From Candidatus Woesearchaeota archaeon (GTDB lineage: Archaea; Nanobdellota; Nanobdellia; Woesearchaeales; JABMPP01), in contig JAGVYD010000009.1 in the NCBI GenBank assembly GCA_018303405.1, positions 1-64,000 on the forward strand: 64,000 bases of DNA. The letters are read 5' to 3'. Position 1 is the stretch's first letter. Every line of letters starts with the position of its first letter. A model generated the notes under the pieces. It saw only the letters and a program-made list of their open reading frames with translations. It did not search any database and was not told the DNA's origin. The position numbers and the translations under genes are program-made. This document shows positions 1 through 64,000 of this stretch, piece by piece.

Positions 1-3000
1 AATGCCAATGTGATAAGGGCATATGCCTACGACGATGTCGGGAATTATGCTGTCTCCGACAGCATAATGGTTGTGCATGATAATGTGAAGCCTGGCATGG
101 CAGGAATATATCCAGTTGCTGCGACAAGCATTAATAATCCAAAGCCAACAATCAAGGCTTTTGCCTCGGACTATGGAACCGGACTGAATAGCTCAAGCGG
201 CTCATTCTCAATAAGGGGAGCAACATTCAGCTCTAATGAAGGTGTCAAGTTCGAGGGGGATGCGACTTATGGAAACCTGTCGTTCTATTATTCCATGGGA
301 TTGCTGGCTTCGCCTGATGGGAAAGCCGCAAGCTATGACTTAAGTGCATTGATGAAGGACAACGCGGGTAATTTGGGCAGCGTTGCATGGAAATTCTTCT
401 ATGATCCCAATGCACCAATCATGACATCTGTTTATCCGGCAGACCAGTCATTTATAATGGAGCCCAGCCCGATTGTGTCTGTTGCATTCAACAAGAAAAT
501 AGAGCAGATAGATGTAAGGATAGAGAACAATGACACTGTGACTTCATTGCCCATGATTGAAAATACAGGATCGCAGTCATTTAAATTCAAAAATGATGGC
601 TTAACCCTTGAGGGAGAAAGCACATTGATGGTAGGAGTGACCGACACGGCAGGCAATTTTGCGCCTTATGCAACAAGGTTCTATGTTGATATGGACTTGC
701 CTGTTGTGGAACTTGACAGGATCCTGCTCACAAATGCCACATCGATAACAGTCAATGGCAGGTATGCTGACAGATATGTTGACAAAATTGAGCTGGTGTC
801 GCCAGCGTCGCAATATAGAAAGATTACTTATGGCGTTGACGCTGATGACCAGGGAACTTTCAGCTTTGACAGCATTGCCTTGCCCAAAAACACGCTGAAT
901 GCCATTGCTGTCAGGATTACAGACAAAGCAGGACGAACATACCAGGACACATTCAATATTGAGCAGGATTCAACACCTCCTGGCCTGGCATTCACAATCC
1001 CAACCCTGTCCAGGATTGCTGAAATTCCAATTGCCGGGACAACCGACGGCATGATTATCAAGCTGTATGTTGATGGTGATTTCGTCAAGGAATTAAGAAT
1101 AATTGACAATGAATTTGCAGATACAGTCACTCTGCCAACTGATGGAATCCATAAAGTGGCCATTGCTGCGTTTGACGCTGCTGGCAACAAGGCTTATGCA
1201 GAAAAAACAGCAAGGCTTGATACACACGTGCCGATTGTTGATGCTGTTGAACCTGCTGCAGGTGAAGTCCGAAAAGATGCCAGTGCCATACGCGCTTACT
1301 TGTCAGATGAGACAGGGGGAAGCGGCCTGGATTTCACCAAAAGCAAAATAATCCTGACAAAAGACGCAGTGGAAATAGAAGGGACACTCAGCAACGACGG
1401 AAATTCGAGGGTGTCTTTTGCACCATCAGCGCTGCTTGCTGACGGCAGTTATATTATCAGTGTTGTTGCTTATGACAAAGCTGGAAATGCCGGAACAGAG
1501 TTTGCCTCAGCTTTCAGCATTGACTCAACCGGGCCAAACATAATTATAGACATGCCAGCGGAAGCACTGACCTACACAAATGCCAGCAACATCAGGATTG
1601 CAGGAAGGGTGGATGCCTCCATAGGCAAGACAATCCTTGAAAGTGCTGTGCTACACAATGGTGCTGCGACACCAATCACTTCGCCATTTGATTATTCCCT
1701 GGCTTTGGCTGCGGGACAGAATAATGTAGTTATCTATGCAAAAGACAGCACAAATATTGAAGCAAGCGTGCTGAGACAGGCAATACAGGACATGGCATTG
1801 CCAACAATCAGCATACTGAACAGGGAATCAGTTGTGAATGTTGATACAATTGAAATTTATGGAGCCTACAGGGATAATTATCCACTGCTGCCCAATGCTG
1901 TGATTGTGAAAAACCTCATGACTGGCCAGTCTGTTGAGGCAGATTTATCGTCCAATAGCGCCTATCGCACATCTGTCAGCCTTGTTGAAGGCCCGAACAG
2001 GATTAGGGCGACAGTGACTGACAGGTCAGGCAATGTGAATTCTGCAGAAATGGTTATTGTCAAGGATACATCCGCTCCGGTGATAATTGTAACATCACCG
2101 GCCCCATTGCCATATGTTACAGGCTCAAGCATGGTCAATGTGACCGGAAGCGCGAAATCCAACAATACTGCCGGGACAATTGTCAAGCTGTTTGTAAATG
2201 GAGGGCAGAAAGCGAGCAAGACCCTGACAGAGGATGGCTTGTTCAGCTTCATGAACATTGCAGTAATCGATGGCGCCAATGAAATGCTCATAACAGCAAC
2301 CAAACAGGGCCAGACCGGAATGTTTGCCTTCAATGTGACAAGCGACCGAACAGGGCCAGTTATCCAGATTGTACAGCCATCTGTTTACCCTGAAGGAAGC
2401 TATGACGCGTACACAAGCCTGGACAGGAACATACCAATCCAGCTGAAGACTGATGAAAATGCAAATTGCGCAATTAAGCTGAGAGTGACCGGGGCATCGA
2501 GCATTGCAGAATTTGCGCCGGGAGGAACTGAGCACAAGTTTGAATACCCATATGTATTGCCAGCTGGAATCAGCACCTTTGACATGACTTGCGCCGATAC
2601 CTTCAACAATGTGAATACCAAGCTGATGAGGCTGCATGTTGACATTTCTGACCCCAAGATAAACAGCGTGGCAGTGGCTCCAAATCCTGTTATGCAGTTC
2701 ACAGAGCCATTGACAACAATGACTGCAATTGCTCATGAGGCAGTCAGGTGCAGATATGTTTCCAATCTGACATCAGGCATACAGCCAATTGACAATCCTG
2801 TGAGAAAGGAATATGCGTACAGCGTCGGAAAGCAGTTTGACACGCTTGGCTATACCTCGGTAAATGTCAGGAGCATGATTGCCGAAGATGACTTCGGCTC
2901 AACCCTGAATGGAACCTTTGGATTCTATGTTGTCTGCAAGGACATTTCAGGCAGGATAACTTCCAATGTAATGAAATCGGACATTGAAATTAACTTTGAC

Positions 3001-6000
3001 TGGCCGCTGCTAATAATGTCGCAGGGGCCGGCTGGCTTGATTAACAAGAAAAATGCAACGCTATATGCTTCCACGAACATCAATGCAAGCTGCGACGGGA
3101 TAAAGAGCCTGTTTGAAAGGGTTTCCATGCAAAGCAGGTATGTTGGAGGCCCATTGAAACTGGAGGCATTCAACCATACTGCATTCCTCAGCAACCTGGA
3201 CGACGGCGATTATGAATACACAATCACGTGCACTGATGCTTCAAATTCAGCAAAGACTGCCAGCTCACAGGCGAGGTTTACTGTTGACACGCAGACTCCC
3301 GCACCAATATTTGCAAATCCGACTCCTGATATGCCAACTGACCAGAATGCAGTTGAAGTGAAAGGCATAGTGGAAGTGAACTCAAGCGTCAGGATATTTG
3401 TGAATGGCATTGCTGTTGGATGGGCAGATGTGAATGGCACAGAATTCACGCTTTTGGTTGGGCTGCCGTGGGACGGCTGGAACACAATCATGGCCGAAGT
3501 GACAGACCGGGCAGGAAACAGGAATTCTGCAAGCACCACTGTTGTTTATACCACAAGGGCGCCGGTCATCTGGCCCGGGTACCCAGATGAGGAAAGTGTG
3601 AACGGCCTCACTGTCCGTGAGATTATGGCGTGGGCATACACGGATTGGGGAATTGATTTGAACCACGACCTGTCAAGCATTAAATTGCACAATAGCCATG
3701 GAATCATTGCAGATGCTGGCACGGTTTTGATAGGCGACGATGGCACAATAGGGCTGGTGTTGTCCTCGGCTTACGATCCATTGCCAGAAGAGAATTACAC
3801 TGTTGAAATAACTGCAACTGATGTTTTAGGCAGGACAACAACTTATAGCTATCCGTTCAGTGTTGACCTGAGCGGCCCGATTATCCAGCTGACAAGCCCG
3901 AAAACAGGCGCGAGCGTTACAATTAATACGCCGAATGTAAATGTTGCAGGAACAATTACCGGCTCATCAAGGATTTACTCAGCGAATCTCACCCTGAACG
4001 GTGGCACAGCAATTGACATTCTGAATTATTCAAATACCGGCACAATGTCATTCAAAGTGCCCAGCACATTACGGGAAGGAGTTAACACATTCACGATAAT
4101 GGCAAGCAGTGAGCTGGGAAGGCTCCCGCGAATTGGCACTTACACAGTCATGCTCGACACTGTCGGGCCAATAGGCACTGTTGAAGTTGATGACATGCAG
4201 GCTCTGGAGCCGGGAACTGACAAGCCGATGACAACAAGCAATCCGAGGCCAGCCATAAAGGTTTCATTTGGGGAATTAGCGAATTACAGCAATGCCAGCT
4301 TTGCCCCTTATCCGCCCGGAGCGCCAATTGGACTGTCATTGGTTGAGAATTCAGGGAACACATTCTTTGTGTTCAGGCCAAACAATGACCTCAATGAAGG
4401 GCAGTATAGATTTAACATGTGGGCAAGGGATGAGATTGGAAATCCAGGAAAAACTGAAAGCATAATGGCAGTCAACTTCAGCTTCAATGTTGAGCTGCAG
4501 GAGCCGCCAAATGGCAGGAGCCAGACAAGCATATTCAACATAACATTCAGGACCTCGCAGAATGCTTCATGCAGGTATGGCTTCATAACCAGCAGGCCCT
4601 TTGCATCCCAGGAAATGTTTGACTATACTAATTTCAACCAGCATAAGCTGTACAATTTCAGCCTCGGCACTTCAGGATTCAACGGGGATAATTTCTTTGT
4701 AATCTGCAATACAACAAGCGGGATAAGAGGCAGCAATGGGGAATACAGGTTTGCGTTCACGCAGGACAGCGTGCCCCCTACAATTACTGAATTGTATGCT
4801 ACGCCAAACCCTGTAAGCGAATGCACTGCAACCGGCTGGAGCGGCTGCACGCTGATGACCGAAGTGACTGCAATTACAGATGAGCCAACAAAATGCAGGT
4901 ATGATGAGGACCTGCAGGATTTCAGCCAGATGAGGCATAACTTCGGCAGCTTCAACAAATATTCATTGACAAACAAGGTCAACATTACCTTCCCGGATGA
5001 AGGGGACTATGACTATTTTGTTTCATGCCAAGACCAGACATGGCCGGCTTTGGACAGCATGACAAAACCGCTGGCAGTTGCAGTGGACACATCAATACCA
5101 TTTACAATAATTGAAACCGGGCCAGAAGGATTTTTCTCAACAGGCTCTGTTACATTGACTGCCAGAACCAACAAAGCCGCTGATTGCGCATTCTACACCC
5201 ATGCAGGCGGCCTGGTCTCGCCAAAGAGCTTTGGCAGGACAAGCCACTCAGTTGTGTACGCAAATTCGCAAAGCGGAACCATGTCCTTCCAGGTAAATTG
5301 CTCGACACTGTCTGAGCTTGCGCACGCTGAAATTTCCTTTGTGAGCGACAAGACACCGCCTGTTTTCAAGTATGTGAATGACAGCGCAGCTGCCGGTGAC
5401 CCTGGCAAAACAAATCTTGACGATGAGCTGAGGGTCAAATTCCTCGCGGAGGACGAGGAATCGGGAATTGATTATTACCAGTATACAATTGAAAACAGAT
5501 CAAACAGCATGATTATTGCATGGATTAAGACAACAGATGATGACACCTGGATTGAGGTTGACAACCTTGAGCTAACCAATGGGACTTACAAGTTCAGGGT
5601 CAATGCGACAAATAAGGCCGGCCTGAGCACTGTTGCATTGAGCGACGGCATTGTTGTTGACACCTCATACCAGCCATACATTGCACCTACCTGCACCGAC
5701 GGCATAATGAACCAGGGAGAAAAAGGAATAGACTGTGCAGGGCCATGCTCCCGAAAGTGCCCATTGGACAGCGAATGCAACAGCAATGGTGACTGTGCTT
5801 CAGGCTACTGCGATATCAGCGAAGGCAAATGTGCAAAATCACTCTGCGAAAATGGAGTATTGGACACCAACAACGGCGAAACAGCAATTGACTGCGGCGG
5901 CTCATGCCAGAAGAAATGCAGCCTCGGCCAGGCATGCAGCATCAGCAGCGACTGCAGCAACAATTATTGCAACCCCAAGCTGAGAATTTGCGCTGTGGAA

Positions 6001-7200
6001 AGCTGCACCGATGGCATCAAGAATGGCGATGAGTCTGGAATTGACTGCGGAGGAAGCTGCGATAAATGCGAGGAAGGAGAATCGTGCAGGAGTGATGATG
6101 ACTGTGAATCAGACTATTGCGGAGAAACAAGGACTTGCGGGCCTGAGCCTGATGAGCCAGGCAGTGAAGTGCCTCCCGAGGATGTGGACACAGATGGTGA
6201 CGGGATACCTGACCTGATAGAAATACAAATGGGCTCAAACCCGAACCTGGATGACGCTGATGAGATAAATCAGGAAACAGGCAGAACATACAAGGAAGAC
6301 TATGATCTGCTCCTGGAACAGGAAAGGCAGGAGAACCAGGGAGGAGCAGGAACTGAAGTCCCGCCGCCAGAGCCGGTTAAGGGATGGAGCATCATGACAT
6401 ACCTGCTGTTGCTGCTGCTGGTCATACTCCTGGGCGGAGGAGGCTATTATGTTTATACAACTTACTTCCAGGAAAAGAAGGCGCCAATAAGGCCGGGAAT
6501 GCTGCAGGGGCAAAGGCCTGGCATGCTGCCTGGAGCAGGAAGGCAGGGCATGGGGCCTGGAATCCTGAAACCTGGCATGGCACGGCCGGGAATGCTGCCG
6601 GGGCAAAGGCCATTGACACCGCAGATGAAAGCCCTGATGCAAAGAAGAGCCCAGGAGCGCCTGCAAAAAAGAAAAGGAGTTTTCCAGGCATTCGCTGAAG
6701 GGCAGGCAACAAAGACGCAGGCGCGGCCAGGGGAAATCCGGCCAGTCGATGCGGGCAAGCAGGGAGTGGAAGCTGGGCCAACAGAAAAAGGCAAGGCCAA
6801 AGAAGGAGAGGCGCCAAAATGGGACCAGGGAATTGACCAGCAGCAGGAATGGCTTGACCTAAGGGAACTTACGCCTGGAAAGATTGTTGCGAAGATTACA
6901 GAGAAAGGCAAGGACATATTTGACCAGCTCGCAGACTTTGCAGGGTTGTCCACAGCGGAACCAAAAAAAGGCGAAACCAGAATAGGAAAGGAAACAAAGC
7001 TGCCTCAAGAGGCGCAGGAGAAGCCAAAAACACAGGCAGCTCCGGAAAAAAGTGAAGGCAAAAAGCCTGTAAGTGAAGCACCAGAAAAGCCCGAAGCCGA
7101 AGAACAGGCAGAGAAAAATAAGAAGGGCAAGAAAGAAAGAACAGATGAGGATATTTTTGAGGAACTGAGAAAAACTGCTGAGGGCAAGGATCAAAAGTGA
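1..7200 (+). CDS. Giant Ig-repeat membrane-anchored surface protein, N-terminus outside window
   Basis: The frame is open from base 1, so the N-terminus and signal peptide lie upstream; about 2,399 residues are visible. Up to about nt 5670 it is a chain of Ig-like beta-sandwich repeats, many starting with short D-x-T-x-P type motifs (DSTPPG, DTSAP, DKTPP), as in archaeal and bacterial adhesins. Three cysteine-rich repeats follow (about 5690-6140) with the pattern C-x-DG-x2-N-x2-E-x-G-x-DC-x-G-x-C, then a thrombospondin-3-like calcium motif (DTDGDGIPD, near 6187). A single membrane helix sits at about 6385-6465. The last 240 or so residues should be cytoplasmic: a run of RPGM/GMLPGQ repeats, then a highly charged K/E-rich tail. 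The topology is of a type I membrane protein with a long extracellular stalk. It lies about 100 bp upstream of the pilin-like cluster on the same strand. Role in adhesion or cell contact is inferred. Confidence 0.85.
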   Translation, partial: NANVIRAYAYDDVGNYAVSDSIMVVHDNVKPGMAGIYPVAATSINNPKPTIKAFASDYGTGLNSSSGSFSIRGATFSSNEGVKFEGDATYGNLSFYYSMGLLASPDGKAASYDLSALMKDNAGNLGSVAWKFFYDPNAPIMTSVYPADQSFIMEPSPIVSVAFNKKIEQIDVRIENNDTVTSLPMIENTGSQSFKFKNDGLTLEGESTLMVGVTDTAGNFAPYATRFYVDMDLPVVELDRILLTNATSITVNGRYADRYVDKIELVSPASQYRKITYGVDADDQGTFSFDSIALPKNTLNAIAVRITDKAGRTYQDTFNIEQDSTPPGLAFTIPTLSRIAEIPIAGTTDGMIIKLYVDGDFVKELRIIDNEFADTVTLPTDGIHKVAIAAFDAAGNKAYAEKTARLDTHVPIVDAVEPAAGEVRKDASAIRAYLSDETGGSGLDFTKSKIILTKDAVEIEGTLSNDGNSRVSFAPSALLADGSYIISVVAYDKAGNAGTEFASAFSIDSTGPNIIIDMPAEALTYTNASNIRIAGRVDASIGKTILESAVLHNGAATPITSPFDYSLALAAGQNNVVIYAKDSTNIEASVLRQAIQDMALPTISILNRESVVNVDTIEIYGAYRDNYPLLPNAVIVKNLMTGQSVEADLSSNSAYRTSVSLVEGPNRIRATVTDRSGNVNSAEMVIVKDTSAPVIIVTSPAPLPYVTGSSMVNVTGSAKSNNTAGTIVKLFVNGGQKASKTLTEDGLFSFMNIAVIDGANEMLITATKQGQTGMFAFNVTSDRTGPVIQIVQPSVYPEGSYDAYTSLDRNIPIQLKTDENANCAIKLRVTGASSIAEFAPGGTEHKFEYPYVLPAGISTFDMTCADTFNNVNTKLMRLHVDISDPKINSVAVAPNPVMQFTEPLTTMTAIAHEAVRCRYVSNLTSGIQPIDNPVRKEYAYSVGKQFDTLGYTSVNVRSMIAEDDFGSTLNGTFGFYVVCKDISGRITSNVMKSDIEINFDWPLLIMSQGPAGLINKKNATLYASTNINASCDGIKSLFERVSMQSRYVGGPLKLEAFNHTAFLSNLDDGDYEYTITCTDASNSAKTASSQARFTVDTQTPAPIFANPTPDMPTDQNAVEVKGIVEVNSSVRIFVNGIAVGWADVNGTEFTLLVGLPWDGWNTIMAEVTDRAGNRNSASTTVVYTTRAPVIWPGYPDEESVNGLTVREIMAWAYTDWGIDLNHDLSSIKLHNSHGIIADAGTVLIGDDGTIGLVLSSAYDPLPEENYTVEITATDVLGRTTTYSYPFSVDLSGPIIQLTSPKTGASVTINTPNVNVAGTITGSSRIYSANLTLNGGTAIDILNYSNTGTMSFKVPSTLREGVNTFTIMASSELGRLPRIGTYTVMLDTVGPIGTVEVDDMQALEPGTDKPMTTSNPRPAIKVSFGELANYSNASFAPYPPGAPIGLSLVENSGNTFFVFRPNNDLNEGQYRFNMWARDEIGNPGKTESIMAVNFSFNVELQEPPNGRSQTSIFNITFRTSQNASCRYGFITSRPFASQEMFDYTNFNQHKLYNFSLGTSGFNGDNFFVICNTTSGIRGSNGEYRFAFTQDSVPPTITELYATPNPVSECTATGWSGCTLMTEVTAITDEPTKCRYDEDLQDFSQMRHNFGSFNKYSLTNKVNITFPDEGDYDYFVSCQDQTWPALDSMTKPLAVAVDTSIPFTIIETGPEGFFSTGSVTLTARTNKAADCAFYTHAGGLVSPKSFGRTSHSVVYANSQSGTMSFQVNCSTLSELAHAEISFVSDKTPPVFKYVNDSAAAGDPGKTNLDDELRVKFLAEDEESGIDYYQYTIENRSNSMIIAWIKTTDDDTWIEVDNLELTNGTYKFRVNATNKAGLSTVALSDGIVVDTSYQPYIAPTCTDGIMNQGEKGIDCAGPCSRKCPLDSECNSNGDCASGYCDISEGKCAKSLCENGVLDTNNGETAIDCGGSCQKKCSLGQACSISSDCSNNYCNPKLRICAVESCTDGIKNGDESGIDCGGSCDKCEEGESCRSDDDCESDYCGETRTCGPEPDEPGSEVPPEDVDTDGDGIPDLIEIQMGSNPNLDDADEINQETGRTYKEDYDLLLEQERQENQGGAGTEVPPPEPVKGWSIMTYLLLLLLVILLGGGGYYVYTTYFQEKKAPIRPGMLQGQRPGMLPGAGRQGMGPGILKPGMARPGMLPGQRPLTPQMKALMQRRAQERLQKRKGVFQAFAEGQATKTQARPGEIRPVDAGKQGVEAGPTEKGKAKEGEAPKWDQGIDQQQEWLDLRELTPGKIVAKITEKGKDIFDQLADFAGLSTAEPKKGETRIGKETKLPQEAQEKPKTQAAPEKSEGKKPVSEAPEKPEAEEQAEKNKKGKKERTDEDIFEELRKTAEGKDQK

Positions 7201-7297
7201 TGGGCTGATACAATTATTGAGATTGTGCTTATTGAAAGTATATTTGCTGAAATTATGCATTAACTTGGAAATCATAATGGCATGGCAGGGCTGAAAA

Positions 7298-7843
7298 ATG
7301 GGAAACAAAAAGATGGCAGGAAGTGCAGCGACAAAAGCGCAAATGCTGAACAGCCAGATATTTATCTACATCCTGGCAATGATTGTAACGTCGCTTATTC
7401 TCCTTTATGGCTATGATGCTATAGGCAAGATGAGGGAGCAGACAAAGACTGTTTCAACGCTCCAATTCAAGACTGACATTACGAATGCAGTTGAGTCATT
7501 GGGGTATGAATTCGGGACTGTTGAGATAAAGTCGCTATCAATGCCCGGTGAAATTATTGAAATTTGCTTTACCAGCCTTCCGAGCGACACTGTGAATCCG
7601 CCGCCGCCAGCAGGAGACCCTGCCTGGAATGGGTATCAGACAATTGAGGACAGTGTGTACAGCAGTGTTGAAAACAACATGTTTCTTTTGGGCAGCGGAA
7701 TTTTTGACCCCCATTATATTGGGCCAATAAGTGTGGACAATGGCGCCCACCAGGGATTCAAGTGCTGGAGAAGCGTGGGCGGCAAGGTTAGGCTAAGGCT
7801 GGAAGCAAAAGGCAGGTTTGTCCTTATTTCAGATGCTCCCTAA
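7298..7843 (+). CDS. Class III signal-peptide (pilin-like) membrane protein 1
   Basis: 181 residues. A short basic N-terminus (KK, then TKAQ at residues 12-15) runs into one hydrophobic helix at about 19-41, the arrangement of archaeal class III signal peptides processed by a FlaK/PibD-type peptidase, with cleavage plausible before Q15. The remaining 140 residues should lie outside the membrane and are not recognised; a short proline run occurs at about residues 101-103. It opens a run of 18 proteins with the same N-terminal design. ATG 7298 is used; ATG 7313 in frame is an alternative. A TATA-like stretch (AAAGTATATTT) lies about 60 nt upstream. Confidence 0.8.
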   Translation: MGNKKMAGSAATKAQMLNSQIFIYILAMIVTSLILLYGYDAIGKMREQTKTVSTLQFKTDITNAVESLGYEFGTVEIKSLSMPGEIIEICFTSLPSDTVNPPPPAGDPAWNGYQTIEDSVYSSVENNMFLLGSGIFDPHYIGPISVDNGAHQGFKCWRSVGGKVRLRLEAKGRFVLISDAP

Positions 7844-7883
7844 GGCAATCAAAGGATACCTGATTAATCCTTAATCTCGGACA

Positions 7884-8993
7884 ATGGAATCAAAAAAAGG
7901 GGTTATAGAGGTACAGTTCAACTGGATATTCATTCTTGTAGCAGGAGCACTCATTTTAACCCTATTTGTTGGGCTTGTGCAAAAACAGGGAACAATTTCC
8001 AACCAAAAAAGGGATGTGGATATCAGGGGAAAGCTGAATACCATCCTGGTGAGCGCCAAGCAAAGCGTTGGAACGCAGTTTGTTATTTCTATCCCAAAGA
8101 CTGAAATAACATTTGGATGCAACGGCTATTCTGTTGGAGGCACAAATCCCTTCCAGCTCGGTGAAAGCTTCTCACCGAGCATGATTAAGTCCAGCGACAA
8201 TACCCTCGTATTGCAGTCTTTGGACTGGAGTGTTCCATACAGGATCTCCAATTTCCAGTATATCCTGACGCCCGATGTAAGGTATGTTATTACCCCGGAC
8301 TCAGCATATGTTAATGATGTGAGGAGGCTATTGCCCGATAACATAAGTGTCACATATTTCAGCGGCACTAATATTGCAGACTTGGGCGGCATGGATGACC
8401 TGAATAATTACAAAGTGAGGCTTATTTCGGTTGAAGAAGGCGGATCTGGAGGACAAAGGCCGTCTGCCTATGGGGGATTCGTTCCAGGATGGATTGTGGA
8501 TATGAAGAAGGAAGATGTAACAGCGTTGCATGTGGTTGTGATGGAATCCCCGAGCGGAAATCCATTAAATGGGTGGGGCATTCTGGAATTCTACTCCTGG
8601 GACGGCTCAGGCTTTGTGCTTGACAAGGAATACAGATATGTAAAAAAAGAGACCATGCTCGGCGCCATTGTGACTGACAACCATGAAACCTTTGGGTGCG
8701 TTTTTGAGAGGGTAAAGTCAAAATTCAACATGGCTTCGGACATTTACAGAAAAAAATCAGAATCGCTTGATGGATTATACCAGTTTGGCGTTGCTGCGCC
8801 TTATGAAGGGCATTGCGCAATTCCGAGCCATTATACACTCGCAGTGTCAAAAATTGATGGCATGAAAACTGAAATGAACAAGATGCCCCAGCCTGACCTT
8901 GAACAACTTTACAACAAAGCCTACAAGGAAGCCGGCAACCTGGCCACCATGAACAGGGAATTGCTGCAAAAAAGCTGCCCGCTGATTTATTGA
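7884..8993 (+). CDS. Class III signal-peptide (pilin-like) membrane protein 2
   Basis: 369 residues. The start MESKKGVIEV gives a KKG processing motif at residues 4-6, with a membrane helix at about 14-31. The long ectodomain is mixed alpha/beta, has four scattered cysteines and a helical C-terminal segment, and is not recognised. It lies 40 bp after the preceding gene and 7 bp before the next apparent start, consistent with one operon. A minor pilin-like or assembly component is possible, but the family is not identifiable by eye. Confidence 0.8.
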   Translation: MESKKGVIEVQFNWIFILVAGALILTLFVGLVQKQGTISNQKRDVDIRGKLNTILVSAKQSVGTQFVISIPKTEITFGCNGYSVGGTNPFQLGESFSPSMIKSSDNTLVLQSLDWSVPYRISNFQYILTPDVRYVITPDSAYVNDVRRLLPDNISVTYFSGTNIADLGGMDDLNNYKVRLISVEEGGSGGQRPSAYGGFVPGWIVDMKKEDVTALHVVVMESPSGNPLNGWGILEFYSWDGSGFVLDKEYRYVKKETMLGAIVTDNHETFGCVFERVKSKFNMASDIYRKKSESLDGLYQFGVAAPYEGHCAIPSHYTLAVSKIDGMKTEMNKMPQPDLEQLYNKAYKEAGNLATMNRELLQKSCPLIY

Positions 8994-9015
8994 TGGGAAA
9001 ATGAATGGGGAAGCA

Positions 9016-9540
9016 ATGGGAAAAAAAGCGCAAATAAGGATGAGTGAAAGCATAGCAATCATGATTGTGTTCTTTGTGCTTTTGGTATTCGGGATTGTAT
9101 TCTATTCGCAAATAGAAAGAAGAAACATCGGTGTTGCCATTTCCAGCAGCCAGGACCTGAAGGCAGTTGAAGTTGCCCAGGTGTTTTCATTCCTGCCTGA
9201 AGTGCAGTGCACAAAAGAGAATATTGTGATAAACAACTGCTTTGACCTTATGAAGCTTGAAAGCCTGAGGCATTGGGTTGACCCCGACAATGCAGGAACC
9301 AATCCTGTCGAGCAATACTATTACCCCATGTTTCTCATGAGCAAGCTAACAGTCAGGCAGATATACCCTGATGCAGGGGAGATGGTGATATATGACCTGG
9401 AGCCGCCTGGAGGGGAGTGGACAAAAAGCGCCGCCACGCAGATTCCTGTTTCGCTTTACAATGCAACCGGTGACCCTGTTGCCGGGAGGCCGCCATTTTA
9501 TGCATTCGGCTACCTAGAAGTGGAGGTTTTCAGCAAATGA
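9016..9540 (+). CDS. Class III signal-peptide (pilin-like) membrane protein 3
   Basis: 174 residues from ATG 9016. A longer form from ATG 9001 would add MNGEA. The later start is preferred because GGGGAAG precedes it closely and the protein then begins MGKKAQ, matching the KKAQ motif of its neighbour at 9581. A membrane helix spans about residues 13-34. The ectodomain has two cysteines near residue 60 (QC-x9-NC) and is otherwise unrecognised. Same strand and tight spacing in the pilin-like cluster. Confidence 0.8.
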   Translation: MGKKAQIRMSESIAIMIVFFVLLVFGIVFYSQIERRNIGVAISSSQDLKAVEVAQVFSFLPEVQCTKENIVINNCFDLMKLESLRHWVDPDNAGTNPVEQYYYPMFLMSKLTVRQIYPDAGEMVIYDLEPPGGEWTKSAATQIPVSLYNATGDPVAGRPPFYAFGYLEVEVFSK

Positions 9541-9580
9541 TGAGAACAGCCAATGGTGAGAATAATGCTAACTGAGGAAA

Positions 9581-10105
9581 ATGCAAATGGCACTAAAAAA
9601 TAAAAAGGCCCAAATGGAGATATTGGGGATTGCGGTGATAGTTGTTTTCCTGGCCCTCGGCATATTCTTCATTGTCAAGTTCAACATCCTAAACGAGCCG
9701 GAATCAGCCAAGAAGGTTTATACGCAAAGTGAATTGGCCTCAAATACAATAAGCGCAATGCTCGAGACAACTGCTGCAGACTGTTCAAACCTGAAACTGC
9801 TGGATATTATCATAGACTGCGCAGATTTCTATTCAAGCGACGGTGACATTGTGTGCAATACGGCAGGAGGGGTAGAAAACAGGTCATGCAGCTATGCTAG
9901 GCATACCATGGATTATATGCTTTCATCAACGCTTGAGTATTGGGAAAAGAATTATGTTTTCAATGTGACTACCCTGAGCGGGAGCAGTGTTTTCCCGGTC
10001 TATGGCCGCGCATATGGAAAATGCGCAGGGGAAAAAAGGCATGGACAGTTTTTCTTCCAGACAGGCACAGGAACTATGCTGGTGCAGCTGGATGTGTGCA
10101 GCTGA
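9581..10105 (+). CDS. Class III signal-peptide (pilin-like) membrane protein 4
   Basis: 174 residues. N-terminal NKKAQ (residues 7-11) is followed by a hydrophobic helix at about 13-33. The ectodomain carries six cysteines in several pairs and a short conserved-looking basic stretch before the C-terminus. GAGG sits 4 nt before ATG 9581; ATG 9587 is an in-frame alternative. The gene ends 17 bp before one flank of the MITE-like palindromic element, so an insertion may separate this gene from the next one. Function unknown. Confidence 0.78.
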   Translation: MQMALKNKKAQMEILGIAVIVVFLALGIFFIVKFNILNEPESAKKVYTQSELASNTISAMLETTAADCSNLKLLDIIIDCADFYSSDGDIVCNTAGGVENRSCSYARHTMDYMLSSTLEYWEKNYVFNVTTLSGSSVFPVYGRAYGKCAGEKRHGQFFFQTGTGTMLVQLDVCS

Positions 10106-10122
10106 TGGGATTGTTCAGATAT

Positions 10123-10302
10123 GAAGCCAATGGCTCAGTTGAAAATATAGCCAGCATCAATATGCGATGGTTATTAAGCAGATTGGCCAAGTTGACAGGG
10201 GGATGTCCCTTACGGGGATGTCAACTCCTGCACTAAAGCAATTTACACCAGAGCCGATGCTGGCCGAAGCGAAGCTGAGATTTTCAACTGAGCAGAAGCC
10301 AA
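10123..10302. mobile_element. MITE-like palindromic element with 8-bp flanking direct repeats
   Basis: The octamer GAAGCCAA occurs at 10123-10130 and again at 10295-10302. Between them lies a 164-bp palindromic segment. Its ends are inverted: GCTCAGTTGAAAAT (10133-10146) against ATTTTCAACTGAGC (10280-10293), a 14-bp perfect match, with outermost bases TG and CA. Inside are a second inverted pair, GCCAGCATC (10150-10158) with GATGCTGGC (10256-10264), and a hairpin GTTGACA/TGTCAAC (10191-10225). No ORF is supported within it. Terminal inverted repeats plus a short duplication are typical of miniature inverted-repeat transposable elements. A long structured RNA is the alternative reading. No second copy was noticed in this window. 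Confidence 0.55.
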
Positions 10303-10304
10303 CG

Positions 10305-10318
10305 ATAAATTTAAATAC
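10305..10318 (+). promoter_or_regulatory. TATA box for the first six-cysteine protein gene
   Basis: ATAAATTTAAATAC is a good archaeal box A. A start site about 26 nt downstream of its centre falls near 10340, giving a leader of about 30 nt that contains GAGGTGAGG ahead of ATG 10370. It sits immediately after the MITE-like element, so transcription may restart here. Confidence 0.5.
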
Positions 10319-10369
10319 TACTTGTAACTAAATCCCCATACAATGAAAGCCTTGAAAGAGGTGAGGTTT

Positions 10370-10618
10370 ATGAATAAAAAAGGACAGGGAATTTCTCTTA
10401 ATGTTATAATCATTGCAGCGATTGCCCTGCTTGTTCTCGTGATACTTTCAGTGATATTCATGGGAAGGATGGGCATTTGGAGCACAAAGAGCAAGGAATG
10501 CTCATCTGCAACAGGCGGAGCCGGTACATGCATGGAAGCCTGCGGAGGGGAATATCCCACACCAATTGACATCTATGAGTGCCCAACAGGGCAGCAATGC
10601 TGTGTTAAGCCAACATAA
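10370..10618 (+). CDS. Small six-cysteine class III signal-peptide protein A
   Basis: 82 residues from ATG 10370, chosen because GAGGTGAGG lies just upstream and the protein then starts MNKKGQG, a textbook class III signal. ATG 10343 in frame would add nine residues. After a membrane helix at about 9-31 come some 40 residues with six cysteines spaced C-x9-C-x3-C-x14-C-x5-CC. Three other genes in the cluster (10686, 14631, 14966) share the KKG motif, helix, six cysteines and terminal CC. If exported, the cysteines could form three disulphides. Family not recognised. Confidence 0.75.
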   Translation: MNKKGQGISLNVIIIAAIALLVLVILSVIFMGRMGIWSTKSKECSSATGGAGTCMEACGGEYPTPIDIYECPTGQQCCVKPT

Positions 10619-10685
10619 AGGCTTGACAGGCATTTTTTTAATTTTCTTTGTTTTATTATTATAGTTTTTATAGTTGGTTGTTAAA

Positions 10686-10964
10686 ATGAATAAAAAAGGG
10701 GATATATCAATTACAACAATCATTGTGGCAGCAATAGCCCTGCTTGTGCTCATAGTTCTAATTGCAATTTTTACCGGGAGAATAAGCCTTTTTGGCAAGA
10801 CTTATGACACTGAGACAACGGCTGCTCAGAGGTCTATTTGCGGTGTCGGGGGGGGCAGGTGCGTCAAAGGTGACTGCCCATTCCCATTGACGCAGGACAG
10901 TTCACGAGCGGACTGGATAGACTGCGCAACTGGCACTGAAATCTGCTGCAGGCCGGGCAGTTAG
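10686..10964 (+). CDS. Small six-cysteine class III signal-peptide protein B
   Basis: 92 residues from ATG 10686; an upstream in-frame TTG would add four residues but gives a poorer signal. It starts MNKKGDIS, followed by a membrane helix at about 10-32. The ectodomain has six cysteines, C-x6-C-x4-C-x16-C-x6-CC, matching its paralog at 10370. The 67 bp between the two genes is T-rich. Function unknown; probably an exposed, disulphide-stabilised minor pilin-like subunit (inference). Confidence 0.72.
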   Translation: MNKKGDISITTIIVAAIALLVLIVLIAIFTGRISLFGKTYDTETTAAQRSICGVGGGRCVKGDCPFPLTQDSSRADWIDCATGTEICCRPGS

Positions 10965-11005
10965 AGTTCTTTGAACCATTGAATTGGCAGTATGCGGAAG
11001 GCATA

Positions 11006-11100
11006 GGGCTTAATTCGGCCCTCATTCAACTGTGATAATGAGAGGGTTAATTTTCTCTTTTCCCCCATCGCAAAACCGAGAGCGGAGAAAGATTAAGCCG
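11006..11100 (+). ncRNA. Candidate structured RNA between cluster genes
   Basis: The 255-bp gap after 10964 has no convincing gene but contains nested pairings. GGCTTAAT (11007-11014) matches ATTAAGCC (11092-11099). Inside, CCCTCATT (11019-11026) pairs with AATGAGAGGG (11037-11046) with one bulge, and a TTTCTC/GAGAAA pair encloses a third arm. A separate hairpin GCCAA-6-TTGGC follows near 11134-11149. Strand is arbitrary. It does not resemble 5S, SRP or RNase P RNA. It could be an untranslated regulatory RNA or a decayed repeat. Confidence 0.3.
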
Positions 11101-11187
11101 CTGGTACAACGACCGCGAATCATGTTGCTATAGGCCAATTAATTTTGGCTGGTGTGATAAGATCGCATTAAGCAATTATGACCGCAA

Positions 11188-11197
11188 CTTTTATATA
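11188..11197 (+). promoter_or_regulatory. TATA box for leaderless gene at 11220
   Basis: CTTTTATATA is a strong archaeal box A. Its centre lies about 27 nt before ATG 11220, so the transcript should begin at or next to the start codon. This decides the start, since ATG 11178 lies upstream of the box. Confidence 0.6.
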
Positions 11198-11219
11198 CGC
11201 TTTGGGCTTGAATTCAGGC

Positions 11220-11375
11220 ATGAAGTTAATGATTTTGGCAAACAAAATCCTGAAATCGCGGAAAGGCGACGAGGACAGTTCAGGGCTTTGGTCGCCAGCT
11301 GGCCTGATCATTGTCGGGACAGTGCTTGTGCTGGGATTTTTCATAATAGCCAAGATAATAGGGATATTGGACTAA
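11220..11375 (+). CDS. 51-residue single-helix membrane protein, leaderless
   Basis: 51 residues. A SRKGDED stretch about halfway along is followed some ten residues later by a helix of about 20 hydrophobic residues at the C-terminal end. The KGD motif resembles neighbouring processing sites but is farther from the helix, so processing is uncertain. The start is set by the TATA box at 11188-11197. Same strand as the rest of the cluster. Function unknown; a small membrane subunit is plausible. Confidence 0.55.
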   Translation: MKLMILANKILKSRKGDEDSSGLWSPAGLIIVGTVLVLGFFIIAKIIGILD

Positions 11376-11439
11376 TCAGAACTTGCCCATATGATTGTGC
11401 CCAGATGCAAGATTGATGTGTGCACGAGACAAAGGAAAA

Positions 11440-12348
11440 ATGAATATTTTTGTCCGGACAAAGAAAAAAAAGGGGAATATTGCAGTTATGCCTTATGTAA
11501 TTCTGACAACTGTGTTTATATTAGTGTGGTCAATCTATATTGCCAATTTTAACCTGAAAGCAAAGGAAAGCAAGGAGGTTGAGGCATGCAGGTTCAGCGT
11601 TTTCAGGAACTCTGAGCTTAGGGCAGAAATACTGGCCAAGAAATTCATTGGCCTTGAAATCCCGTCTTCTGAAATTGCTGCAATTGAATGTCCAAAAAGA
11701 AAATTGTTAATTGACACAAAGATGACAAGCGCGTACGAAGACAAGGAATTTGGGGCCAAGGACCATATTGCCGAGGCCATGCGGCTATGCTGGTACCAAT
11801 GGGGCAGGGGCAAATTATCGCCTTTTGACGAGAGCTTTTTTGACTCAAAAAATAAATTCTGCGCTGTGTGCTATGATGTAAAATTTGATGACTCGTTTAG
11901 CAGGAAATACGCAAAGCTGGACAATTTTCTTAACTTCCTGGCGCAATATAATGTCCCTGACGGCGGCACCAGGTATATCAACTACCTTACTAACAGCAAC
12001 CATACTTGGGAGATTACGCAGGAAATGAAGCTGCAATTCATTGACAGCATTGACACAAGCAAGGATTACGCAATCTTGTACACCATTGACAAGCCTGGCA
12101 CAATTGTCCAGAGCATGACAGGGGCTGGAGGCGCTGCTGTAGGCACGTATGCTGGCTGCAAATTCGGTGGATTGCTAACCCCTTTCCTGGGGCCTCTCGG
12201 AGTGGTCATAGGCTGTGGCGGCGGTTTTGTGATTGGAGGATATTATGGCTATGCAATCGGTGAAACAAGCCTTGTCGGGGACTCGAAAGTCATGCTTTTG
12301 CAGAGCAGCGTGCTGAGAGAGCACGGGTGTGATGTTCTCTACCAATAG
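11440..12348 (+). CDS. Pilin-like protein with glycine-zipper C-terminal hairpin (paralog 1)
   Basis: 302 residues from ATG 11440 (AAAGGA just upstream; an upstream in-frame ATG at 11395 is less likely). TKKKKGN near residues 7-13 precedes a membrane helix at about 17-38, then a cysteine-containing domain of about 160 residues. Near the C-terminus, residues about 230-285 form a glycine-rich hydrophobic hairpin with many G-x3-G repeats and two cysteines. The gene at 12361 shares the layout, including CRFSVF/CKTSVM after the helix, an EC-PKRKL/KCPTQKL motif, a C-x-x-C motif and the glycine-rich hairpin, so the two look like a diverged tandem duplication. Glycine zippers are common in membrane-inserting and pore-forming segments; that role is inference. 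Confidence 0.78.
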   Translation: MNIFVRTKKKKGNIAVMPYVILTTVFILVWSIYIANFNLKAKESKEVEACRFSVFRNSELRAEILAKKFIGLEIPSSEIAAIECPKRKLLIDTKMTSAYEDKEFGAKDHIAEAMRLCWYQWGRGKLSPFDESFFDSKNKFCAVCYDVKFDDSFSRKYAKLDNFLNFLAQYNVPDGGTRYINYLTNSNHTWEITQEMKLQFIDSIDTSKDYAILYTIDKPGTIVQSMTGAGGAAVGTYAGCKFGGLLTPFLGPLGVVIGCGGGFVIGGYYGYAIGETSLVGDSKVMLLQSSVLREHGCDVLYQ

Positions 12349-12360
12349 CAGGTGTAATAA

Positions 12361-13239
12361 ATGCCGGGAAAAAATGGGCAGGTTGCCGAGCAATTGACAA
12401 CTGTCATTATTCTTGTACTGATATTGCTGGGAGTTCTTCTTGTGTTCCAGCAGAAAGTGTGGGACCTGAAAAAAATGGACAACCAGAAGGATATATGCAA
12501 AACAAGCGTGATGCAGTATGCCGCTGCAAATTTCCAGGGCCAGGAGTTTATTAGTGAGCTTAAATGCCCGACACAAAAGCTGGAAATTGTGGATAAGGAT
12601 GAGGCAGACATTAAAGCCAAATTGGCAAATGCAATGTATGACTGCTTTGACCAGTTTGGCCAGGGAAAATATGCCTTGTTCACCGGCAAAGGCGATGGCA
12701 ATTACTGCATCATCTGCCATGTAATCAGCTTTGACGCCAGAATGAAGATATCTGCAAAGAGCTTCAATGACTACCTTGCCCAGACAACAGTGCCAGGCAC
12801 CAGCTACAAATACCAGACATTCCTGCTTGGGCACAAGACAGAGAGCGGCTGCGGGGAAGTTGAAGGCTACGGCCAGATTCATGACCAAAGCTATGATATA
12901 AACACTGAGCTGGAATATGCTACAATTTTTACCTATGGAAAAAAAGGCTACATGGGAAAGCTGATGACAAGCTTCACTTTTGGAGCTATAGGGATTGTGG
13001 CAGCAATACTCACTCCTTTTACCTGGGGGGGCAGCCTTTTGATGGCCTCACTGGTCATTGGCACAACAGGCACCACAGGCGCGATAATTGGCTATAATGC
13101 AGGCTGTGGTGAGCTCCAGGATTGGGATGCAGGCATTATCCTCATGCCTTATGTGCCTGAGGAATTGGTCAAGTTGGGATGCACAGAATTGCCTGCTGAG
13201 CAGTTTGTCCCCGGCCCCGCTGAGGAAGTGCCTTCATAA
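12361..13239 (+). CDS. Pilin-like protein with glycine-zipper C-terminal hairpin (paralog 2)
   Basis: 292 residues. MPGKNGQ gives a processing site at G6 followed by a helix at about 12-29. The central domain mirrors the gene at 11440 with matching cysteine, KL, CF/CW-Q-GxGK and IICHVISFDA/AVCYDVKFDD positions. A hydrophobic glycine- and threonine-rich hairpin spans about residues 203-245, then a short proline/glutamate-rich tail. GGTG lies 8 nt before the ATG. It begins 12 bp after paralog 1, so they are cotranscribed and may form a hetero-oligomer (inference). Confidence 0.78.
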   Translation: MPGKNGQVAEQLTTVIILVLILLGVLLVFQQKVWDLKKMDNQKDICKTSVMQYAAANFQGQEFISELKCPTQKLEIVDKDEADIKAKLANAMYDCFDQFGQGKYALFTGKGDGNYCIICHVISFDARMKISAKSFNDYLAQTTVPGTSYKYQTFLLGHKTESGCGEVEGYGQIHDQSYDINTELEYATIFTYGKKGYMGKLMTSFTFGAIGIVAAILTPFTWGGSLLMASLVIGTTGTTGAIIGYNAGCGELQDWDAGIILMPYVPEELVKLGCTELPAEQFVPGPAEEVPS

Positions 13240-13257
13240 TCCCGCACATAAACACAA

Positions 13258-13268
13258 AAAATTTATAC
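13258..13268 (+). promoter_or_regulatory. TATA box for leaderless gene at 13291
   Basis: AAAATTTATAC ends about 23 nt before ATG 13291; a start site 26 nt from the box centre falls on the ATG. This supports a separate promoter inside the cluster. Confidence 0.5.
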
Positions 13269-13290
13269 TCACACGGCATTGACGGCATGT

Positions 13291-13446
13291 ATGAAACGGG
13301 AAAAATTCTGTGGAAAAGGCCAGAGTACAAGCCTGTTGTTCTGGATAATATTTGCCGTGCTGCTGCTCCTGGCAGGGCTTGCATTTGTCTATTTCAAGTT
13401 TCAGCCCGCAACCAATGATATTTTCAAATTTTTCAAGTTTGGATAA
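13291..13446 (+). CDS. 51-residue class III signal-peptide protein, leaderless
   Basis: A short gene of 51 codons plus TAA. It begins MKREKFCGKGQSTS, so GKGQ at residues 8-11 is a strong class III cleavage motif, followed by a helix at about 15-35 and a short aromatic, basic tail (FKFQP...FKFFKFG). The TATA box at 13258-13268 places the transcript start on its ATG. After processing it would be a 41-residue single-helix protein, so a minimal pilin-like or membrane subunit. It lies 53 bp before the next cluster gene. Confidence 0.6.
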   Translation: MKREKFCGKGQSTSLLFWIIFAVLLLLAGLAFVYFKFQPATNDIFKFFKFG

Positions 13447-13499
13447 GAAAACAAGATCAGCGCAAATTGCCTGGCAAAGCGGGCAAATGAACATTAAAT

Positions 13500-14621
13500 A
13501 TGGCAAAATTCCCTGGAAAAAAAGGGCTTGGATGGAGCACAGTCATCAAGCTGATTGTAGTGGCACTCCTTATCATTGTGATTGTGCCTTTTATCAAGTT
13601 TGGATATTATGACTGGGCAGAGATTGCTGCCAGGAACTTGGACCCCAACTGCCCCCAGCCAGAGAAATATTACATTAATACCATGGACACTATGCTTGAC
13701 CAGGGAAAAAGCCAGGAAGCAGGAAAGTTCATGGCTGATTCATATGCATGCTTTAGGATTAAGCGCCTCAACCTTGACCAGCAAAAGAACTTTGAATTGG
13801 CTGAGGCCGTGGCTGCAATTGACAAGCAAAAGGCAGTTGACCTGTATCTCACTTATATAACGAGCTATCCAACAGGAGGCTACATTGACCATGCCAGGTT
13901 TGGGATATCCACTGCTTATTTTGACAGCGGAAACTGGCTGGGCGTCACACAGATGCTTACGTCTGTAACCGGAAGCCTGGGAAGCGAAGACAAAGATGAC
14001 CAGAAAGAATTGATGCTGGCCAAGGCAAATTTTATGCTTGGGCAGAAAGACCCTGAGACTTATCCGGGCTATACGGAAACCGGAATCAGCCTCCTGCAGC
14101 AGTATTATTCAAAACATTATGGCGATGAAAAAGCAACAGCTGTGGCCTTTCTCTTGGCCGGATATTACTCCAAGGGACTGGATTATGACAATGCAATAAA
14201 CTGGCTGAATGTGGTTGTCTCGGGTGACAATACAATCCTTGCGCTTGATGCGCAAAGCCAGATAGCAAACCTGTATTTCCTGAGGAGCAGGAATGAGCCT
14301 GCCAACAAAATCAATGATTTGAGGACATCAGTTGATGAGTATGGCAAATATGAGACTGAGGTGTATGCACGGCTTGAAAGCTCAGGGGTTGTCGATGATT
14401 GGAAAGATGGCAGGCTTGATACAATAAAGATGACACAGTGCAAAGTGCAGCATGAATTAGCTAATAATATAAAGACAGACAAGGAAGAGTATGAGAGAGC
14501 CAAGGAAATGTGCAACAAAATAGTCAAGGATTATTCCAGCAGCATATATAAGATTGAAGCAGAAAAATATATTGAGGAGCATATTATTGCGGACTGCAAC
14601 AAGAATAACCTGGGATGTTAG
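13500..14621 (+). CDS. Membrane-anchored helical-repeat (TPR-like) protein
   Basis: 373 residues. GKKGLG at residues 6-11 is followed by a helix at about 15-33, then a mostly helical domain with TPR/Sel1-like pair spacing: repeated A, Y and G positions in segments about 34 residues apart between roughly 110 and 260. Family assignment by eye is uncertain. TPR-like anchored proteins commonly scaffold pili and secretion assemblies, for example PilF/TadD-type pilotins; that analogy is inference. It ends with overlap of stop and SD of the next gene (TTAGGTGG), indicating cotranscription. Confidence 0.75.
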   Translation: MAKFPGKKGLGWSTVIKLIVVALLIIVIVPFIKFGYYDWAEIAARNLDPNCPQPEKYYINTMDTMLDQGKSQEAGKFMADSYACFRIKRLNLDQQKNFELAEAVAAIDKQKAVDLYLTYITSYPTGGYIDHARFGISTAYFDSGNWLGVTQMLTSVTGSLGSEDKDDQKELMLAKANFMLGQKDPETYPGYTETGISLLQQYYSKHYGDEKATAVAFLLAGYYSKGLDYDNAINWLNVVVSGDNTILALDAQSQIANLYFLRSRNEPANKINDLRTSVDEYGKYETEVYARLESSGVVDDWKDGRLDTIKMTQCKVQHELANNIKTDKEEYERAKEMCNKIVKDYSSSIYKIEAEKYIEEHIIADCNKNNLGC

Positions 14622-14630
14622 GTGGTAAGA

Positions 14631-14909
14631 ATGGGCATGATCTCAAAGGAAAGAAAAGGGGATATTTCGATTGAGGTGCTTATCTGGGCTGCGCTTGGAT
14701 TGCTGGTCTTGATATTCCTGATATTCATATTCATGGGAAAAATTAATTTCTTTAACATGAATACCCCTGATGACTGCAAGGGGTCATGCATAAAGGCAAC
14801 AGAGGACTGCCCGTCGTCCGGAATGCTGAGGGTATACACGAAAGACTGCCCGGATGTTGAAGAAGGGGAGACCAAGGTCAAGCAGGTTTGCTGCCAGGCA
14901 TTGGGATGA
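14631..14909 (+). CDS. Small six-cysteine class III signal-peptide protein C
   Basis: 92 residues from ATG 14631, with GGTGG 5 nt upstream; GTG 14622 is an unlikely alternative and ATG 14637 possible. SKERKGDIS at residues 5-13 precedes a helix at about 17-38. The ectodomain has six cysteines, C-x3-C-x6-C-x12-C-x13-CC, the longest loops of the four paralogs. It follows the helical-repeat protein directly. Confidence 0.73.
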   Translation: MGMISKERKGDISIEVLIWAALGLLVLIFLIFIFMGKINFFNMNTPDDCKGSCIKATEDCPSSGMLRVYTKDCPDVEEGETKVKQVCCQALG

Positions 14910-14965
14910 TGAAATCGCCCAACACAGTGATTAGGGCATTAATGCGGATAATCCGGTGAAACAAG

Positions 14966-15208
14966 ATGGAAAACAGAAAAGGGGAAATGACAATCGAAAC
15001 CCTGATTGGTTTTGCACTCCTGATAGTTGTGATTTTTGTGGTCATTTTCATCCTGATGGACAAATATGATTTTTTCAGGCAGAATACAAGCTGTGAGGCG
15101 CAGGGCGGCACATGCCAGACTGAAGAAAGCTGCGATTCCACAAGGGTTTACACCGGGAAATGCGACAGCGGAAAAATATGCTGCAGCCAGGAAATTGGAG
15201 GGGGGTAG
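14966..15208 (+). CDS. Small six-cysteine class III signal-peptide protein D
   Basis: 80 residues. MENRKGEMT gives a KG site at residue 6, helix at about 13-31. The ectodomain pattern is C-x6-C-x5-C-x9-C-x5-CC followed by a short glycine tail. GGTGA lies about 10 nt before the ATG. Closest in layout to paralog A. The four paralogs occur as two adjacent pairs (10370/10686 and 14631/14966), suggesting pair duplication. Confidence 0.73.
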   Translation: MENRKGEMTIETLIGFALLIVVIFVVIFILMDKYDFFRQNTSCEAQGGTCQTEESCDSTRVYTGKCDSGKICCSQEIGGG

Positions 15209-15217
15209 TGCAAGCCA

Positions 15218-15700
15218 ATGGGAAAAAACCACAGATTTATTTCAGGAAAAAGAGGGCAGCTTCTAAAATATTTGGGCATAATGATTATAGGCATTGTAGT
15301 ACTTGTGATTATAATGTGGTACATCAAGACTGATATCAGCGACCCCCTGAATTATTTTAAGCCTGGAAAGATGGAAGAGACCAGGAGGGTACAGTTGCAG
15401 GTCCAGAAAGAAAATTGTGAGAAGTATGCTGCTGATGAATTTACAAACCTTGATGCGGATTTATGTGTGGACAGGTTTGACGCATGCCTGGGAGATGGCC
15501 TTGGAAATACTGCTGACATTGACAATGACAATATGCCTGACTTGTGCGAAAGCAACCCTGAAACCAGCAAGATTACAAGGTGCAAGGATTTTGAAGCTGT
15601 TGACAGTGGAGCAATACAGTGCTGCACGCAGGATTATGTGGAACTGTATGCTTCTGCAGTCGGCTATATAGAATGTGAGAAAGTTGGTCTTTTTGGCTAG
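15218..15700 (+). CDS. Class III signal-peptide protein with calcium-motif-like segment
   Basis: 160 residues. SGKRGQ at residues 9-14, helix at about 18-38. The ectodomain is acidic with eight cysteines, a DIDNDNMPD stretch reminiscent of thrombospondin-3/dockerin calcium loops, and a CC pair like that in the six-cysteine proteins. It starts 9 bp after paralog D. Function unknown; calcium-stabilised exported subunit is plausible. Confidence 0.72.
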   Translation: MGKNHRFISGKRGQLLKYLGIMIIGIVVLVIIMWYIKTDISDPLNYFKPGKMEETRRVQLQVQKENCEKYAADEFTNLDADLCVDRFDACLGDGLGNTADIDNDNMPDLCESNPETSKITRCKDFEAVDSGAIQCCTQDYVELYASAVGYIECEKVGLFG

Positions 15701-15717
15701 GCAAAAGATTGAGCAAC

Positions 15718-17781
15718 ATGGGAATTTTTCCAATACTAAAAGCGGTGAAGCTTGGGAGGCATAAAAATAAGAAAGCGCAGGTAGCAAGGATGTTGCTCGA
15801 GTTGGGAGGCTTATTTCTTGCAGTGGTTGTATTCTTTGCATTTGTGGATTTTGGCGGGAAAATGCTGGGCATTTTCCTCAAGGACCCAAAAATTGAGCAA
15901 GCAAGGGGCAATTTCAATGCATTGGTCACGTACGTCAATGAAGCCATGGAGGAAGATGATGAATTTGCAGCCAGGTTCGGCAAGCCGATTACAATACCTG
16001 AACAGTTTGCAATAATCGGCTTTGACAGGGAGTATAACAACCTGCAGGCTACAACAACTTGTTATGGGAATACCAATGACAACGTAGACCTGATAGGAGG
16101 GACATATCTCAAGCCAACGGCATGCGGCAATAAGGCATGCCTTGTCCTGTTTTCAAAAAACATTGTGACACCATGGGACAAGGGAGTCAGAAGTGAGGGA
16201 GGGGATTGGGACTCAATCCAGGCACTCACAGACGAGGCAGTTGTGGCCTATGTGACCTTTGATGACGTTGAGCAGTTTTCAGGGACAGCAGAGAAAGACA
16301 GCGTTTTGTTTGACAATTGGGGAAAGATGAAACCTGACGATGACCAGTTTTACCATTACCTTGATTTGCCAAATGAGGGAAGCGACGAGTTTAATGATCT
16401 TTATGCATCGGAATACCTTATGCTTTTTGGAGAATGCTGGCCCAGGGAAGGCACACGCTGGGGAGTCAGGAATGTCTATGTTGAAAAATTCACAGCTACA
16501 ACGCCATCCGGTGATAAGCACACACAGATTTACATAGCCAAGGAATCTGACACTACAACGAGGCGTTACAGCGAAATCAATGCCAGGATGGACTTCAAGG
16601 AATACATCGAAGCACAAAATTACTGCGAGGCCAGTGAAGGAGACATTTGGTGGAGCAGGAATGAGCCACATTATAATGAAAGGCTGTGCCAATGCGGCTA
16701 TGCCAATATCAATCTGCCCCCTGGCTATATCATAAAAATCGAAAACGGCTGGGCAAGGCTGTATCTTCAGGCAAACCCTGAAAATCCTGATGATTTGACA
16801 GAGATCATGAATGAGCCGCTTACCGTGCCCATGCTGGGCAAAGCAAAAAACAGGATAATAATTATAGGTGACCAGCCTAAACTGGAGCTCGAAGGCTACC
16901 ATAGCCTCCACATGCATAGGGTTGATGGCAGCATAGTGGCAAGCGACAACAGCCTGAGCGTCAGCGAGCAATGCACCCTGAGAAAAGAAGCTGAACAAAT
17001 GGCCATCAGGACTTATCACTCATTCGAGGATGCGATTGGATATTACTATCCGGCCAATTTCAAGCTTCCCGATGATGCCCCGGCAGATTACCCGTGCATT
17101 ATGGGAAGGTCTGCGTTTGAAGTTCTGCAAAGCCTGGACAAGGAATACAACCTGCTCCTGAACGAGGATGGGCAAAGGGAGATAAAGCTTAAGGATGATG
17201 AAGACAATGTAATCAAATCTGACAAGTCTGTTTTGCCGAACAGCCCGTGCGTTATTGACAGTTCTTTGGCCCTGAGCAATGTTGACATGTTCCACAGCTT
17301 CGGGGTTTATACCGATGACACTTCATTGACAGGCTTCCCCACATTTTTCCTTAAGGATGGCAGGTCATGCTTTGAGCTTATTGGCGCTTCAGATGGCAGC
17401 GGCACATGGATCAGGGATAGCCTTGGCCAGGAGCTCCCTGTGTGCAATTACAGGCAGATAAATCCGAAAATGGCTGAGAGGCTCGAATTGATAATAACAA
17501 AACTTAATGAGTGCCAAGGAGCTGCCTTTGGCGACTGCAGTGATGACATGGAAGCAATTAACGCTCCTGGCTATGCCATAATGCTTGAACAGCTGGAAGG
17601 GGTTAATGAGATTAGGATTGGCCTGCACCTCAATGGCTTTGCAGTGGACGAGCGGATAATTCATGGCAGTGTCTGCAGCGGGCAGCCATTGAAGGCAGAC
17701 ATCGTCACGCTTCCTTCTTCGAGCTCATACATTATGAGAAAAACAATTGATGAGGGAATTTGCTTTAATTCACTTAACTGA
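15718..17781 (+). CDS. Large class III signal-peptide ectodomain protein
   Basis: 687 residues from ATG 15718; TTG 15709 in frame is less likely. NKKAQ at residues 17-21 and a helix at about 27-45 match the cluster design. The remaining 640 residues contain about fifteen cysteines, several aromatic-rich beta stretches and no membrane segment. Two similarly built sections can be seen, each with IDSSLAL/DYPCIMG-like C-containing turns, but no known domain was recognised. As one of the largest ectodomains in the cluster it is a candidate for a tip or adhesive subunit (inference). Confidence 0.75.
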   Translation: MGIFPILKAVKLGRHKNKKAQVARMLLELGGLFLAVVVFFAFVDFGGKMLGIFLKDPKIEQARGNFNALVTYVNEAMEEDDEFAARFGKPITIPEQFAIIGFDREYNNLQATTTCYGNTNDNVDLIGGTYLKPTACGNKACLVLFSKNIVTPWDKGVRSEGGDWDSIQALTDEAVVAYVTFDDVEQFSGTAEKDSVLFDNWGKMKPDDDQFYHYLDLPNEGSDEFNDLYASEYLMLFGECWPREGTRWGVRNVYVEKFTATTPSGDKHTQIYIAKESDTTTRRYSEINARMDFKEYIEAQNYCEASEGDIWWSRNEPHYNERLCQCGYANINLPPGYIIKIENGWARLYLQANPENPDDLTEIMNEPLTVPMLGKAKNRIIIIGDQPKLELEGYHSLHMHRVDGSIVASDNSLSVSEQCTLRKEAEQMAIRTYHSFEDAIGYYYPANFKLPDDAPADYPCIMGRSAFEVLQSLDKEYNLLLNEDGQREIKLKDDEDNVIKSDKSVLPNSPCVIDSSLALSNVDMFHSFGVYTDDTSLTGFPTFFLKDGRSCFELIGASDGSGTWIRDSLGQELPVCNYRQINPKMAERLELIITKLNECQGAAFGDCSDDMEAINAPGYAIMLEQLEGVNEIRIGLHLNGFAVDERIIHGSVCSGQPLKADIVTLPSSSSYIMRKTIDEGICFNSLN

Positions 17782-17812
17782 ATTTCTGGAGCATTGTTTG
17801 GCACGCGCAACA

Positions 17813-17826
17813 AAAAGTATATATAG
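17813..17826 (+). promoter_or_regulatory. TATA box ahead of the amidase-like gene
   Basis: AAAAGTATATATAG is a strong box A. A start near 17846 leaves a leader of about 20 nt containing GAGGG before ATG 17867. The 85-bp gap it sits in is one of the longer gaps in this part of the cluster, so the last four genes may form their own transcript. Confidence 0.5.
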
Positions 17827-17866
17827 TGCATAAACAGAATCCGGCTATGCAAAAGAGGGCCAAAGC

Positions 17867-18925
17867 ATGGCGCTGAGAAGCCTCAAAGGCAAGAAAGGGG
17901 ATGCCAATGAGCAGGTACTTTGGGTACTTGGGGAAATGCTATTCGTGGTAACCTTCGGGGTGGCTGTTTTCACCTGGCTTTCTTCGCTGGAAAAAGACAC
18001 TACCCTTGAGAAGAATTACCTGGCCAGGGACCTGAGCCTGGTTGTTGGCGCAGCCTACTCTTCACCGGGCGGGCTTGAATATGAATATGCGCAGACCCTC
18101 GTCAACCTGTCTGACTATAATTTCTTTTTCAAATCGCAAATTCTTTCTGTCAGCGAAAAAGCCGACAAGAAGAAAGGAAGCCTGTATTACTGGTATGCCG
18201 ACAATAAAATCAGCAAGTCGTTTCTTGACAAGGAGCTTGACGGGCCAGCGACAATCAAGGTATGCAATTCTGGCGGAGAAGTGGTTGTTGGTGAAGAAGA
18301 ATGCCTGAGCGTTGTCCTGCCAAAATGCCCCGAGGCTGAGACAAAGCTTGACAGAAAGCCTGTAATCATGCTGGACCCGGTGTTTGGAGGGGCAGAGACA
18401 GGCAAGACAAGCCCTGATGGCACCGCCAAGGAGGCTGAGATTGCGAGAAAAATAGCGCTTTCCCTTCAAAATTATGATGTGGCAGGGCATTTTACCATTA
18501 TTCCCACAAGGGACCTGAATTTTGACCTTGCTGATGACCAAACCATGACAATTGACGACAGAAAAGAATTGCTTTCAAGGACAAGCTATGACGTGCTGGT
18601 GAAAATCAGCATTGGCGAATACAGCGATGACAGGACTGCTGTAAAGGTCTGGGTCCCGGATTTTGCAATAAGGAACATGCTCAATGAAAAAATGGGGTGC
18701 AATATCGGCAACATGCTCCTGCAAAATGTCCCTGACATTGCCTCAGCAAGCCCGCCGATTGAAAAAATTGACCCATTGCTTAACCTGAAGGAAGAGCCAG
18801 GCGTTGTGGCAATTGAGCTGGAGCTTGGAAACATTAACAGCCCTGATGCAGAGCTGCTGTCGGCTCCTGGAAAAACCGCAAAGGCGATCTATGACGCACT
18901 GAAATTTTACTATGGAATCGATTAA
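17867..18925 (+). CDS. Class III signal-peptide protein with degenerate amidase_3-like domain
   Basis: 352 residues. GKKGD at residues 8-12, helix at about 21-41. Residues about 165-350 follow the order of N-acetylmuramoyl-L-alanine amidase (Amidase_3) motifs: LDPVFGG (D170-G175) where active enzymes have DPGHGG; KEAEIARKIA with E189; PTRD; LLSR; VKISIGEY where active enzymes have SIHAN; and IELELGNINSPDAELL, where E319 matches the catalytic glutamate. Both zinc histidines are replaced, by F173 and G250, while both glutamates remain. The domain therefore looks like an inactive, binding version. Active relatives cut peptidoglycan stem peptides. The next gene overlaps or follows within 20 bp. 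Fold assignment is by motif order only. Confidence 0.72.
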   Translation: MALRSLKGKKGDANEQVLWVLGEMLFVVTFGVAVFTWLSSLEKDTTLEKNYLARDLSLVVGAAYSSPGGLEYEYAQTLVNLSDYNFFFKSQILSVSEKADKKKGSLYYWYADNKISKSFLDKELDGPATIKVCNSGGEVVVGEEECLSVVLPKCPEAETKLDRKPVIMLDPVFGGAETGKTSPDGTAKEAEIARKIALSLQNYDVAGHFTIIPTRDLNFDLADDQTMTIDDRKELLSRTSYDVLVKISIGEYSDDRTAVKVWVPDFAIRNMLNEKMGCNIGNMLLQNVPDIASASPPIEKIDPLLNLKEEPGVVAIELELGNINSPDAELLSAPGKTAKAIYDALKFYYGID

Positions 18926-18941
18926 ATTGAGGAATTACAGC

Positions 18942-19523
18942 ATGAAAAATACCATGGCAAAAACATCAAGAGGCAAAAAGAAAGGAGACATAACTTTTGG
19001 AACGCTCGTTCATGCCTTTATCAGGATTCCATTCCTTCTGATAGTGACTTTCTTCATTTATTTTGCAATAAGGGGGCAGATTGTAAACAATATTGATGTG
19101 CAGGGCGCTGAGATGGAGCTGTTTACACAAAGGATGATTTATGGAAGAAACAGCATTTCATATTATGACAGCCAGCTTGAAAGGCTTTACCCGGGAACAA
19201 TACGGCTGGAGGATTTCAGCCAGGAATATTTCTCCCAGAATGTCGAGCCTGCAATTTTCTACAGCGAAGACAATAGGATCATAGGCGCGAAATTAACGCT
19301 TCTGGAAAAAGACGGGGCAAGGATTGGCGACAAGGACTACGTTGTCTATTACAACAAGGGGTTTTTTGTGGAGAAGGACAAGCTTTTCCGTGCAGGTGCG
19401 GGTTTCCAGACAGGCAAAGGAGGAGTCACTGCGAGCCTGACAAAGGTCTTGGTGACAGTCATGGAGAAAGGCAAGGCGCGCCAGGGATTGCTTGAGGTAA
19501 TGATACTGATGCAAAATGTTTAA
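18942..19523 (+). CDS. Class III signal-peptide (pilin-like) membrane protein
   Basis: 193 residues from ATG 18942, chosen for the GAGG 10 nt upstream; ATG 18912, overlapping the previous gene, would add ten residues. GKKKGD at residues 11-16 and helix at about 27-45. The ectodomain is beta-rich and lacks cysteines. It shares the stretch of a basic N-terminus, PF-LLIVTFF-type helix and EMELFTQRMIYG motif typical of its neighbour at 19516. Its stop overlaps the next start (ATG at 19516), indicating translational coupling. Confidence 0.76.
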   Translation: MKNTMAKTSRGKKKGDITFGTLVHAFIRIPFLLIVTFFIYFAIRGQIVNNIDVQGAEMELFTQRMIYGRNSISYYDSQLERLYPGTIRLEDFSQEYFSQNVEPAIFYSEDNRIIGAKLTLLEKDGARIGDKDYVVYYNKGFFVEKDKLFRAGAGFQTGKGGVTASLTKVLVTVMEKGKARQGLLEVMILMQNV

Positions 19524-20142
19524 GGCAACAAATCGAAAAAGGGCAGGGAAAAAAGGGAGCCTTCTGGCCTCGCCGCTTGTAGACATGTGGGCGTTCATTG
19601 TCTTTGTGATAGTGGCAATTTTATTCCTGATACTGATGTTCTTCACCAGGACAGGAATACAGTACAGCATCAGCGCAGAATATGGAAAAATCAATGCGGA
19701 GACAAGCTTCATGAGCTTCCTGAGGGCAAAATCAGTCCAGATGGAAAATGGAAAGTACGCGAGCATAACTGAAGTTATCCCAATTGTTGATTTTGATGAT
19801 GAGAACAGCGGGTATTTCAAGGCCGTGAAAATGGCGTCAGAGGACTTTGTCAACAGCTATAATTTCGAGAGCAGTGCGCAAGACGCCTGCAGGGCCAAGG
19901 TCACGGTCAGGATAGGCGAGGACAGGGAAATTGTCCTTGTTGACAAATTCAGGGAAATGCATTATTGCAATGCGGTCCGGGGAGAGGGAAATGCCAAGCA
20001 TGACATTTGGGCATCGACAGAAGTAAAGGTTCCTGTGAAAATTGGCCTGGAGAAAACAGAGGGCAACAGGTTCCACGTTGTATTTGAAGTTTACAGGACC
20101 TATCTCTGCAGCACAGTGCCGGGCGCGCCTGACCAATGCTAG
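19516..20142 (+). CDS. Class III signal-peptide (pilin-like) membrane protein
   Basis: 208 residues. AGKKGSLLAS at residues 10-19, helix at about 25-45. The ectodomain, about 160 residues, has four cysteines and a C-terminal CSTVPGAPDQC. It overlaps the end of the preceding gene by 8 bp and lies 32 bp before the transglycosylase-like gene. No family recognised. Confidence 0.76.
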   Translation: MFKATNRKRAGKKGSLLASPLVDMWAFIVFVIVAILFLILMFFTRTGIQYSISAEYGKINAETSFMSFLRAKSVQMENGKYASITEVIPIVDFDDENSGYFKAVKMASEDFVNSYNFESSAQDACRAKVTVRIGEDREIVLVDKFREMHYCNAVRGEGNAKHDIWASTEVKVPVKIGLEKTEGNRFHVVFEVYRTYLCSTVPGAPDQC

Positions 20143-20174
20143 GATGTGAATAAAAACCAGGAGACTCAGGAAAT

Positions 20175-23057
20175 ATGCAAGGAAATAAGCAAGCACGGGG
20201 ATTTTTTAGAAGGGAAAAAGGCTTGATTTTCAGCCCTTCGATAGTCCTGATAGCATTTGCTGCCCTGCTTTGGGGATTCATAATAATCCAGGCCAAGAAT
20301 GCTCCTGAAAAGCATGAAATAGGGGAAAGGCAGGTGCAGGTTTTCAAGGCAATTCAAAGAGGCGAAAGGGCCCTGCTTTACACCGACCTGTCTGCGATGC
20401 TTGCAGTGGACCAGGCTTTCTATGACCTTGGAGTCAACGGCGGTTTCGGTGAGATTAGCAATTGCGGGCAATACCTCGGAACCAACCTTTGGAATTCAAA
20501 AACAGGATACTGCATGCCTGACTCCACAGCTGAATTTCCCTTAATGTTCAATAAGGATTTCCAAAAAATCCTCGCGACTTATGATGATGTGATGATCTCT
20601 GTTGACAACTATGACTATAACTTTGACGCTTCCAAAAATGTCCTTGCAGGAATAGCGACAACGGATGTTGTTTTGCCAATCGGAACCCCGCAATTCCAGG
20701 CCGGGACTCTTGGTGGAGAACAAATTTATACTGCTTATTCCGCAGTTTACCAGCCTCCGAAGAATGCCCAGGAAACCCTTGAAAGGATTAATTCAGATTA
20801 TTCCGGCACAATTAGCCAGGCTTTGGCCGAGGATGGGATTTCTGGCCTGATTGACACTTCGCTTATGGCTGCAATGATTGCACAGGAAAGCAGGGGAGTA
20901 TATGATGCCATATCACCGACAGGGTGCCTCGGGGTTGCACAGGCATGCTACTGCACTGCATGGGCATATTCTTCGCTTCCAAAGGGCGGCGGATGCCAAG
21001 GATACAGCAAGACAGGCATTGAATTATACCAGAAGCTCAAGACATGCAATTGCGTTGGGACAGGCAACTCCAAGGTTTGCGAGTGCAATCCTGGAAATGA
21101 TGACAGGTTCCAGGTTGATCCGTCAATAAAGCTTATGTCACACAGGCTCTCATCAGCATTGGACCATTATGATGGATACAAGGAACAGCTGATTCTTGGG
21201 ATAACGGCATACAACACAGGAGAAGGCGTGCTGGACAAGGCAATACAAAAGGCATCAGCTGGCGGGGCCAATAAGAAGGATTTGACATGGGCAGAGATTG
21301 CCAGCAAGATTGATGCAGGGCTTGTTGCAGAGCTTATACCATACTTCAGGACACGGCCTGCTGAGGCGCAGAGGCAAGTCCGGGACCTTTTGGCTTATGC
21401 CCAAAGCGTGCTTGGCTACAGGCAAAAATATCTTGAGTTGTATCCAAGTAGCCCTGGCAGTGCCAGTCCTGACCCTGAAAGGCCAGTTGTCATAGAACAG
21501 AAGAAATATTCCTCGTCAACAATAGTCGGCGCCTCTGGAAAATATGCAATAAAGCCGTCATTCAGTGTTGAAATCCCCTTCAGCTTCCAGGATTACAAAA
21601 ACATTATGGAGGAAAGCCTGAAGATGATTGCGGCATGCAACAACACTGGGCAGGTTGAAAAATGTGTTGCTGACTTTGTAGCAGGATTGAATTCAAAATG
21701 GGGTGAAAACCTTGTGTGGGATATTGGAGAATGCGGGCAATACCCGGATACCTTGGTCAGCCAGATTGCTGAAGGCATGGAAGACTGCAGGAGCAGCATT
21801 GAGGACAATTGCACATGCCTGGTTCAGCTTCCGCATAAGGATGACCCGATAATAGCGGAGAGCTACATTTCCATGAAGAACAGGCTTGGCAATCTTGACA
21901 TGTATTATGGAAGGCTGGAAGATGAGGATGCAAGCCAGGAAACCGGGACGCGCAGAAAGGCAGGATACAACATGAAAAATGCAAATGTGAGCCTGCTTGC
22001 CTTAAGCGATGAGCAGGAGCCAATGCAAAATGCAGAAGACCTGGAAATACAGATAATTTTCAGCTCGGACAGATTTGACAGGGTAGTGTTTAGCGGGAGC
22101 GAAACAGGATACGGCACCGAATGGATTTATGATGAAAACAGCAAGCTTAGTGAGGAAAATGATGTTATCCTTCTTTACAAGATGGGCAATAATTTATCCT
22201 TTGTGAAGCCAGGTGATGCTGCACGGCCAGACCTTGCAAGAAAATGCGGCCCGGACAGGACGACAAAGATTTGCGTCAGGACTAAAACTGAATTGGTCGC
22301 CTATGACGCTGATGATGAAGAGGTCAAAAATAGGAATGCCAAAGTCGGGTATGCTGTGTACATCCCTGACAATATCCCGCCTGCGAAAGTCAGGAACATC
22401 CTGGCTGAAGACGCCCCTGGTGCAGAGAATGCGCTGCGAATAACATGGGACAAGGGCAGCGAAGAGGATATAATGAGGTACAGGATTTACTATTCAACTG
22501 AGCCGTTTTCTGAAATCAGCAATTTTAACCCAGTGCTTTTCCTCGCAGATGAAGTGGAAAAGAATCTGGATGATGCTCAGACAACACAGAGCAGCATTAT
22601 ACGAGGATTAAGCCTTTATGACAACCTGGCTGAAAGGAACAGATATTACATAGCTGTGACAGCAGTTGATTATGTTGGCAATGAAGAAAAAATGATTGGG
22701 GCCGCGCCAGGCCCTGATGGCTCTGGCGGCAATGCGGAAATTGATGACATAGATGATGCACGGCCTGTGATAATACCCGGGTTTTTTGCGCAGGCGAGCG
22801 GAGGCTCAGTGACTTTATTGTGGAACAAGCCGGATACAAATAATGATGGAAGCAGGGTTTGGGACCTTCAGGGATACAGGCTTTACAATGGCGACGACAG
22901 TTTTGTGGCAAATATTGTTAATGCGGAAGCCACAACTTATACAGTTGAAGGTGTTTCAAGCGGGACGCACAGCTGGAAGCTGGAAGCAGTCGATGAAACA
23001 TGGAAAAGCGCAACTCCTGCATTGAAAATTGAAAGCAACAGCGTTGAGATTCCGTAG
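20175..23057 (+). CDS. Membrane-anchored lytic transglycosylase (SLT)-like protein with FN3 domains
   Basis: 960 residues. RREKG at 12-16 and a helix at about 21-39 anchor it. Residues about 220-415 contain the hallmarks of SLT/goose-lysozyme-type lytic transglycosylases in order: MIAQES with the catalytic glutamate at E238, SPTGCLGVAQ (the GxxQ loop), and ITAYNTGEG at about 343-351. A cysteine-rich insert of about 60 residues lies between the second and third motifs. Residues about 430-720 are unrecognised. Two fibronectin type III-like domains follow (about 735-840 and 860-958). The family cleaves the MurNAc-GlcNAc bond of peptidoglycan, a polymer DPANN archaea are not expected to make. Target in a bacterial neighbour, or another glycan such as pseudomurein, is inference. 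Last gene of the pilin-like run. Confidence 0.8.
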   Translation: MQGNKQARGFFRREKGLIFSPSIVLIAFAALLWGFIIIQAKNAPEKHEIGERQVQVFKAIQRGERALLYTDLSAMLAVDQAFYDLGVNGGFGEISNCGQYLGTNLWNSKTGYCMPDSTAEFPLMFNKDFQKILATYDDVMISVDNYDYNFDASKNVLAGIATTDVVLPIGTPQFQAGTLGGEQIYTAYSAVYQPPKNAQETLERINSDYSGTISQALAEDGISGLIDTSLMAAMIAQESRGVYDAISPTGCLGVAQACYCTAWAYSSLPKGGGCQGYSKTGIELYQKLKTCNCVGTGNSKVCECNPGNDDRFQVDPSIKLMSHRLSSALDHYDGYKEQLILGITAYNTGEGVLDKAIQKASAGGANKKDLTWAEIASKIDAGLVAELIPYFRTRPAEAQRQVRDLLAYAQSVLGYRQKYLELYPSSPGSASPDPERPVVIEQKKYSSSTIVGASGKYAIKPSFSVEIPFSFQDYKNIMEESLKMIAACNNTGQVEKCVADFVAGLNSKWGENLVWDIGECGQYPDTLVSQIAEGMEDCRSSIEDNCTCLVQLPHKDDPIIAESYISMKNRLGNLDMYYGRLEDEDASQETGTRRKAGYNMKNANVSLLALSDEQEPMQNAEDLEIQIIFSSDRFDRVVFSGSETGYGTEWIYDENSKLSEENDVILLYKMGNNLSFVKPGDAARPDLARKCGPDRTTKICVRTKTELVAYDADDEEVKNRNAKVGYAVYIPDNIPPAKVRNILAEDAPGAENALRITWDKGSEEDIMRYRIYYSTEPFSEISNFNPVLFLADEVEKNLDDAQTTQSSIIRGLSLYDNLAERNRYYIAVTAVDYVGNEEKMIGAAPGPDGSGGNAEIDDIDDARPVIIPGFFAQASGGSVTLLWNKPDTNNDGSRVWDLQGYRLYNGDDSFVANIVNAEATTYTVEGVSSGTHSWKLEAVDETWKSATPALKIESNSVEIP

Positions 23058-23340
23058 CATTCATCGTGATATATGCCGCAAACTATCTGAGCCGCTTCTG
23101 CCATGGGTAAATCCATGGCGATTTTCCCCCCCCCTCGGTTGCCAAAAGGGAGAAAAAAAATCGGTCGTTGAAAACAACCAGAAGCGATGCCATGCAAAGG
23201 CCGATTGTTGGGCTTTATTGTCAGAAAAATGAACCTAAAGCTAAAATTTAAAAAAGATTTAGGCTTTTTGGCCCTTAATCACCTTTTTATTCGCAAATTA
23301 CATGGATTCCGGAGCGCATATGGATATAGGGGGTTGATTG
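23058..23340. other. Intergenic region with C-run hairpin and RPA promoter
   Basis: No gene is supported. CGATTTT (23109-23115) pairs with AAAATCG at about 23157-23163, enclosing a run of nine cytosines and a CCCT/AGGG match. This could be a terminator or processing hairpin for the surface cluster. Farther on, CCTAAA and TTTAGG form an inverted pair near 23234-23262, and a CTTTTTATT box near 23283 could drive the RPA gene. Confidence 0.35.
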
Positions 23341-24396
23341 ATGATTAAGGTTCCTATCGAAGACATAAGAAAAAGAATTTCTGAACAGGCCAAGCTTTCC
23401 GAGGCTGAAATTGACACCCGCATCGAGAAGAAGATGGAACAGCTTTCTGGCTTAATTTCAAGGGAGGGGGCTGCGCATATCATCGCGAATGAGCTTGGAG
23501 TCAGGCTTTTCGAAGTGCCTTCAAGCGGGCCTGTGCAAATCAAGAACATAATGGCCGGCATGAAAAGCGTTGAGACTGCCGGAAGGGTCCAGCAGGTTTA
23601 TGAAGTCAGGAATTTCAATGCCAATGGCAGGGAGGGGAAAGTAGGCTCGTTTGTTCTCGCTGATGAGACTGGGAATATAAGGGTTGTGCTGTGGAATGAC
23701 CAGGTCAGCAACATGGATGGCCTGAAACAGGGGCAGATTGTCAAGCTCGAAAGCGCATATGCCAAAGACAACAGGGGGAGAAAAGAGCTTCACATAAATG
23801 ACAGGAGCAAGCTTGTTGTGAATCCACTGGGGATTAGGGTGGCTGAGGCTGTGAGTTCGGCAGCGGAACGGCCAAAAGCGACAAGGAAAAGCCTGAAAGA
23901 CCTTTCTGAAAATGATGACAATGTTGAAATTGCAGGCACTATAGTCCAGGCTTTCAATATAAGATTTTTTGAAGTATGCCCAAGCTGCGGCAGAAGGGCC
24001 AAGGAAAGGGGCGAAGACGGATTCTATTGCGACCAGCATGCGAGGGTTGAGCCGCAGTATTCTTATGTGCTCAACACTGTTTTGGATGATGGCACTGGAA
24101 CCATAAGGTCAGTAATGTTCAGAAACCAGGTGGAAAGGCTGCTGGGCAAAAGCGCGGATGAAATGAAGCTGTACAGGGAAGCGCCTGAAGAATTTGAAAA
24201 TGTAAAGCGCGACCTCATCGGGAATATGGTTAAGTTCATTGGCAGGGTCAACAAGAATGAAATGTTTGACAGGCTCGAGTTTGTGGCAAATATGGTGTTT
24301 ACAGACATTAATCCAGAAGATGAAATAAAAAGGCTTGAAGCTGAGATTGAGGCCACAAAAAAAGAAAAGGACATAAAAAACATAGAGGATATCTAA
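23341..24396 (+). CDS. rpa: Replication protein A (OB-fold ssDNA-binding protein)
   Basis: 351 residues from ATG 23341, preceded by AGGGGG. Two OB-fold regions are visible: about 70-165 (VETAGRVQQVYEVR...GSFVLADETG-NIRVVLWND) and about 195-335. The second holds a zinc finger CPSCG-x13-C-x2-H typical of archaeal and eukaryotic RPA large subunits, here with a histidine as the last ligand. A charged coiled tail ends the protein. It binds single-stranded DNA in replication and repair. It sits alone between two surface-protein blocks, an unusual setting; RadA lies about 15 kb downstream. Confidence 0.92.
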   Translation: MIKVPIEDIRKRISEQAKLSEAEIDTRIEKKMEQLSGLISREGAAHIIANELGVRLFEVPSSGPVQIKNIMAGMKSVETAGRVQQVYEVRNFNANGREGKVGSFVLADETGNIRVVLWNDQVSNMDGLKQGQIVKLESAYAKDNRGRKELHINDRSKLVVNPLGIRVAEAVSSAAERPKATRKSLKDLSENDDNVEIAGTIVQAFNIRFFEVCPSCGRRAKERGEDGFYCDQHARVEPQYSYVLNTVLDDGTGTIRSVMFRNQVERLLGKSADEMKLYREAPEEFENVKRDLIGNMVKFIGRVNKNEMFDRLEFVANMVFTDINPEDEIKRLEAEIEATKKEKDIKNIEDI

Positions 24397-24784
24397 TTTG
24401 GATTTCTAAGCATTGATAATTGATTTCTTTATTTTATAAGACTATAATCATTAGTTCATCAGAATTTTATTTATCTAATATGAGTTTATTATTAGATTGT
24501 CACATTATATTATTTATGGAGTTATTATTACATTAGTTTATTGGATATTCACTTTATTTTATAGGTATTATTTTCTATATATTTCCTAGATTATATGATA
24601 AAAATATTAATTAATACTAGTGTATATTCTGTAATATTGTAATTTTATTACTTTATGTGTAATATGTCTTTATTTTATATTATTATTTTCATATATAAAC
24701 AGATAAATTTATATAAGATAAGGAGTGATTGTGTATAATACTTTACATAATTAGTGTATTAGTCGTTGAAAAGCAGAATTGGTC
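24397..24784. other. Strongly AT-rich intergenic region
   Basis: 388 bp with no gene. The line 24481-24540 has 11 G/C in 60 bases (about 18%), against mid-40s percent around it. It is full of short TTTATT/AATAAT runs. A good TATA box (AAATTTATATAA, 24705-24716) near its end would start a transcript near 24738 for the downstream regulator and giant protein. It could be a promoter/upstream control region, a DNA-bending segment or a replication-related unwinding zone; nothing in it decides. Confidence 0.5.
24705..24716 (+). promoter_or_regulatory. TATA box for the regulator and giant protein
   Basis: AAATTTATATAA is a near-ideal archaeal box A, followed by AAGGAG. Predicted transcript start is near 24738, leaving a leader of about 45 nt. 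Confidence 0.55.
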
Positions 24785-25336
24785 GTGGCAATTTTGGACA
24801 AGGATAATAAAAACGACAAAAATGAACTTCTTGATATATTGAGGACTCTAATTCAACAGATCAAGGAAAAAAGAGGCCTGACAAAAGATGAGCTTTTGGG
24901 GTTGCTTGAAGAGGAAGGAACCACTGTTCCGCTTTATGTTTTTTCAACTCCTTTAGGGCCGCTGGAAGCCCTTGTCAAATTCCTGAAAGAAGAACGCAAC
25001 TTGAAATTCAGTGAAATTGCCAGCATTCTTGGCAGGGACAATAGAAGCATCTGGAGCAGTTATAGGCATGCAATTGCCAAAATAAAAAATCCGCTGTCGG
25101 CATATGCAAAAGAATCCAAAAAGAAAAAGGCAGATGCAAGATTGGAGAGTTTAGCGGTTATCCCAATTGATGCCGGTATTTTTTCTGACCGCAAATTAAG
25201 CGTTTTTGAGCACCTTGTTGCCTATCTAAAGGAAACAAAGGGCATCAGCGTGGCCGACATTTCCAAAATTGTCAATAGGTCCAATGGAACAGTCTGGGCA
25301 ACTTACCATAATGCAAAGGTGAAGCTAAAAGCATGA
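24785..25336 (+). CDS. Two-repeat HTH protein, probable transcription regulator of the giant surface gene
   Basis: 183 residues from GTG 24785; TTG 24779 is an alternative and there is no clear ribosome site for either. Two similar helix-turn-helix units are visible: about residues 60-105 (PLGPLEALVKFLKEERNLKFSEIASILGRDNRSIWSSYRHA in sense, with the core EIASILGRDNRSIW) and about 135-180 (core DISKIVNRSNGTVW). Both end W-x3-Y-x2-A, and resemble sigma-region-4-like or homeodomain-like DNA-binding repeats. Its stop overlaps the ATG of the 4197-residue protein (ATGA), so the two are translationally coupled. Regulation of that gene is inferred from position. Confidence 0.75.
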   Translation: MAILDKDNKNDKNELLDILRTLIQQIKEKRGLTKDELLGLLEEEGTTVPLYVFSTPLGPLEALVKFLKEERNLKFSEIASILGRDNRSIWSSYRHAIAKIKNPLSAYAKESKKKKADARLESLAVIPIDAGIFSDRKLSVFEHLVAYLKETKGISVADISKIVNRSNGTVWATYHNAKVKLKA

Positions 25337-28300
25337 GCAGCAGGAAACCCATTAGGAAAGAGAAAATTACAAATCCAGGGGAGCACCTTGAGGAATGGAA
25401 AAAGTTCAAGGAGCAGCTGAAAGAGCATTATGAGAGCAATCCTGACCAAAAAATCCAGGACAAGGACCTGCATTACTGGAAAGAACATGCTGACAACAGG
25501 ATTGCCAGCCTCGAAGACGAGGTCAAAAAGGCAGAACGAAAGCAGAAATGGGCTGCTGGGCTCCCATATGCGTATCTGGTTGTATTGCTTTTTGTTGCGC
25601 TTTTCCTGGGCAATGGAAATCTTACCGGATTCGTTGTGAGTGAGCAGGCATATGACTCAGACCTTGGCGGCTTTATTGGCTACAGCGAGAGCATTGGAAT
25701 CTCATACGTTGATTCCAACCAATACATGTGGCAGCCTGACCAGGCAGGAACAATTACCGCAGTGAGGCTTTCAGGCACTGTGATTGGGGAAGGAACAGCC
25801 AGGGTGTACCTGGCAGACGGCAGTAGCAAATACTTGATTTATGATTCAACCGGGGACAAGCTGGCTCTGGCTGATGGAAGCGCAAAGCCCGGCTGGCCAA
25901 CATATGCAGAAGACTACAATGACAATATTTCAGCCATAATGGAATATGCGCAGGACAGTGAATTTGACACTGACAATGATGGGCTTGAGGCTGAAAATGG
26001 CGTTGTTGACTTTACTGTTGAAAACAGCGATTTTGGGCAGGGCATGGCTGATGATGGCAAATGCACAAGGTGGGAGATTTACTCAGAGGATGAAAAGGAA
26101 TCGAGCTTTGAATGCTATGGCGCTGAAAGGTGCTGCAATTTCATCGGCCTGATACCTGCTGCAAATGACTGGAATGAAAGGTATTATGTCTTCAAGGGAA
26201 AATACACAGCGACTGAGAACAATAAGGTAAGGTCGCAGCTGGTCTATGTCTCTGAAGATGGATGGGGTATTCATTCAACAGGGTGGATGGAGTTGAATGC
26301 CAGGTTTGAGTCTGCAAACAAGATAACCTTTGCCAGGCAATGCCGGGAAACATGCGACATGTCACTTGCCTCAGACCATTACTTCCTGCTTTTTGAGCTT
26401 GATAATGCAGCTGTGAGCATTGACAGCATCGAATACGCACTTAAGGATGATGGAATAATTGCTGGCACAGTGGTTTCAGGCAATCAAAGCATCAATGAAT
26501 CATATGATGCAGCAAATGCGTCTGATGCAGCAGAAGAGATTCCTGAAGCGGAAATTGTTGAGGAGGAATTGGAACAGGGCGCATTGGATAGAGGCGATGT
26601 TTCTGTTGATGGCAAAGTATTGGAGGAGATTTCCGGGAATGGAAAAGCAAGGGTTATCCTGAAGAAAAAAGTGCAGCCTTCAGTGCTTGACTTTGCAGCT
26701 GTGCTGGAGGCTGCAATACAGGGAGACACTGGCCAAATCAAGACAGTGAATTTCGCAAGGGATGAATTCTTTGAGGAAATGCAGGGCATGGAAGGCATAA
26801 CTGGCTTTGCACCGCAGGATGCCGGCCTTCTGGAAGAAAAGATAAAGGAAAAGAAAAAGGATGTGGCGGATTCGAAGAAAGCGGCAGAGGATGTCACCAG
26901 CCTGCTGGCATCTGCCAATATTTTGAAAATTGAGCAGGAAACAGATGACATTATTGCAGTTGAGATAGATGCAGCTGACCTTGCTGATTTGGTAGCAAGC
27001 GGGGAGTTCAGTGAGATAGCTGTTGATGAGCCCGTTTCGCTCTTCATAGAAGAAAGCATGGCCCTCACAAAAATAGCTGATGTGAAAAATACAGGATATG
27101 ACGGGACAGGCAGGAAAATCTGCTTCCTGGACACGGGAATGAATTATGATGCATTTGGACTGGCCCTGAATTCAACAGTGTTCGGAAAGGATTTCATAAA
27201 TGATGACGATGACCCAATGGATGACCATGGCCACGGGACAAGCGTTGCCAATGTGCTGCTCAATGTTGCACCGTCAGCCAGCATTTACTCGGCAAAGGTC
27301 GTCAATGCATCCGGGTATGGCTATGAATCTGATGTCCTGGCAGGATTGCAGTATTGCATGGACCAGAATGTTGATGTCATTTCATTCAGCATCGGCTCCG
27401 GAATGTCAGATGGCTTTTGCGATTCAAATCTTGTTGCATCACTGAGCAATGACGCGGTTGAGCAGGGGATTTATGTTGCCTCGGCAACAGGCAATGACGG
27501 CAGCCAGACAGGATTAAGGGTGCCTGCGTGCGCGAGCAAGGTTGCGAGGGTTGCTGCTACCACAAAGCAGGATGAAGTTGCCCCATATTCCAATGTCAAT
27601 GAAATAGTGGATATATTTGCGCCCGGAAGCCTGATAAATACAATTGACCTGAACGGCAATGCAATTGTCAGCAGCGGAACATCGTATTCTGCTCCTTTTG
27701 TCGCAGCATCTGCTGCCTTGCTGCTGCAGAATGAAAGCCTTGCCCCGGCTGAGATGACCTACAGGCTGAGAAGCACTTCTGAAGTTTTCAATTATTCAGG
27801 GATACAAAGGAACAGGCTGAGTCTATGGAACGCCCTAATTGATAATGTGACAAATGAACCGTATGATTATAGTGCGGGTGAAGCAAATGCCAGTACAAGT
27901 GTGTATGTAGTGCAGTATTCATATGTGAGCAGTGTAGTAAGCGATCCTATTCTATATTCTGTAGCGGACGAAGATACAGGAGACCGATCTTGGAGTACTA
28001 TTGCTACTGGATATGATCCCAGGTATGCTGCTGTCAGTGATAATGCATATTCGAGAGTTTATCTTGGTAGTAATGACGTTTCCGATTATTTAAACCTAAC
28101 TCATTTCACCTTTACAAGCATACCCAGTACAGCTGTTGTGATGGGTATTGAAGTCGCTGTGGAAAGACACTGCATCAATACTTGCGATGTATTTAGTGAT
28201 CACACAGTTCAATTATTAAAAAATTCAGTTCCTGTGGGCGATAATAAGGCTACAGGTTTGTATGACTGGAATCCTACGACAGATACAGTCGTGACTTATG

Positions 28301-31300
28301 GCTCAAGCACTGATTTATGGGGGACTTCATGGTCTCGATCTGACGTGACAAACAGTTGGTTTGGAGTAAGATATGCTGTCCAAAATGGTGTCGATAGGCA
28401 GTATCAGGCTCGTGTGGATATGATAAACATAACAATCTATTATAATATGCCACCAACAATTTACCAGCAGATAAATTTCACCAATTGGACTAGCGCACAT
28501 GCTTTCAATATGAGCGCAGCTGTCACTGATGTCGATGGGGCTTCAGACATATTGTTTACGAATTATACAGTAAACAATACCAATGTTGTTTGCCATCCGG
28601 GCAGCAATAGCAGCAATGGAAATGTATTTAATGTGACATACAATTGCAGCGGTCCTGCGTTGACGCATGTGAAAGTGATGATTAACTTCTCTGATACTGC
28701 TGGCAATCATATATTCACTAATTATAGTGAATATATTGTGCCGAATCTGCCTCCTACCATAACAAGTGGCTCGGTTTACCCAAACACTGTTTATGTGGGA
28801 AATAATGTTACCATGAATATTAATACAATGTCAGATCCTGAAGGCGATGGAATAACAAAGTTCTGGTACAGGTTTTACAGCGGCGGACTATCCCAGAGCA
28901 ACATTGTCCAGGACTGGACAGTCTTGAACAGGACAAACTACACAATACAAGTGACAGACGCGCACAAGACAATATACATTCGCGCTAAAGTTGAAGATAA
29001 TTACACCAATAGCTCAGAATATACACGACAAGTTGCTGTAGCTAACTCTCTGCCAGGCCATGACATCAACATGTCACTGTACCCCCTGAGCGGCGCCTAC
29101 ATGACAACAACATTGAGAGCAAACTGCAATTTCACAGATGCAGATGGAGACTCATATACGAGGTATTATAATTTCTATGATGTAAATGATAGTGCCTATC
29201 GCACAGGTTGGACAACAACTCCAACATACACTCCAAGTTCACATGCAGCCAATGCGCATGATAACTTAACTGCCAGCTGCAAGGCAAATGATGGGTATGG
29301 TGACTCGGAAGAAGTCTACACCAACCTGACAATAACCGTGCATATGGATAATACAGCCCCTGGAACGCCAACCTCGCTGTCCTTGACAAATCCAGTCTAT
29401 GTCGGCAGCACCTTGACGGCTTCAGGCAGCGGAGCCAGTGATGCGGACAGTGACACATTGTCATACTACTACGACTTCTACAATGTGAATGATTCCACCA
29501 GCCTTCAAAGTTATTCCACTGATGCTACTTATGTGCTTGCCGCATCTGATGCGCATGACAGAATTAGGGTAAGGGTTTACGCCAATGACACCCTGAATGG
29601 AGGCAATTACTACGAGCAGAATAGGACTGTAAGCAACAGCAATCCTGCTATGTACAAACAGAATGTGGTCAATCACTCCCATACCTCGCACAGCTTCATT
29701 GTGACAGCAAATGTATCAGACGATGACACTGCAGCTGACATAATCCATACCTCAATTGCAACAACCTCGGGAACTTGCACACTAGTAGGCAATTCAACGT
29801 CAGGAAATTATTATGGCGCCAAATACAATTGCACCGGAACCCCGTATCAGTCCACCACAATTAGGATAGGTTTCAAGGACGCCTTTGACGCAACAGTCAA
29901 CAGCACAGCAACATCGCATACCTACATAAACCATGTCCCTGAAGTCTACCTCCAGAACAACTTCACAAACGCAAGCATTGGGCACAGCTTTATTGTGGCA
30001 GCAAATGTGTCAGACAACGACACATACACTGATATTGTGGCAACAAGCATTGCAATCTCATCAGGCTCGTGCACCCTGCTTGGCAATTCCTCTGCTTGGA
30101 GGTATTTCGGAGTGAGATATAATTGCACAGGATTGGGATTAGTGCCGGCTTCAGCGAGCATTGGCTTCCTTGACATTGCAGGAGACGATATAAACACAAC
30201 CACTTCAACCAACCATTATCCCAACAATGCCCCGACATTATTGAGCGATGTGACATTTGCCAACCTATCCGGCTACCATGGATTCCTTGCGACTGCAAAC
30301 GCTACTGACCTTGACGGTGCATCGGACATAAGGGTTGTTGCGATAAACACGAGCAACGGGACATGCGACTATGTAAGAAATTCCTCATCGCTGAATAATT
30401 TCGGCGTTGTTTTTAACTGCACTGGAAAAGGCCTGGAGATCGCAAGCGTGATTGTCAATTTCACAGACAATTCGTCAGAATTCATCACCACGTCAGGGGC
30501 GAATACTTACCCGAATATGGCGCCTGAAATTAATCCTGTAAGCCTGAACCAAAGCACTTTTGCCACAACCGAGGAGATTAATGCCAGCGCCCTTGCCTGG
30601 GATGACGACCTGGATACCCTAAACGCCACATTCTACTGGATTGTAAACGGCATAGGCAGGTTTACTGATACCAGGTGGGTAATACCATATAATACGAACA
30701 TATCCTCAGTGTTAGCGTCAACAGGATACCATGCCTTTGAGAGAATCAAAGTAAACATCACAATACTGGACAACAACAGCTACCAGAATTCAACTGTGAG
30801 CATGGAATACTTTATTTATGATTCAAATGCTCCTGAAATCGGGCTGCTCAGCCAGTCCTCAGGATACTATGACAATATTACAGACATAACCTTGTCGGCA
30901 GAGGCACAGGATGAAGATGGGGTGTGGTATGCCTATATCGCCACAAACGAGTCAGGTGCCTGGAGCAATCATACAACTCTTACGAACTTCCCATTGGGCA
31001 ATTACAGTGACTTCAACTTCACTGCCAATGAAACCCATATTACAGGCATGGCATATGTCAGCTCAAAGTATTATATCATAGGAAACGATACAGCGAGAGT
31101 TAGGGAAATAAACGAAACAGGCGGATTCACGAATTTCAATTTCAGCGTTGCTGCACAGGATACCAATCCAACTGGCATTGCCTTCATCAACGGCAAGTTC
31201 TATGTGCTTGGAAATGCAACTAACTCAGTTTACGAATACAACATGACAGGCAACTACACAGGCTTCAACTACAGTGTTGGGAGCCAGGACACTGCGCCGC

Positions 31301-34300
31301 TGAGCCTTGCTTATGCCAATGGAAAGATGTATGTGCTCGGCCAGGCAAACAAAAGGGTTTACGAATATAATGTTTCTGGCGGCTATACAGGCTACAGCTG
31401 GAATGTTGCTGATGTTGAAACTGACCCAAGAGGCTTAACATTTGTCTATCCAAATTTCTACCTGGCAGGGGCTTCGGGGCTTTCAGTGTTTGAATTTAAT
31501 GGCTCAGGCAATTATTCAGGGAGAAGCATGAATTTCAGCCAGCACATAGCAGACCCTCAAGCAATAACTTTCGGAAGCGGAAAGTTCTATATCGCTGATT
31601 CAGTCACGGGGCTTGTCTTTGAGTATCACAACCTGAGCAGCTACAACTCTCCCGTTGCTGTCAATTCCTACCCCTATGAATACTCCATTGAATCATTCAT
31701 ATGGAACAACCACAGCAAGCTGAACAAGGATGTTGTGGCATGGAGGATATACAGCGTTGATTACTCAGGCAACATTAATACCAGCGCAGTCAGGACATTC
31801 ACAGTAGTCACAACAACGCAGGGGGAAATTGAAATGGAACCGGGAAGCGATTTCCCGTATAATGCCAGCTATGTCCAGAACAATATAACACTGCATCTGA
31901 ATCTGAGCAACATAGGGGCAGCAAATATGACAGATGCGAACATGACAATTTCATTCTCAGCAGGAGACTGGCTGACAAACCTGTCTAACAATTTCATATC
32001 ATGCGGCAATGTCACAAACGGCACAAAATGCAGCAGGGACGTGACGATTTCAATTCCTGGGAATGAAGCGTCCGGACTGTATACAGTCTCAGTTATAGGG
32101 GAATGGATAAATCCCGACACCACAAGCGACTTTACCCTGGCCAGCTTTGCAATGAACATACTTGAGCACCCGAACATAAGCGTCTCAAGGGCAAATGTAA
32201 GCATTGAGACACAACATGGAAGATCGACATTATTGGCAAATATAACAATCAATTCAACAGGCAATACAGTCACGCCCACGATTTACCTCAATGCTGACAG
32301 CGGCAACCTTTCATCATCTTACATAGTTTTCAGCCCTGGCTCGGGAACATTCTCACTGGCGCAGGGCACACAAAAAAATGTCAGCGTATATGCCAACCTT
32401 CCGGCCGGCCTGGCCCAGGGACTTTATGCCGTTGACATTACAACTGTGATGGGAACATTGCAGAGAGGCAACATTACAATATTCGTGACAGTGCCGGAGG
32501 ACACAACCTGGAACATAACGCATGATTTGGTCAATGGGACAGAGGTTGACCAGGGCGCCACAGATTATGTGCTCGGAAATATTACAATCAATAACAGGGG
32601 CAATACCCTGGATGCCTACCAGTCCAGCGATACTTCCTCATACATTACAAGGAGCCCGTCCGGGGCTTTCACAGTTGTCAACCAAACTGGGAATGGGATA
32701 ACAATCACAGCCACAGTTGCATCTGATGACCCAGCAGGGACCCAAACTTACAGCGTGACTGTATTCCGCTCAGCGAATTTCTCAGACAGCATAACCATAC
32801 TTGCAAATTTCAGTATCGCCAACAAGCCGCCGAACATAACCAATGTTGCCCTGTCTGATGATTATCCTGAAATGAACTATGGCCATACAACAATAAGCGC
32901 AAATGTCACGGATATTGGAGGAGTTGATGCAGTCTGGGCAAACATAACCCTCCCTGACTCAAGCTTTGTTATCCAGGTAATGGCCAATATCTCTGACGCT
33001 GAATATGAATTAAATTACACTCCAACAAATGCCGGCACCCATTATGTCACAATCTATGCAAATGACACTGAAAGCAACATAAGCTTCTCATCATCATTGC
33101 CCTTCTACCCGATTGAAACAGTGAGCCTCTATGCATATTTCAACTCCACTTCGGAAACAGTGTCAGGCATCACACAGTCGGATGGATTTGACATAGACAT
33201 AAATGTTTCAGTCAACAAATCAGGCAAGGGAACTGGCTATAACGCAAATACGACCTGGTCATTGCCAGCTGGCTGGAGTGTTTCGCCGAGCATGACCACC
33301 CATGGCAACCTAACCTTGAATGAGACTGCAGTGTATTCAATCACAATCCCGCCGGGCACATCTGCCGGAACCTATGCTGCAGTTGCAAATGTCAGCTGGA
33401 AGAACCCAAACAATTCCTACAATTTCTCAACCAGGAACATCACAGTCACTGTGTCGAGCAACCCGCAGCTGGGCATGGCTGCAACAGGAAGCCAGACAAT
33501 CAGCCACAACACAACAGGCACAGTCGAATTCTATGTGAATGCAACAGGCAATGATGAAGTGAGCAACATAAACCTTTCATGCTATTCAGGCATTGTGTGC
33601 ACCGACTTCACAACATCCATCAATGAATCGCACATTGACTTGGTTGCGGGAGAAAACAGGTCGTTGTCAATAAATGTAACTGTGCCTAAAGGCTATGCGC
33701 CAGGAACCTACACCGGCCAGGTTAATGCCTCTTCATCCAGCCTGAATGTTTCCATGGAATTAAGCATCACTGTGCCAACAGATGACAACTGGTATTTGAG
33801 CCCTGCTCTGTTCAATAATTCAGTGGGCTATGGCAATATCGGATCATTTGGCACACTGACAATTGTCAGCACAGGAAATGTGAACCTGACATTTGACACA
33901 AACAGCACCAACATGAGCATGGCTGCACCAAATGTCACAAGCATATTTGTCCAGGCCAATAGCGCAGCATATATCACTGTAAATTACACTGCGCCCAACA
34001 CCCCTGGTACGCATAATGCGAACATCAGCATTTTCAATGCGAGCAGCACAGTGACAACACAGAATGTAACAGGATGGCTAAGCGTGGTGAATTTTGTTGT
34101 ATTCCTGGACTTCCCACAGAACGGCAATGCAGCGACAACATCATCTGGATATAACCTGTCAATTAGTGCTGTGGGATTTGTAGATAATGCGGAACTGCTT
34201 GAAAACTTAACATGGACAAGGGTGACAATTTATGATGTTGATTGCCCAATCTATGCGCAGGACTTCGAGACAATAAATTGCACTACGCCAAGCCTGGATG

Positions 34301-37300
34301 ATGGCCCATACTATGACATAAAGGTATGGGGAAATTTCACAAATTACTCTGCAATAGCCACAACAACAGAATCAGGGGCAGTCCATTACATTGACCTTAC
34401 GCCGCCTGTTTTCCACAATTGGACTGAGCCAAGCGCTGCGAACGGCAGCGATGTGATGGTGGAGATGAATGCTTCTGATAATGTTAATGTCACTAATGTT
34501 TCAATTACTGTTGTATATGAAGATGGCACAAATTTCACAAGCCTGATGCAACAGCTTGGAAACCTGGTAACATTCCGGGCAATCTTAAGCGGAAGCGTCG
34601 GGGACTATGATGTCTATTTCACTGCAACGGACAATGCATCCAACACAAGGAATGCAACTGGTTATTATGAGATCTATATCCCGGTAAATATCACAGGTGA
34701 AGTCACAGACAGCAACGGAGATGCGGCAACTGCAAGCTTCAGGCTTCTCAGGCCGTCCAACAACAGAACACTGTTCAATTTCACAGGAGGCAGCTATAAT
34801 TTCACAAGCCATGAAATCCACCAGAGAAGATACGATGTCGAGATATGGCAGGACACTTCAAGGATTTTCCTTGCAAATGTTTCCTTCAATGACAGCCTGC
34901 AGGATTTCTTTGACTTTGACACACTTGGCCTGAATGTGATAACCGAAATTCCAATGTACAGGGAATTGAAGGGGTTGGCTGTTTCATCAAACTTAAGCAG
35001 CCAGACCGGAAACATAACTTTCAATTATTCCGGGATGGCAATAGATGATCCAATTGATGTAACTGTTTTGGGCTGCTTAAATTGGAGTTTCGCATCAGGC
35101 CAGACAACATGCGATGGCACATGGGCAGAACTTGGCAATGTCAGCAAGGACATTAGCAGATATACAGTCACCGGCCAGATAACAGGATTCTCGGCATACA
35201 TTGCAGCAGAAAATAGGTGTGGAAATGGCAATTGTGAAACAACCTACAGCGAAACTGTGTCGAATTGCGCAGTGGACTGCGCAGCAAGCTCATCCTCAAG
35301 CAGCACATCAAGCAGCAGTAGCAGTGGTGGAGGGGGCGGAGGAGGCGGAGGTGGCGGATCTGCATCAGCCGAGCCTAATGCCACAGCCCTGCAGGAGCAG
35401 TTGAACGAGACCAGGCAGCAGCTCAATGAAACAAAGGAGTTGCTAAAGGATTTGGGAACTGCTGTGAAAAAGCTTGAAGTCGGCCTGTCAAGGCTGGAAT
35501 TTGAGCTGTACCAGGGTGAAACAGCAACAACAACCTTAACTTTACAGAATGCACAGCTTACAGACACTTATGTCCTGCTGGAGCTTGAAGGAGATGCCGG
35601 ACAATTCATCTCGATTGAGGACAACAGCTTCACAATGGCTGGCAAGCAGTCATCAAGCCTGTTAATTACAGTTGACATTCCAAAAGACACAAAAGCTGAA
35701 ACTTATAGGGGCTACTTGATTGTCAAATCAGGCGGGGAAGAAAACAGCATTCCAATTAGGATTAAGGTGCTGGAATTCTCCCAGCTTCTGGATTTCAGGA
35801 TAGAGCCACTGGAGGAGATTGTGCAGCAGGGCGACAATGTGAGGATACAGGCCAACTTCATCAACCTCGGAACTGAGAGGATAGATGACATAACATTCGA
35901 GCTGAGCCTGGTTGATGTGCAAAATGGCGAGCTAATAGACAGCGTTGAGGACACTGTTTCTGTGAGGACAACATCCAGCATTACAAAGAAATTGAGGACA
36001 ACCAAGAAAACAGGGATAGGAGATTATCTTGTTCAAGGCAAGGCAAAATATGGGACAGGCACAAGAATAGATGAGGTTGAGGCAACAACCCATGTCGCAG
36101 TCATCACCTCCCAGAAATTCGAGCTGCCTGGCCCGCTGAAAACAGTCCCAATATGGCAGCTGATCGTGGCAGTTGTCACGCTAATACTGATGTCAACAGG
36201 CACAGTATCTGTTTACAAGACAGTGCAGAGGAAAAAACGCTACCAGTTCAAAGTAAATTCTGCGCTGCTGCCCAAAAAGGCTGAAAGAAATGTGGAGATT
36301 GGCAGGCTTGCAGAAAGCATGACCTCCAGCTATCTTGAGCTGGACAAAATGCAGACTCATACCATTGTTGCCGGAGCCACGGGCTCTGGAAAAAGCGTTG
36401 CATCACAGGTAATTATTGAAGAGGCCCTGAAGAAAGGGATAGCAGTGATTGTATTTGACCCAACTGCCCAATGGTCAGGATTCCTGAGGCCGTGCCAGGA
36501 GCAGCAGATGCTTTCAAAGTACGCCAAGTTTGGCATGAGCACAAAGCAGGCAAAGGCTTTCAACGGGAATATCTACCAGGTAAACAACCCGCTAGAGATA
36601 GTGGATGCGCAAAAATACGCAAAGCCAGGCGAGATTAACATCTTCAGCCTGCACAGGCTTGAGCCAAAAGATGTAGACATGTTCCTCACAAACACGATTA
36701 GGCAGATATTTATGTCCACGCCGGAGGAGTCGCCGAAGCTGAAGCTGCTGGTGGTATACGACGAAGTCCACAGGCTATTGCCGAAATTCGGCGGCTCCGG
36801 CGCTGGATTTGTGCAGGTTGAAAGGGCGTGCAGGGAGTTCAGGAAATGGGGAATAGGCCTTGTGCTCATCAGCCAGGTATTGTCGGACTTTGTGGGTGAA
36901 ATCAAGGCGAATATAGGCACGCAAATACAGATGAGGACTGCAGATGAGAAAGACCTGGAAAGGCTGAGGGTAAAATACGGAGAGGAGATTGTCAGAAGCA
37001 TTGTCAAGGCGGACACCGGGACAGGAATGCTGGAGAATCCATCATACAACAAGGGCCTGCCATACTTTGTCAGCTTCAGGCCATTGCTGCACAGCGTGAC
37101 AAGGCTCGGTGACATTGAGCTTGCAAGATATGACCTGTACAACAGGAAAATAGACGACATGCGATACCAGATGGAGCAGTTGGAGGCAGAAAAGATTGAT
37201 GTGTTTGAGCTGAAGCTGGAGCTGGACCTTGCCCTTGAAAAGCTAAAGATAGGGAAATTCGACATGGTTGACATTTATCTTGAAAGCATTGAATCAAGGC

Positions 37301-37926
37301 TGCAGAAATACTGGCTGCAGCTGAAGAAGAGGCCAAAGAGAAAGCAGGTGCAGCTGGCCAAATTGGAAGACATTATAAAGCTGACCCAGAGGGATGTGAT
37401 GATGAGGCAGGCTGAGCAGAGAAGGCCGAGCCTCGGCAATTCCAAGGTCGCAAAGGCTATATTGAACAATGCAAGGCCGGGCAGGATATATATCATAGAA
37501 GAAAAAGGGATAGAAGGAAGCATTTTGGCCTCGACAGCCATTGCCAATAAGGGCTATAAGTCAATTTTGATGACAAACAAGAATCCCGCCATGCTGTACA
37601 GGCAATTCAGGCTGCAAAATACGCAAATGTTCATGTTCAATGCATATGACAGGAATGGAAGCATCACTGACGAAAGCCTGGAAAGGCTGTACTACAGCAT
37701 AGCCGAGGTTATGAACAGGAACCCGAAATCAGTGATTGTCATCGACGGGCTCGTTGGGCTGAGGAACCATGTGGAATTCAGGAAGCTGGTCATGTTTGTG
37801 AACTATCTGAAAAATGCAATCGCAAAGAAGGAGGCAATAATTTTGGCGCCCATGTCCGGCACCCCTCTTTCAGACGCTGAATATGAAGCTATGAAAAAGG
37901 ATGCTGACCTGATAAGGCCGACCTGA
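25333..37926 (+). CDS. 4197-residue surface protease/adhesin fused to HerA-like ATPase and DUF835-like domain
   Basis: In order: a cytoplasmic coiled N-terminus (1-75); membrane helix (about 76-93); a beta region; an S8 subtilase domain with Asp600 (FLDTG), His634 (HGHGTS), Asn721 (ATGND) and Ser784 (SGTSYSAP), all catalytic residues present; a phage-tail-fibre-like beta domain (about 870-1035); many Ig-like repeats dense in N-x-S/T sequons; a propeller of about five blades (about 1890-2110); further beta repeats; a CGNGNCE cysteine motif; an S- and G-rich linker (about 3320-3345) and short coiled coil; membrane helix 2 (about 3606-3630); then a cytoplasmic ATPase with Walker A GATGSGKS (K3687) and Walker B LLVVYDE (D3810/E3811), resembling HerA/VirB4-type pumps; and a C-terminal DUF835-like RecA-fold remnant. 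No stop or frameshift is seen. It ties an outside protease and adhesin to an inside ATPase in one chain. Host-contact role is inference. Confidence 0.88.
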   Translation: MSSRKPIRKEKITNPGEHLEEWKKFKEQLKEHYESNPDQKIQDKDLHYWKEHADNRIASLEDEVKKAERKQKWAAGLPYAYLVVLLFVALFLGNGNLTGFVVSEQAYDSDLGGFIGYSESIGISYVDSNQYMWQPDQAGTITAVRLSGTVIGEGTARVYLADGSSKYLIYDSTGDKLALADGSAKPGWPTYAEDYNDNISAIMEYAQDSEFDTDNDGLEAENGVVDFTVENSDFGQGMADDGKCTRWEIYSEDEKESSFECYGAERCCNFIGLIPAANDWNERYYVFKGKYTATENNKVRSQLVYVSEDGWGIHSTGWMELNARFESANKITFARQCRETCDMSLASDHYFLLFELDNAAVSIDSIEYALKDDGIIAGTVVSGNQSINESYDAANASDAAEEIPEAEIVEEELEQGALDRGDVSVDGKVLEEISGNGKARVILKKKVQPSVLDFAAVLEAAIQGDTGQIKTVNFARDEFFEEMQGMEGITGFAPQDAGLLEEKIKEKKKDVADSKKAAEDVTSLLASANILKIEQETDDIIAVEIDAADLADLVASGEFSEIAVDEPVSLFIEESMALTKIADVKNTGYDGTGRKICFLDTGMNYDAFGLALNSTVFGKDFINDDDDPMDDHGHGTSVANVLLNVAPSASIYSAKVVNASGYGYESDVLAGLQYCMDQNVDVISFSIGSGMSDGFCDSNLVASLSNDAVEQGIYVASATGNDGSQTGLRVPACASKVARVAATTKQDEVAPYSNVNEIVDIFAPGSLINTIDLNGNAIVSSGTSYSAPFVAASAALLLQNESLAPAEMTYRLRSTSEVFNYSGIQRNRLSLWNALIDNVTNEPYDYSAGEANASTSVYVVQYSYVSSVVSDPILYSVADEDTGDRSWSTIATGYDPRYAAVSDNAYSRVYLGSNDVSDYLNLTHFTFTSIPSTAVVMGIEVAVERHCINTCDVFSDHTVQLLKNSVPVGDNKATGLYDWNPTTDTVVTYGSSTDLWGTSWSRSDVTNSWFGVRYAVQNGVDRQYQARVDMINITIYYNMPPTIYQQINFTNWTSAHAFNMSAAVTDVDGASDILFTNYTVNNTNVVCHPGSNSSNGNVFNVTYNCSGPALTHVKVMINFSDTAGNHIFTNYSEYIVPNLPPTITSGSVYPNTVYVGNNVTMNINTMSDPEGDGITKFWYRFYSGGLSQSNIVQDWTVLNRTNYTIQVTDAHKTIYIRAKVEDNYTNSSEYTRQVAVANSLPGHDINMSLYPLSGAYMTTTLRANCNFTDADGDSYTRYYNFYDVNDSAYRTGWTTTPTYTPSSHAANAHDNLTASCKANDGYGDSEEVYTNLTITVHMDNTAPGTPTSLSLTNPVYVGSTLTASGSGASDADSDTLSYYYDFYNVNDSTSLQSYSTDATYVLAASDAHDRIRVRVYANDTLNGGNYYEQNRTVSNSNPAMYKQNVVNHSHTSHSFIVTANVSDDDTAADIIHTSIATTSGTCTLVGNSTSGNYYGAKYNCTGTPYQSTTIRIGFKDAFDATVNSTATSHTYINHVPEVYLQNNFTNASIGHSFIVAANVSDNDTYTDIVATSIAISSGSCTLLGNSSAWRYFGVRYNCTGLGLVPASASIGFLDIAGDDINTTTSTNHYPNNAPTLLSDVTFANLSGYHGFLATANATDLDGASDIRVVAINTSNGTCDYVRNSSSLNNFGVVFNCTGKGLEIASVIVNFTDNSSEFITTSGANTYPNMAPEINPVSLNQSTFATTEEINASALAWDDDLDTLNATFYWIVNGIGRFTDTRWVIPYNTNISSVLASTGYHAFERIKVNITILDNNSYQNSTVSMEYFIYDSNAPEIGLLSQSSGYYDNITDITLSAEAQDEDGVWYAYIATNESGAWSNHTTLTNFPLGNYSDFNFTANETHITGMAYVSSKYYIIGNDTARVREINETGGFTNFNFSVAAQDTNPTGIAFINGKFYVLGNATNSVYEYNMTGNYTGFNYSVGSQDTAPLSLAYANGKMYVLGQANKRVYEYNVSGGYTGYSWNVADVETDPRGLTFVYPNFYLAGASGLSVFEFNGSGNYSGRSMNFSQHIADPQAITFGSGKFYIADSVTGLVFEYHNLSSYNSPVAVNSYPYEYSIESFIWNNHSKLNKDVVAWRIYSVDYSGNINTSAVRTFTVVTTTQGEIEMEPGSDFPYNASYVQNNITLHLNLSNIGAANMTDANMTISFSAGDWLTNLSNNFISCGNVTNGTKCSRDVTISIPGNEASGLYTVSVIGEWINPDTTSDFTLASFAMNILEHPNISVSRANVSIETQHGRSTLLANITINSTGNTVTPTIYLNADSGNLSSSYIVFSPGSGTFSLAQGTQKNVSVYANLPAGLAQGLYAVDITTVMGTLQRGNITIFVTVPEDTTWNITHDLVNGTEVDQGATDYVLGNITINNRGNTLDAYQSSDTSSYITRSPSGAFTVVNQTGNGITITATVASDDPAGTQTYSVTVFRSANFSDSITILANFSIANKPPNITNVALSDDYPEMNYGHTTISANVTDIGGVDAVWANITLPDSSFVIQVMANISDAEYELNYTPTNAGTHYVTIYANDTESNISFSSSLPFYPIETVSLYAYFNSTSETVSGITQSDGFDIDINVSVNKSGKGTGYNANTTWSLPAGWSVSPSMTTHGNLTLNETAVYSITIPPGTSAGTYAAVANVSWKNPNNSYNFSTRNITVTVSSNPQLGMAATGSQTISHNTTGTVEFYVNATGNDEVSNINLSCYSGIVCTDFTTSINESHIDLVAGENRSLSINVTVPKGYAPGTYTGQVNASSSSLNVSMELSITVPTDDNWYLSPALFNNSVGYGNIGSFGTLTIVSTGNVNLTFDTNSTNMSMAAPNVTSIFVQANSAAYITVNYTAPNTPGTHNANISIFNASSTVTTQNVTGWLSVVNFVVFLDFPQNGNAATTSSGYNLSISAVGFVDNAELLENLTWTRVTIYDVDCPIYAQDFETINCTTPSLDDGPYYDIKVWGNFTNYSAIATTTESGAVHYIDLTPPVFHNWTEPSAANGSDVMVEMNASDNVNVTNVSITVVYEDGTNFTSLMQQLGNLVTFRAILSGSVGDYDVYFTATDNASNTRNATGYYEIYIPVNITGEVTDSNGDAATASFRLLRPSNNRTLFNFTGGSYNFTSHEIHQRRYDVEIWQDTSRIFLANVSFNDSLQDFFDFDTLGLNVITEIPMYRELKGLAVSSNLSSQTGNITFNYSGMAIDDPIDVTVLGCLNWSFASGQTTCDGTWAELGNVSKDISRYTVTGQITGFSAYIAAENRCGNGNCETTYSETVSNCAVDCAASSSSSSTSSSSSSGGGGGGGGGGGSASAEPNATALQEQLNETRQQLNETKELLKDLGTAVKKLEVGLSRLEFELYQGETATTTLTLQNAQLTDTYVLLELEGDAGQFISIEDNSFTMAGKQSSSLLITVDIPKDTKAETYRGYLIVKSGGEENSIPIRIKVLEFSQLLDFRIEPLEEIVQQGDNVRIQANFINLGTERIDDITFELSLVDVQNGELIDSVEDTVSVRTTSSITKKLRTTKKTGIGDYLVQGKAKYGTGTRIDEVEATTHVAVITSQKFELPGPLKTVPIWQLIVAVVTLILMSTGTVSVYKTVQRKKRYQFKVNSALLPKKAERNVEIGRLAESMTSSYLELDKMQTHTIVAGATGSGKSVASQVIIEEALKKGIAVIVFDPTAQWSGFLRPCQEQQMLSKYAKFGMSTKQAKAFNGNIYQVNNPLEIVDAQKYAKPGEINIFSLHRLEPKDVDMFLTNTIRQIFMSTPEESPKLKLLVVYDEVHRLLPKFGGSGAGFVQVERACREFRKWGIGLVLISQVLSDFVGEIKANIGTQIQMRTADEKDLERLRVKYGEEIVRSIVKADTGTGMLENPSYNKGLPYFVSFRPLLHSVTRLGDIELARYDLYNRKIDDMRYQMEQLEAEKIDVFELKLELDLALEKLKIGKFDMVDIYLESIESRLQKYWLQLKKRPKRKQVQLAKLEDIIKLTQRDVMMRQAEQRRPSLGNSKVAKAILNNARPGRIYIIEEKGIEGSILASTAIANKGYKSILMTNKNPAMLYRQFRLQNTQMFMFNAYDRNGSITDESLERLYYSIAEVMNRNPKSVIVIDGLVGLRNHVEFRKLVMFVNYLKNAIAKKEAIILAPMSGTPLSDAEYEAMKKDADLIRPT

Positions 37927-38032
37927 GACGGATTTTAAAAAAGAATATAAGATAGAAAATTATTATATTGAGTAAATTGCCTGGATTGATTGGCAGGAAA
38001 ACCTGCAGCAACCCGGGAAAAAGAGGTGGACA

Positions 38033-39079
38033 GTGAGATTGTTCGGAAAAAAAGAGGAGAGTGCGGAAACCCCTGACATTGCTAGCGATGCCCCTCCGGC
38101 ACCAATGCAGGCCACTTCTAAGGACATTGCCCTTCTTCAGAAGGATGTTGAAACAATGAAGGCAATGATTTCCACACTGCGTGAGATGAAAAAGGACGAC
38201 CAGGAAAAATTCTCCCGCCTCCTCGAGCAGATTGGGGAGCTCAGGAGCATGCTTTTCACAAAGGAGCAGGAGATGAAGGACATCAATGTCAGGGTCGGAA
38301 AGGCAATCGACCTTGTTGAGACAGCACAGGTTGAGAAGATCCTGGTGGAAAAAAAGAAAGAGGATGCCAAGGTGCAGATTCTTGGCGCAAAGATTGACAG
38401 CTACAAGGCAATTAGCGACAACATTATCACAGAGCTCAAGGACATACGCGGCAAGATTGAGATGTTCAAGGGAACTGAGCAGGTGCTGAAGCTGAACAGC
38501 GAGATTAAGCATGACCTCGCAAGCACAAAGCTGCTGAAAAATGAGATTGAGCGCCATGCGGACAGGATTGAGAACGCATTTATCGACTTCAACAAGAAAT
38601 ATGATGAATACAGGGTTTTCAAGAATGAGATTGAGAAGCTCAGGGACAAGATTACCCTGACGCTGAAGGAAATTGACCAGTTCAAAGTTGAATTCCGCAA
38701 TCTCGCAAAGAAAGAGGACCTTATAATGATTGAGGGGGACGTGTCAAGGAAATTAAGGTCAGTTGATGAATACAGGAACATGTTTGAGACGCTGAAAACG
38801 ACAATAATACAGATCAAGGATGATTTGGCGCTCGAAAAGAATAATTTCATGGAATGGCATGCGCGGATGAGGCAGGAAGCAGAGGAGGAAGGGGAGATTG
38901 AGGAGCTGCAGAAAAATTTCCTGGAGATTAAAAACAGCCTGCACGGCAACATCATCAAGATTAACAGGTGGATTGGCCATTTCAATTCAAAGCTGCAGAG
39001 CATGGAAGAAAATGCCGGCCAGAATAATCTGCAGGGCGGCCAAAAAAATCAGGGAGGGGCAAGAAACAAGAACAGCTAA
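38033..39079 (+). CDS. Cytoplasmic coiled-coil protein
   Basis: 348 residues from GTG 38033, with GAGGTGGA 3 nt upstream. After MRLFGKKEE and a proline-rich stretch the protein is almost wholly charged heptad-like helix (about residues 30-320), ending in an N/Q/G-rich tail. No membrane segment. It follows the giant ATPase-containing gene by 106 bp, a gap with a TATA-like AGAATATAAGAT and a CCTGG...CCGGG hairpin. A structural or scaffold partner of the ATPase is possible by position only; archaellum coiled-coil proteins (FlaD/ArlD type) are another comparison. Confidence 0.7.
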   Translation: MRLFGKKEESAETPDIASDAPPAPMQATSKDIALLQKDVETMKAMISTLREMKKDDQEKFSRLLEQIGELRSMLFTKEQEMKDINVRVGKAIDLVETAQVEKILVEKKKEDAKVQILGAKIDSYKAISDNIITELKDIRGKIEMFKGTEQVLKLNSEIKHDLASTKLLKNEIERHADRIENAFIDFNKKYDEYRVFKNEIEKLRDKITLTLKEIDQFKVEFRNLAKKEDLIMIEGDVSRKLRSVDEYRNMFETLKTTIIQIKDDLALEKNNFMEWHARMRQEAEEEGEIEELQKNFLEIKNSLHGNIIKINRWIGHFNSKLQSMEENAGQNNLQGGQKNQGGARNKNS

Positions 39080-39219
39080 ACTTGCTGGCGCGCCCTGAAC
39101 AAATTGCCATTCTTCGTCGATAAAACTTATTTTTACGGAATTCTCCCAAACAAGACACAGCCACTGGACACTGGACATGCTGCCGCAGCGTATTTATAGA
39201 TTTCTGCATCCATTAGCAA

Positions 39220-39321
39220 ATGCAAATAACCCGGGCTGCGCCTGGAAAGCTTGCAAAAGTGTCAATTGAACGCTCCACTATGCGTCCGAGATGCCAGAAA
39301 CGGCGGAAGATGCATGGATGA
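39220..39321 (+). CDS. Possible leaderless 33-codon upstream ORF
   Basis: A TATA box (GTATTTATAG, about 39190-39199) places a transcript start on ATG 39220. That ATG opens a 33-codon, strongly basic frame ending TGA 39321, just before the main gene's SD. It may be a leader peptide or simply the untranslated leader of the gene at 39353. Confidence 0.25.
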   Translation: MQITRAAPGKLAKVSIERSTMRPRCQKRRKMHG

Positions 39322-39352
39322 AACAAAACCCGAAAGGAAGGAGGCGGAGAAA

Positions 39353-39745
39353 ATGGAATCGAAAGGCATAAGAAAATATGGTGTAGTGGGACAAAGCAGA
39401 TATGGGATGGGGGATCAAAGCGAAACCCCGGTGGCAACAGCAGCTGAAAAAAACCAGCCTGAGAAAAAAATCTCGACTGGAGGGATTTCTGCAACAATCT
39501 GGCAAAACCAGGGCGTTTCCAAAACTGGGCAAGCAGCTGTTTACAGGACAATTACCTTGCAGAGAAGGTACAAAGACAAGGCCGACAAGTGGCAGAGCAC
39601 TAATTCTCTAAGGGTCAATGACCTGCCCAAAGCAGCACTTGTGCTGAACAAGGCCTTTGAATACCTTGTTCTAAAGGAACAGGGCTCAAACTTCAACAGC
39701 CAGGAGGCTGTTGAAGATGACATTGAGGAAGAGATAGTTATATAA
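39353..39745 (+). CDS. Conserved small protein upstream of radA, probable nucleic-acid-binding
   Basis: 130 residues from ATG 39353, chosen because AGGAGGCGG lies 8-15 nt upstream; longer in-frame starts at 39251 and 39314 are poorer. A disordered N-terminal third is followed by GISATIWQNQ, then YRTITLQRRYKDK-ADKWQSTNSLRVNDLPKA in sense: a beta-hairpin plus basic strand pattern seen in small ssDNA/RNA-binding proteins, and an acidic tail (DDIEEEIVI) like those of single-strand binding proteins. It ends 19 bp before radA. Recombination-related role is inferred from neighbour and tail. Confidence 0.6.
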   Translation: MESKGIRKYGVVGQSRYGMGDQSETPVATAAEKNQPEKKISTGGISATIWQNQGVSKTGQAAVYRTITLQRRYKDKADKWQSTNSLRVNDLPKAALVLNKAFEYLVLKEQGSNFNSQEAVEDDIEEEIVI

Positions 39746-39764
39746 ATTATGAACAGGTGATAAG

Positions 39765-40808
39765 ATGCCAAGACATGAAGCAAAGCTGGTTGAACCAGAG
39801 ATGGAAACAGTAGTTGAAATGATTGAGATTACAAAAAAAGTAGAGCCGGTCAAGATGGAAAAAACAAAAAAAGCGCTATCAGTCATTGATTTGCCAGGAG
39901 TGGGGTCTGCAACAGCAGAGAAATTGTCAGCTGTTGGCTACACTGACCTGCTTTCCATAGCTGTGGCTTCGCCTGGCGAACTTGTTGAAGTTGCCGGCGT
40001 AAGCGAGGCTGTTGCCAGGAAGATGATACAGGGAGCGAGAGACTCCATGGAGATGGGCTTTGAATCCGGCGATGAGCTTCTAAAAAAAAGGGAAAGCGTC
40101 CAAAGGATTACCCTTGGAAGCGAGGCCCTTGACAAGCTGCTTGGGGGCGGCATAGAGACCGGCGCCATCACAGAGGCATTCGGCGAGTTTGGCTCTGGAA
40201 AGACACAGATTGGCCATAACCTGGCTGTTCGATGCCAGACAATGGCTGGCGAGGAAAATCCGGTTGCAGTTTACATAGACACAGAAAGCACATTCAGGCC
40301 AGAAAGGATAAAGCAGATTGCAGAAGGGCACGGGCTTGACCCGGAAAAAGTGCTGAAGCACATAAAGATTGCCAGGGCCTTCAATTCAGACCACCAGATG
40401 CTGCTTGCGGAGAAGGTTGAAGATTTAATCAAGAAGCAGGGACTGAATGTCAAGCTTGTGGTTGTCGATTCCCTGACAGCGCATTTCAGGGCAGAGTTTA
40501 TAGGGAGGGGGACTCTCGCGGAAAGGCAGCAGAAGCTTAACAAGCACATGCACACGCTCATGAAACTTGCGGACATGAATAACCTTGCGGTTTACGTAAC
40601 AAACCAAGTCATGGCAAAGCCGGATGTATTCTTTGGCGACCCAACCCAGGCAATTGGCGGCCATGTTGTTGCCCATGCATCAACTTACAGGATGTACCTC
40701 AGGAAAGGCAAGAAGGGGAGCAGGGTTGCAAAACTTGTGGACTCGCCGAGCATGCCAGAAGGCGAAGCGGCATTCTATGTCGAGACAGGCGGACTCAGGG
40801 ATGTTTAA
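39765..40808 (+). CDS. radA: DNA recombinase RadA
   Basis: 347 residues, usual length for archaeal RadA. N-terminal helix-hairpin-helix domain ([27 protein letters not shown]), then the core ATPase with Walker [10 protein letters not shown], Walker [16 protein letters not shown], and the loop region [21 protein letters not shown] with the GG-H motif of RadA/Rad51. It forms filaments on ssDNA and carries out strand exchange with RPA's help. AGGTGA lies 6 nt before the ATG. Preceded by the acidic-tailed small protein. Confidence 0.96.
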
Positions 40809-40880
40809 GCACCCTGGTTTTTTTCTTTTTTACAATAAAAACCTAACCTTTATAAATGAAGGGCAGGAAGAGAATTGATA

Positions 40881-40921
40881 CTGTGCTTATGCACAGAAAG
40901 CTCTGTGGCAGTGTCACGGAG
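40881..40921 (+). promoter_or_regulatory. Two-hairpin 5' leader of the TRAM gene
   Basis: A TATA box (CCTTTATAAAT, about 40847-40857) predicts a leader of about 75 nt. It contains CTGTGC-TTAT-GCACAG (40881-40896) and CTCTGTG-7-CACGGAG (40901-40921, one wobble), followed by AGGTGA ahead of ATG 40952. The paired hairpins suggest leader-based control of an RNA-binding protein. Confidence 0.5.
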
Positions 40922-40951
40922 TTAGATAAATTACAGAAGGTGAAATAACAG

Positions 40952-41314
40952 ATGGAAAGAAATTTTAGAGGAGGTTCTGGATTCAGGCCTCAAGGCGGTG
41001 GATTTTCTCCCGTTAAAGTGGGGGATGAGTTGGACGTAAAGATAGAAGCTGTAGGCGAGAAGGGAGACGGTATCGCCAAGAAAGATGGTTTTGTCTTGTT
41101 TGTGCCTAACACAAAGAAGGATGATCAGGTCAGGATCAGAGTGACAAAGGTGCTCAGAAAGGTTGGCTTTGCCGAAGTTGTCGGCGCTGGAGCCAGCAGC
41201 GATGACGCTGGAGAAAGCTCCGAAGTGTCTGACAACCAGGGTTCTGACAGCGGCGAAGAAGATTACGCAGGCGAAGACTCCGAAGATTTCGGAGAGGAAG
41301 AAGAAACCCAATAA
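40952..41314 (+). CDS. TRAM-domain RNA-binding protein
   Basis: 120 residues. A glycine/arginine-rich start (RNFRGGSGF) leads to a complete TRAM domain at about 18-78 (VGDELDVKIEAVGEKGDGIAK in sense, then FVLFVPNTKKDD and VRIRVTKVLRKVGFAE). Stand-alone TRAM proteins act as RNA chaperones in archaea. The last 40 residues are acidic and serine-rich, longer than in the simplest TRAM proteins. The hairpin-bearing leader suggests post-transcriptional or autogenous control. Confidence 0.92.
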   Translation: MERNFRGGSGFRPQGGGFSPVKVGDELDVKIEAVGEKGDGIAKKDGFVLFVPNTKKDDQVRIRVTKVLRKVGFAEVVGAGASSDDAGESSEVSDNQGSDSGEEDYAGEDSEDFGEEEETQ

Positions 41315-41357
41315 GCTTTAGGTAAATTTTTTATTTTCTTATTTTTTCTTTGTTTCT

Positions 41358-41882
41358 ATGAGACTTTTTGTAGCTGTAGACTTGCCTGAAAATGCCAAGG
41401 GATACTGCCAGGACCTGCAAATGCATATTTCCCATGGAAAATTCAGCTTGGCAAAAGGCTTCCATATAACGCTGAAATTCCTTGGGGAAGTTGATGAGGA
41501 CAAGTCATGTAAAATTGTGGATCGCCTGAAAAAAATCACGGCCCAAAAATTTGAGGCGACAACAGGCAGGATTGGATTCTTTCCCAATGAAAGCCATGCA
41601 AGGGTTGTCTGGATTGCTTCTGGCCCTGAAAGCAGGTATGAAGCATTGCATCTGGATGTGGAAAATTGCCTAAGAGGGATGTTTCCAAAAGATGATTTTG
41701 TTCCGCATATTACTCTGGCAAGGGTCAAGTTTATTGATGACAAGGAGATGTTCAGGAGCAGCCTGGAAAAGGCCGAGCTGAGATCAATTGCATTTCCAGT
41801 TGACAGGATCTTCCTGAAGCAGAGCAATTTGACTCCGGATGGGCCTGAATACAGGGATTTGGCAGAGTTTGCGCTGCAATAA
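41358..41882 (+). CDS. thpR: RNA 2',3'-cyclic phosphodiesterase (2'-5' RNA ligase family)
   Basis: 174 residues. MRLFVAVDLP opening and two catalytic H-x-T-x motifs, HITLKFLG (about residue 32) and HITLARV (about residue 115), define the 2H phosphoesterase family. ThpR/LigT enzymes open 2',3'-cyclic phosphates and can join tRNA halves in vitro. A link with tRNA processing is natural given the intron-bearing tRNA-Arg just downstream. The gene's last codons overlap the tRNA promoter. Confidence 0.93.
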   Translation: MRLFVAVDLPENAKGYCQDLQMHISHGKFSLAKGFHITLKFLGEVDEDKSCKIVDRLKKITAQKFEATTGRIGFFPNESHARVVWIASGPESRYEALHLDVENCLRGMFPKDDFVPHITLARVKFIDDKEMFRSSLEKAELRSIAFPVDRIFLKQSNLTPDGPEYRDLAEFALQ

Positions 41883-41893
41883 TCTTTATATAA
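41883..41893 (+). promoter_or_regulatory. TATA box of tRNA-Arg
   Basis: TCTTTATATAA lies about 26-30 nt before the tRNA 5' end at 41917 and overlaps the stop region of thpR. Confidence 0.6.
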
Positions 41894-41916
41894 GGCAGCG
41901 GTTACCATACTGCCAT

Positions 41917-42004
41917 GAGCCTGTAGCCTAGTCTGGAAGGGCGACAGCCTTCTAACCTAATGAAGGAAAGCTGTAGGTCGAGGGTTCAAATCCCTCCAGG
42001 CTCG
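41917..42004 (+). tRNA. tRNA-Arg (TCT) with 14-nt intron
   Basis: Acceptor stem GAGCCTG/CAGGCTC (41917-41923 with 41997-42003), discriminator G 42004. D arm GCCT/GGGC, anticodon stem ACAGC/GCTGT, T arm GAGGG-TTCAAAT-CCCTC. Anticodon TCT is at 41951-41953. The anticodon loop holds 14 extra bases (41955-41968, boundary uncertain by one or two) at the canonical position after base 37. The CTTC of the loop pairs with GAAG in the intron, as expected for a relaxed bulge-helix-bulge splice substrate. Mature length 74 nt. Confidence 0.93.
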
Positions 42005-42011
42005 TTTTAAT

Positions 42012-42905
42012 TCAATTCTCTGCGACTGCCTTTTCCAAGAAAATGACTGGATCCCTTATAGTGGTCTGGTATTTCTTCCTCTCGGGGTCCATTGGTGTAT
42101 AAATCTCATTCTTATCAGCATCCACTGTCTTCTTTAAGGGGATATATTCATAGTCCAATGACAAGATAACGCTTTTTTTCTCTTCCGGATAGATTATATC
42201 ATATGAAGACATGGGGATCATTGTGATATTGGTCTGCCCAACTTTGCTGAATTTCAGATTAAGTCCTGCCCTATACAGGATATTTGTGCCTTCCATCAGC
42301 CTGATCTCAGTGAATTTGATGCTCGGGTCTACAACCTTGGTGTCCAGGTCTGTCAGCTTATACTCAACCCTGAATTCAGAGCTGTTGTGATAGAATGGGT
42401 TGGGATAGCTGACATAAAAATTGAATGAGAAGCCTGAGCCTGCAAAAGTGGTAAAATATTCCGCTGTTTTCTGGAGCGTGTCTTCATACTGCATTTCGCA
42501 TTGCGCATTGGCATTGCACGCCCAGAAGATGTAGCTTGAGGTTTGCTCCCTGCCCCTGGAATCCATGTAAACAAGGTTGCCTTCGCACTTGCCATAGTCC
42601 TCGGGGCAAGTGCATTTGCTGCCTGTTATGTTGTTTTCAATTTCTTCCTGCACACCGTTGCCGCAGCAGTCCTGGACAGGCCTTTTCCTGCAGATCTCTT
42701 TTTCGCAGAAGGCATATTGGCACACGCCAAGGGTAGAGCCGAAAACCCGCATGCAGTCAGCATCCTTTTTGCACTGCGGCTCAGGAGCCGTTGGCTCAGG
42801 AGCCGTATTCTGCGCAGTGTTGCTCACCTTAATACTGCTGCACGCGCTCAGCAAAATAACTGCTGCCAGAAGAATCCCCAGTGTCAGTCTGTGCCGGAAC
42901 CTCAT
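42012..42905 (-). CDS. Lipoprotein with cysteine-rich N-terminal region
   Basis: 297 residues. A basic start, hydrophobic stretch and lipobox LLSAC (cysteine at about residue 22) make it a membrane-anchored lipoprotein. A threonine/proline linker leads to a section with about ten cysteines, including CCGNGVQEE, like the CGNG motifs in the giant surface proteins of this window. The C-terminal 150 residues are beta-rich without cysteines. A TATA element (ATTTAAATA) about 26 nt upstream indicates a leaderless transcript starting at ATG 42905. Convergent with tRNA-Arg. Function unknown. Confidence 0.82.
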   Translation of the reverse strand: MRFRHRLTLGILLAAVILLSACSSIKVSNTAQNTAPEPTAPEPQCKKDADCMRVFGSTLGVCQYAFCEKEICRKRPVQDCCGNGVQEEIENNITGSKCTCPEDYGKCEGNLVYMDSRGREQTSSYIFWACNANAQCEMQYEDTLQKTAEYFTTFAGSGFSFNFYVSYPNPFYHNSSEFRVEYKLTDLDTKVVDPSIKFTEIRLMEGTNILYRAGLNLKFSKVGQTNITMIPMSSYDIIYPEEKKSVILSLDYEYIPLKKTVDADKNEIYTPMDPERKKYQTTIRDPVIFLEKAVAEN

Positions 42906-43019
42906 CCATATGCAGTATGAACAAGCTTATTTAAATATTATGGTCGATAAAAGCAGTCAACAGGAGGTACCATGCTGATTATGGAAAAATATAAATAAGT
43001 TTTCAAGTATGATAACGGT

Positions 43020-43202
43020 ATGCGACGCATCATTACCTGGATTGAGGAGGAGCACATAACACTCCTGATATTATTGGTGGTACTTGGCATAATCCTGAAC
43101 TCCCCCCCGAGTAATAGCCTGTTCGGAGGGCTACTGATTTATGGCGTACTGATTGTCCTTCTCTTAAAAGCAGGCCACAGGCTATACGGTAAATTCAGAT
43201 GA
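43020..43202 (+). CDS. Small two-helix membrane protein
   Basis: 60 residues with two hydrophobic helices (about 13-27 and 34-50) and a basic C-terminus. AAAATATAAATA at about 42986-42997 puts the transcript start on ATG 43020, so it is probably leaderless. No recognised family; lies divergent from the lipoprotein gene. Confidence 0.6.
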   Translation: MRRIITWIEEEHITLLILLVVLGIILNSPPSNSLFGGLLIYGVLIVLLLKAGHRLYGKFR

Positions 43203-43320
43203 TTGCGGCTTGGATAAATTTCCACAAAGTTTTATAAACAGTATTAAATGGCTATGCATGGGGTTTTAGGTATTGAGCAAAGCGAAATTCCCAAAAGACT
43301 TGTGCTCCTCCTGTTTTTAC

Positions 43321-43341
43321 CGGATTTTTGTTAAAAATCCG
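43321..43341 (+). repeat. Perfect hairpin abutting the tRNA-Cys 5' end
   Basis: CGGATTTTT-GTT-AAAAATCCG is a perfect 9-bp hairpin whose last base is the first base of the tRNA. It lies in the pre-tRNA leader, downstream of a TATA-like TTTTATAAAC at about 43230. Confidence 0.45.
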
Positions 43342-43432
43342 CGGGCATGGCCAAGCGGTAAGGCGACCGCCTGCAGTTACCAGAATTGCAGGAGAAAGCG
43401 GTTATTCGGGGGTTCGAATCCCTCTGCCCGCT
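43341..43432 (+). tRNA. tRNA-Cys (GCA) with 20-nt intron; integration target
   Basis: Acceptor GCGGGCA/TGCCCGC (43341-43347 with 43425-43431) and discriminator U at 43432, which is the expected identity base for cysteine. D arm GCC/GGC, anticodon stem ACCGC/GCGGT, T arm GGGGG-TTCGAAT-CCCTC. Anticodon GCA at 43373-43375. Twenty extra bases (43377-43396) follow base 37; CCTGCA pairs with TGCAGG across the loop, giving the splice helix. Mature length 72 nt. Copies of its 3' end recur at 45009 and, shorter, at 46164. Confidence 0.93.
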
Positions 43433-43437
43433 CTTTT
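43416..43437 (+). repeat. Attachment-like repeat, copy 1 (tRNA-Cys 3' end)
   Basis: The 22 bases covering the end of the T arm, the acceptor 3' strand and CTCTTTT downstream recur exactly at 45009-45030. This is the site pattern left by tyrosine-recombinase integration into a tRNA gene. Confidence 0.6.
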
Positions 43438-43739
43438 AATTCTAATTTTATAGACGAGAATTTCGAAAAGTCAGATATTTAGGCAAATATTTATTAATAG
43501 CTACATTTTTCAAGTTTGTATGAAAAACATAGAATGTATTAAATTAAATATCCTCTTTTCTACAGTTACAACTACAACATTCTAAACCATTGTTCCCTGC
43601 CACTCAAGGGCCTTTCTTCGCTTTTTGCTTGGTCTTGTAAACCTCTAAGGCAAAAACCTGAGAAAAGCTTCTGGCAGAAACCTGTTTTATGGACGAAATT
43701 TAACTTACATAATGCAAATTAGATGGAGGACTGATTAAC
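43433..43739. other. Gene-free stretch at the start of the integrated island
   Basis: 307 bp of low G+C with no supported gene. It holds AT-rich runs and a GGAGG ribosome site at 43721-43725 for the next gene. Nothing else recognisable. Confidence 0.4.
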
Positions 43740-44132
43740 ATGAATGATTTTGATATGAAAGTATACGATGCAATGGGAAAGTATATTGGTAGAAAGTTTG
43801 AGGAATCAAGACTCGCACTGAGAGAGGTAGCTGTGTATGCTGATGGCTTACGCAAGCCAAACCTTTGGAATCCCGGAGCAGACAGCTTTGAGAGTCTGCT
43901 TGATTGCTTTTCGAATGAAGGGCAACATGGGATTGATGTATGGGCTGACAATGGTCATTGTTACTATGACTATTGGTTGGGTCCTAGAATAATTAAACTT
44001 GCAAAGTTGGCAGAAGTTCATGGAGAGAACAGCACACCTGCTGAAGCCATTGTAGATTACTATAAAGGCAAAAAAATGCTGGTGTCCATACAGAAAGTTA
44101 ATCATAATTGGGCTATAGTTCCCGAAATCTGA
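43740..44132 (+). CDS. Hypothetical island protein
   Basis: 130 residues, soluble, with aromatic-rich middle (HCYYDYWLGPR). GGAGG lies 14 nt upstream of ATG 43740. After the TGA at 44130 the same frame continues for 19 sense codons (ALAVGAISLDEAKKTIES) before TAG, so the gene may once have been longer. Lies inside the tRNA-Cys-flanked island with toxin-antitoxin genes. No family recognised. Confidence 0.6.
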   Translation: MNDFDMKVYDAMGKYIGRKFEESRLALREVAVYADGLRKPNLWNPGADSFESLLDCFSNEGQHGIDVWADNGHCYYDYWLGPRIIKLAKLAEVHGENSTPAEAIVDYYKGKKMLVSIQKVNHNWAIVPEI

Positions 44133-44334
44133 CTGGCTTTAGCAGTTGGTGCCATTAGTCTTGACGAAGCAAAAAAGACAATAGAATCAGCTTAGAAGCT
44201 TATTAACTAACAAATTATTTTTTTTATTTTTTTAACTTTTTTGATGTTGCCAAACCTTTTATACTCACTTAACTGCATTCAAAACCGAAAACTATATAAA
44301 TAAGTTAAACTTAGTCTAACTAAGGTGATATTAT

Positions 44335-44568
44335 ATGGTAAATGCGCTGGTCAACTTGGACGAGAATACCAATAGGGTTCTGAATATTGTAAAAGCACAG
44401 CACGGATTGAAAGACAAAAGTGAGGCAATTAGTTTTGTTGTTGAAAAGTATATTGAAGAGCAAGGTGAACCTGAACTCAGGCCTGAATTCATTGCAAAAA
44501 TGAAACAAATAGAAAAGCAGAAAAGTATCAGGGTCAATGACTTTGCAACGAGATATGGGTTGAAATAG
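44335..44568 (+). CDS. Antitoxin, DUF2683/RHH-like
   Basis: 77 residues. The N-terminal strand and helices (ALVNLDENTNRVLNIVKA, then DKSEAISFVVEKYIEE) resemble a ribbon-helix-helix DNA-binding domain, followed by a charged toxin-wrapping tail. AAGGTGAT precedes the ATG and a TATA-like ACTATATAAATAAG lies about 45 nt upstream. Its stop abuts the RelE/ParE-like gene with no gap. Such antitoxins usually repress their own operon. Confidence 0.78.
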   Translation: MVNALVNLDENTNRVLNIVKAQHGLKDKSEAISFVVEKYIEEQGEPELRPEFIAKMKQIEKQKSIRVNDFATRYGLK

Positions 44569-44850
44569 ATGTATAATCTTGATATCAAACCAGAAGCAGA
44601 CAAGATATTTAGCAAGCTTTCAAAGAAAAACAAGAAGCAGCTGGCAATAATTTATAAGAAAATTGAGGAAATAAGGAACAACCCTGAACACGATTACAAA
44701 TTCTTGAGAACCCCCTTACAATCGTTCAAAAGAGTCCATATTGACAAACATTTTGTTCTGATTTTCAAAATAGACCATGAAAATGAAATTGTTGACATAT
44801 ACTACTTTGACCACCATGATAAAGTCTACGAATGGCAACCTAAGGAATAA
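44569..44850 (+). CDS. RelE/ParE-family toxin
   Basis: 93 residues with the family pattern: N-terminal strand (YNLDIKPEADKIF), two helices rich in lysine (SKKNKKQLAIIYKKIEEI), FLRTPLQSFKRVHIDKHFVLIFKID and C-terminal IVDIYYFDHHDKVYEW. Family members are ribosome-dependent mRNA interferases or gyrase poisons. Follows its antitoxin directly. Confidence 0.82.
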   Translation: MYNLDIKPEADKIFSKLSKKNKKQLAIIYKKIEEIRNNPEHDYKFLRTPLQSFKRVHIDKHFVLIFKIDHENEIVDIYYFDHHDKVYEWQPKE

Positions 44851-44949
44851 GATTGAGCCTTTCTTTAGTGGTAACCTATTCCTTTATACTTAAGATATTT
44901 ACTTTAATTGTGCGTATAAATGAAGCAAAGAGCCAATCTCATTAGTTCG

Positions 44950-45032
44950 GGAGATTGAGCGAAGCGAACAACTCCCTAAGTTCCGTGCGAGCTGAGGCCA
45001 GCTCTGATGAATCCCTCTGCCCGCTCTTTTCT
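44950..45032 (+). pseudogene. Decayed partial copy of the tRNA-Cys locus
   Basis: ATTGAGCGAAGCGAA at about 44956 matches ATTGAGCAAAGCGAA at 43273 ahead of the real tRNA, and the segment ends with 22 bases identical to the tRNA-Cys 3' end (45009-45030). The tRNA body between is shortened and cannot fold. It is consistent with a recombination junction left by integration. Confidence 0.45.
45009..45030 (+). repeat. Attachment-like repeat, copy 2
   Basis: Exact 22-base copy of 43416-43437. It bounds a first module of about 1.6 kb holding the hypothetical gene and the RelBE-like pair. No integrase gene lies between the copies. Confidence 0.6.
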
Positions 45033-45465
45033 ATTTTAACTCTTTTTTCAAGGAGGCGATAATTTCTGTTGCGCACTTCTTCCAGAATGTCTTTATCTCT
45101 TCGGCTTGCTGGACAGTGACTTTGTACCCACGATAGTTTGCATCATGCCGGATTTTCTTCAAGCGAGTCAGATGGTTCAGCATGATTTTTTCTTTTATTT
45201 CAAACGCCTTAAGAATCTCTATGCTAACTTCATGGTTTCTCGGCTCATATCCATTCAACCACCACTTCGCATCTCCTAGTTGTCTTATAGACTCATAGAT
45301 TTCTCTAAAAATCAGAGTGGCAGAGTCTTCGTTTAGGCCAACAGAATTGGCAACAGTAGCGTTTGTTTCCGCAGATTTTATCATGGATGTAACCTGCTGG
45401 AGGTCTCTTTGCCTCAACCTGAGCTGGTCTGTCTTTAGGTAATATTCTATATTTTCCTTCTTCAT
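45031..45465 (-). CDS. HEPN-domain toxin
   Basis: 144 residues, all helical, with the Rx4-6H motif RLKKIRH followed by DANYRG at about residues 103-113, typical of HEPN ribonuclease toxins paired with minimal nucleotidyltransferases. Its start overlaps the end of the upstream MNT gene by 4 bp (ATGA), so the two are coupled. Confidence 0.85.
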   Translation of the reverse strand: MKKENIEYYLKTDQLRLRQRDLQQVTSMIKSAETNATVANSVGLNEDSATLIFREIYESIRQLGDAKWWLNGYEPRNHEVSIEILKAFEIKEKIMLNHLTRLKKIRHDANYRGYKVTVQQAEEIKTFWKKCATEIIASLKKELK

Positions 45466-46043
45466 GGCCTAACCTCCAGGAAACCAGATAGTAAAATACC
45501 ATTTGCAATGTTATTGAATACATTAATATCAATTTTCTTGCGGTTGAATTTATGTATCTGTATTTTTCTTTCAATCTGCTTCTCAAGCTGTGTTTCTTCC
45601 TTAAATATAAATGTTTGATAGTCAATATCTTCGTCTGTTTCTATGGCTATGTCGATATCAGAACCAGAAATATCTTCCCCTTTCCTAAAACTGCCGAACA
45701 GGACAATCGCTTTTGGATTGTTGAAATCGGTGATAAGTTGCTCCACAAGACCGCTTTGGTATACAAGATTGAGATTGTATATGATTTTATTTTTGATGTA
45801 TAGCGGGTTGTCCATCTTGGCCCTTATCCGCCATATTTTAGAAAGTTTAGTAATGTCTATAAGACCAAGTTTATTAAAATCATTCAGGACTTTGCCAATA
45901 TGTGCTTTAGCTACTCCAGCTACCTTGGCTAGGTCAGATAGGCTAAATTCCCTGTCGGGATACTTAAACAATACCTCTACTACTTTCTGTCTTGCGGTTT
46001 CATAATATAACTTAAGTAACATATTTGGAACAATAGGTTTCAT
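45462..46043 (-). CDS. Winged-HTH plus minimal nucleotidyltransferase antitoxin (MNT)
   Basis: 193 residues. A winged helix domain at about 28-75 (SLSDLAKVAGVAKAHIGKVL) precedes the nucleotidyltransferase motif GSFRKG-x4-GSDIDIAI (about 117-134) with the catalytic aspartates. MNT antitoxins neutralise HEPN partners by AMPylation. A perfect palindrome overlaps the promoter just ahead of ATG 46043, fitting autorepression by the wHTH part. Confidence 0.86.
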   Translation of the reverse strand: MKPIVPNMLLKLYYETARQKVVEVLFKYPDREFSLSDLAKVAGVAKAHIGKVLNDFNKLGLIDITKLSKIWRIRAKMDNPLYIKNKIIYNLNLVYQSGLVEQLITDFNNPKAIVLFGSFRKGEDISGSDIDIAIETDEDIDYQTFIFKEETQLEKQIERKIQIHKFNRKKIDINVFNNIANGILLSGFLEVRP

Positions 46044-46045
46044 TT

Positions 46046-46061
46046 TGTAACATATGTTACA
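46046..46061. promoter_or_regulatory. 16-bp palindromic operator of the MNT/HEPN operon
   Basis: TGTAACATATGTTACA is a perfect palindrome lying between the minus-strand TATA box (AATTTATATAG, about 46071-46081) and the start codon at 46043, over the predicted transcript start. Confidence 0.6.
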
Positions 46062-46163
46062 TATTAGAACTATATAAATTTATGCATTTTTAGAGCCCGT
46101 AAAATTTGAAATAAAGAACAATTTACCCGATTCTCCAAAAGTTTAAAGCCCTTATCGTAAACG

Positions 46164-46176
46164 CTCTGCCCGCTCT
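46164..46176 (+). repeat. Attachment-like repeat, copy 3 (partial)
   Basis: CTCTGCCCGCTCT repeats the tRNA-Cys 3' end, and the following CTTAATT resembles the TTTAATT after the real tRNA. It bounds a second module of about 1.15 kb with the MNT/HEPN pair. Confidence 0.5.
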
Positions 46177-46186
46177 CTTAATTTTC

Positions 46187-46696
46187 TTAGATGATCATAT
46201 TGTAAACAAATCTCGCGACCGGGTCCACATCCGGGCCGCGCACAATGGCACCGCCAAGCGCGCCTGTTATTGTTATCAGCGCCAGCCCGGCCAGGCCAAC
46301 AAGAACAGCAAACCATGAGCCAAGCAGGAAAGAGTTTATTGCAGCAATTCTGCGAAACAGCGGGTTTTGCCTCCACTTTTCTGCGAAACTTGTTCTATCC
46401 AGAATTGCGACAAGGTATAGCAAGGACACCACCATAAAGAAAATAGTTGTCATGTATGCAAAATTCTGGTGGGTTTCAACAAGCTTGTGAAAGGCTCCCC
46501 GCTCAAACTCATCTTCAATCATTTTGCCGGTTATTACGCTTGGAAAAGCTGAAAGCGTTCCAATAAACAGCATGGAAGCCTTGACACCGAACCACCAGCC
46601 AGCCGAATTCAGCTTTTTACTGTGAACTATCTCAGAGATGGAGTACAGAGTAAACAATGCAACAGGAAAATGCACAAAAATAGGATGGATGTTCAT
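46187..46696 (-). CDS. DUF2231-like membrane protein
   Basis: 169 residues. The start MNIHPIFVHFPVALF and the later FHKLVETHQNFAY in sense are the histidine signatures of DUF2231-type membrane proteins. Four hydrophobic helices are visible. Proposed in other organisms to be haem- or metal-linked, but function is not established. First ordinary gene after the tRNA-Cys island. Confidence 0.75.
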   Translation of the reverse strand: MNIHPIFVHFPVALFTLYSISEIVHSKKLNSAGWWFGVKASMLFIGTLSAFPSVITGKMIEDEFERGAFHKLVETHQNFAYMTTIFFMVVSLLYLVAILDRTSFAEKWRQNPLFRRIAAINSFLLGSWFAVLVGLAGLALITITGALGGAIVRGPDVDPVARFVYNMII

Positions 46697-46771
46697 GCCA
46701 GTCTGGATTATTGCCTTGATTATAAATTTTGTCCTTAAAAAAATATAGGTTTTACTACTCTAAAATCGATA

Positions 46772-46794
46772 ATTATTTATAGTCGATAAATAAT
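46772..46794. promoter_or_regulatory. Palindrome over the intergenic promoter
   Basis: ATTATTTAT-AGTCG-ATAAATAAT is a perfect 9-bp inverted repeat in the gap between the divergent genes 46187-46696 and 46828-47046 and doubles as box A in either direction. Candidate operator. Confidence 0.35.
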
Positions 46795-46827
46795 AAAATA
46801 AGCACTTACGCCCGGGAGGTGGGATGA

Positions 46828-47046
46828 ATGGGAGAGATATACTGTCACGGTGGCTATTGCAACAAGTGCCGAGGGATGATGTGGATTGTTGGCGGCATCC
46901 TGATTCTGGCGAATGTGTACTGGCTTAAATGGGACTGGTGGGTCTTCATTGCAGCATTGATAATCCTCAAGGGATTGTCCAAGACTGTCATGCCCATGTG
47001 CTCCTGCTGCAGGGACCAGATGAAAAAGGCCGGCAGGAAAAAATAA
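46828..47046 (+). CDS. Small membrane protein with paired cysteines
   Basis: 72 residues with a strong GGGAGGTGGG ribosome site. CHGGYCNKC near the N-terminus and CSCC near the C-terminus flank two hydrophobic helices, so the cysteine groups may face the same side and bind a metal. Family not recognised. Confidence 0.65.
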   Translation: MGEIYCHGGYCNKCRGMMWIVGGILILANVYWLKWDWWVFIAALIILKGLSKTVMPMCSCCRDQMKKAGRKK

Positions 47047-47108
47047 GCGATAAACCGCAGATGTTTGGATTACCAAGGTTTTTATAACCTTGAATTTTCT
47101 TTTTAGTT

Positions 47109-47837
47109 ATGCCTTCGAGAATATTAATTGCGGACAAAGGGCGGAAATTCTTTGTTAAAGACATATCAAAAGACTATCACTGCCAGTTCGGGTTCGTGTC
47201 AGCAAAAGACCTGAAAAGGAAGTCCGGGAAGGTATCTACAAACACAGGGAAGGAGCTTCATATTTTTGAGCCGTCATTCATTGATGTGTACAGGAAAATC
47301 AGGAGGGATGCGCAGATTGTCGCCCAGAAGGACATTGGCCTTATAATTGCAGAAACAGGCCTGAATTCCAAAAGCATTGCTGTTGATGCAGGGGCAGGCA
47401 GCGGGGCAATGTGCTGCTTCCTTGCCAACATTGCAAAAAAAGTCACTGCATATGAAATCCGGGAGGATTTTTTCCAGGTTGTCAGGAAAAACATTGAATT
47501 CCTAGGGTTAAAAAATATAACTTTGAAGAATGGTGACATATACAAGGGCATTGATGAGAAAAATGTGGATTTGGTTACCCTGGACCTGCCTGAGCCGTGG
47601 AAGGTTATAGACCATGCGTCAAAGGCCCTGAAGAACGGGGGCTTCCTTGTGTCGTATTCGCCGTCAGTGCCGCAGATGGCTGACTTCGTCAATGCACTGC
47701 ACGCCAGGGATGATTTTGTGCACGTCAAGACAATAGAAATAATTGAACGAAGCTGGGAAGTGGCTGAAAGGAAGGTCAGGCCGATGTCCAGGATGATAGG
47801 CCATACCGGATATTTGAGCTTTGCCAGAAGGGTTTAG
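47109..47837 (+). CDS. trmI: tRNA (adenine-57/58-N1)-methyltransferase TrmI
   Basis: 242 residues. An N-terminal beta domain, then Rossmann methyltransferase motifs: IIAETGLNSKSIAVDAGAGSGAM in sense (SAM motif I, about 80-102), VTAYEIREDF (motif II), DLVTLDLPEPW (motif IV, the TrmI/Trm61 signature DLPEPW). Methylates A57/A58 in the T loop of tRNAs. A TATA-like TTTTTATAACC lies about 25 nt upstream. Confidence 0.93.
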   Translation: MPSRILIADKGRKFFVKDISKDYHCQFGFVSAKDLKRKSGKVSTNTGKELHIFEPSFIDVYRKIRRDAQIVAQKDIGLIIAETGLNSKSIAVDAGAGSGAMCCFLANIAKKVTAYEIREDFFQVVRKNIEFLGLKNITLKNGDIYKGIDEKNVDLVTLDLPEPWKVIDHASKALKNGGFLVSYSPSVPQMADFVNALHARDDFVHVKTIEIIERSWEVAERKVRPMSRMIGHTGYLSFARRV

Positions 47838-47908
47838 CGAAGATTTTTATAATGAAAAAACAATATTAGCAAATAGCCAACTTAATTTCAAAATCAGGGG
47901 TGGTCCGA

Positions 47909-48136
47909 ATGATAGCGTATGTTTTAATTGCCCTTAAGCACAGCGACGAGAAAAAAATCCAGACCCAGCTCCAGAAGCATAAGGAGGTCATGGATGTGCA
48001 CATATTGTTTGGCGAGTGGGACATAATGGCAAAGGTGAATGTCAGTTCGCCTGAAGAGCTCGGGACCTTTGTCATGGAAAAGATCAGGAGCTTAAGCGAG
48101 GTCAAGCTTACAAGCACGCTCATAGTTGCCAAATAG
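47909..48136 (+). CDS. Stand-alone Lrp/AsnC ligand-binding (RAM) domain protein
   Basis: 75 residues from ATG 47909 with GGGGTGGT upstream; GTG 47900 is an alternative. Beta-alpha-beta pattern with VHILFGEWDIMAKVNV, matching the effector-binding half of Lrp/AsnC regulators without the HTH. Such proteins form ring-like oligomers and bind amino acids. Lies just ahead of the DUF99 gene. Confidence 0.85.
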   Translation: MIAYVLIALKHSDEKKIQTQLQKHKEVMDVHILFGEWDIMAKVNVSSPEELGTFVMEKIRSLSEVKLTSTLIVAK

Positions 48137-48149
48137 CTTCTTCCTTAAA

Positions 48150-48710
48150 ATGAAAAGGGAAATACGCGTCATCGGAATCGATGATGCGCCTTTTGACAAG
48201 TTCAGGGACAAAACAGCAATGCTAGTTGGCATTGTCTACCGCGGCGGGCAATTTATGGACGGTGTTTTGTCATCCAGGGCCAGAGTGGACGGGGAAGATG
48301 CCACAGGGAAAATTGCATCAATGGTCAAAAAATGCAAATTCCGCCCGCAATTGAGGTGCATATTTCTAAAGGGCATTGCTGTTGCAGGATTCAATGTGAT
48401 TGACATCAACAGGCTCAGCAAGGCAACTGCGCTGCCAGTTATAGTAGTGATGCGCCGGGCTCCGAGGATAAAGGAGATGGCAGACGCTTTGGCCAAGATC
48501 GGGATGGAGAATAAGATTAAGCTTCTTGAAAACGCAGGCAAAATCCAAAAAATTGGCAAGCTGCATGTCCAAGTGGCCGGAACAACATTAAACAAGGCAG
48601 GGGAATTCCTGAAGCTGTCAGTTTCCCATGCACAGATACCTGAGCCGCTGAGAATTGCGCATCTTGTTGCAGGCGGGATAATTGATGGGGAAAGCAGAGG
48701 GCATGCGTGA
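48150..48710 (+). CDS. DUF99 (endonuclease V-like) protein
   Basis: 186 residues from ATG 48150. Opening REIRVIGIDDAPFDK and LVGIVYRGGQFMDGV are DUF99 signatures; the family has an RNase H-like fold related to endonuclease V and is widespread in archaea with unproven function. C-terminal PEPLRIAHLVAGGIIDGESRG is typical. Convergent with the ABCE1 gene (16 bp between stops). Confidence 0.9.
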   Translation: MKREIRVIGIDDAPFDKFRDKTAMLVGIVYRGGQFMDGVLSSRARVDGEDATGKIASMVKKCKFRPQLRCIFLKGIAVAGFNVIDINRLSKATALPVIVVMRRAPRIKEMADALAKIGMENKIKLLENAGKIQKIGKLHVQVAGTTLNKAGEFLKLSVSHAQIPEPLRIAHLVAGGIIDGESRGHA

Positions 48711-48726
48711 CTAATCAATTCTAACT

Positions 48727-50481
48727 TTATCCATAATACAGCTTGCCTTTTTCTTTCTGCTCCCTGTCAAGCTGGCTGCCGGGCTTGTTGGCCCTTGGCC
48801 TTTTGCTGATTTCATCCCTTCTGAAAGTTATGCCAATATCAGCCAGGAAAAGATTCATGCCTTTTTCCATGTCAAAGGGGCCCTTGGCAAGGCCGTGTAG
48901 GGCAGGCCTGCCCTGGAAAACCATGAGTTTTTCTGACAGGTAGTCAAGGAAAAGCAGGTCGTGGTCGACTACCAGGGCGGCAGTATCCTTTTCCTCCATG
49001 AAGCTCCTGATAACCTTTGAAACTGACAGCCTTTGCTCGACATCAAGGTAGGCTGATGGCTCGTCCAAGAGGTAAAGCTGCGCCTGCTTGGAAAGGCACA
49101 GCGCAATTGCCACCCTCTGCAATTCTCCCCCTGACAACTCGTTCAGCGGCTTAAGCAGAAGGGGCTGAATGCCCAATGGCTTTATGAGCTGGGCATCATA
49201 TTTCCTGACAGCATCGTGCAAAACAGACATCACAAGGTCATCGCTGGCCTCAAGGTATTGCGGCTTGTATGAGACAACCACCTTATCTGTGATTTCACCT
49301 GCATCGGCATCCATTACCCCTGCAAGGATTTTTACAAAGCTTGTTTTTCCAATGCCATTTTCCCCGAGGATGCCAACTGTATCTCCACGGTGCAAAGTGC
49401 CTTCTGATGCCTCCAGCGAAAACTTGTCAAGGCTTTTCCTAATCCCCTGCCATGAAGTCAGGTAGCGCTCGCGCTCGATTTTTCTCGGCGGCCTTTCAAA
49501 ATACTTTATTTTATGGTCGCGAAAACGGACATTTTCCTCCTTGAGATACCCCTCAAGATAGATGTTGATTCCTGCTTTTGTGGACTTGGGCTGGCTCACT
49601 ACACCATACACACTTTCCTGGCCGTACATTAAATGGACCAGGTCAGTCATGTAGTCCAGGATAATCAGATCATGCTCCACAAGAAGGACTGCTGTGCTTT
49701 CATTTGCCAGTTCCCTGATGAAGGAGGCAACATTCAGCCTCTGCTTCACGTCGAGATAGGAGGTCGGCTCGTCAAAAATGTACAAGTTAGCTTTCTTTAG
49801 CGATGCGGCTGCCACGGCAACACGCTGCAGCTCCCCGCCTGAAATGTCTTTCAGCCTGTGCCCAAGGATTTCAACTAGCTCCAGGCGCTTGGCTACCCTT
49901 TCGAGCTGGCCCTTTTCGTCGACTTTTTTCAGCAGGTCCCCGACTTTGCCGTTGAATTGCCTTGGTATAAGGTCAACCTGCTGCGGCTTGTAGCTTATCT
50001 TAATTTCGCCTTTCAGGATTTTCTCAAAAAATACCTGGGCTTCGGTTCCCTTAAATCTCTCCAAGAGCTCGGCCTGGCCGATTTTTTTGTTCCTGTAATC
50101 CCCGAAATTCGGCTGTATGAGGCCAGCAAGTATTTTCAGGGCTGTTGATTTTCCAATTCCATTGATTCCCAAGATTCCAACCACCTTGCCAAACATTGGA
50201 GTGGGAAGGTTGTAAAGCGCAAACTGGTTTTCGCCGTAGCGATGGATTGGGTCCTGCTCCAAAGCCTCCGGAAGATTGATTATCTTAATTGCCTCCGGCG
50301 CTGCCTTGACACATATCCCGCAGCCTATGCATGTGAGCTCATCAATCAGAAGCCTTTTATCCGGGGCAATAGTGATGCATTCAGTGCCTGCCCTGTTTAC
50401 CGGGCATAAGGACTGCACGTAAAGCTTCTTGTTCATGTCCTTTAGTTTCTCATTCTGGACAACTGCTATTCGGTTAGCCAT
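48727..50481 (-). CDS. abce1: ABCE1/RLI ribosome-recycling ATPase with degenerate Fe-S domain
   Basis: 584 residues from ATG 50481; an upstream in-frame ATG adds 17 non-conserved residues. Twin ABC ATPases carry Walker A GINGIGKST and GENGIGKTS, signature SGGELQRV twice, and FDEPTSYLD / LDEPSAYLD. The N-terminal ferredoxin-like domain normally holds eight cysteines. Here the first motif C-x4-C-x3-C-x3-CP is L13, K18, V22, C26, and the second is C51-x2-C54-x2-C57 with A61 in place of the fourth. The four missing cysteines are exactly those expected to bind one [4Fe-4S] cluster, and the four kept bind the other. ABCE1 splits ribosomes after termination; its Fe-S domain drives the movement. A single-cluster form is unusual. 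Confidence 0.95.
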   Translation of the reverse strand: MANRIAVVQNEKLKDMNKKLYVQSLCPVNRAGTECITIAPDKRLLIDELTCIGCGICVKAAPEAIKIINLPEALEQDPIHRYGENQFALYNLPTPMFGKVVGILGINGIGKSTALKILAGLIQPNFGDYRNKKIGQAELLERFKGTEAQVFFEKILKGEIKISYKPQQVDLIPRQFNGKVGDLLKKVDEKGQLERVAKRLELVEILGHRLKDISGGELQRVAVAAASLKKANLYIFDEPTSYLDVKQRLNVASFIRELANESTAVLLVEHDLIILDYMTDLVHLMYGQESVYGVVSQPKSTKAGINIYLEGYLKEENVRFRDHKIKYFERPPRKIERERYLTSWQGIRKSLDKFSLEASEGTLHRGDTVGILGENGIGKTSFVKILAGVMDADAGEITDKVVVSYKPQYLEASDDLVMSVLHDAVRKYDAQLIKPLGIQPLLLKPLNELSGGELQRVAIALCLSKQAQLYLLDEPSAYLDVEQRLSVSKVIRSFMEEKDTAALVVDHDLLFLDYLSEKLMVFQGRPALHGLAKGPFDMEKGMNLFLADIGITFRRDEISKRPRANKPGSQLDREQKEKGKLYYG

Positions 50482-50602
50482 GTAAAATTGGAAATAGCTG
50501 CTCTTAATAAATCCTATTGTGGGGCAAGGCAATCAGCCATGCAGTTGGCAAGAAAATCTGAGGAATCGCAGAAGCATGGATGATATTGATAGGGCGCGCC
50601 AA

Positions 50603-51130
50603 TTAGGATAAGCCCTTTTCCCTTTCCCCGGGATAGCTTGTAAAATAGAGGAAAATATTGGCCAGGACAAATACAAGGATTATGAACAGATTGTTGGCAT
50701 ATTTGCCGCCTATGCCAATCCCGACCAAAAAGCCGATGAGCAGCAGTGCATGCGTATCTGAGTTGGGCCTTCCTGAGCGGAAAAGATAGAATGCAAAGAC
50801 AATGCCCACAATGACTATCAAGTAAACCATGAAAGCGCTCTGGAACAGGACCTGTGAGATAAAAAAGCCTATCACCACGAAGAACATTGTAAGGATGCCA
50901 AACCAGTCTCCGGTAAATGCGGTCCTGCTGAATATTTTGTACAGGATTGTCCTGCCAATTTCACCCATGAGCTCCCATTTGGCCAGGTAATAATTCAGCA
51001 CAAAAATCAAGAGTAAGGCAACCAGGAGATACGGGCCGATTGTAAGGCCAGTTGAGCTTTTCAGGAATTTGTAAAATAGCAAAATAAAGAAAAGCTCCAC
51101 CACTACAATAAGAAATTTTCTGAGCCTCAT
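50603..51130 (-). CDS. Multi-helix membrane protein
   Basis: 175 residues from ATG 51130; ATG 51148 is excluded because the minus-strand TATA box (AAATATAAATA) puts the transcript start at about 51130. Five to six hydrophobic helices and a short basic tail. No recognised family; not clearly linked to either neighbour. Confidence 0.7.
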   Translation of the reverse strand: MRLRKFLIVVVELFFILLFYKFLKSSTGLTIGPYLLVALLLIFVLNYYLAKWELMGEIGRTILYKIFSRTAFTGDWFGILTMFFVVIGFFISQVLFQSAFMVYLIVIVGIVFAFYLFRSGRPNSDTHALLLIGFLVGIGIGGKYANNLFIILVFVLANIFLYFTSYPGEREKGLS

Positions 51131-51248
51131 TGCAGTGAAATGGTGCAAGTCCCTATTTATATTTTACTCAATGAAATGGTTACTCAATGAAAGGCAGGCC
51201 CCGTAGGTGGCCGCGGATTGCTTAGTTGCCGCATCCCAACAGGCTGGT

Positions 51249-52739
51249 TCAGCCACTGACATACAGCTCAAATTCCTTCGGGGGGATGGACAGCCTGACT
51301 TCGTCTGCCTCTTTTCTTTTCATGCCAATCCAGGCTGTAATCAGCTCTTTTGGAAATACCCCTGTTGCTGTCAGGAATTCGTGGTCAGCTTCCAGTGCAT
51401 CCAGGGATTCATAGAGCGATGATGGCACTGAAGGCAGCTTCAATTCACCCTTGTGCTCATAGGCATTGCCGTCAAATGGCTTTCCCGGGTCAATCTTGTT
51501 GATTATGCCATCAATTCCTGCCAACAGCATGGCGCTGAATGACAGGTAGGGATTTGCCATTGGGTCAGGCGTCCTGAATTCAATGCGCGTGGCCTTTTCC
51601 GACTTGGAGTAAGTGGGGATCCTTATTGCCGCACTCCTGTTTCTCCTTGAATAAACAAGGTTGACAGGCGCTTCAAACCCGGGCACCAGGCGCCTGTATG
51701 AGTTTGTTGTTGGAGCAATAAAGGCGCAAAGCGCAGGCGCGTGCCTGAGTATCCCTCCGATATACCACAAGGCCATTTGGCTCAGCCCGGCATAGCCGTT
51801 AGGGTCATAAAAAAGATTCTTGCCGTCTTTCCAAAGGCTCTGATGAACGTGCATGCCTGACCCATTGTCGCCGTAAAGAACCTTGGGCATGAATGTGGCA
51901 ATTTTTCCGTTCTTGTGCGCAGCGTTTGTCACAATATACTTGTAGAACATCACCTTGTCAGCCATGGACAGCAATGAGGCAAATTTCATGTCAATCTCAT
52001 TTTGCCCGCCGGTGGCTACTTCATGATGATGGTACTCAACTGAAATGCCAACAGACTGGAGATAGCGAGTTATCTCAGACCGCAGGGCATGCATGGTATC
52101 CATGGGCGGCGTGGGAAAATAGCCCTCCTTGTGGCGTATTTTATGGGATGTGCCATTTTCAGGCTTTCCTGAATTCCAGGGTGCTTCTTCAGAATCAATC
52201 TCGTGAAATGAGCTTTGCGCATTGACAGAATACCTTACACTGTCAAGGATAAAAAATTCCAGCTCAGGCCCAAAAAAAGCCTCGTCGGCAATTCCGAGCG
52301 ATTTCATGTAGGCAAACGCTTTTATGGCAATGTTGCGGGGGTCTTTCAGATACATGGAAAGAGTCTCGGGGTCTGCTGTGTTTCCAATCATTGTTATGGT
52401 ATTGGGCATAAATGGGTCCAGCACTGCAGTTTTGGGGTCAGGGAACAGCAGCATGTCGCTTTCATGGATTTCCTGAAAGCCCCTGATTGAGCTTCCGTCA
52501 TAGCCGATGCCGTGCTGGAATATGGTTGCATCCTTTTCAGTCCTTCCGAATTCTGCAATCGGCACACTGAAATGCTGCCACCTTCCGTGCAGGTCTGTAA
52601 ACCTGATGTCAATTTCCTGTATGTTATTCAGGCGGACAAGCTCGAAGAAATTCTTTAGGGCCAGCGTGCTGGCATTGATGTTTATTTCTGCCCTGTGCAC
52701 CTTTGGCACAACAGCCATCTCGGTCATTTCAGACTCCAT
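51249..52739 (-). CDS. glnA: Glutamine synthetase, GSI type
   Basis: 496 residues from ATG 52739 with GGAGGGG 5 nt upstream. Beta-grasp N-terminal domain (IQEIDIRFTDLHGRWQHFSVP in sense) and catalytic domain with FFGPELEFF, NEIDMKFA, YGDNGSGMHVHQSLW, APTTNSYRRLVPGFEAPVN and RIEFRTPDPMANPY in sense: all GSI motifs present. ATP-dependent synthesis of glutamine from glutamate and ammonia. The adenylylation-loop tyrosine region is not conserved, as usual in archaea. An Lrp-type regulator lies close by, divergently placed beyond a small gene. Confidence 0.97.
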   Translation of the reverse strand: MESEMTEMAVVPKVHRAEININASTLALKNFFELVRLNNIQEIDIRFTDLHGRWQHFSVPIAEFGRTEKDATIFQHGIGYDGSSIRGFQEIHESDMLLFPDPKTAVLDPFMPNTITMIGNTADPETLSMYLKDPRNIAIKAFAYMKSLGIADEAFFGPELEFFILDSVRYSVNAQSSFHEIDSEEAPWNSGKPENGTSHKIRHKEGYFPTPPMDTMHALRSEITRYLQSVGISVEYHHHEVATGGQNEIDMKFASLLSMADKVMFYKYIVTNAAHKNGKIATFMPKVLYGDNGSGMHVHQSLWKDGKNLFYDPNGYAGLSQMALWYIGGILRHAPALCAFIAPTTNSYRRLVPGFEAPVNLVYSRRNRSAAIRIPTYSKSEKATRIEFRTPDPMANPYLSFSAMLLAGIDGIINKIDPGKPFDGNAYEHKGELKLPSVPSSLYESLDALEADHEFLTATGVFPKELITAWIGMKRKEADEVRLSIPPKEFELYVSG

Positions 52740-52855
52740 TTTTTCCCCTCCACAAAATTGCAGCCACATGGCTAGCAAGTAAGTTGCCTGTAAAATAGTC
52801 TTAAGGAATTGACAAACAGAAATCAGGGCCGGCTGCAAAATTTTGGATTGACAGC

Positions 52856-52999
52856 TTAACGCGCCTCAATCTCATCTTCCATGCCCATGTCAGGCATATC
52901 ATCCTCAAGGTAGCTGACCAAATCCAGATGCATGGTATCAAATCTTGAAATATCCTGCATCATTGCCGGATCCTGCGCAAGCTGTTTGGCTGTCCTCAT
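52856..52999 (-). CDS. 47-residue acidic protein, leaderless
   Basis: 47 codons from ATG 52999 to TAA 52856. The sequence is amphipathic and acidic at its end (LEDDMPDMGMEDEIE). A minus-strand TATA box (TTTATAT) has its centre about 26 nt from the ATG, giving a leaderless transcript. It lies between glnA and the divergent Lrp gene. No family recognised; real expression is supported only by promoter spacing. Confidence 0.45.
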   Translation of the reverse strand: MRTAKQLAQDPAMMQDISRFDTMHLDLVSYLEDDMPDMGMEDEIEAR

Positions 53000-53128
53000 C
53001 CATTCCAGGAATTTTAAACAATATAAATAATTTTGTGGTTTTTACTGTATCATTTGTTTACATAAAAAAGTTAATTTTAAATATATGTTTCAATTAATTG
53101 AATTAAACCTGCTATAACTAAACAATTG

Positions 53129-53578
53129 ATGCGTATGGAAATCGACGACACGGACAAAAAGATCCTGGGAGTGCTGCAGGACAATGCCAAGCTCTCCTAC
53201 AGGCAAATATGCAAAAAAGTAGGGGTATCCGTTGCAACTGTGATGCACCGCGTGAAAAAGCTGGAGCAGTCAGGCATAATTAAGAAGTACAGCGCCCTGT
53301 TGGATTATGACAGGCTGGGCTACGACGTTCCTGTGATGATAGAGATCAGGGTTGCAAAGGGAAAGCTGTTCAATGTTGAAAACAAGATTGCGACCCATCC
53401 AAATGTATTCGCGGTGTATGACAAGACGGGCGATTTTGATTCAACCATAATTGCCAGATTCAAGAACAGGAAAAGCATGGATGCCTTCCTGAAGAAAATC
53501 CAGACCTATGATTTTATTGAAAGGACTGAAACACAACTTATTCTGAATACAATCAAGGAAGAAGGCACAAAGCTATGA
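53129..53578 (+). CDS. Lrp/AsnC-family transcription regulator
   Basis: 149 residues from ATG 53129 (ATG 53135 possible). N-terminal HTH (DDTDKKILGVLQDNAKLSYRQICKKVGVSVATVMHRVKKLE in sense) and C-terminal effector domain (VFAVYDKTGDFDSTIIARFK in sense). Feast/famine regulators control amino-acid genes; proximity to glnA suggests nitrogen control. Stop overlaps the next start (ATGA). Confidence 0.93.
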   Translation: MRMEIDDTDKKILGVLQDNAKLSYRQICKKVGVSVATVMHRVKKLEQSGIIKKYSALLDYDRLGYDVPVMIEIRVAKGKLFNVENKIATHPNVFAVYDKTGDFDSTIIARFKNRKSMDAFLKKIQTYDFIERTETQLILNTIKEEGTKL

Positions 53579-54237
53579 GCGTTTCAGAAAATATTGCTAT
53601 GGTGAATGGAAGAATAGCAAGCGCTGCGGCCAGATCAGGAAGAAACTCCTCTCAGATAAGACTGGTCGCTGTCACAAAATATGCGGATGCTGGCCAAATA
53701 AAGGAAGCCATTGCCCAGGGAGTGCAAATAATCGGCGAGAACAGGATTCAGGATGCAGTTGAAAAAATTAAGGGCCTGCCAAAAGTCGAAAAGCATTTCC
53801 TGGGTGCCGTGCAGAGCAATAAAATCAGGCTTATAGCGCAATACTTTGACTGCGTCCAGTCAATAAGCTCGATTGGGGCGGCGAGAAAGCTCGACCAAGA
53901 ATGCAGGATGCTTGGAAAGGCCATGCCTGTCCTTGTCGAGGTGAACATTGGAAAGGAGGAAACCAAGCACGGCGTGATTCCTGAAAATGCGCTTGAGCTT
54001 TGCAATGGCGTGACAAAATTCCTGAATCTTAGGCTGGAAGGCCTGATGTGCATTGCGCCGTATTTTGATAAAAAAGAAATTGAAAAAACACGGCCATATT
54101 TCAGGCAGATGAAGGAATTGAATGAGAAAATTGGCCTGAAATGGATTTCAATGGGAATGAGCAATGATTTTGAGATTGCGATTGAGGAAGGGAGTACCAT
54201 GGTCAGAATTGGCAGAATGATATTCAACCAGGGTTAA
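53575..54237 (+). CDS. YggS/PLPBP-family pyridoxal-phosphate homeostasis protein
   Basis: 220 residues. LVAVTKYADAGQI carries the PLP lysine (about K35), then GENRIQDA, HFLGAVQSNKI, VEVNIGKEETKHG, GLMCIAP and ISMGMSNDFEIAIEEGSTMVRIGR in sense: all YggS motifs. It binds PLP without enzyme activity and buffers vitamin B6. Coupled to the Lrp gene by a 4-bp overlap. Confidence 0.94.
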   Translation: MSVSENIAMVNGRIASAAARSGRNSSQIRLVAVTKYADAGQIKEAIAQGVQIIGENRIQDAVEKIKGLPKVEKHFLGAVQSNKIRLIAQYFDCVQSISSIGAARKLDQECRMLGKAMPVLVEVNIGKEETKHGVIPENALELCNGVTKFLNLRLEGLMCIAPYFDKKEIEKTRPYFRQMKELNEKIGLKWISMGMSNDFEIAIEEGSTMVRIGRMIFNQG

Positions 54238-54305
54238 AATTGAGTGTTGAGGTTTCTTTTACTATTCCATAAGAGTTATAAATCTGTGGTTTGAATCTTA
54301 TCTTT

Positions 54306-55718
54306 ATGGGGATGCGAGAAAATTATAGGGTTTTGGTTCTGTATTTTGATGGGCCCAATGTTGGAATTTTCAATAACGAGCTTTACCAAGGGCGCATGCC
54401 GCACCTGGAAAGAAATGTAATGGATAGGGAATTCATAACCGTCCGAAATGCAGTCACGGTCAGCCCATCATCCACACAGGAAGCTGGTCAAGCAGCAAGC
54501 ACAGGCTCGTTTCCATTCATGGGCGGAGCTATAACCTACAACAAAAAAACTCGCAGAATCAAGGATTTGACAAGATTAGAGCATTTCTCCAAAGGAAACA
54601 CGGCCAAACGTGATACGGTATTCAGGGATTTCCCCGATGAAGCGTATTCTGTACTGTTTCCGTGGAATGACCATGCGGATGACAAGCATGCTTACAGCAC
54701 ATCAATTGCACAAGTCCATCTTTTGAAAGGACGCCGTGGAATGGACGATTTTGCCACTGCGAGAGTGGTGGATATAATAAGGAACGAGGACCCAAAACTA
54801 ATTTTTGCGTGGTTTCCCACCGGGGACTATTACGGCCACAGGCACAGCGATACGGAAAAACTTGCTAAAGTATACATAAAAGATGATAGGCGCATTGGGA
54901 AAATAGTCAATGCATTGAAAGAGAACGGAAGATATGATGATACAGTGATTGTGGTTGTGTCAGACCATTCGATGGCACCCGTCCATGATAACATGAATCC
55001 AAATGAAATTTTAAGGGAGGCGGGTTTCAATCCTATGATTTGGAGAACCAGAAATGGCGATCCGGATTCATTGGTTCTTAGCTATGGATATAGTGTTGGA
55101 CAGGTTTATCTGCTGAGAGATCATTCTGAAAGCGAATTGGAGGGAAAAATTCACGCACTTCTGAATAATAATGCCATTGATCAGGTTATTTCGAAAAATG
55201 GAAATGGAACTCGAAGAGTGTTCTCACGGATGGGCACGGCTGATATCGTGAAGAAAAGAGGATTATACAGAATGATTCAACTTACAAGCTCAAATCCTTT
55301 TGGATATCCCGATAACCTGGCTGAAAAGCTTGCCCAATGGCATACTTCTCGGGAATCCCTGGACTGGACCTGCGAGCAGCAATATCCCGACGCTGTGGTC
55401 GGAATAGCCGAATCGCTCAACCATGAACTTTCACCTGATCTTAGAATTTTCGCTGCAGACGGCTATGATTTCGGAAAAAACAGGAACCTTATCCATCCAT
55501 TTGCCCTGTTTAATGCAGATAGGGTGGGAACGCATGGCTCTCTTCATAGCTCACAAAGCAGGATCATGATGATGTTTGCGGGCCCTGATGAATTACCCAG
55601 AAAAGAAGTTAAGGCTGCAAGGCTGGTTGACCTAAGGCCAACATTGGCAGATATTGCTGGATACAAAGTCCCAGAAAATATAGATGGTATCTCCTTGTTT
55701 GGCGGAAGAAATCAATAA
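54306..55718 (+). CDS. Alkaline-phosphatase-superfamily phosphodiesterase/nucleotide pyrophosphatase-like enzyme
   Basis: 470 residues from ATG 54306 (TATA GTTATAAAT at 54275-54283 makes it leaderless; ATG 54312 possible). Metal and nucleophile motifs appear in order: VLYFDG (metal Asp), VSPSSTQEA (candidate Ser/Thr nucleophile), FPTGDYYGHRHSD (Asp and His), VVSDHSM (Asp-His) and THGSLHS (His). This is the type I phosphodiesterase/NPP layout. No signal peptide, so cytoplasmic. Substrate unknown. Confidence 0.8.
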   Translation: MGMRENYRVLVLYFDGPNVGIFNNELYQGRMPHLERNVMDREFITVRNAVTVSPSSTQEAGQAASTGSFPFMGGAITYNKKTRRIKDLTRLEHFSKGNTAKRDTVFRDFPDEAYSVLFPWNDHADDKHAYSTSIAQVHLLKGRRGMDDFATARVVDIIRNEDPKLIFAWFPTGDYYGHRHSDTEKLAKVYIKDDRRIGKIVNALKENGRYDDTVIVVVSDHSMAPVHDNMNPNEILREAGFNPMIWRTRNGDPDSLVLSYGYSVGQVYLLRDHSESELEGKIHALLNNNAIDQVISKNGNGTRRVFSRMGTADIVKKRGLYRMIQLTSSNPFGYPDNLAEKLAQWHTSRESLDWTCEQQYPDAVVGIAESLNHELSPDLRIFAADGYDFGKNRNLIHPFALFNADRVGTHGSLHSSQSRIMMMFAGPDELPRKEVKAARLVDLRPTLADIAGYKVPENIDGISLFGGRNQ

Positions 55719-55736
55719 CTGATGGAATCGAAGGCG

Positions 55737-57110
55737 TCACATCTCATCCTCATCCTTCTTTCTTCGCCTTCTCTTTGGCTTTTCCTCGCCTTCCGGCCCG
55801 AAATTTGCCATTCTTGCTCGTTTTTTAGCCCATTGCACGGGATTCTTTATCCCTGCATGGCCAGCATCTGCCTTGCATGCTGGAAAAAAGCCATAATACA
55901 TCTCGTTGTCGCAGTTCGGTGGAAGAATCTTTTCCTTCCTGGTCTTGTGGTACCGGACATGGCCGACGAGGTAATTTTCCCGCAAGGGCTCGTGGTTTTT
56001 TTTGTTCCATTCCAAGAGAAGCTTTTCAATCTGCTCATAATCCCAGCCAACATTAACCAGGAAGTTCACAAGAATGAACATGAACCTTTTCCTGCCGTCC
56101 TTAAGCCCCTTGAGGCCGGTTTGAATGCACAGCGGGAAGAATTTTTCAGGTATGGCAGTTGAGGGAATTGAAAATTCCCGCTTTGGCCTGAATTCTTCCT
56201 GCTCTTCCTGCCTGGCAGAAAAGTCAAATGCCTGGACAAACAGCTTGTTTGCCTCCCCATTTACAGTCCTTGATGCATCCAAAAACCTGAATGCGCTGAC
56301 CTTGACAGGGTGCTTGGCCTGCTCCTTGGAAAATTCCAAAACCTTTGCAGGGTCAACCGGCACAGAAATCAGTCCTGACTTCTCATTAAAAGAATATACC
56401 ATCCTGTAAAGGTGCCTTGAAGAGATGAGGATGGTGTCAATGTCCAGGAATGACTCAACATTGAGATGCTCGGTCTGGCCGCCTGTTTTTGAAGATGAAA
56501 AATACTTTATCTTGCTTTCATCGACGCCTGTCTTCTCCAGAATCCTTGCAAAATCATGCTTCTCGTATTCAAGAATCTTGTCCCCCAGGGGCTTTTTTAT
56601 CATTTCCCTGATATACATTGCAATCTTCCGCGCGGCCTCTGGAAATAAAAGCTGCAAGTCCTGGCCTGCAACCTTTTCAGGAAAGGCCTCAAAGGGAACA
56701 CCTATATGAAAGCCCTTGTTTCCGGAAAACTTGCAGGATATGCTTTTCACATCATTATATTTCAGGGCTTTTATTGTAAGGTCAGCCGCCATTTTGGAGT
56801 ATTCCAAAAAATGGCAGTCAATGTCTAGTATAAGATCCCAGCCAGTCCTAAGCTCATCCAGCTCCTGGCGGCGCATAGAGGTGTCTATCCGCATTATGTT
56901 TTTCCATCGCTCCTCGCTTGCGTGGAAAGAAGTGGCGCCCTGCTTTGCCAGCTCAAGAATGTCATTGCCATATGCCAATGTATCCGGCCTTTTTCCAAAC
57001 CCCCTGTCGGCAAATTTGACGGCGATTTCCCTGTCCTTTGCTGTTAGAAGCATTTCAGCCTGAATGTCATCCCGCTTGTAGTGCTGCAATAAAGTTGAAA
57101 GATGTATCAT
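55737..57110 (-). CDS. priS: Fused DNA primase PriS with PriL-type Fe-S C-terminal domain
   Basis: 457 residues. The catalytic PriS core has LILDIDCHF (D96, D98), SGNKGFHIG (about 129-137) and the third motif IDTILISSRHLYRMVYS with FNEKSGL. Residues about 322-428 match the C-terminal Fe-S domain of PriL: FPLC328, then FILVNFLVNVGWDYEQIEKLL in sense, PPNC400, FPAC412 and IKNPVQW. Only three of the four cysteines are present; H418 stands where the fourth is expected. Fused primases of this kind are known from Nanoarchaeum. It makes RNA/DNA primers. Divergent from a TOPRIM gene. Confidence 0.88.
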   Translation of the reverse strand: MIHLSTLLQHYKRDDIQAEMLLTAKDREIAVKFADRGFGKRPDTLAYGNDILELAKQGATSFHASEERWKNIMRIDTSMRRQELDELRTGWDLILDIDCHFLEYSKMAADLTIKALKYNDVKSISCKFSGNKGFHIGVPFEAFPEKVAGQDLQLLFPEAARKIAMYIREMIKKPLGDKILEYEKHDFARILEKTGVDESKIKYFSSSKTGGQTEHLNVESFLDIDTILISSRHLYRMVYSFNEKSGLISVPVDPAKVLEFSKEQAKHPVKVSAFRFLDASRTVNGEANKLFVQAFDFSARQEEQEEFRPKREFSIPSTAIPEKFFPLCIQTGLKGLKDGRKRFMFILVNFLVNVGWDYEQIEKLLLEWNKKNHEPLRENYLVGHVRYHKTRKEKILPPNCDNEMYYGFFPACKADAGHAGIKNPVQWAKKRARMANFGPEGEEKPKRRRRKKDEDEM

Positions 57111-57155
57111 GGCACAGCAACAAATTTTTTATTTATAAGAGTTTGTTTTTTCCAA

Positions 57156-57524
57156 ATGATGGCTCAAAATGCACTGGAATTCATCAATGGGTGGCTGCAG
57201 GAACTTGCAGATTCGGGAAAGCTTATTGTCGTAGAGGGAAAAAAGGACCGTGCTGCCTTGCAGCGCCTTGGCATAACCAATGTTTTTTCCCTTGACAAAA
57301 AGCCACTGTTTCAGGCGGTGGAGGAAATTTCAGCCATCTCAGACAAGGTGGTCCTGCTCACGGACCTGGACAATGAAGGCAAAAAACTGTACAGCAGGCT
57401 GAACACAGACCTTCAGCGGCACGGCGTGCAAATTGACAATTATTTTAGGGAGGCATTGTTCAGGCGAACTGCCTTGAGGCAAATTGAGGGGCTTGATACC
57501 TATGTGTACAACCTGGGAAAATGA
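57156..57524 (+). CDS. Small TOPRIM-domain protein
   Basis: 122 residues from ATG 57156 (ATG 57159 possible; TATA TTTATAAG about 22 nt upstream). LIVVEGKKDRAAL and VVLLTDLDNEGKKL are the two TOPRIM acidic motifs. Stand-alone archaeal TOPRIM proteins of this size are DnaG/RNase M5-like. Divergent promoter shared with the primase gene suggests a replication or RNA-processing role. Confidence 0.85.
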   Translation: MMAQNALEFINGWLQELADSGKLIVVEGKKDRAALQRLGITNVFSLDKKPLFQAVEEISAISDKVVLLTDLDNEGKKLYSRLNTDLQRHGVQIDNYFREALFRRTALRQIEGLDTYVYNLGK

Positions 57525-57576
57525 GTGAGCCAAAATAAAAAAATAAATAAAGAAACAAAAAAATAACCAGACAAGG

Positions 57577-57756
57577 CTAATAGTCCTCTGATTCATTCTC
57601 AAGAATCGCCTTGTAATATTCTACAGGCTTTACCTGGGAGATTATTGTCCTGTGCACAATAAATCTCTCGTCAGGCGTCTTGAAAACCTTGCTTTCAATC
57701 AAGGGCATTTTCTTAAGCTGCTCGACTTTCTTTTCCCCTAATTTCAACCTTACCAT
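57577..57756 (-). CDS. Conserved small protein
   Basis: 59 residues from ATG 57756 with GGAGGTGTT upstream. Compact alpha/beta pattern (MVRLKLGEKKVEQLKKMPL; PDERFIVHRTIISQVKPVEYYKAIL in sense, split here). Resembles short conserved archaeal proteins of unknown function. Convergent with the TOPRIM gene. Confidence 0.65.
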   Translation of the reverse strand: MVRLKLGEKKVEQLKKMPLIESKVFKTPDERFIVHRTIISQVKPVEYYKAILENESEDY

Positions 57757-58020
57757 ATTAACACCTCCATAATATCTTATTGTTTGGTGAATTAAGTCCG
57801 GTGCGGGAATTAAATTGGCTTTCGGGCAGGTTGCCGGGGAAATGGCGCGGGATCCTGGCAGATTTCCGAGAATAGTGGTTAAAGTCACGAATAAACTGGC
57901 GCATGGCAGAATTTTTTGAGTTTAGCCGATGCTTGGCATTCTACCAGCCAGGCTAAAAATTTGGGATGCGGGCAATTATCTTATACGCCAGTCTATATGC
58001 CAGGCATTTTATAAGTCAGG
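57757..58020. other. Intergenic region with a hairpin downstream of the shortened NFACT gene
   Basis: 264 bp without a supported gene. TTTAGCC (57921-57927) and GGCTAAA (57951-57957) enclose TGGC/GCCA, forming a hairpin. Translation on the minus strand shows no remnant of the missing NFACT-R domain. Confidence 0.4.
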
Positions 58021-59046
58021 CTATAAGTCAAGCGTCACTTTTCCTTTGGATGGGTCTACTGATTTCACTGATTTGTGCTTCCTGAGTCTTTCCTCAATCT
58101 GCTTCCACGGCATTTTTTTCCTTGCATCGCGGATTGAATTGAGAAACCCGCTGACTTCCTGGTATTTTAGATAGAGATAATCTGCCTTTTGGTTGTTTTC
58201 AGCAATTTCTGATTCCAGCTCCTGGATATTTTTCATCTGTATGGCCATCATCCTCTCCAGTTTTGCAACTGCCGGCGAAACCCTTGATTCCTCGGCTGCC
58301 TCTGCAGCTTTCCATTGCGACATGGCCCAGGAATTGTAATTTCCATGCTGTTTCTCCAGCAAAACCATCCTTATGGCCTCGGCAAGCCTGGCAGCTGCAT
58401 CTGGATTAATTTTTGAGATATTCTTGCCAATGCCTGCCATTTCGCAGACTTTCTCAGCATTTGCGCCTCCCATGGAAAGCTCAATTGCAATTGTCTTGAC
58501 TATGGAATCATGCCTTGAATTTGACGCCATTTCAGCAATCTGGCCTGGCTCAATCCCAAGAGGGCTGTATTTTTTCTTCGGATAAGCATAGGTTATGCCC
58601 CTTTGCAGCGGCCTGTTTTTGAGCGCCTGTTCCTTGAGAAGGGAAATTATCTTGAAGCCTGAGTCGCATAAAATGACATTGCCTTTGCTGAATAGCTCAA
58701 TAATCAGGAAATACTCGGCTTTATTTCCCTCGGGCGCAACTTCAAGCCTGAATGTCAAGACACGCTCAAAGCCATGCTGTGAGACTTGCCTTATTCTTGC
58801 ATTGTACAGCCTTTTTCTCAGCAGCATCGGAAATCCCGAGGGCGCTTCTGGCTGGGCTTCTTTTTCGTCAGAAATAAAAATCAGCGAGGGGAGCAAGATG
58901 TTTACAATCTTTTTCCCGACTGCCGGTACATGTATCTGGAGGAGGATGCTTTCCGGATTGGGCTGGTAAATCTTGTTGATTTTTGAGTTTACCATGTATT
59001 GAAGTTCTTCGGCCAGGAAGTGCAAATCAAGCGAAGTAAGCTCCAT
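58021..59046 (-). CDS. Shortened NFACT/RqcH-like protein lacking the C-terminal half
   Basis: 341 residues. NFACT-N opening MELTSLDLHFLAEELQ, SKINKIYQPNPESILLQIHVP in sense, FPMLLRKRLYNARIRQV, and helix-hairpin-helix plus the first arm of the coiled coil. It stops at KGKVTLDL, where full RqcH/Tae2 proteins continue with the second coiled arm and the NFACT-R (DUF814) domain, for about 600 or more residues in total. RqcH recruits alanyl-tRNA for tailing on stalled 60S/50S subunits. What the short form can still do is unclear. No downstream remnant is visible. Confidence 0.88.
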   Translation of the reverse strand: MELTSLDLHFLAEELQYMVNSKINKIYQPNPESILLQIHVPAVGKKIVNILLPSLIFISDEKEAQPEAPSGFPMLLRKRLYNARIRQVSQHGFERVLTFRLEVAPEGNKAEYFLIIELFSKGNVILCDSGFKIISLLKEQALKNRPLQRGITYAYPKKKYSPLGIEPGQIAEMASNSRHDSIVKTIAIELSMGGANAEKVCEMAGIGKNISKINPDAAARLAEAIRMVLLEKQHGNYNSWAMSQWKAAEAAEESRVSPAVAKLERMMAIQMKNIQELESEIAENNQKADYLYLKYQEVSGFLNSIRDARKKMPWKQIEERLRKHKSVKSVDPSKGKVTLDL

Positions 59047-59114
59047 GTTTATCCTCCCTCATGATTGATGCGAATTGATGAGTGATGCAATAAATGGCCA
59101 GGTGAAACTTTGGA

Positions 59115-60593
59115 TTAGCCAAGGAATCTCCTGGTCTGGCCGGCCCTGATGATATTTTCCCGCATTGAAGCAAAGTTCATTTTCTTGTAATCATCCATAA
59201 TGCGGGTTGTCAGGCTTTTGTGCTCCTCGTTGATTTCGAAGTCAATCAGCTTAGCGGCCTTCTGCACAGCTTTCTGGACAGAGACAGGGAAATGCCTTAG
59301 ATTGCCCGGATTAAGATATTGCGCAGCATCCCTGAAATCGCTGTTGAAATTCTCATAGCTGACATTTATGGCCTCAAGGTCCTGCTTTGTCACCACGTTA
59401 AGGCCAAGCAGCTCAGGTGGCAGGCCCATTGAATAAAGGCTGGCGCAAAAACTGATGGCCCTTGGGAGCTTTATTCCCTGGCCCTCGCGGGAATAGCCAA
59501 ACAGCCCAATATGCAGCTTCCTTTTCCTTCGCTGCGGGATATAGGTGGAAAACTCATTGATCTTCTGCGCAAGCTCCCTTATCAGGCGGTAATATTCAGC
59601 TGAGACTTTTTCGAAGACCTCCATGCCTTTTTTTTCGTCAATGTATTTTGGCTGGGACCTTTTCCGGCTATTCATTTGGCCTATGGCATTTCGCACCTGT
59701 TCTTCCGGGTAGTCATACTTGAAGGCCGACTGGAGGGTAAAGGTCTGAACAGACGGATAGCCGTTCATGATTGTCTCGGCATTCTTGGGCGTGAGGTTGC
59801 CCCTGAAGGGGACGCTGCCAACGCCGAGCACTGGGAGGATTGGCAGGCTCAATTTTTTTTCAAGCTCGGCCAGGCGCTGCAAGGTTATTTTGAGCAGGAT
59901 AATAGTCGGAAAAGAGCCATAATTCAGCGCAGGATCGCTCCTTGCCAGCCATACCCGGTAATAATCATCAACACCCTGGGACTTGACATAATCGCTGACA
60001 ATTGAAGGCGCATTCAGCATGCTTTCCTTTGTCTCAAGAAGAGGGGTAACCCTGATCTTTTCTGGAAGAAATTCACCGCACCATTCCTGAATTTTTATGT
60101 CGCCTGGAAAAAGGGATGCGCTTGACTTGCCCACGACATATTTCTTGTAATACTCGGCAATCCTGATAATAGAGCTGCTGTTTGTAGTCATTGGCAGATA
60201 CAGCTCAAAGATAGGGGGCACGACATTCTTGCCATAGAACATGCTTGCAATATCATAGCTGCGGGGTATGCTTTCAAGGGTCTCAAGCAGAAGCTTGGCC
60301 TCGCTTTTTTCAACCTCGGGATTGGGAACCCGCGGGGTTAAAAAAATATCCTTGCCCAGCTGCATATTCTGGAAAAAGGATTCGTATTTTGCAAATAACT
60401 TCTTGATGACAAAATTGTCAACCTCCTTTCCCTCAATGTCCCACAGCTGCTCCTTTACCTTCAAGTGCGAAAAAGAGTAATATGCCTCTGTTATCTCGTC
60501 ATCCCCGCCTATTATTGAATTTTCAGCGAAAAAAGGCTGGAATGCATTGTCAGGATGCTGTGTCGACATTGTTCTTGAAACATTGATTTTCAT
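59115..60593 (-). CDS. ppcA: Phosphoenolpyruvate carboxylase, archaeal type
   Basis: 492 residues from ATG 60593, a normal size for the archaeal enzyme (about half the bacterial one). RTMSTQHPDN opening, LTPRVPNP, FELYLPMTTNS, VLGVGSVPFRGNLTP, QSAFKYDYP and the C-terminal arginine-glycine rich end (QTRRFLG) are family motifs. Forms oxaloacetate from PEP and bicarbonate, which with the downstream-lying aminotransferase would give aspartate. Confidence 0.95.
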   Translation of the reverse strand: MKINVSRTMSTQHPDNAFQPFFAENSIIGGDDEITEAYYSFSHLKVKEQLWDIEGKEVDNFVIKKLFAKYESFFQNMQLGKDIFLTPRVPNPEVEKSEAKLLLETLESIPRSYDIASMFYGKNVVPPIFELYLPMTTNSSSIIRIAEYYKKYVVGKSSASLFPGDIKIQEWCGEFLPEKIRVTPLLETKESMLNAPSIVSDYVKSQGVDDYYRVWLARSDPALNYGSFPTIILLKITLQRLAELEKKLSLPILPVLGVGSVPFRGNLTPKNAETIMNGYPSVQTFTLQSAFKYDYPEEQVRNAIGQMNSRKRSQPKYIDEKKGMEVFEKVSAEYYRLIRELAQKINEFSTYIPQRRKRKLHIGLFGYSREGQGIKLPRAISFCASLYSMGLPPELLGLNVVTKQDLEAINVSYENFNSDFRDAAQYLNPGNLRHFPVSVQKAVQKAAKLIDFEINEEHKSLTTRIMDDYKKMNFASMRENIIRAGQTRRFLG

Positions 60594-60669
60594 GGTATCA
60601 CATTCTTTGCTTTCTAAACCATCTGGATTCAACCCATCTGGATTCTTATCCTATGCATCAGTAATTTGT

Positions 60670-60733
60670 CAAGAACCACCTGCCAGAGACCGGTGGAATG
60701 TCATGTTTGGTTCCACAGACCTCGTGGTTCTTG
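60670..60733 (-). ncRNA. Candidate structured RNA in the aminotransferase/PEPC gap
   Basis: In the 198-bp gap between two minus-strand genes, CAAGAACCAC (60670-60679) pairs with GTGGTTCTTG (60724-60733) and encloses GTGGAA/TTCCAC (60693-60698 with 60711-60716). On the minus strand the outer stem is followed at once by ACA, the layout of an archaeal H/ACA guide, but no convincing kink-turn is seen. ACCGGTGG here also matches CCACCGGT at 60785-60792, so alternative pairing is possible. Confidence 0.35.
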
Positions 60734-60791
60734 AGCATGCTCAGAATTTTCCTGCCAAGTGGAAGAAAATGCATGCAAAGCTTGCCACCGG

Positions 60792-61967
60792 TTACAGACT
60801 TGACGGAAAATTCTGACATTTTATAAAACTTTCCAGTCTGTCCATGCCTTCTGCAAGTTTTTTCATGGATGTCGCATAGCTTATCCTGAGATATCCCTCG
60901 GAACCGAATCCCGCGCCGGGCACAACTGAGACATGGGCCTTTTCCAGGAGCTGCAGCGCAAATTTCCTGGAATCCTGCTCTATCCCTGATATGTCAGGAA
61001 ACGCATAAAAGGCGCCGTCTGGGACCTTGCAGCGCATGCCCTTGATCTTGCTCAGCCTCTGCATCGCGTAATCCCTTCTCTTCCGGAATTCCTGTGCCAT
61101 CTTCTCCGAGTCTGATTGCCCTTGCTTGAGGGCATACAGGGCTGCTGCCTGGGAAATGCTGCTTGGGTTGCTAGTGACTTGGCCCTGCAGTTTGACCATG
61201 GCCTTGATGATTTCTTCCGGGCCTGCTGCGTACCCTATCCGCCACCCTGTCATGGAGTATGCCTTTGAAACCCCGTTGACAGTTATTGTATGCTCCTTTA
61301 CATTATCATTGAATGATGCTATGCTAAAGTGCTCTTTTCCATATGTTATTTTTTCGTATATCTCATCGGATATGAGCATAATCCCTTTTTCAACAGCCAA
61401 ATCCGCAATTTTAACCAATTCCTTTTTCTCGATGACCGCGCCGGTTGGATTGCAGGGAGAGTTGAGGATTATGAGCTTGGTTTTTTTGGTGACTTTGGAT
61501 GCAATATTCCTGGCTGTAACCTGAAATCCTTCGGTTGGGGCAATGACAGGCTGGGCCTCGGCAAGCTTGACCTGCTCAGTGTATGTGGCCCAGTAGGGAG
61601 CAGAGATTATTGCTTCATCCCCTTTTTCCAGCAATACCTGGCAGATGTTGTAAAGCGCCTGCTTAGCGCCGACACAAACAATAATGTTCTTTGGCAGGTA
61701 GGCCAATCCATTGTCCTGTTGAAGCTTATCGCAAATTGCCTGGCGCAGCTCAAGGGTGCCTGCCACATCTGTGTATTTTGTTTTGCCTGCCTCAACAGCT
61801 GCTATTGCAGCTTCTCTGGCCGGCCCCACAGTTGGGAAGTCCGGCTCGCCTGCACTCAGGCTGACGACATCTATCCCTGAGTGGATGAGCTCCCTTGCCT
61901 TCTGCTCAAACGCAAGTGTCTGGCTTTCTTCAATGCCGAGAATTCTCTGGCTAAGCTTGATTCCCAT
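60792..61967 (-). CDS. Class I/II pyridoxal-phosphate aminotransferase (aspartate-type)
   Basis: 391 residues from ATG 61967. Aminotransferase motifs: SLSAGEPDFPTV, YTDVAGTLELRQAI, SPCNPTGAV (Asn), SDEIYEKITY (Asp/Tyr), VNGVSKAYSMTGWRIGY (PLP lysine in SKAYSMTGWR) and YLRISYATS (substrate Arg). Closest by motifs to thermostable aspartate aminotransferases (subgroup I-gamma). Same strand as the PEPC gene and probably linked in aspartate synthesis. Confidence 0.94.
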   Translation of the reverse strand: MGIKLSQRILGIEESQTLAFEQKARELIHSGIDVVSLSAGEPDFPTVGPAREAAIAAVEAGKTKYTDVAGTLELRQAICDKLQQDNGLAYLPKNIIVCVGAKQALYNICQVLLEKGDEAIISAPYWATYTEQVKLAEAQPVIAPTEGFQVTARNIASKVTKKTKLIILNSPCNPTGAVIEKKELVKIADLAVEKGIMLISDEIYEKITYGKEHFSIASFNDNVKEHTITVNGVSKAYSMTGWRIGYAAGPEEIIKAMVKLQGQVTSNPSSISQAAALYALKQGQSDSEKMAQEFRKRRDYAMQRLSKIKGMRCKVPDGAFYAFPDISGIEQDSRKFALQLLEKAHVSVVPGAGFGSEGYLRISYATSMKKLAEGMDRLESFIKCQNFPSSL

Positions 61968-62113
61968 GACTGAATAGATGAAATGAGGGTATAATATTAA
62001 AGTTGCCGATTTCCATTGTGAATTATGGAAATAGTATGGAGATGCCATGGCAAATAACGGGACTGAATAAAAATTCAGAAAAGAATAAATAGTGCCTAAA
62101 ACAAGGCAATCCC

Positions 62114-62629
62114 ATGTTCTTCAGGATAAAGAGAATTAATGGAAAAGAATATGCGTACATTGTAAAAAACAAGTGGACGCAAAATGGCTGCAGGCAGAAA
62201 GTTGTAGGCTATGCGGGAAGGGTGTTTAAGCCTGATAAGCTGCGGGAAATAACATTTGAGGATTTCATTGCAAAGATACTGAAAAAAAACCATTCAGAAT
62301 ACCTGCAAAAAATGGATTTTGACGAGGCCATAATGGATTTGGCCAAATGGCAGCTTTATGTCCACGGCGCTGAAATAAGTGGAGATATGGCCCAGTTTGC
62401 AGAATTCTTTGTGACCCTGGCCGGGAACAATGTCCTGGCTGGCAAAAAAAATGTTGCACTGAAAATGAATGAGGGTTATTTTTGCACACGAAACCTAAAA
62501 GCAATAATGGCAGCCGGGATAAGGGAAAGCGAGGATGACCTGGGCTCGGATTTTGCGCATAGCCTTGTCAATGCAGGATTAATTGTCCCAAAGGATGTGT
62601 TCGTGAAACTGTATGAGAAATTGAGCTGA
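62114..62629 (+). CDS. Conserved hypothetical protein
   Basis: 171 residues. The opening MFFRIKRINGKEYAYIVKNKW... with RQKVVGYAGRVF resembles the N-terminal beta domain common to many archaeal proteins and to IS1634-like transposases, but no catalytic domain follows; the rest is helical. A TATA-like AATAAATAG lies about 30 nt upstream. Function unknown. Confidence 0.7.
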   Translation: MFFRIKRINGKEYAYIVKNKWTQNGCRQKVVGYAGRVFKPDKLREITFEDFIAKILKKNHSEYLQKMDFDEAIMDLAKWQLYVHGAEISGDMAQFAEFFVTLAGNNVLAGKKNVALKMNEGYFCTRNLKAIMAAGIRESEDDLGSDFAHSLVNAGLIVPKDVFVKLYEKLS

Positions 62630-62733
62630 AAATGCAAGGCGGTTTAGCAAAAAATATATAAGGCTGATGAGTTAAGAATATGATAATTAAGAGTAATGAC
62701 CTATTTGAAAGAGTAGAGAAAAGAGGCAAGTTA

Positions 62734-63315
62734 ATGTTCAGGAAATCCGGGAAAGGCCAGGCAGCGCTTGAATTCTTGATGACCTATGGCTGGGCCATAT
62801 TGGTTGTGCTGATAGTTATTGGGGCCCTGGGCTACTTTGGCGTGCTTAACCCGTCAATCATGCTGCCTGAGAAATGCACATTGCAGCTGGGATTGAACTG
62901 CAAGAATCATATCTTGAGAATAACGCCAAGCGCTTCTCCGGCGATGCTAGATCCAAACAGCACAATATTTCTGGAACTGGAAAATGGTATGGGCAAGGGG
63001 ATTATTATTACAAGTTTCAATGTCACAGGAGGTTCCTTATCATGTGGTGTTACCACATCCGCTGCTCCGGTAGGGTCAATATGGAACGATGGATTCACAA
63101 GCAAGAATGGATGGCGTTTGCAGCAAGGCAGAACCAGGATCCTTGCACTTTATAATGTCACGCCAGATGCAGAATGGGCAGATTGCAAGCTGTCTCCGAC
63201 TCTTGCCAAGACAAAAGCCGATGTGGAGATAAGGTGGTACTTCGAGGACGCATCAGATATTTTCACGCACACCATGCGGGGAGAAATCCTTGCAAATGTA
63301 GAGGATTTGACATAA
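62734..63315 (+). CDS. Class III signal-peptide pilin-like protein, single copy
   Basis: 193 residues from ATG 62734, with GAGGCAAG upstream; ATG 62680, close to a TATA-box start (AAAATATATAAGG at 62651-62663), would add 18 residues. SGKGQAALEFLMTYGWAILVVL is the archetypal DPANN/archaeal pilin signal: cleavage between G and Q, E5-like glutamate, helix to about residue 32 (quoted in parts: GKGQAALEF, MTYGWA). Ectodomain about 150 residues with cysteines. Far from the main cluster, it may be a major pilin. Confidence 0.85.
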   Translation: MFRKSGKGQAALEFLMTYGWAILVVLIVIGALGYFGVLNPSIMLPEKCTLQLGLNCKNHILRITPSASPAMLDPNSTIFLELENGMGKGIIITSFNVTGGSLSCGVTTSAAPVGSIWNDGFTSKNGWRLQQGRTRILALYNVTPDAEWADCKLSPTLAKTKADVEIRWYFEDASDIFTHTMRGEILANVEDLT

Positions 63316-63355
63316 ATTCTTGAAGAAGAAAAATAGGCATAATTTTATGGATATT

Positions 63356-63811
63356 CTATTTGAAGTCTATCCTCATTTCCACGCCGTGCCTTTTGTAGCC
63401 GGATTTTTCATAGAATGCTACGGTTTTTTCGCTGCAATCAAGGATTGCTTTATAGCATCCGAGGGCTTTGGCTTTTTGAGTGGCGTGGCGCACAAGGGCA
63501 GAGCCTACTCCATGGCCTTCATGGCCTTGCCTGGCTGAAACGTCCTCTATATGGCCCACTTTTGACAGGCCGTGAATGAATTTTTCCTCGACCAGAAGCG
63601 TTGTAACGCCAACTATCTTTCCATCCTTTTCAGCCACAAAAAAGTGGTAGACTGGGTTTTTTGATATTTTTTTTAGATGGGCAATAGCTGATTCAGGGGT
63701 TGTGCCTTCAGTTGGCGCCAGGTTGTTGAGGCTCTCAAAAAATCCCGATGTAAAATCTTCTGGTTTGAGCTCCCTTATTTTGATATTTGAGTTTGACTCT
63801 GTTTTTTCCAT
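63356..63811 (-). CDS. GNAT acetyltransferase, glucosamine-6-phosphate N-acetyltransferase-like
   Basis: 151 residues. GHIEDVSARQGHEGHGVGSAL is read as the GNAT acetyl-CoA loop (Q/R-x2-G-x-G/A pattern in pieces QGHEGHGVG), then AKALGCYKAILDCSEKTVAFY in sense and GYKRHGVEM, strongly reminiscent of GNA1. It follows glmS by 1 bp on the same strand, which supports glucosamine-6-phosphate as substrate and a UDP-GlcNAc pathway for surface glycans or N-glycans. Confidence 0.85.
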   Translation of the reverse strand: MEKTESNSNIKIRELKPEDFTSGFFESLNNLAPTEGTTPESAIAHLKKISKNPVYHFFVAEKDGKIVGVTTLLVEEKFIHGLSKVGHIEDVSARQGHEGHGVGSALVRHATQKAKALGCYKAILDCSEKTVAFYEKSGYKRHGVEMRIDFK

Positions 63812-63812
63812 T

Positions 63813-64000
63813 TCATTCCACCGTCACGCTCTTGGCCAGGTTTCTGGGCTTGTCGATGTCGCAGCCCCGCAGGTCTGCTATATAGTACGCCAGCAGCTGA
63901 AGGGGGATTGTGCTCAGGACAGGCATAAGCACTTCAAGCGTTTTTGGTATAAAAATTACATCGTCTGCGATTTGGGTTATAAGGGTGTCACCTTCGCTGG
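63813..64000 (-). CDS. glmS: Glutamine-fructose-6-phosphate aminotransferase, C-terminal fragment at window edge
   Basis: Only the last 61 codons are in the window; the gene continues beyond 64000. The visible end reads [19 protein letters not shown], then [15 protein letters not shown], the universally conserved C-terminus of GlmS. Makes glucosamine-6-phosphate from fructose-6-phosphate and glutamine. Upstream partner of the GNA1-like gene. Confidence 0.93.

Follow-up and report, generated by a model that had tools for sequence, protein, structure and literature searches.

The 64,000-nucleotide stretch of DNA analysed here (the window) contains, on its forward strand, a single frame that runs from ATG to stop over 4,197 codons without an internal stop. 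Pfam matches for S8, DUF87/HerA, HerA_C, and DUF835 in its product all exceed the curated cut-offs, and the intact 12.6-kb frame with its S8, HerA, and DUF835 domains is beyond chance (Table 1). The source organism is a woesearchaeote (Woesearchaeota, DPANN), tiny and of symbiotic type. The giant gene is preceded by a gene for an HTH regulator and followed by one for a conserved coiled-coil protein.

Table 1. Features of the giant gene and its neighbours (positions in the window; residues are those of the giant protein).
Feature	Position	Strand	Basis
HTH regulator, 185 aa; stop overlaps start of giant frame by 4 nt	24779..25336	+	Sigma70_r4-like/HTH Pfam
Giant S8-adhesin-HerA/DUF835 protein, 4,197 aa	25333..37926	+	ORF translation, Pfam
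Transmembrane helix 1, residues 74-92, N terminus predicted inside	25552..25608	+	hydropathy, flanking charge
N-terminal ectodomain module, residues 143-373	25759..26451	+	aligned in own S8 paralogue; in G039
Propeptide-like segment, about residues 430-578	26620..27066	+	AlphaFold model, profile against pro-forms
Subtilase Peptidase_S8; catalytic D600, H634, N721, S784	27103..27780	+	Pfam, alignment, fold
Diverged repeats, Ig-like by appearance, residues 1033-1143 and 1412-1750	28429..30582	+	self-similarity, likeness to L085
Propeller-like short repeats, residues 1899-2107	31027..31653	+	repeat self-similarity; propeller fold inferred
NEW3/NPCBM_assoc-like domain array	31720..35202	+	Pfam PF10633, E 1e-7 over part
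Poly-Ser/poly-Gly linker (3319-3342) and probable coiled coil (3349-3387)	35287..35493	+	sequence
Membrane-proximal Ig-like domain pair	35530..36108	+	AlphaFold, Foldseek
Transmembrane helix 2, about residues 3607-3634	36151..36234	+	hydropathy, helix in AlphaFold model, charge
HerA-superfamily ATPase core	36289..37077	+	Pfam, profiles, motifs, structure model
Walker A GATGSGKS, residues 3681-3688	36373-36396	+	sequence
Walker B VVYDE, residues 3807-3811	36751-36765	+	sequence
DUF835 domain, RecA/KaiC-like fold	37537..37896	+	Pfam; FlaH/ArlH, FlaH 4yds matches
Conserved coiled-coil protein, 348 aa	38033..39079	+	downstream homologues at related loci

Topology and domains of the giant protein

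Hydropathy across all 4,197 aa identifies exactly two helix-grade hydrophobic segments (residues 74-92 and about 3610-3628), as the initial annotation had proposed. Lysine and arginine residues number six before and none after helix 1, and two before and seven after helix 2; because these counts fit an order in which the N terminus is inside, the ectodomain outside, and the ATPase inside, the charge bias would place about 3,500 residues outside the cell and the ATPase in the cytoplasm. The initial annotation was to be abandoned if both parts were predicted on one side of the membrane; the charge bias assigns them to opposite sides. N-X-S/T sequons (n = 165) lie nearly all between the two helices, with almost none in the ATPase part.

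The subtilase match (residues 591-816, E 3e-29) includes a complete Asp/His/Asn/Ser set, also as originally reported; these four residues are invariant in an alignment of eight relatives, and the Asp/His/Ser triad and oxyanion Asn are present in a subtilisin fold (3afg at E 7e-20 by fold). The subtilase, near the N-terminal end of the ectodomain, thus appears intact. Its best NCBIfam match is to mycosin (E 6e-25, under the cut-off of that family), a likeness that may be generic to subtilases. An AlphaFold model of the S8 region, which has a modest mean pLDDT of 64 and served for fold alone, not geometry, matches the pro-forms 3afg (ProN-Tk-SP) and 3whi, and a profile match extends into the 3whi propeptide; over part of the propeptide-like segment model confidence is low. 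Helix 1 and the subtilase flank this segment, so normal maturation could sever the chain there. Of the proposed physical coupling of protease, adhesion, and motor, the single uninterrupted chain therefore stands, whereas lasting coupling does not follow.

The propeptide-like segment that immediately precedes S8 also speaks for a subtilase that acts in maturation or shedding of its own protein or on the cell's own surface layer, rather than in attack on a host, as do the S8 giants without ATPase that are common in the same order and the giant of Ca. Nanohaloarchaeum antarcticus, whose ectodomain peptides did not share a gel size range with the cytoplasmic ones (PMC6642349). However, most ATPase giants have no S8 domain at all, so S8 is not needed for maturation in the family. 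This role, which is compatible with the explanation that we prefer below, has a substantial chance of being correct, if short of even.

The remainder of the ectodomain, with its Ig-like, NEW3, and propeller-like repeats, supports the adhesin-type character first ascribed to it. NEW3-type arrays homologous to that of the window occur in cis with the ATPase in G184, G042, G253, and G112, and the best Foldseek matches of the membrane-proximal pair are RbmA and similar Ig pairs.

The cytoplasmic part was initially described as HerA/VirB4-like with both Walker motifs, and this description was confirmed: Pfam DUF87/HerA matches at residues 3654-3750 (E 6e-12) and HerA_C at E 4e-11, and the core has the hallmarks of the HerA/FtsK/VirB4 group, i.e., Walker A, Walker B with the catalytic Glu, an RE-RK motif (REFRKWG), and an SQ sensor (SQV). 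Walker A, the catalytic Glu, and REFRKWG are conserved family-wide. A profile of the ATPase matches the solved hexameric HerA 4d2i (E 9.5e-15) and also FtsK, and a single-chain AlphaFold model, the structure prediction that the initial annotation had called for, matches HerA 4d2i and EssC by Foldseek. The top curated families are CedD (3e-12), HerA (6e-11), and TraC (3e-8), all under equivalog cut-offs (for CedD, NCBIfam NF053655, 45.9 bits against a cut-off of 600), and the HerA-type matches span just parts of the profiles. DUF835 (residues 4069-4188, E 5e-11) has weak FlaH/ArlH matches, with FlaH 4yds among those from Foldseek; literature searches on DUF835 and on S8/HerA in DPANN added nothing more.

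A C-terminal restriction endonuclease that degrades incoming DNA, as in the original SPEARE concept, was considered and rejected. A ResIII match barely over its cut-off (E 9e-5) favours it, but this match overlaps the P-loop part alone, where DUF87/HerA scores far better; the Pfam/profile scan found no nuclease domain, and a re-analysis of SPEARE proteins rejects the same reading (PMC10266531). We regard this role as barely credible.

Distribution of the ATPase family in DPANN

The initial annotation called for a search for the same architecture in DPANN genomes, which gave a divided answer. The layout of helix, ectodomain, helix, and ATPase is common, with dozens of DPANN loci and ectodomains of about 220 to more than 15,000 residues; members of the ATPase family are spread widely across DPANN, the longest chain reaching 15,809 residues. 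By contrast, S8 and the ATPase were not found on one chain in 45 other ATPase-bearing genomes (PF00082 scan, with contig and frame compared), nor in one frame among the matches listed in a survey of 288 genomes. The union of S8 and ATPase on one chain is one of four new points, along with the wide spread of the family in DPANN and, as described below, the recurring cassette and the loss of the catalytic Glu in long subunits of one paired clade. With a profile of woesearchaeal members, giants with frames of up to 12,145 aa (E as low as 1e-177) were recovered from the phylum of a record labelled Nanohaloarchaea, which supports the suggested kinship with giant nanohaloarchaeal proteins, and loci labelled Nanohaloarchaea/Nanohalarchaeota group within the family tree. 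Plasmid records yielded distant DUF87 proteins and nothing closer.

Because the order is rich in S8-only giants and in ATPase giants, which never share one frame elsewhere in the genomes scanned, an assembly chimera that joined an S8-only giant to a separate ATPase giant had to be weighed. The ORF, however, has no direct repeat of at least 30 nt, its 4-kb middle has no second copy in the genome, and the frame remains open, which speaks against the misassembly or frameshift named at the outset as fatal to the annotation; both flanking neighbours are typical of ATPase giants. Moreover, homologues bridge most of the chain: G039 has the module of residues 143-373 in cis with its ATPase; L085 has repeats, linked in cis to ATPase and DUF835, that residues 1033-1143 and 1463-1731 resemble; and residues 2711-4190 are colinear in L127/G042. 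Just S8 itself and about residues 842-1033 stay unbridged. A chimera is accordingly very improbable.

The neighbours of the giant gene recur as well. At two G023 loci and in G089 and G016, the gene immediately before an ATPase giant codes for a homologue of the HTH regulator. Such homologues also precede the S8-only giants of G152 and G185 and, in the woesearchaeote's own genome, a paralogue on contig C19 that has the layout TM-Ig-TM-DUF835 and no ATPase. Of 96 ATPase loci, 65 have a coiled-coil homologue no more than three genes downstream and on the same strand, so that a recurring cassette consists of the giant gene followed by the coiled-coil gene, in many cases with a short ATPase paralogue between them. 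The cassette yielded no channel, nuclease, or DNA-binding partner, and no VirB6/CedA-type channel, VirB8/VirB10-type core, or pilus parts were present among the neighbours scanned; nor did a relaxase or a transported substrate come to light. Neighbour clusters of ~243 aa and ~1,019 aa, built by single linkage, mix unrelated proteins, including a KaiC-like one, and we therefore base no claim on them.

Adjacent short and long ATPases occur in many genomes, while many other relatives are singletons. In one paired clade, the catalytic Glu is lost in five of six long members and kept in all 23 short ones, a pattern in the sequences that suggests mixed rings of short active and long Glu-less subunits. 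The genome studied here has one full-length family ATPase and no short paralogue, so a mixed ring there would need another partner.

Known systems and the proposed contact device

The design has a precedent in the giant SPEARE class of the Nanohaloarchaeota, nanoarchaea of salt lakes, for which the TM-ectodomain-TM-ATPase layout was published in 2023 and the "restriction" domain re-read as a VirB4/TraG-like ATPase (PMC10266531). As far as the published descriptions allow comparison, the SPEARE giants (Ca. Nanohaloarchaeum antarcticus; SVXNc_0300, BNXNv_0298) and the window protein share thousands of extracellular residues, Ig-like/propeller repeats, a helix toward the C-terminal side, and a cytoplasmic VirB4/TraG-like ATPase at the C-terminal end. 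The window protein differs in its apparently intact subtilase, in a C terminus formed by DUF835 instead of a coiled coil, in its source, a woesearchaeote, and in the absence of a second ATPase gene, which in Nanohalococcus and Nanohalovita lies directly downstream (PMC6642349, PMC10266531) and is not universal in the class. With regard to the original definition of SPEARE (serine protease, adhesion, and restriction endonuclease), the window protein has the protease and lacks the endonuclease; a protease has been denied for the class (PMC10266531).

Other systems share single aspects. CedD and CedB of the Saccharolobus Ced system combine a TM segment with a HerA/VirB4-like ATPase, and CedD, the best curated match of the window protein, is required for DNA import (PMC11868833); unlike the window protein, which scores 46 against 600 bits, they have no giant ectodomain or protease. 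Type VII secretion likewise places an FtsK/HerA-superfamily ATPase (EccC) inside and a subtilase (mycosin) outside, but as two separate proteins. HerA is a soluble DNA-repair protein; its P-loop core, Walker motifs, and RE-RK-GxG-SQ region (4d2i) align with those of the window protein, in which the core comes after a TM helix. Finally, the S8-only giants (a 2,203-aa paralogue on contig C9 of the same genome, G193, G185, and G239) have an N-terminal TM helix, a long ectodomain, and a similar S8 domain (about 33-45% identity), but no second helix and ATPase; several are followed by a separate membrane-anchored protein of ~400 aa.

We consider it about an even chance that the protein is a SPEARE-type host-contact device with a membrane-anchored ring ATPase that translocates a macromolecule at the contact site. 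The ectodomain would bind a neighbouring cell, the subtilase would cleave a surface protein of that neighbour and/or mature the chain, and the ATPase domains would make up a hexameric ring beneath the membrane, which in many relatives would include the short paralogue and which would pump a macromolecule across the membrane at the site of contact. Given the kinship with HerA and CedD, DNA would be the likeliest substrate; a protein effector may be another.

A more specific proposal is DNA uptake, in which a symbiont poor in nucleotides draws in host DNA by means of the ring, with adhesin and subtilase clearing the way to it. Among curated ATPase families, those closest to the window protein (CedD, HerA, TraC/TraD) translocate DNA, and one of them is needed for DNA import; however, this likeness is superfamily-wide and under equivalog cut-offs, EccC of the same superfamily exports protein, and the cassette lacks the partners noted above. 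We judge this proposal unlikely. Alternatively, the ATPase might pump nothing and instead supply the power by which the adhesin assembles, clusters, stiffens, or retracts, or else signal contact to the cell. The coiled-coil partner and DUF835 resemble scaffold or signalling parts, the long subunits of one clade lack the catalytic Glu, and the C19 paralogue exists without ATPase; on the other hand, conservation within the family is highest in the ATPase, most members keep all translocase motifs, and HerA relatives are translocases, which makes a non-pumping role quite unlikely.

If the contact device is generalized, the family might represent a DPANN-wide contact-dependent translocation system with a build unlike that of known T4SS, in which one polypeptide serves as ring ATPase, membrane anchor, arm for binding the host, and protease for cutting surfaces, many lineages use mixed rings of a small active and a giant or long, sometimes dead, subunit, and a dedicated regulator and coiled-coil partner take part; we put this forward tentatively, as rather doubtful in its full extent. 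Little is understood of the molecular means by which DPANN archaea exploit their hosts, for which giant surface proteins provide some of the few candidates. A member with an apparently intact protease in cis with the motor means that the original serine-protease idea merits a fresh look, and the cassette, the pairing of intact with Glu-less ATPases, and the extreme chain lengths lead to testable predictions on ring composition, substrate, and direction.

Architecture of the giant protein and the question of a chimera

Translation of the forward-strand ORF at 25333-37926, for which the initial annotation had claimed an uninterrupted giant frame, gave 4,197 codons from ATG to stop without an internal stop; the window opens a 323-kb contig of a 1.6-Mb assembly (23 contigs, 95% complete). 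The proposed two-helix topology and complete subtilase set both held: charge bias and sequon distribution agree in placing the predicted ectodomain between the helices outside and the ATPase and DUF835 inside, and the four subtilase residues (see table) are invariant in an alignment of eight relatives. In fold comparison, the subtilase part best matched pro-Tk-SP and pro-subtilisin E.

Layout of the 4,197-residue protein
Feature	Residues	Remarks
Cytoplasmic N terminus	1-73	
Helix 1	74-92	
N-terminal module	143-373	ectodomain
Propeptide-like segment	about 430-578	
Subtilase domain	591-816	D600, H634, N721, S784
Diverged repeats	1033-1143, 1412-1750	
Propeller-like short repeats	1899-2107	
NEW3-type domain array	up to about 3290	
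Ser/Gly linker, then probable coiled coil		between NEW3-type array and Ig pair
Membrane-proximal Ig pair		directly before helix 2
Helix 2	about 3607-3634	
HerA-superfamily ATPase, then DUF835		C-terminal to helix 2, cytoplasmic side

A search for the same architecture across DPANN genomes found S8 and ATPase in one frame in none of 45 other ATPase-bearing genomes, and a fusion unique among the genomes compared has to be treated with caution. An assembly chimera of an S8 giant and an ATPase giant is unlikely: a search within the ORF found no direct repeats of 30 nt or more, its middle is unique in the genome, and homologues on ATPase chains exist for residues 143-371 (genome G039), 1033-1143 and 1463-1731 (locus L085), and 2711-4190 (L127/G042); the S8-only paralogue of the same genome also carries the N-terminal module and S8 on one chain. 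Only S8 and about residues 842-1033 lack a homologue bridging to an ATPase chain.

Identity and distribution of the ATPase

Membership of the ATPase in the HerA superfamily is secure by profile comparison: a profile of 16 relatives matched a solved HerA (4d2i) at E 9.5e-15, along with several other HerA/DUF87 proteins and FtsK. Modelled as a single chain with AlphaFold, residues 3400-4197 (mean pLDDT 84) retrieved HerA and EssC, in keeping with the HerA/VirB4-like ATPase first annotated; FlaH also appeared, which, like weak NCBIfam matches of the DUF835 segment to FlaH/ArlH, fits an origin in DUF835. NCBIfam ranked CedD first, followed by HerA, TraC, and TraD, all well under equivalog cut-offs, so that a family-specific function is not assignable by name. 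CedD, which is essential for DNA import, likewise combines a TM segment with a HerA/VirB4-like ATPase (PMC11868833).

Among 288 genomes of the order, at least 79 carry the ATPase; it is also present in 24 of 34 genomes from the phylum to which a locus titled Nanohaloarchaea belongs, as well as in records titled Woesearchaeota, Pacearchaeota, Nanoarchaeota, Nanohaloarchaea, Aenigmatarchaeota, and Diapherotrites; in its own genome, a genome-wide search identified the window protein as the sole full-length member. Nearly all intact members begin with a helix close to the N terminus, followed by about 220 to >15,000 ectodomain residues and then by another helix right before the ATPase. In the tree, the window ATPase clusters with G039, L085, and L096, three of the members likewise bearing DUF835 (support 92, branch not starred). 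The largest member (15,809 residues) is an intact archaeal frame on G023:C41 (L050-L052) that ends in the same ATPase, overlaps a following 699-aa ATPase gene by 4 nt, and exceeds the 9,409 aa given in a 2023 report as the largest from cultivated archaea.

Gene cassette, neighbours, and paired ATPases

Of 96 ATPase loci, 65 have a homologue of the coiled-coil gene at 38033-39079 among the first three downstream genes, in the same orientation; spurious matches between coiled-coil proteins can occur, but the fixed position argues for a true association. HTH genes resembling 24779-25336 directly precede a number of ATPase giants as well as certain S8-only giants, commonly with a 4-nt overlap. At L055 (1720-4547, contig C19 of the same genome), an HTH gene overlaps by 4 nt a gene for a 764-aa TM-Ig-TM-DUF835 protein without ATPase; this arrangement resembles a pared-down paralogue of the window cassette. 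Nearby downstream of S8-only giants are proteins of ~400 aa (L053 1005-2216, L197 17051-18322, L198 14393-15796) whose NEW3-type domains and C-terminal TM recall the membrane-proximal region of ATPase giants.

Elsewhere in the window, genes with an Amidase_3 domain (17867-18925, E 2e-8) and an SLT transglycosylase domain (20175-23057, E 4e-8), both here in an archaeon, sit among small N-terminally anchored proteins; the former (DPVFGG, SIGEY) seems to lack the usual zinc-binding His residues, and the latter (AQESRG) keeps a Glu. A second large surface protein (10-7200; 2,396 aa within the window, its start possibly outside) has adhesin-type repeats, Cys-rich modules, a C-terminal TM with charged tail, and a weak match to the CPR pilus protein PamR.

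At 10 sampled loci, including 2 duplicates under other names, a short ATPase gene (about 690-840 aa) adjoins a long one, and further pairs are visible in the order survey; partners are sisters in some pairs and fall in separate clades in others. The Walker B catalytic Glu is replaced by Gly or Ser in 5/6 members of one long clade and kept in all short (23/23), medium (36/36), and giant (19/19) members, which suggests mixed rings in which the small subunit would be active; as this long clade is one lineage, the Glu may have been lost only once.

Relation to SPEARE giants and possible function

Hamm et al. (2019) described nanohaloarchaeal SPEARE giants and presumed them to carry a protease and a restriction domain (PMC6642349); a 2023 paper reinterpreted the restriction domain as a VirB4/TraG-like ATPase, argued that the protease is absent, noted a partner ATPase gene, and proposed effector secretion (PMC10266531). 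The window protein thus belongs to a known kind, as the suggested kinship with nanohaloarchaeal giants implied; its apparently intact subtilase in cis, its DUF835, and its woesearchaeal lineage, together with the family-wide pairs and cassette, extend the published SPEARE work. Alongside the single chain, topology signals, motifs, and genomic associations observed here, we propose that the ectodomain would bind a host, the subtilase would cleave the host surface or mature its own chain, and the ATPase domains would form a ring that may translocate a substrate, whether inward or outward. We give even chances to the window protein being a contact-site translocation motor, of which DNA uptake would be the most specific version.
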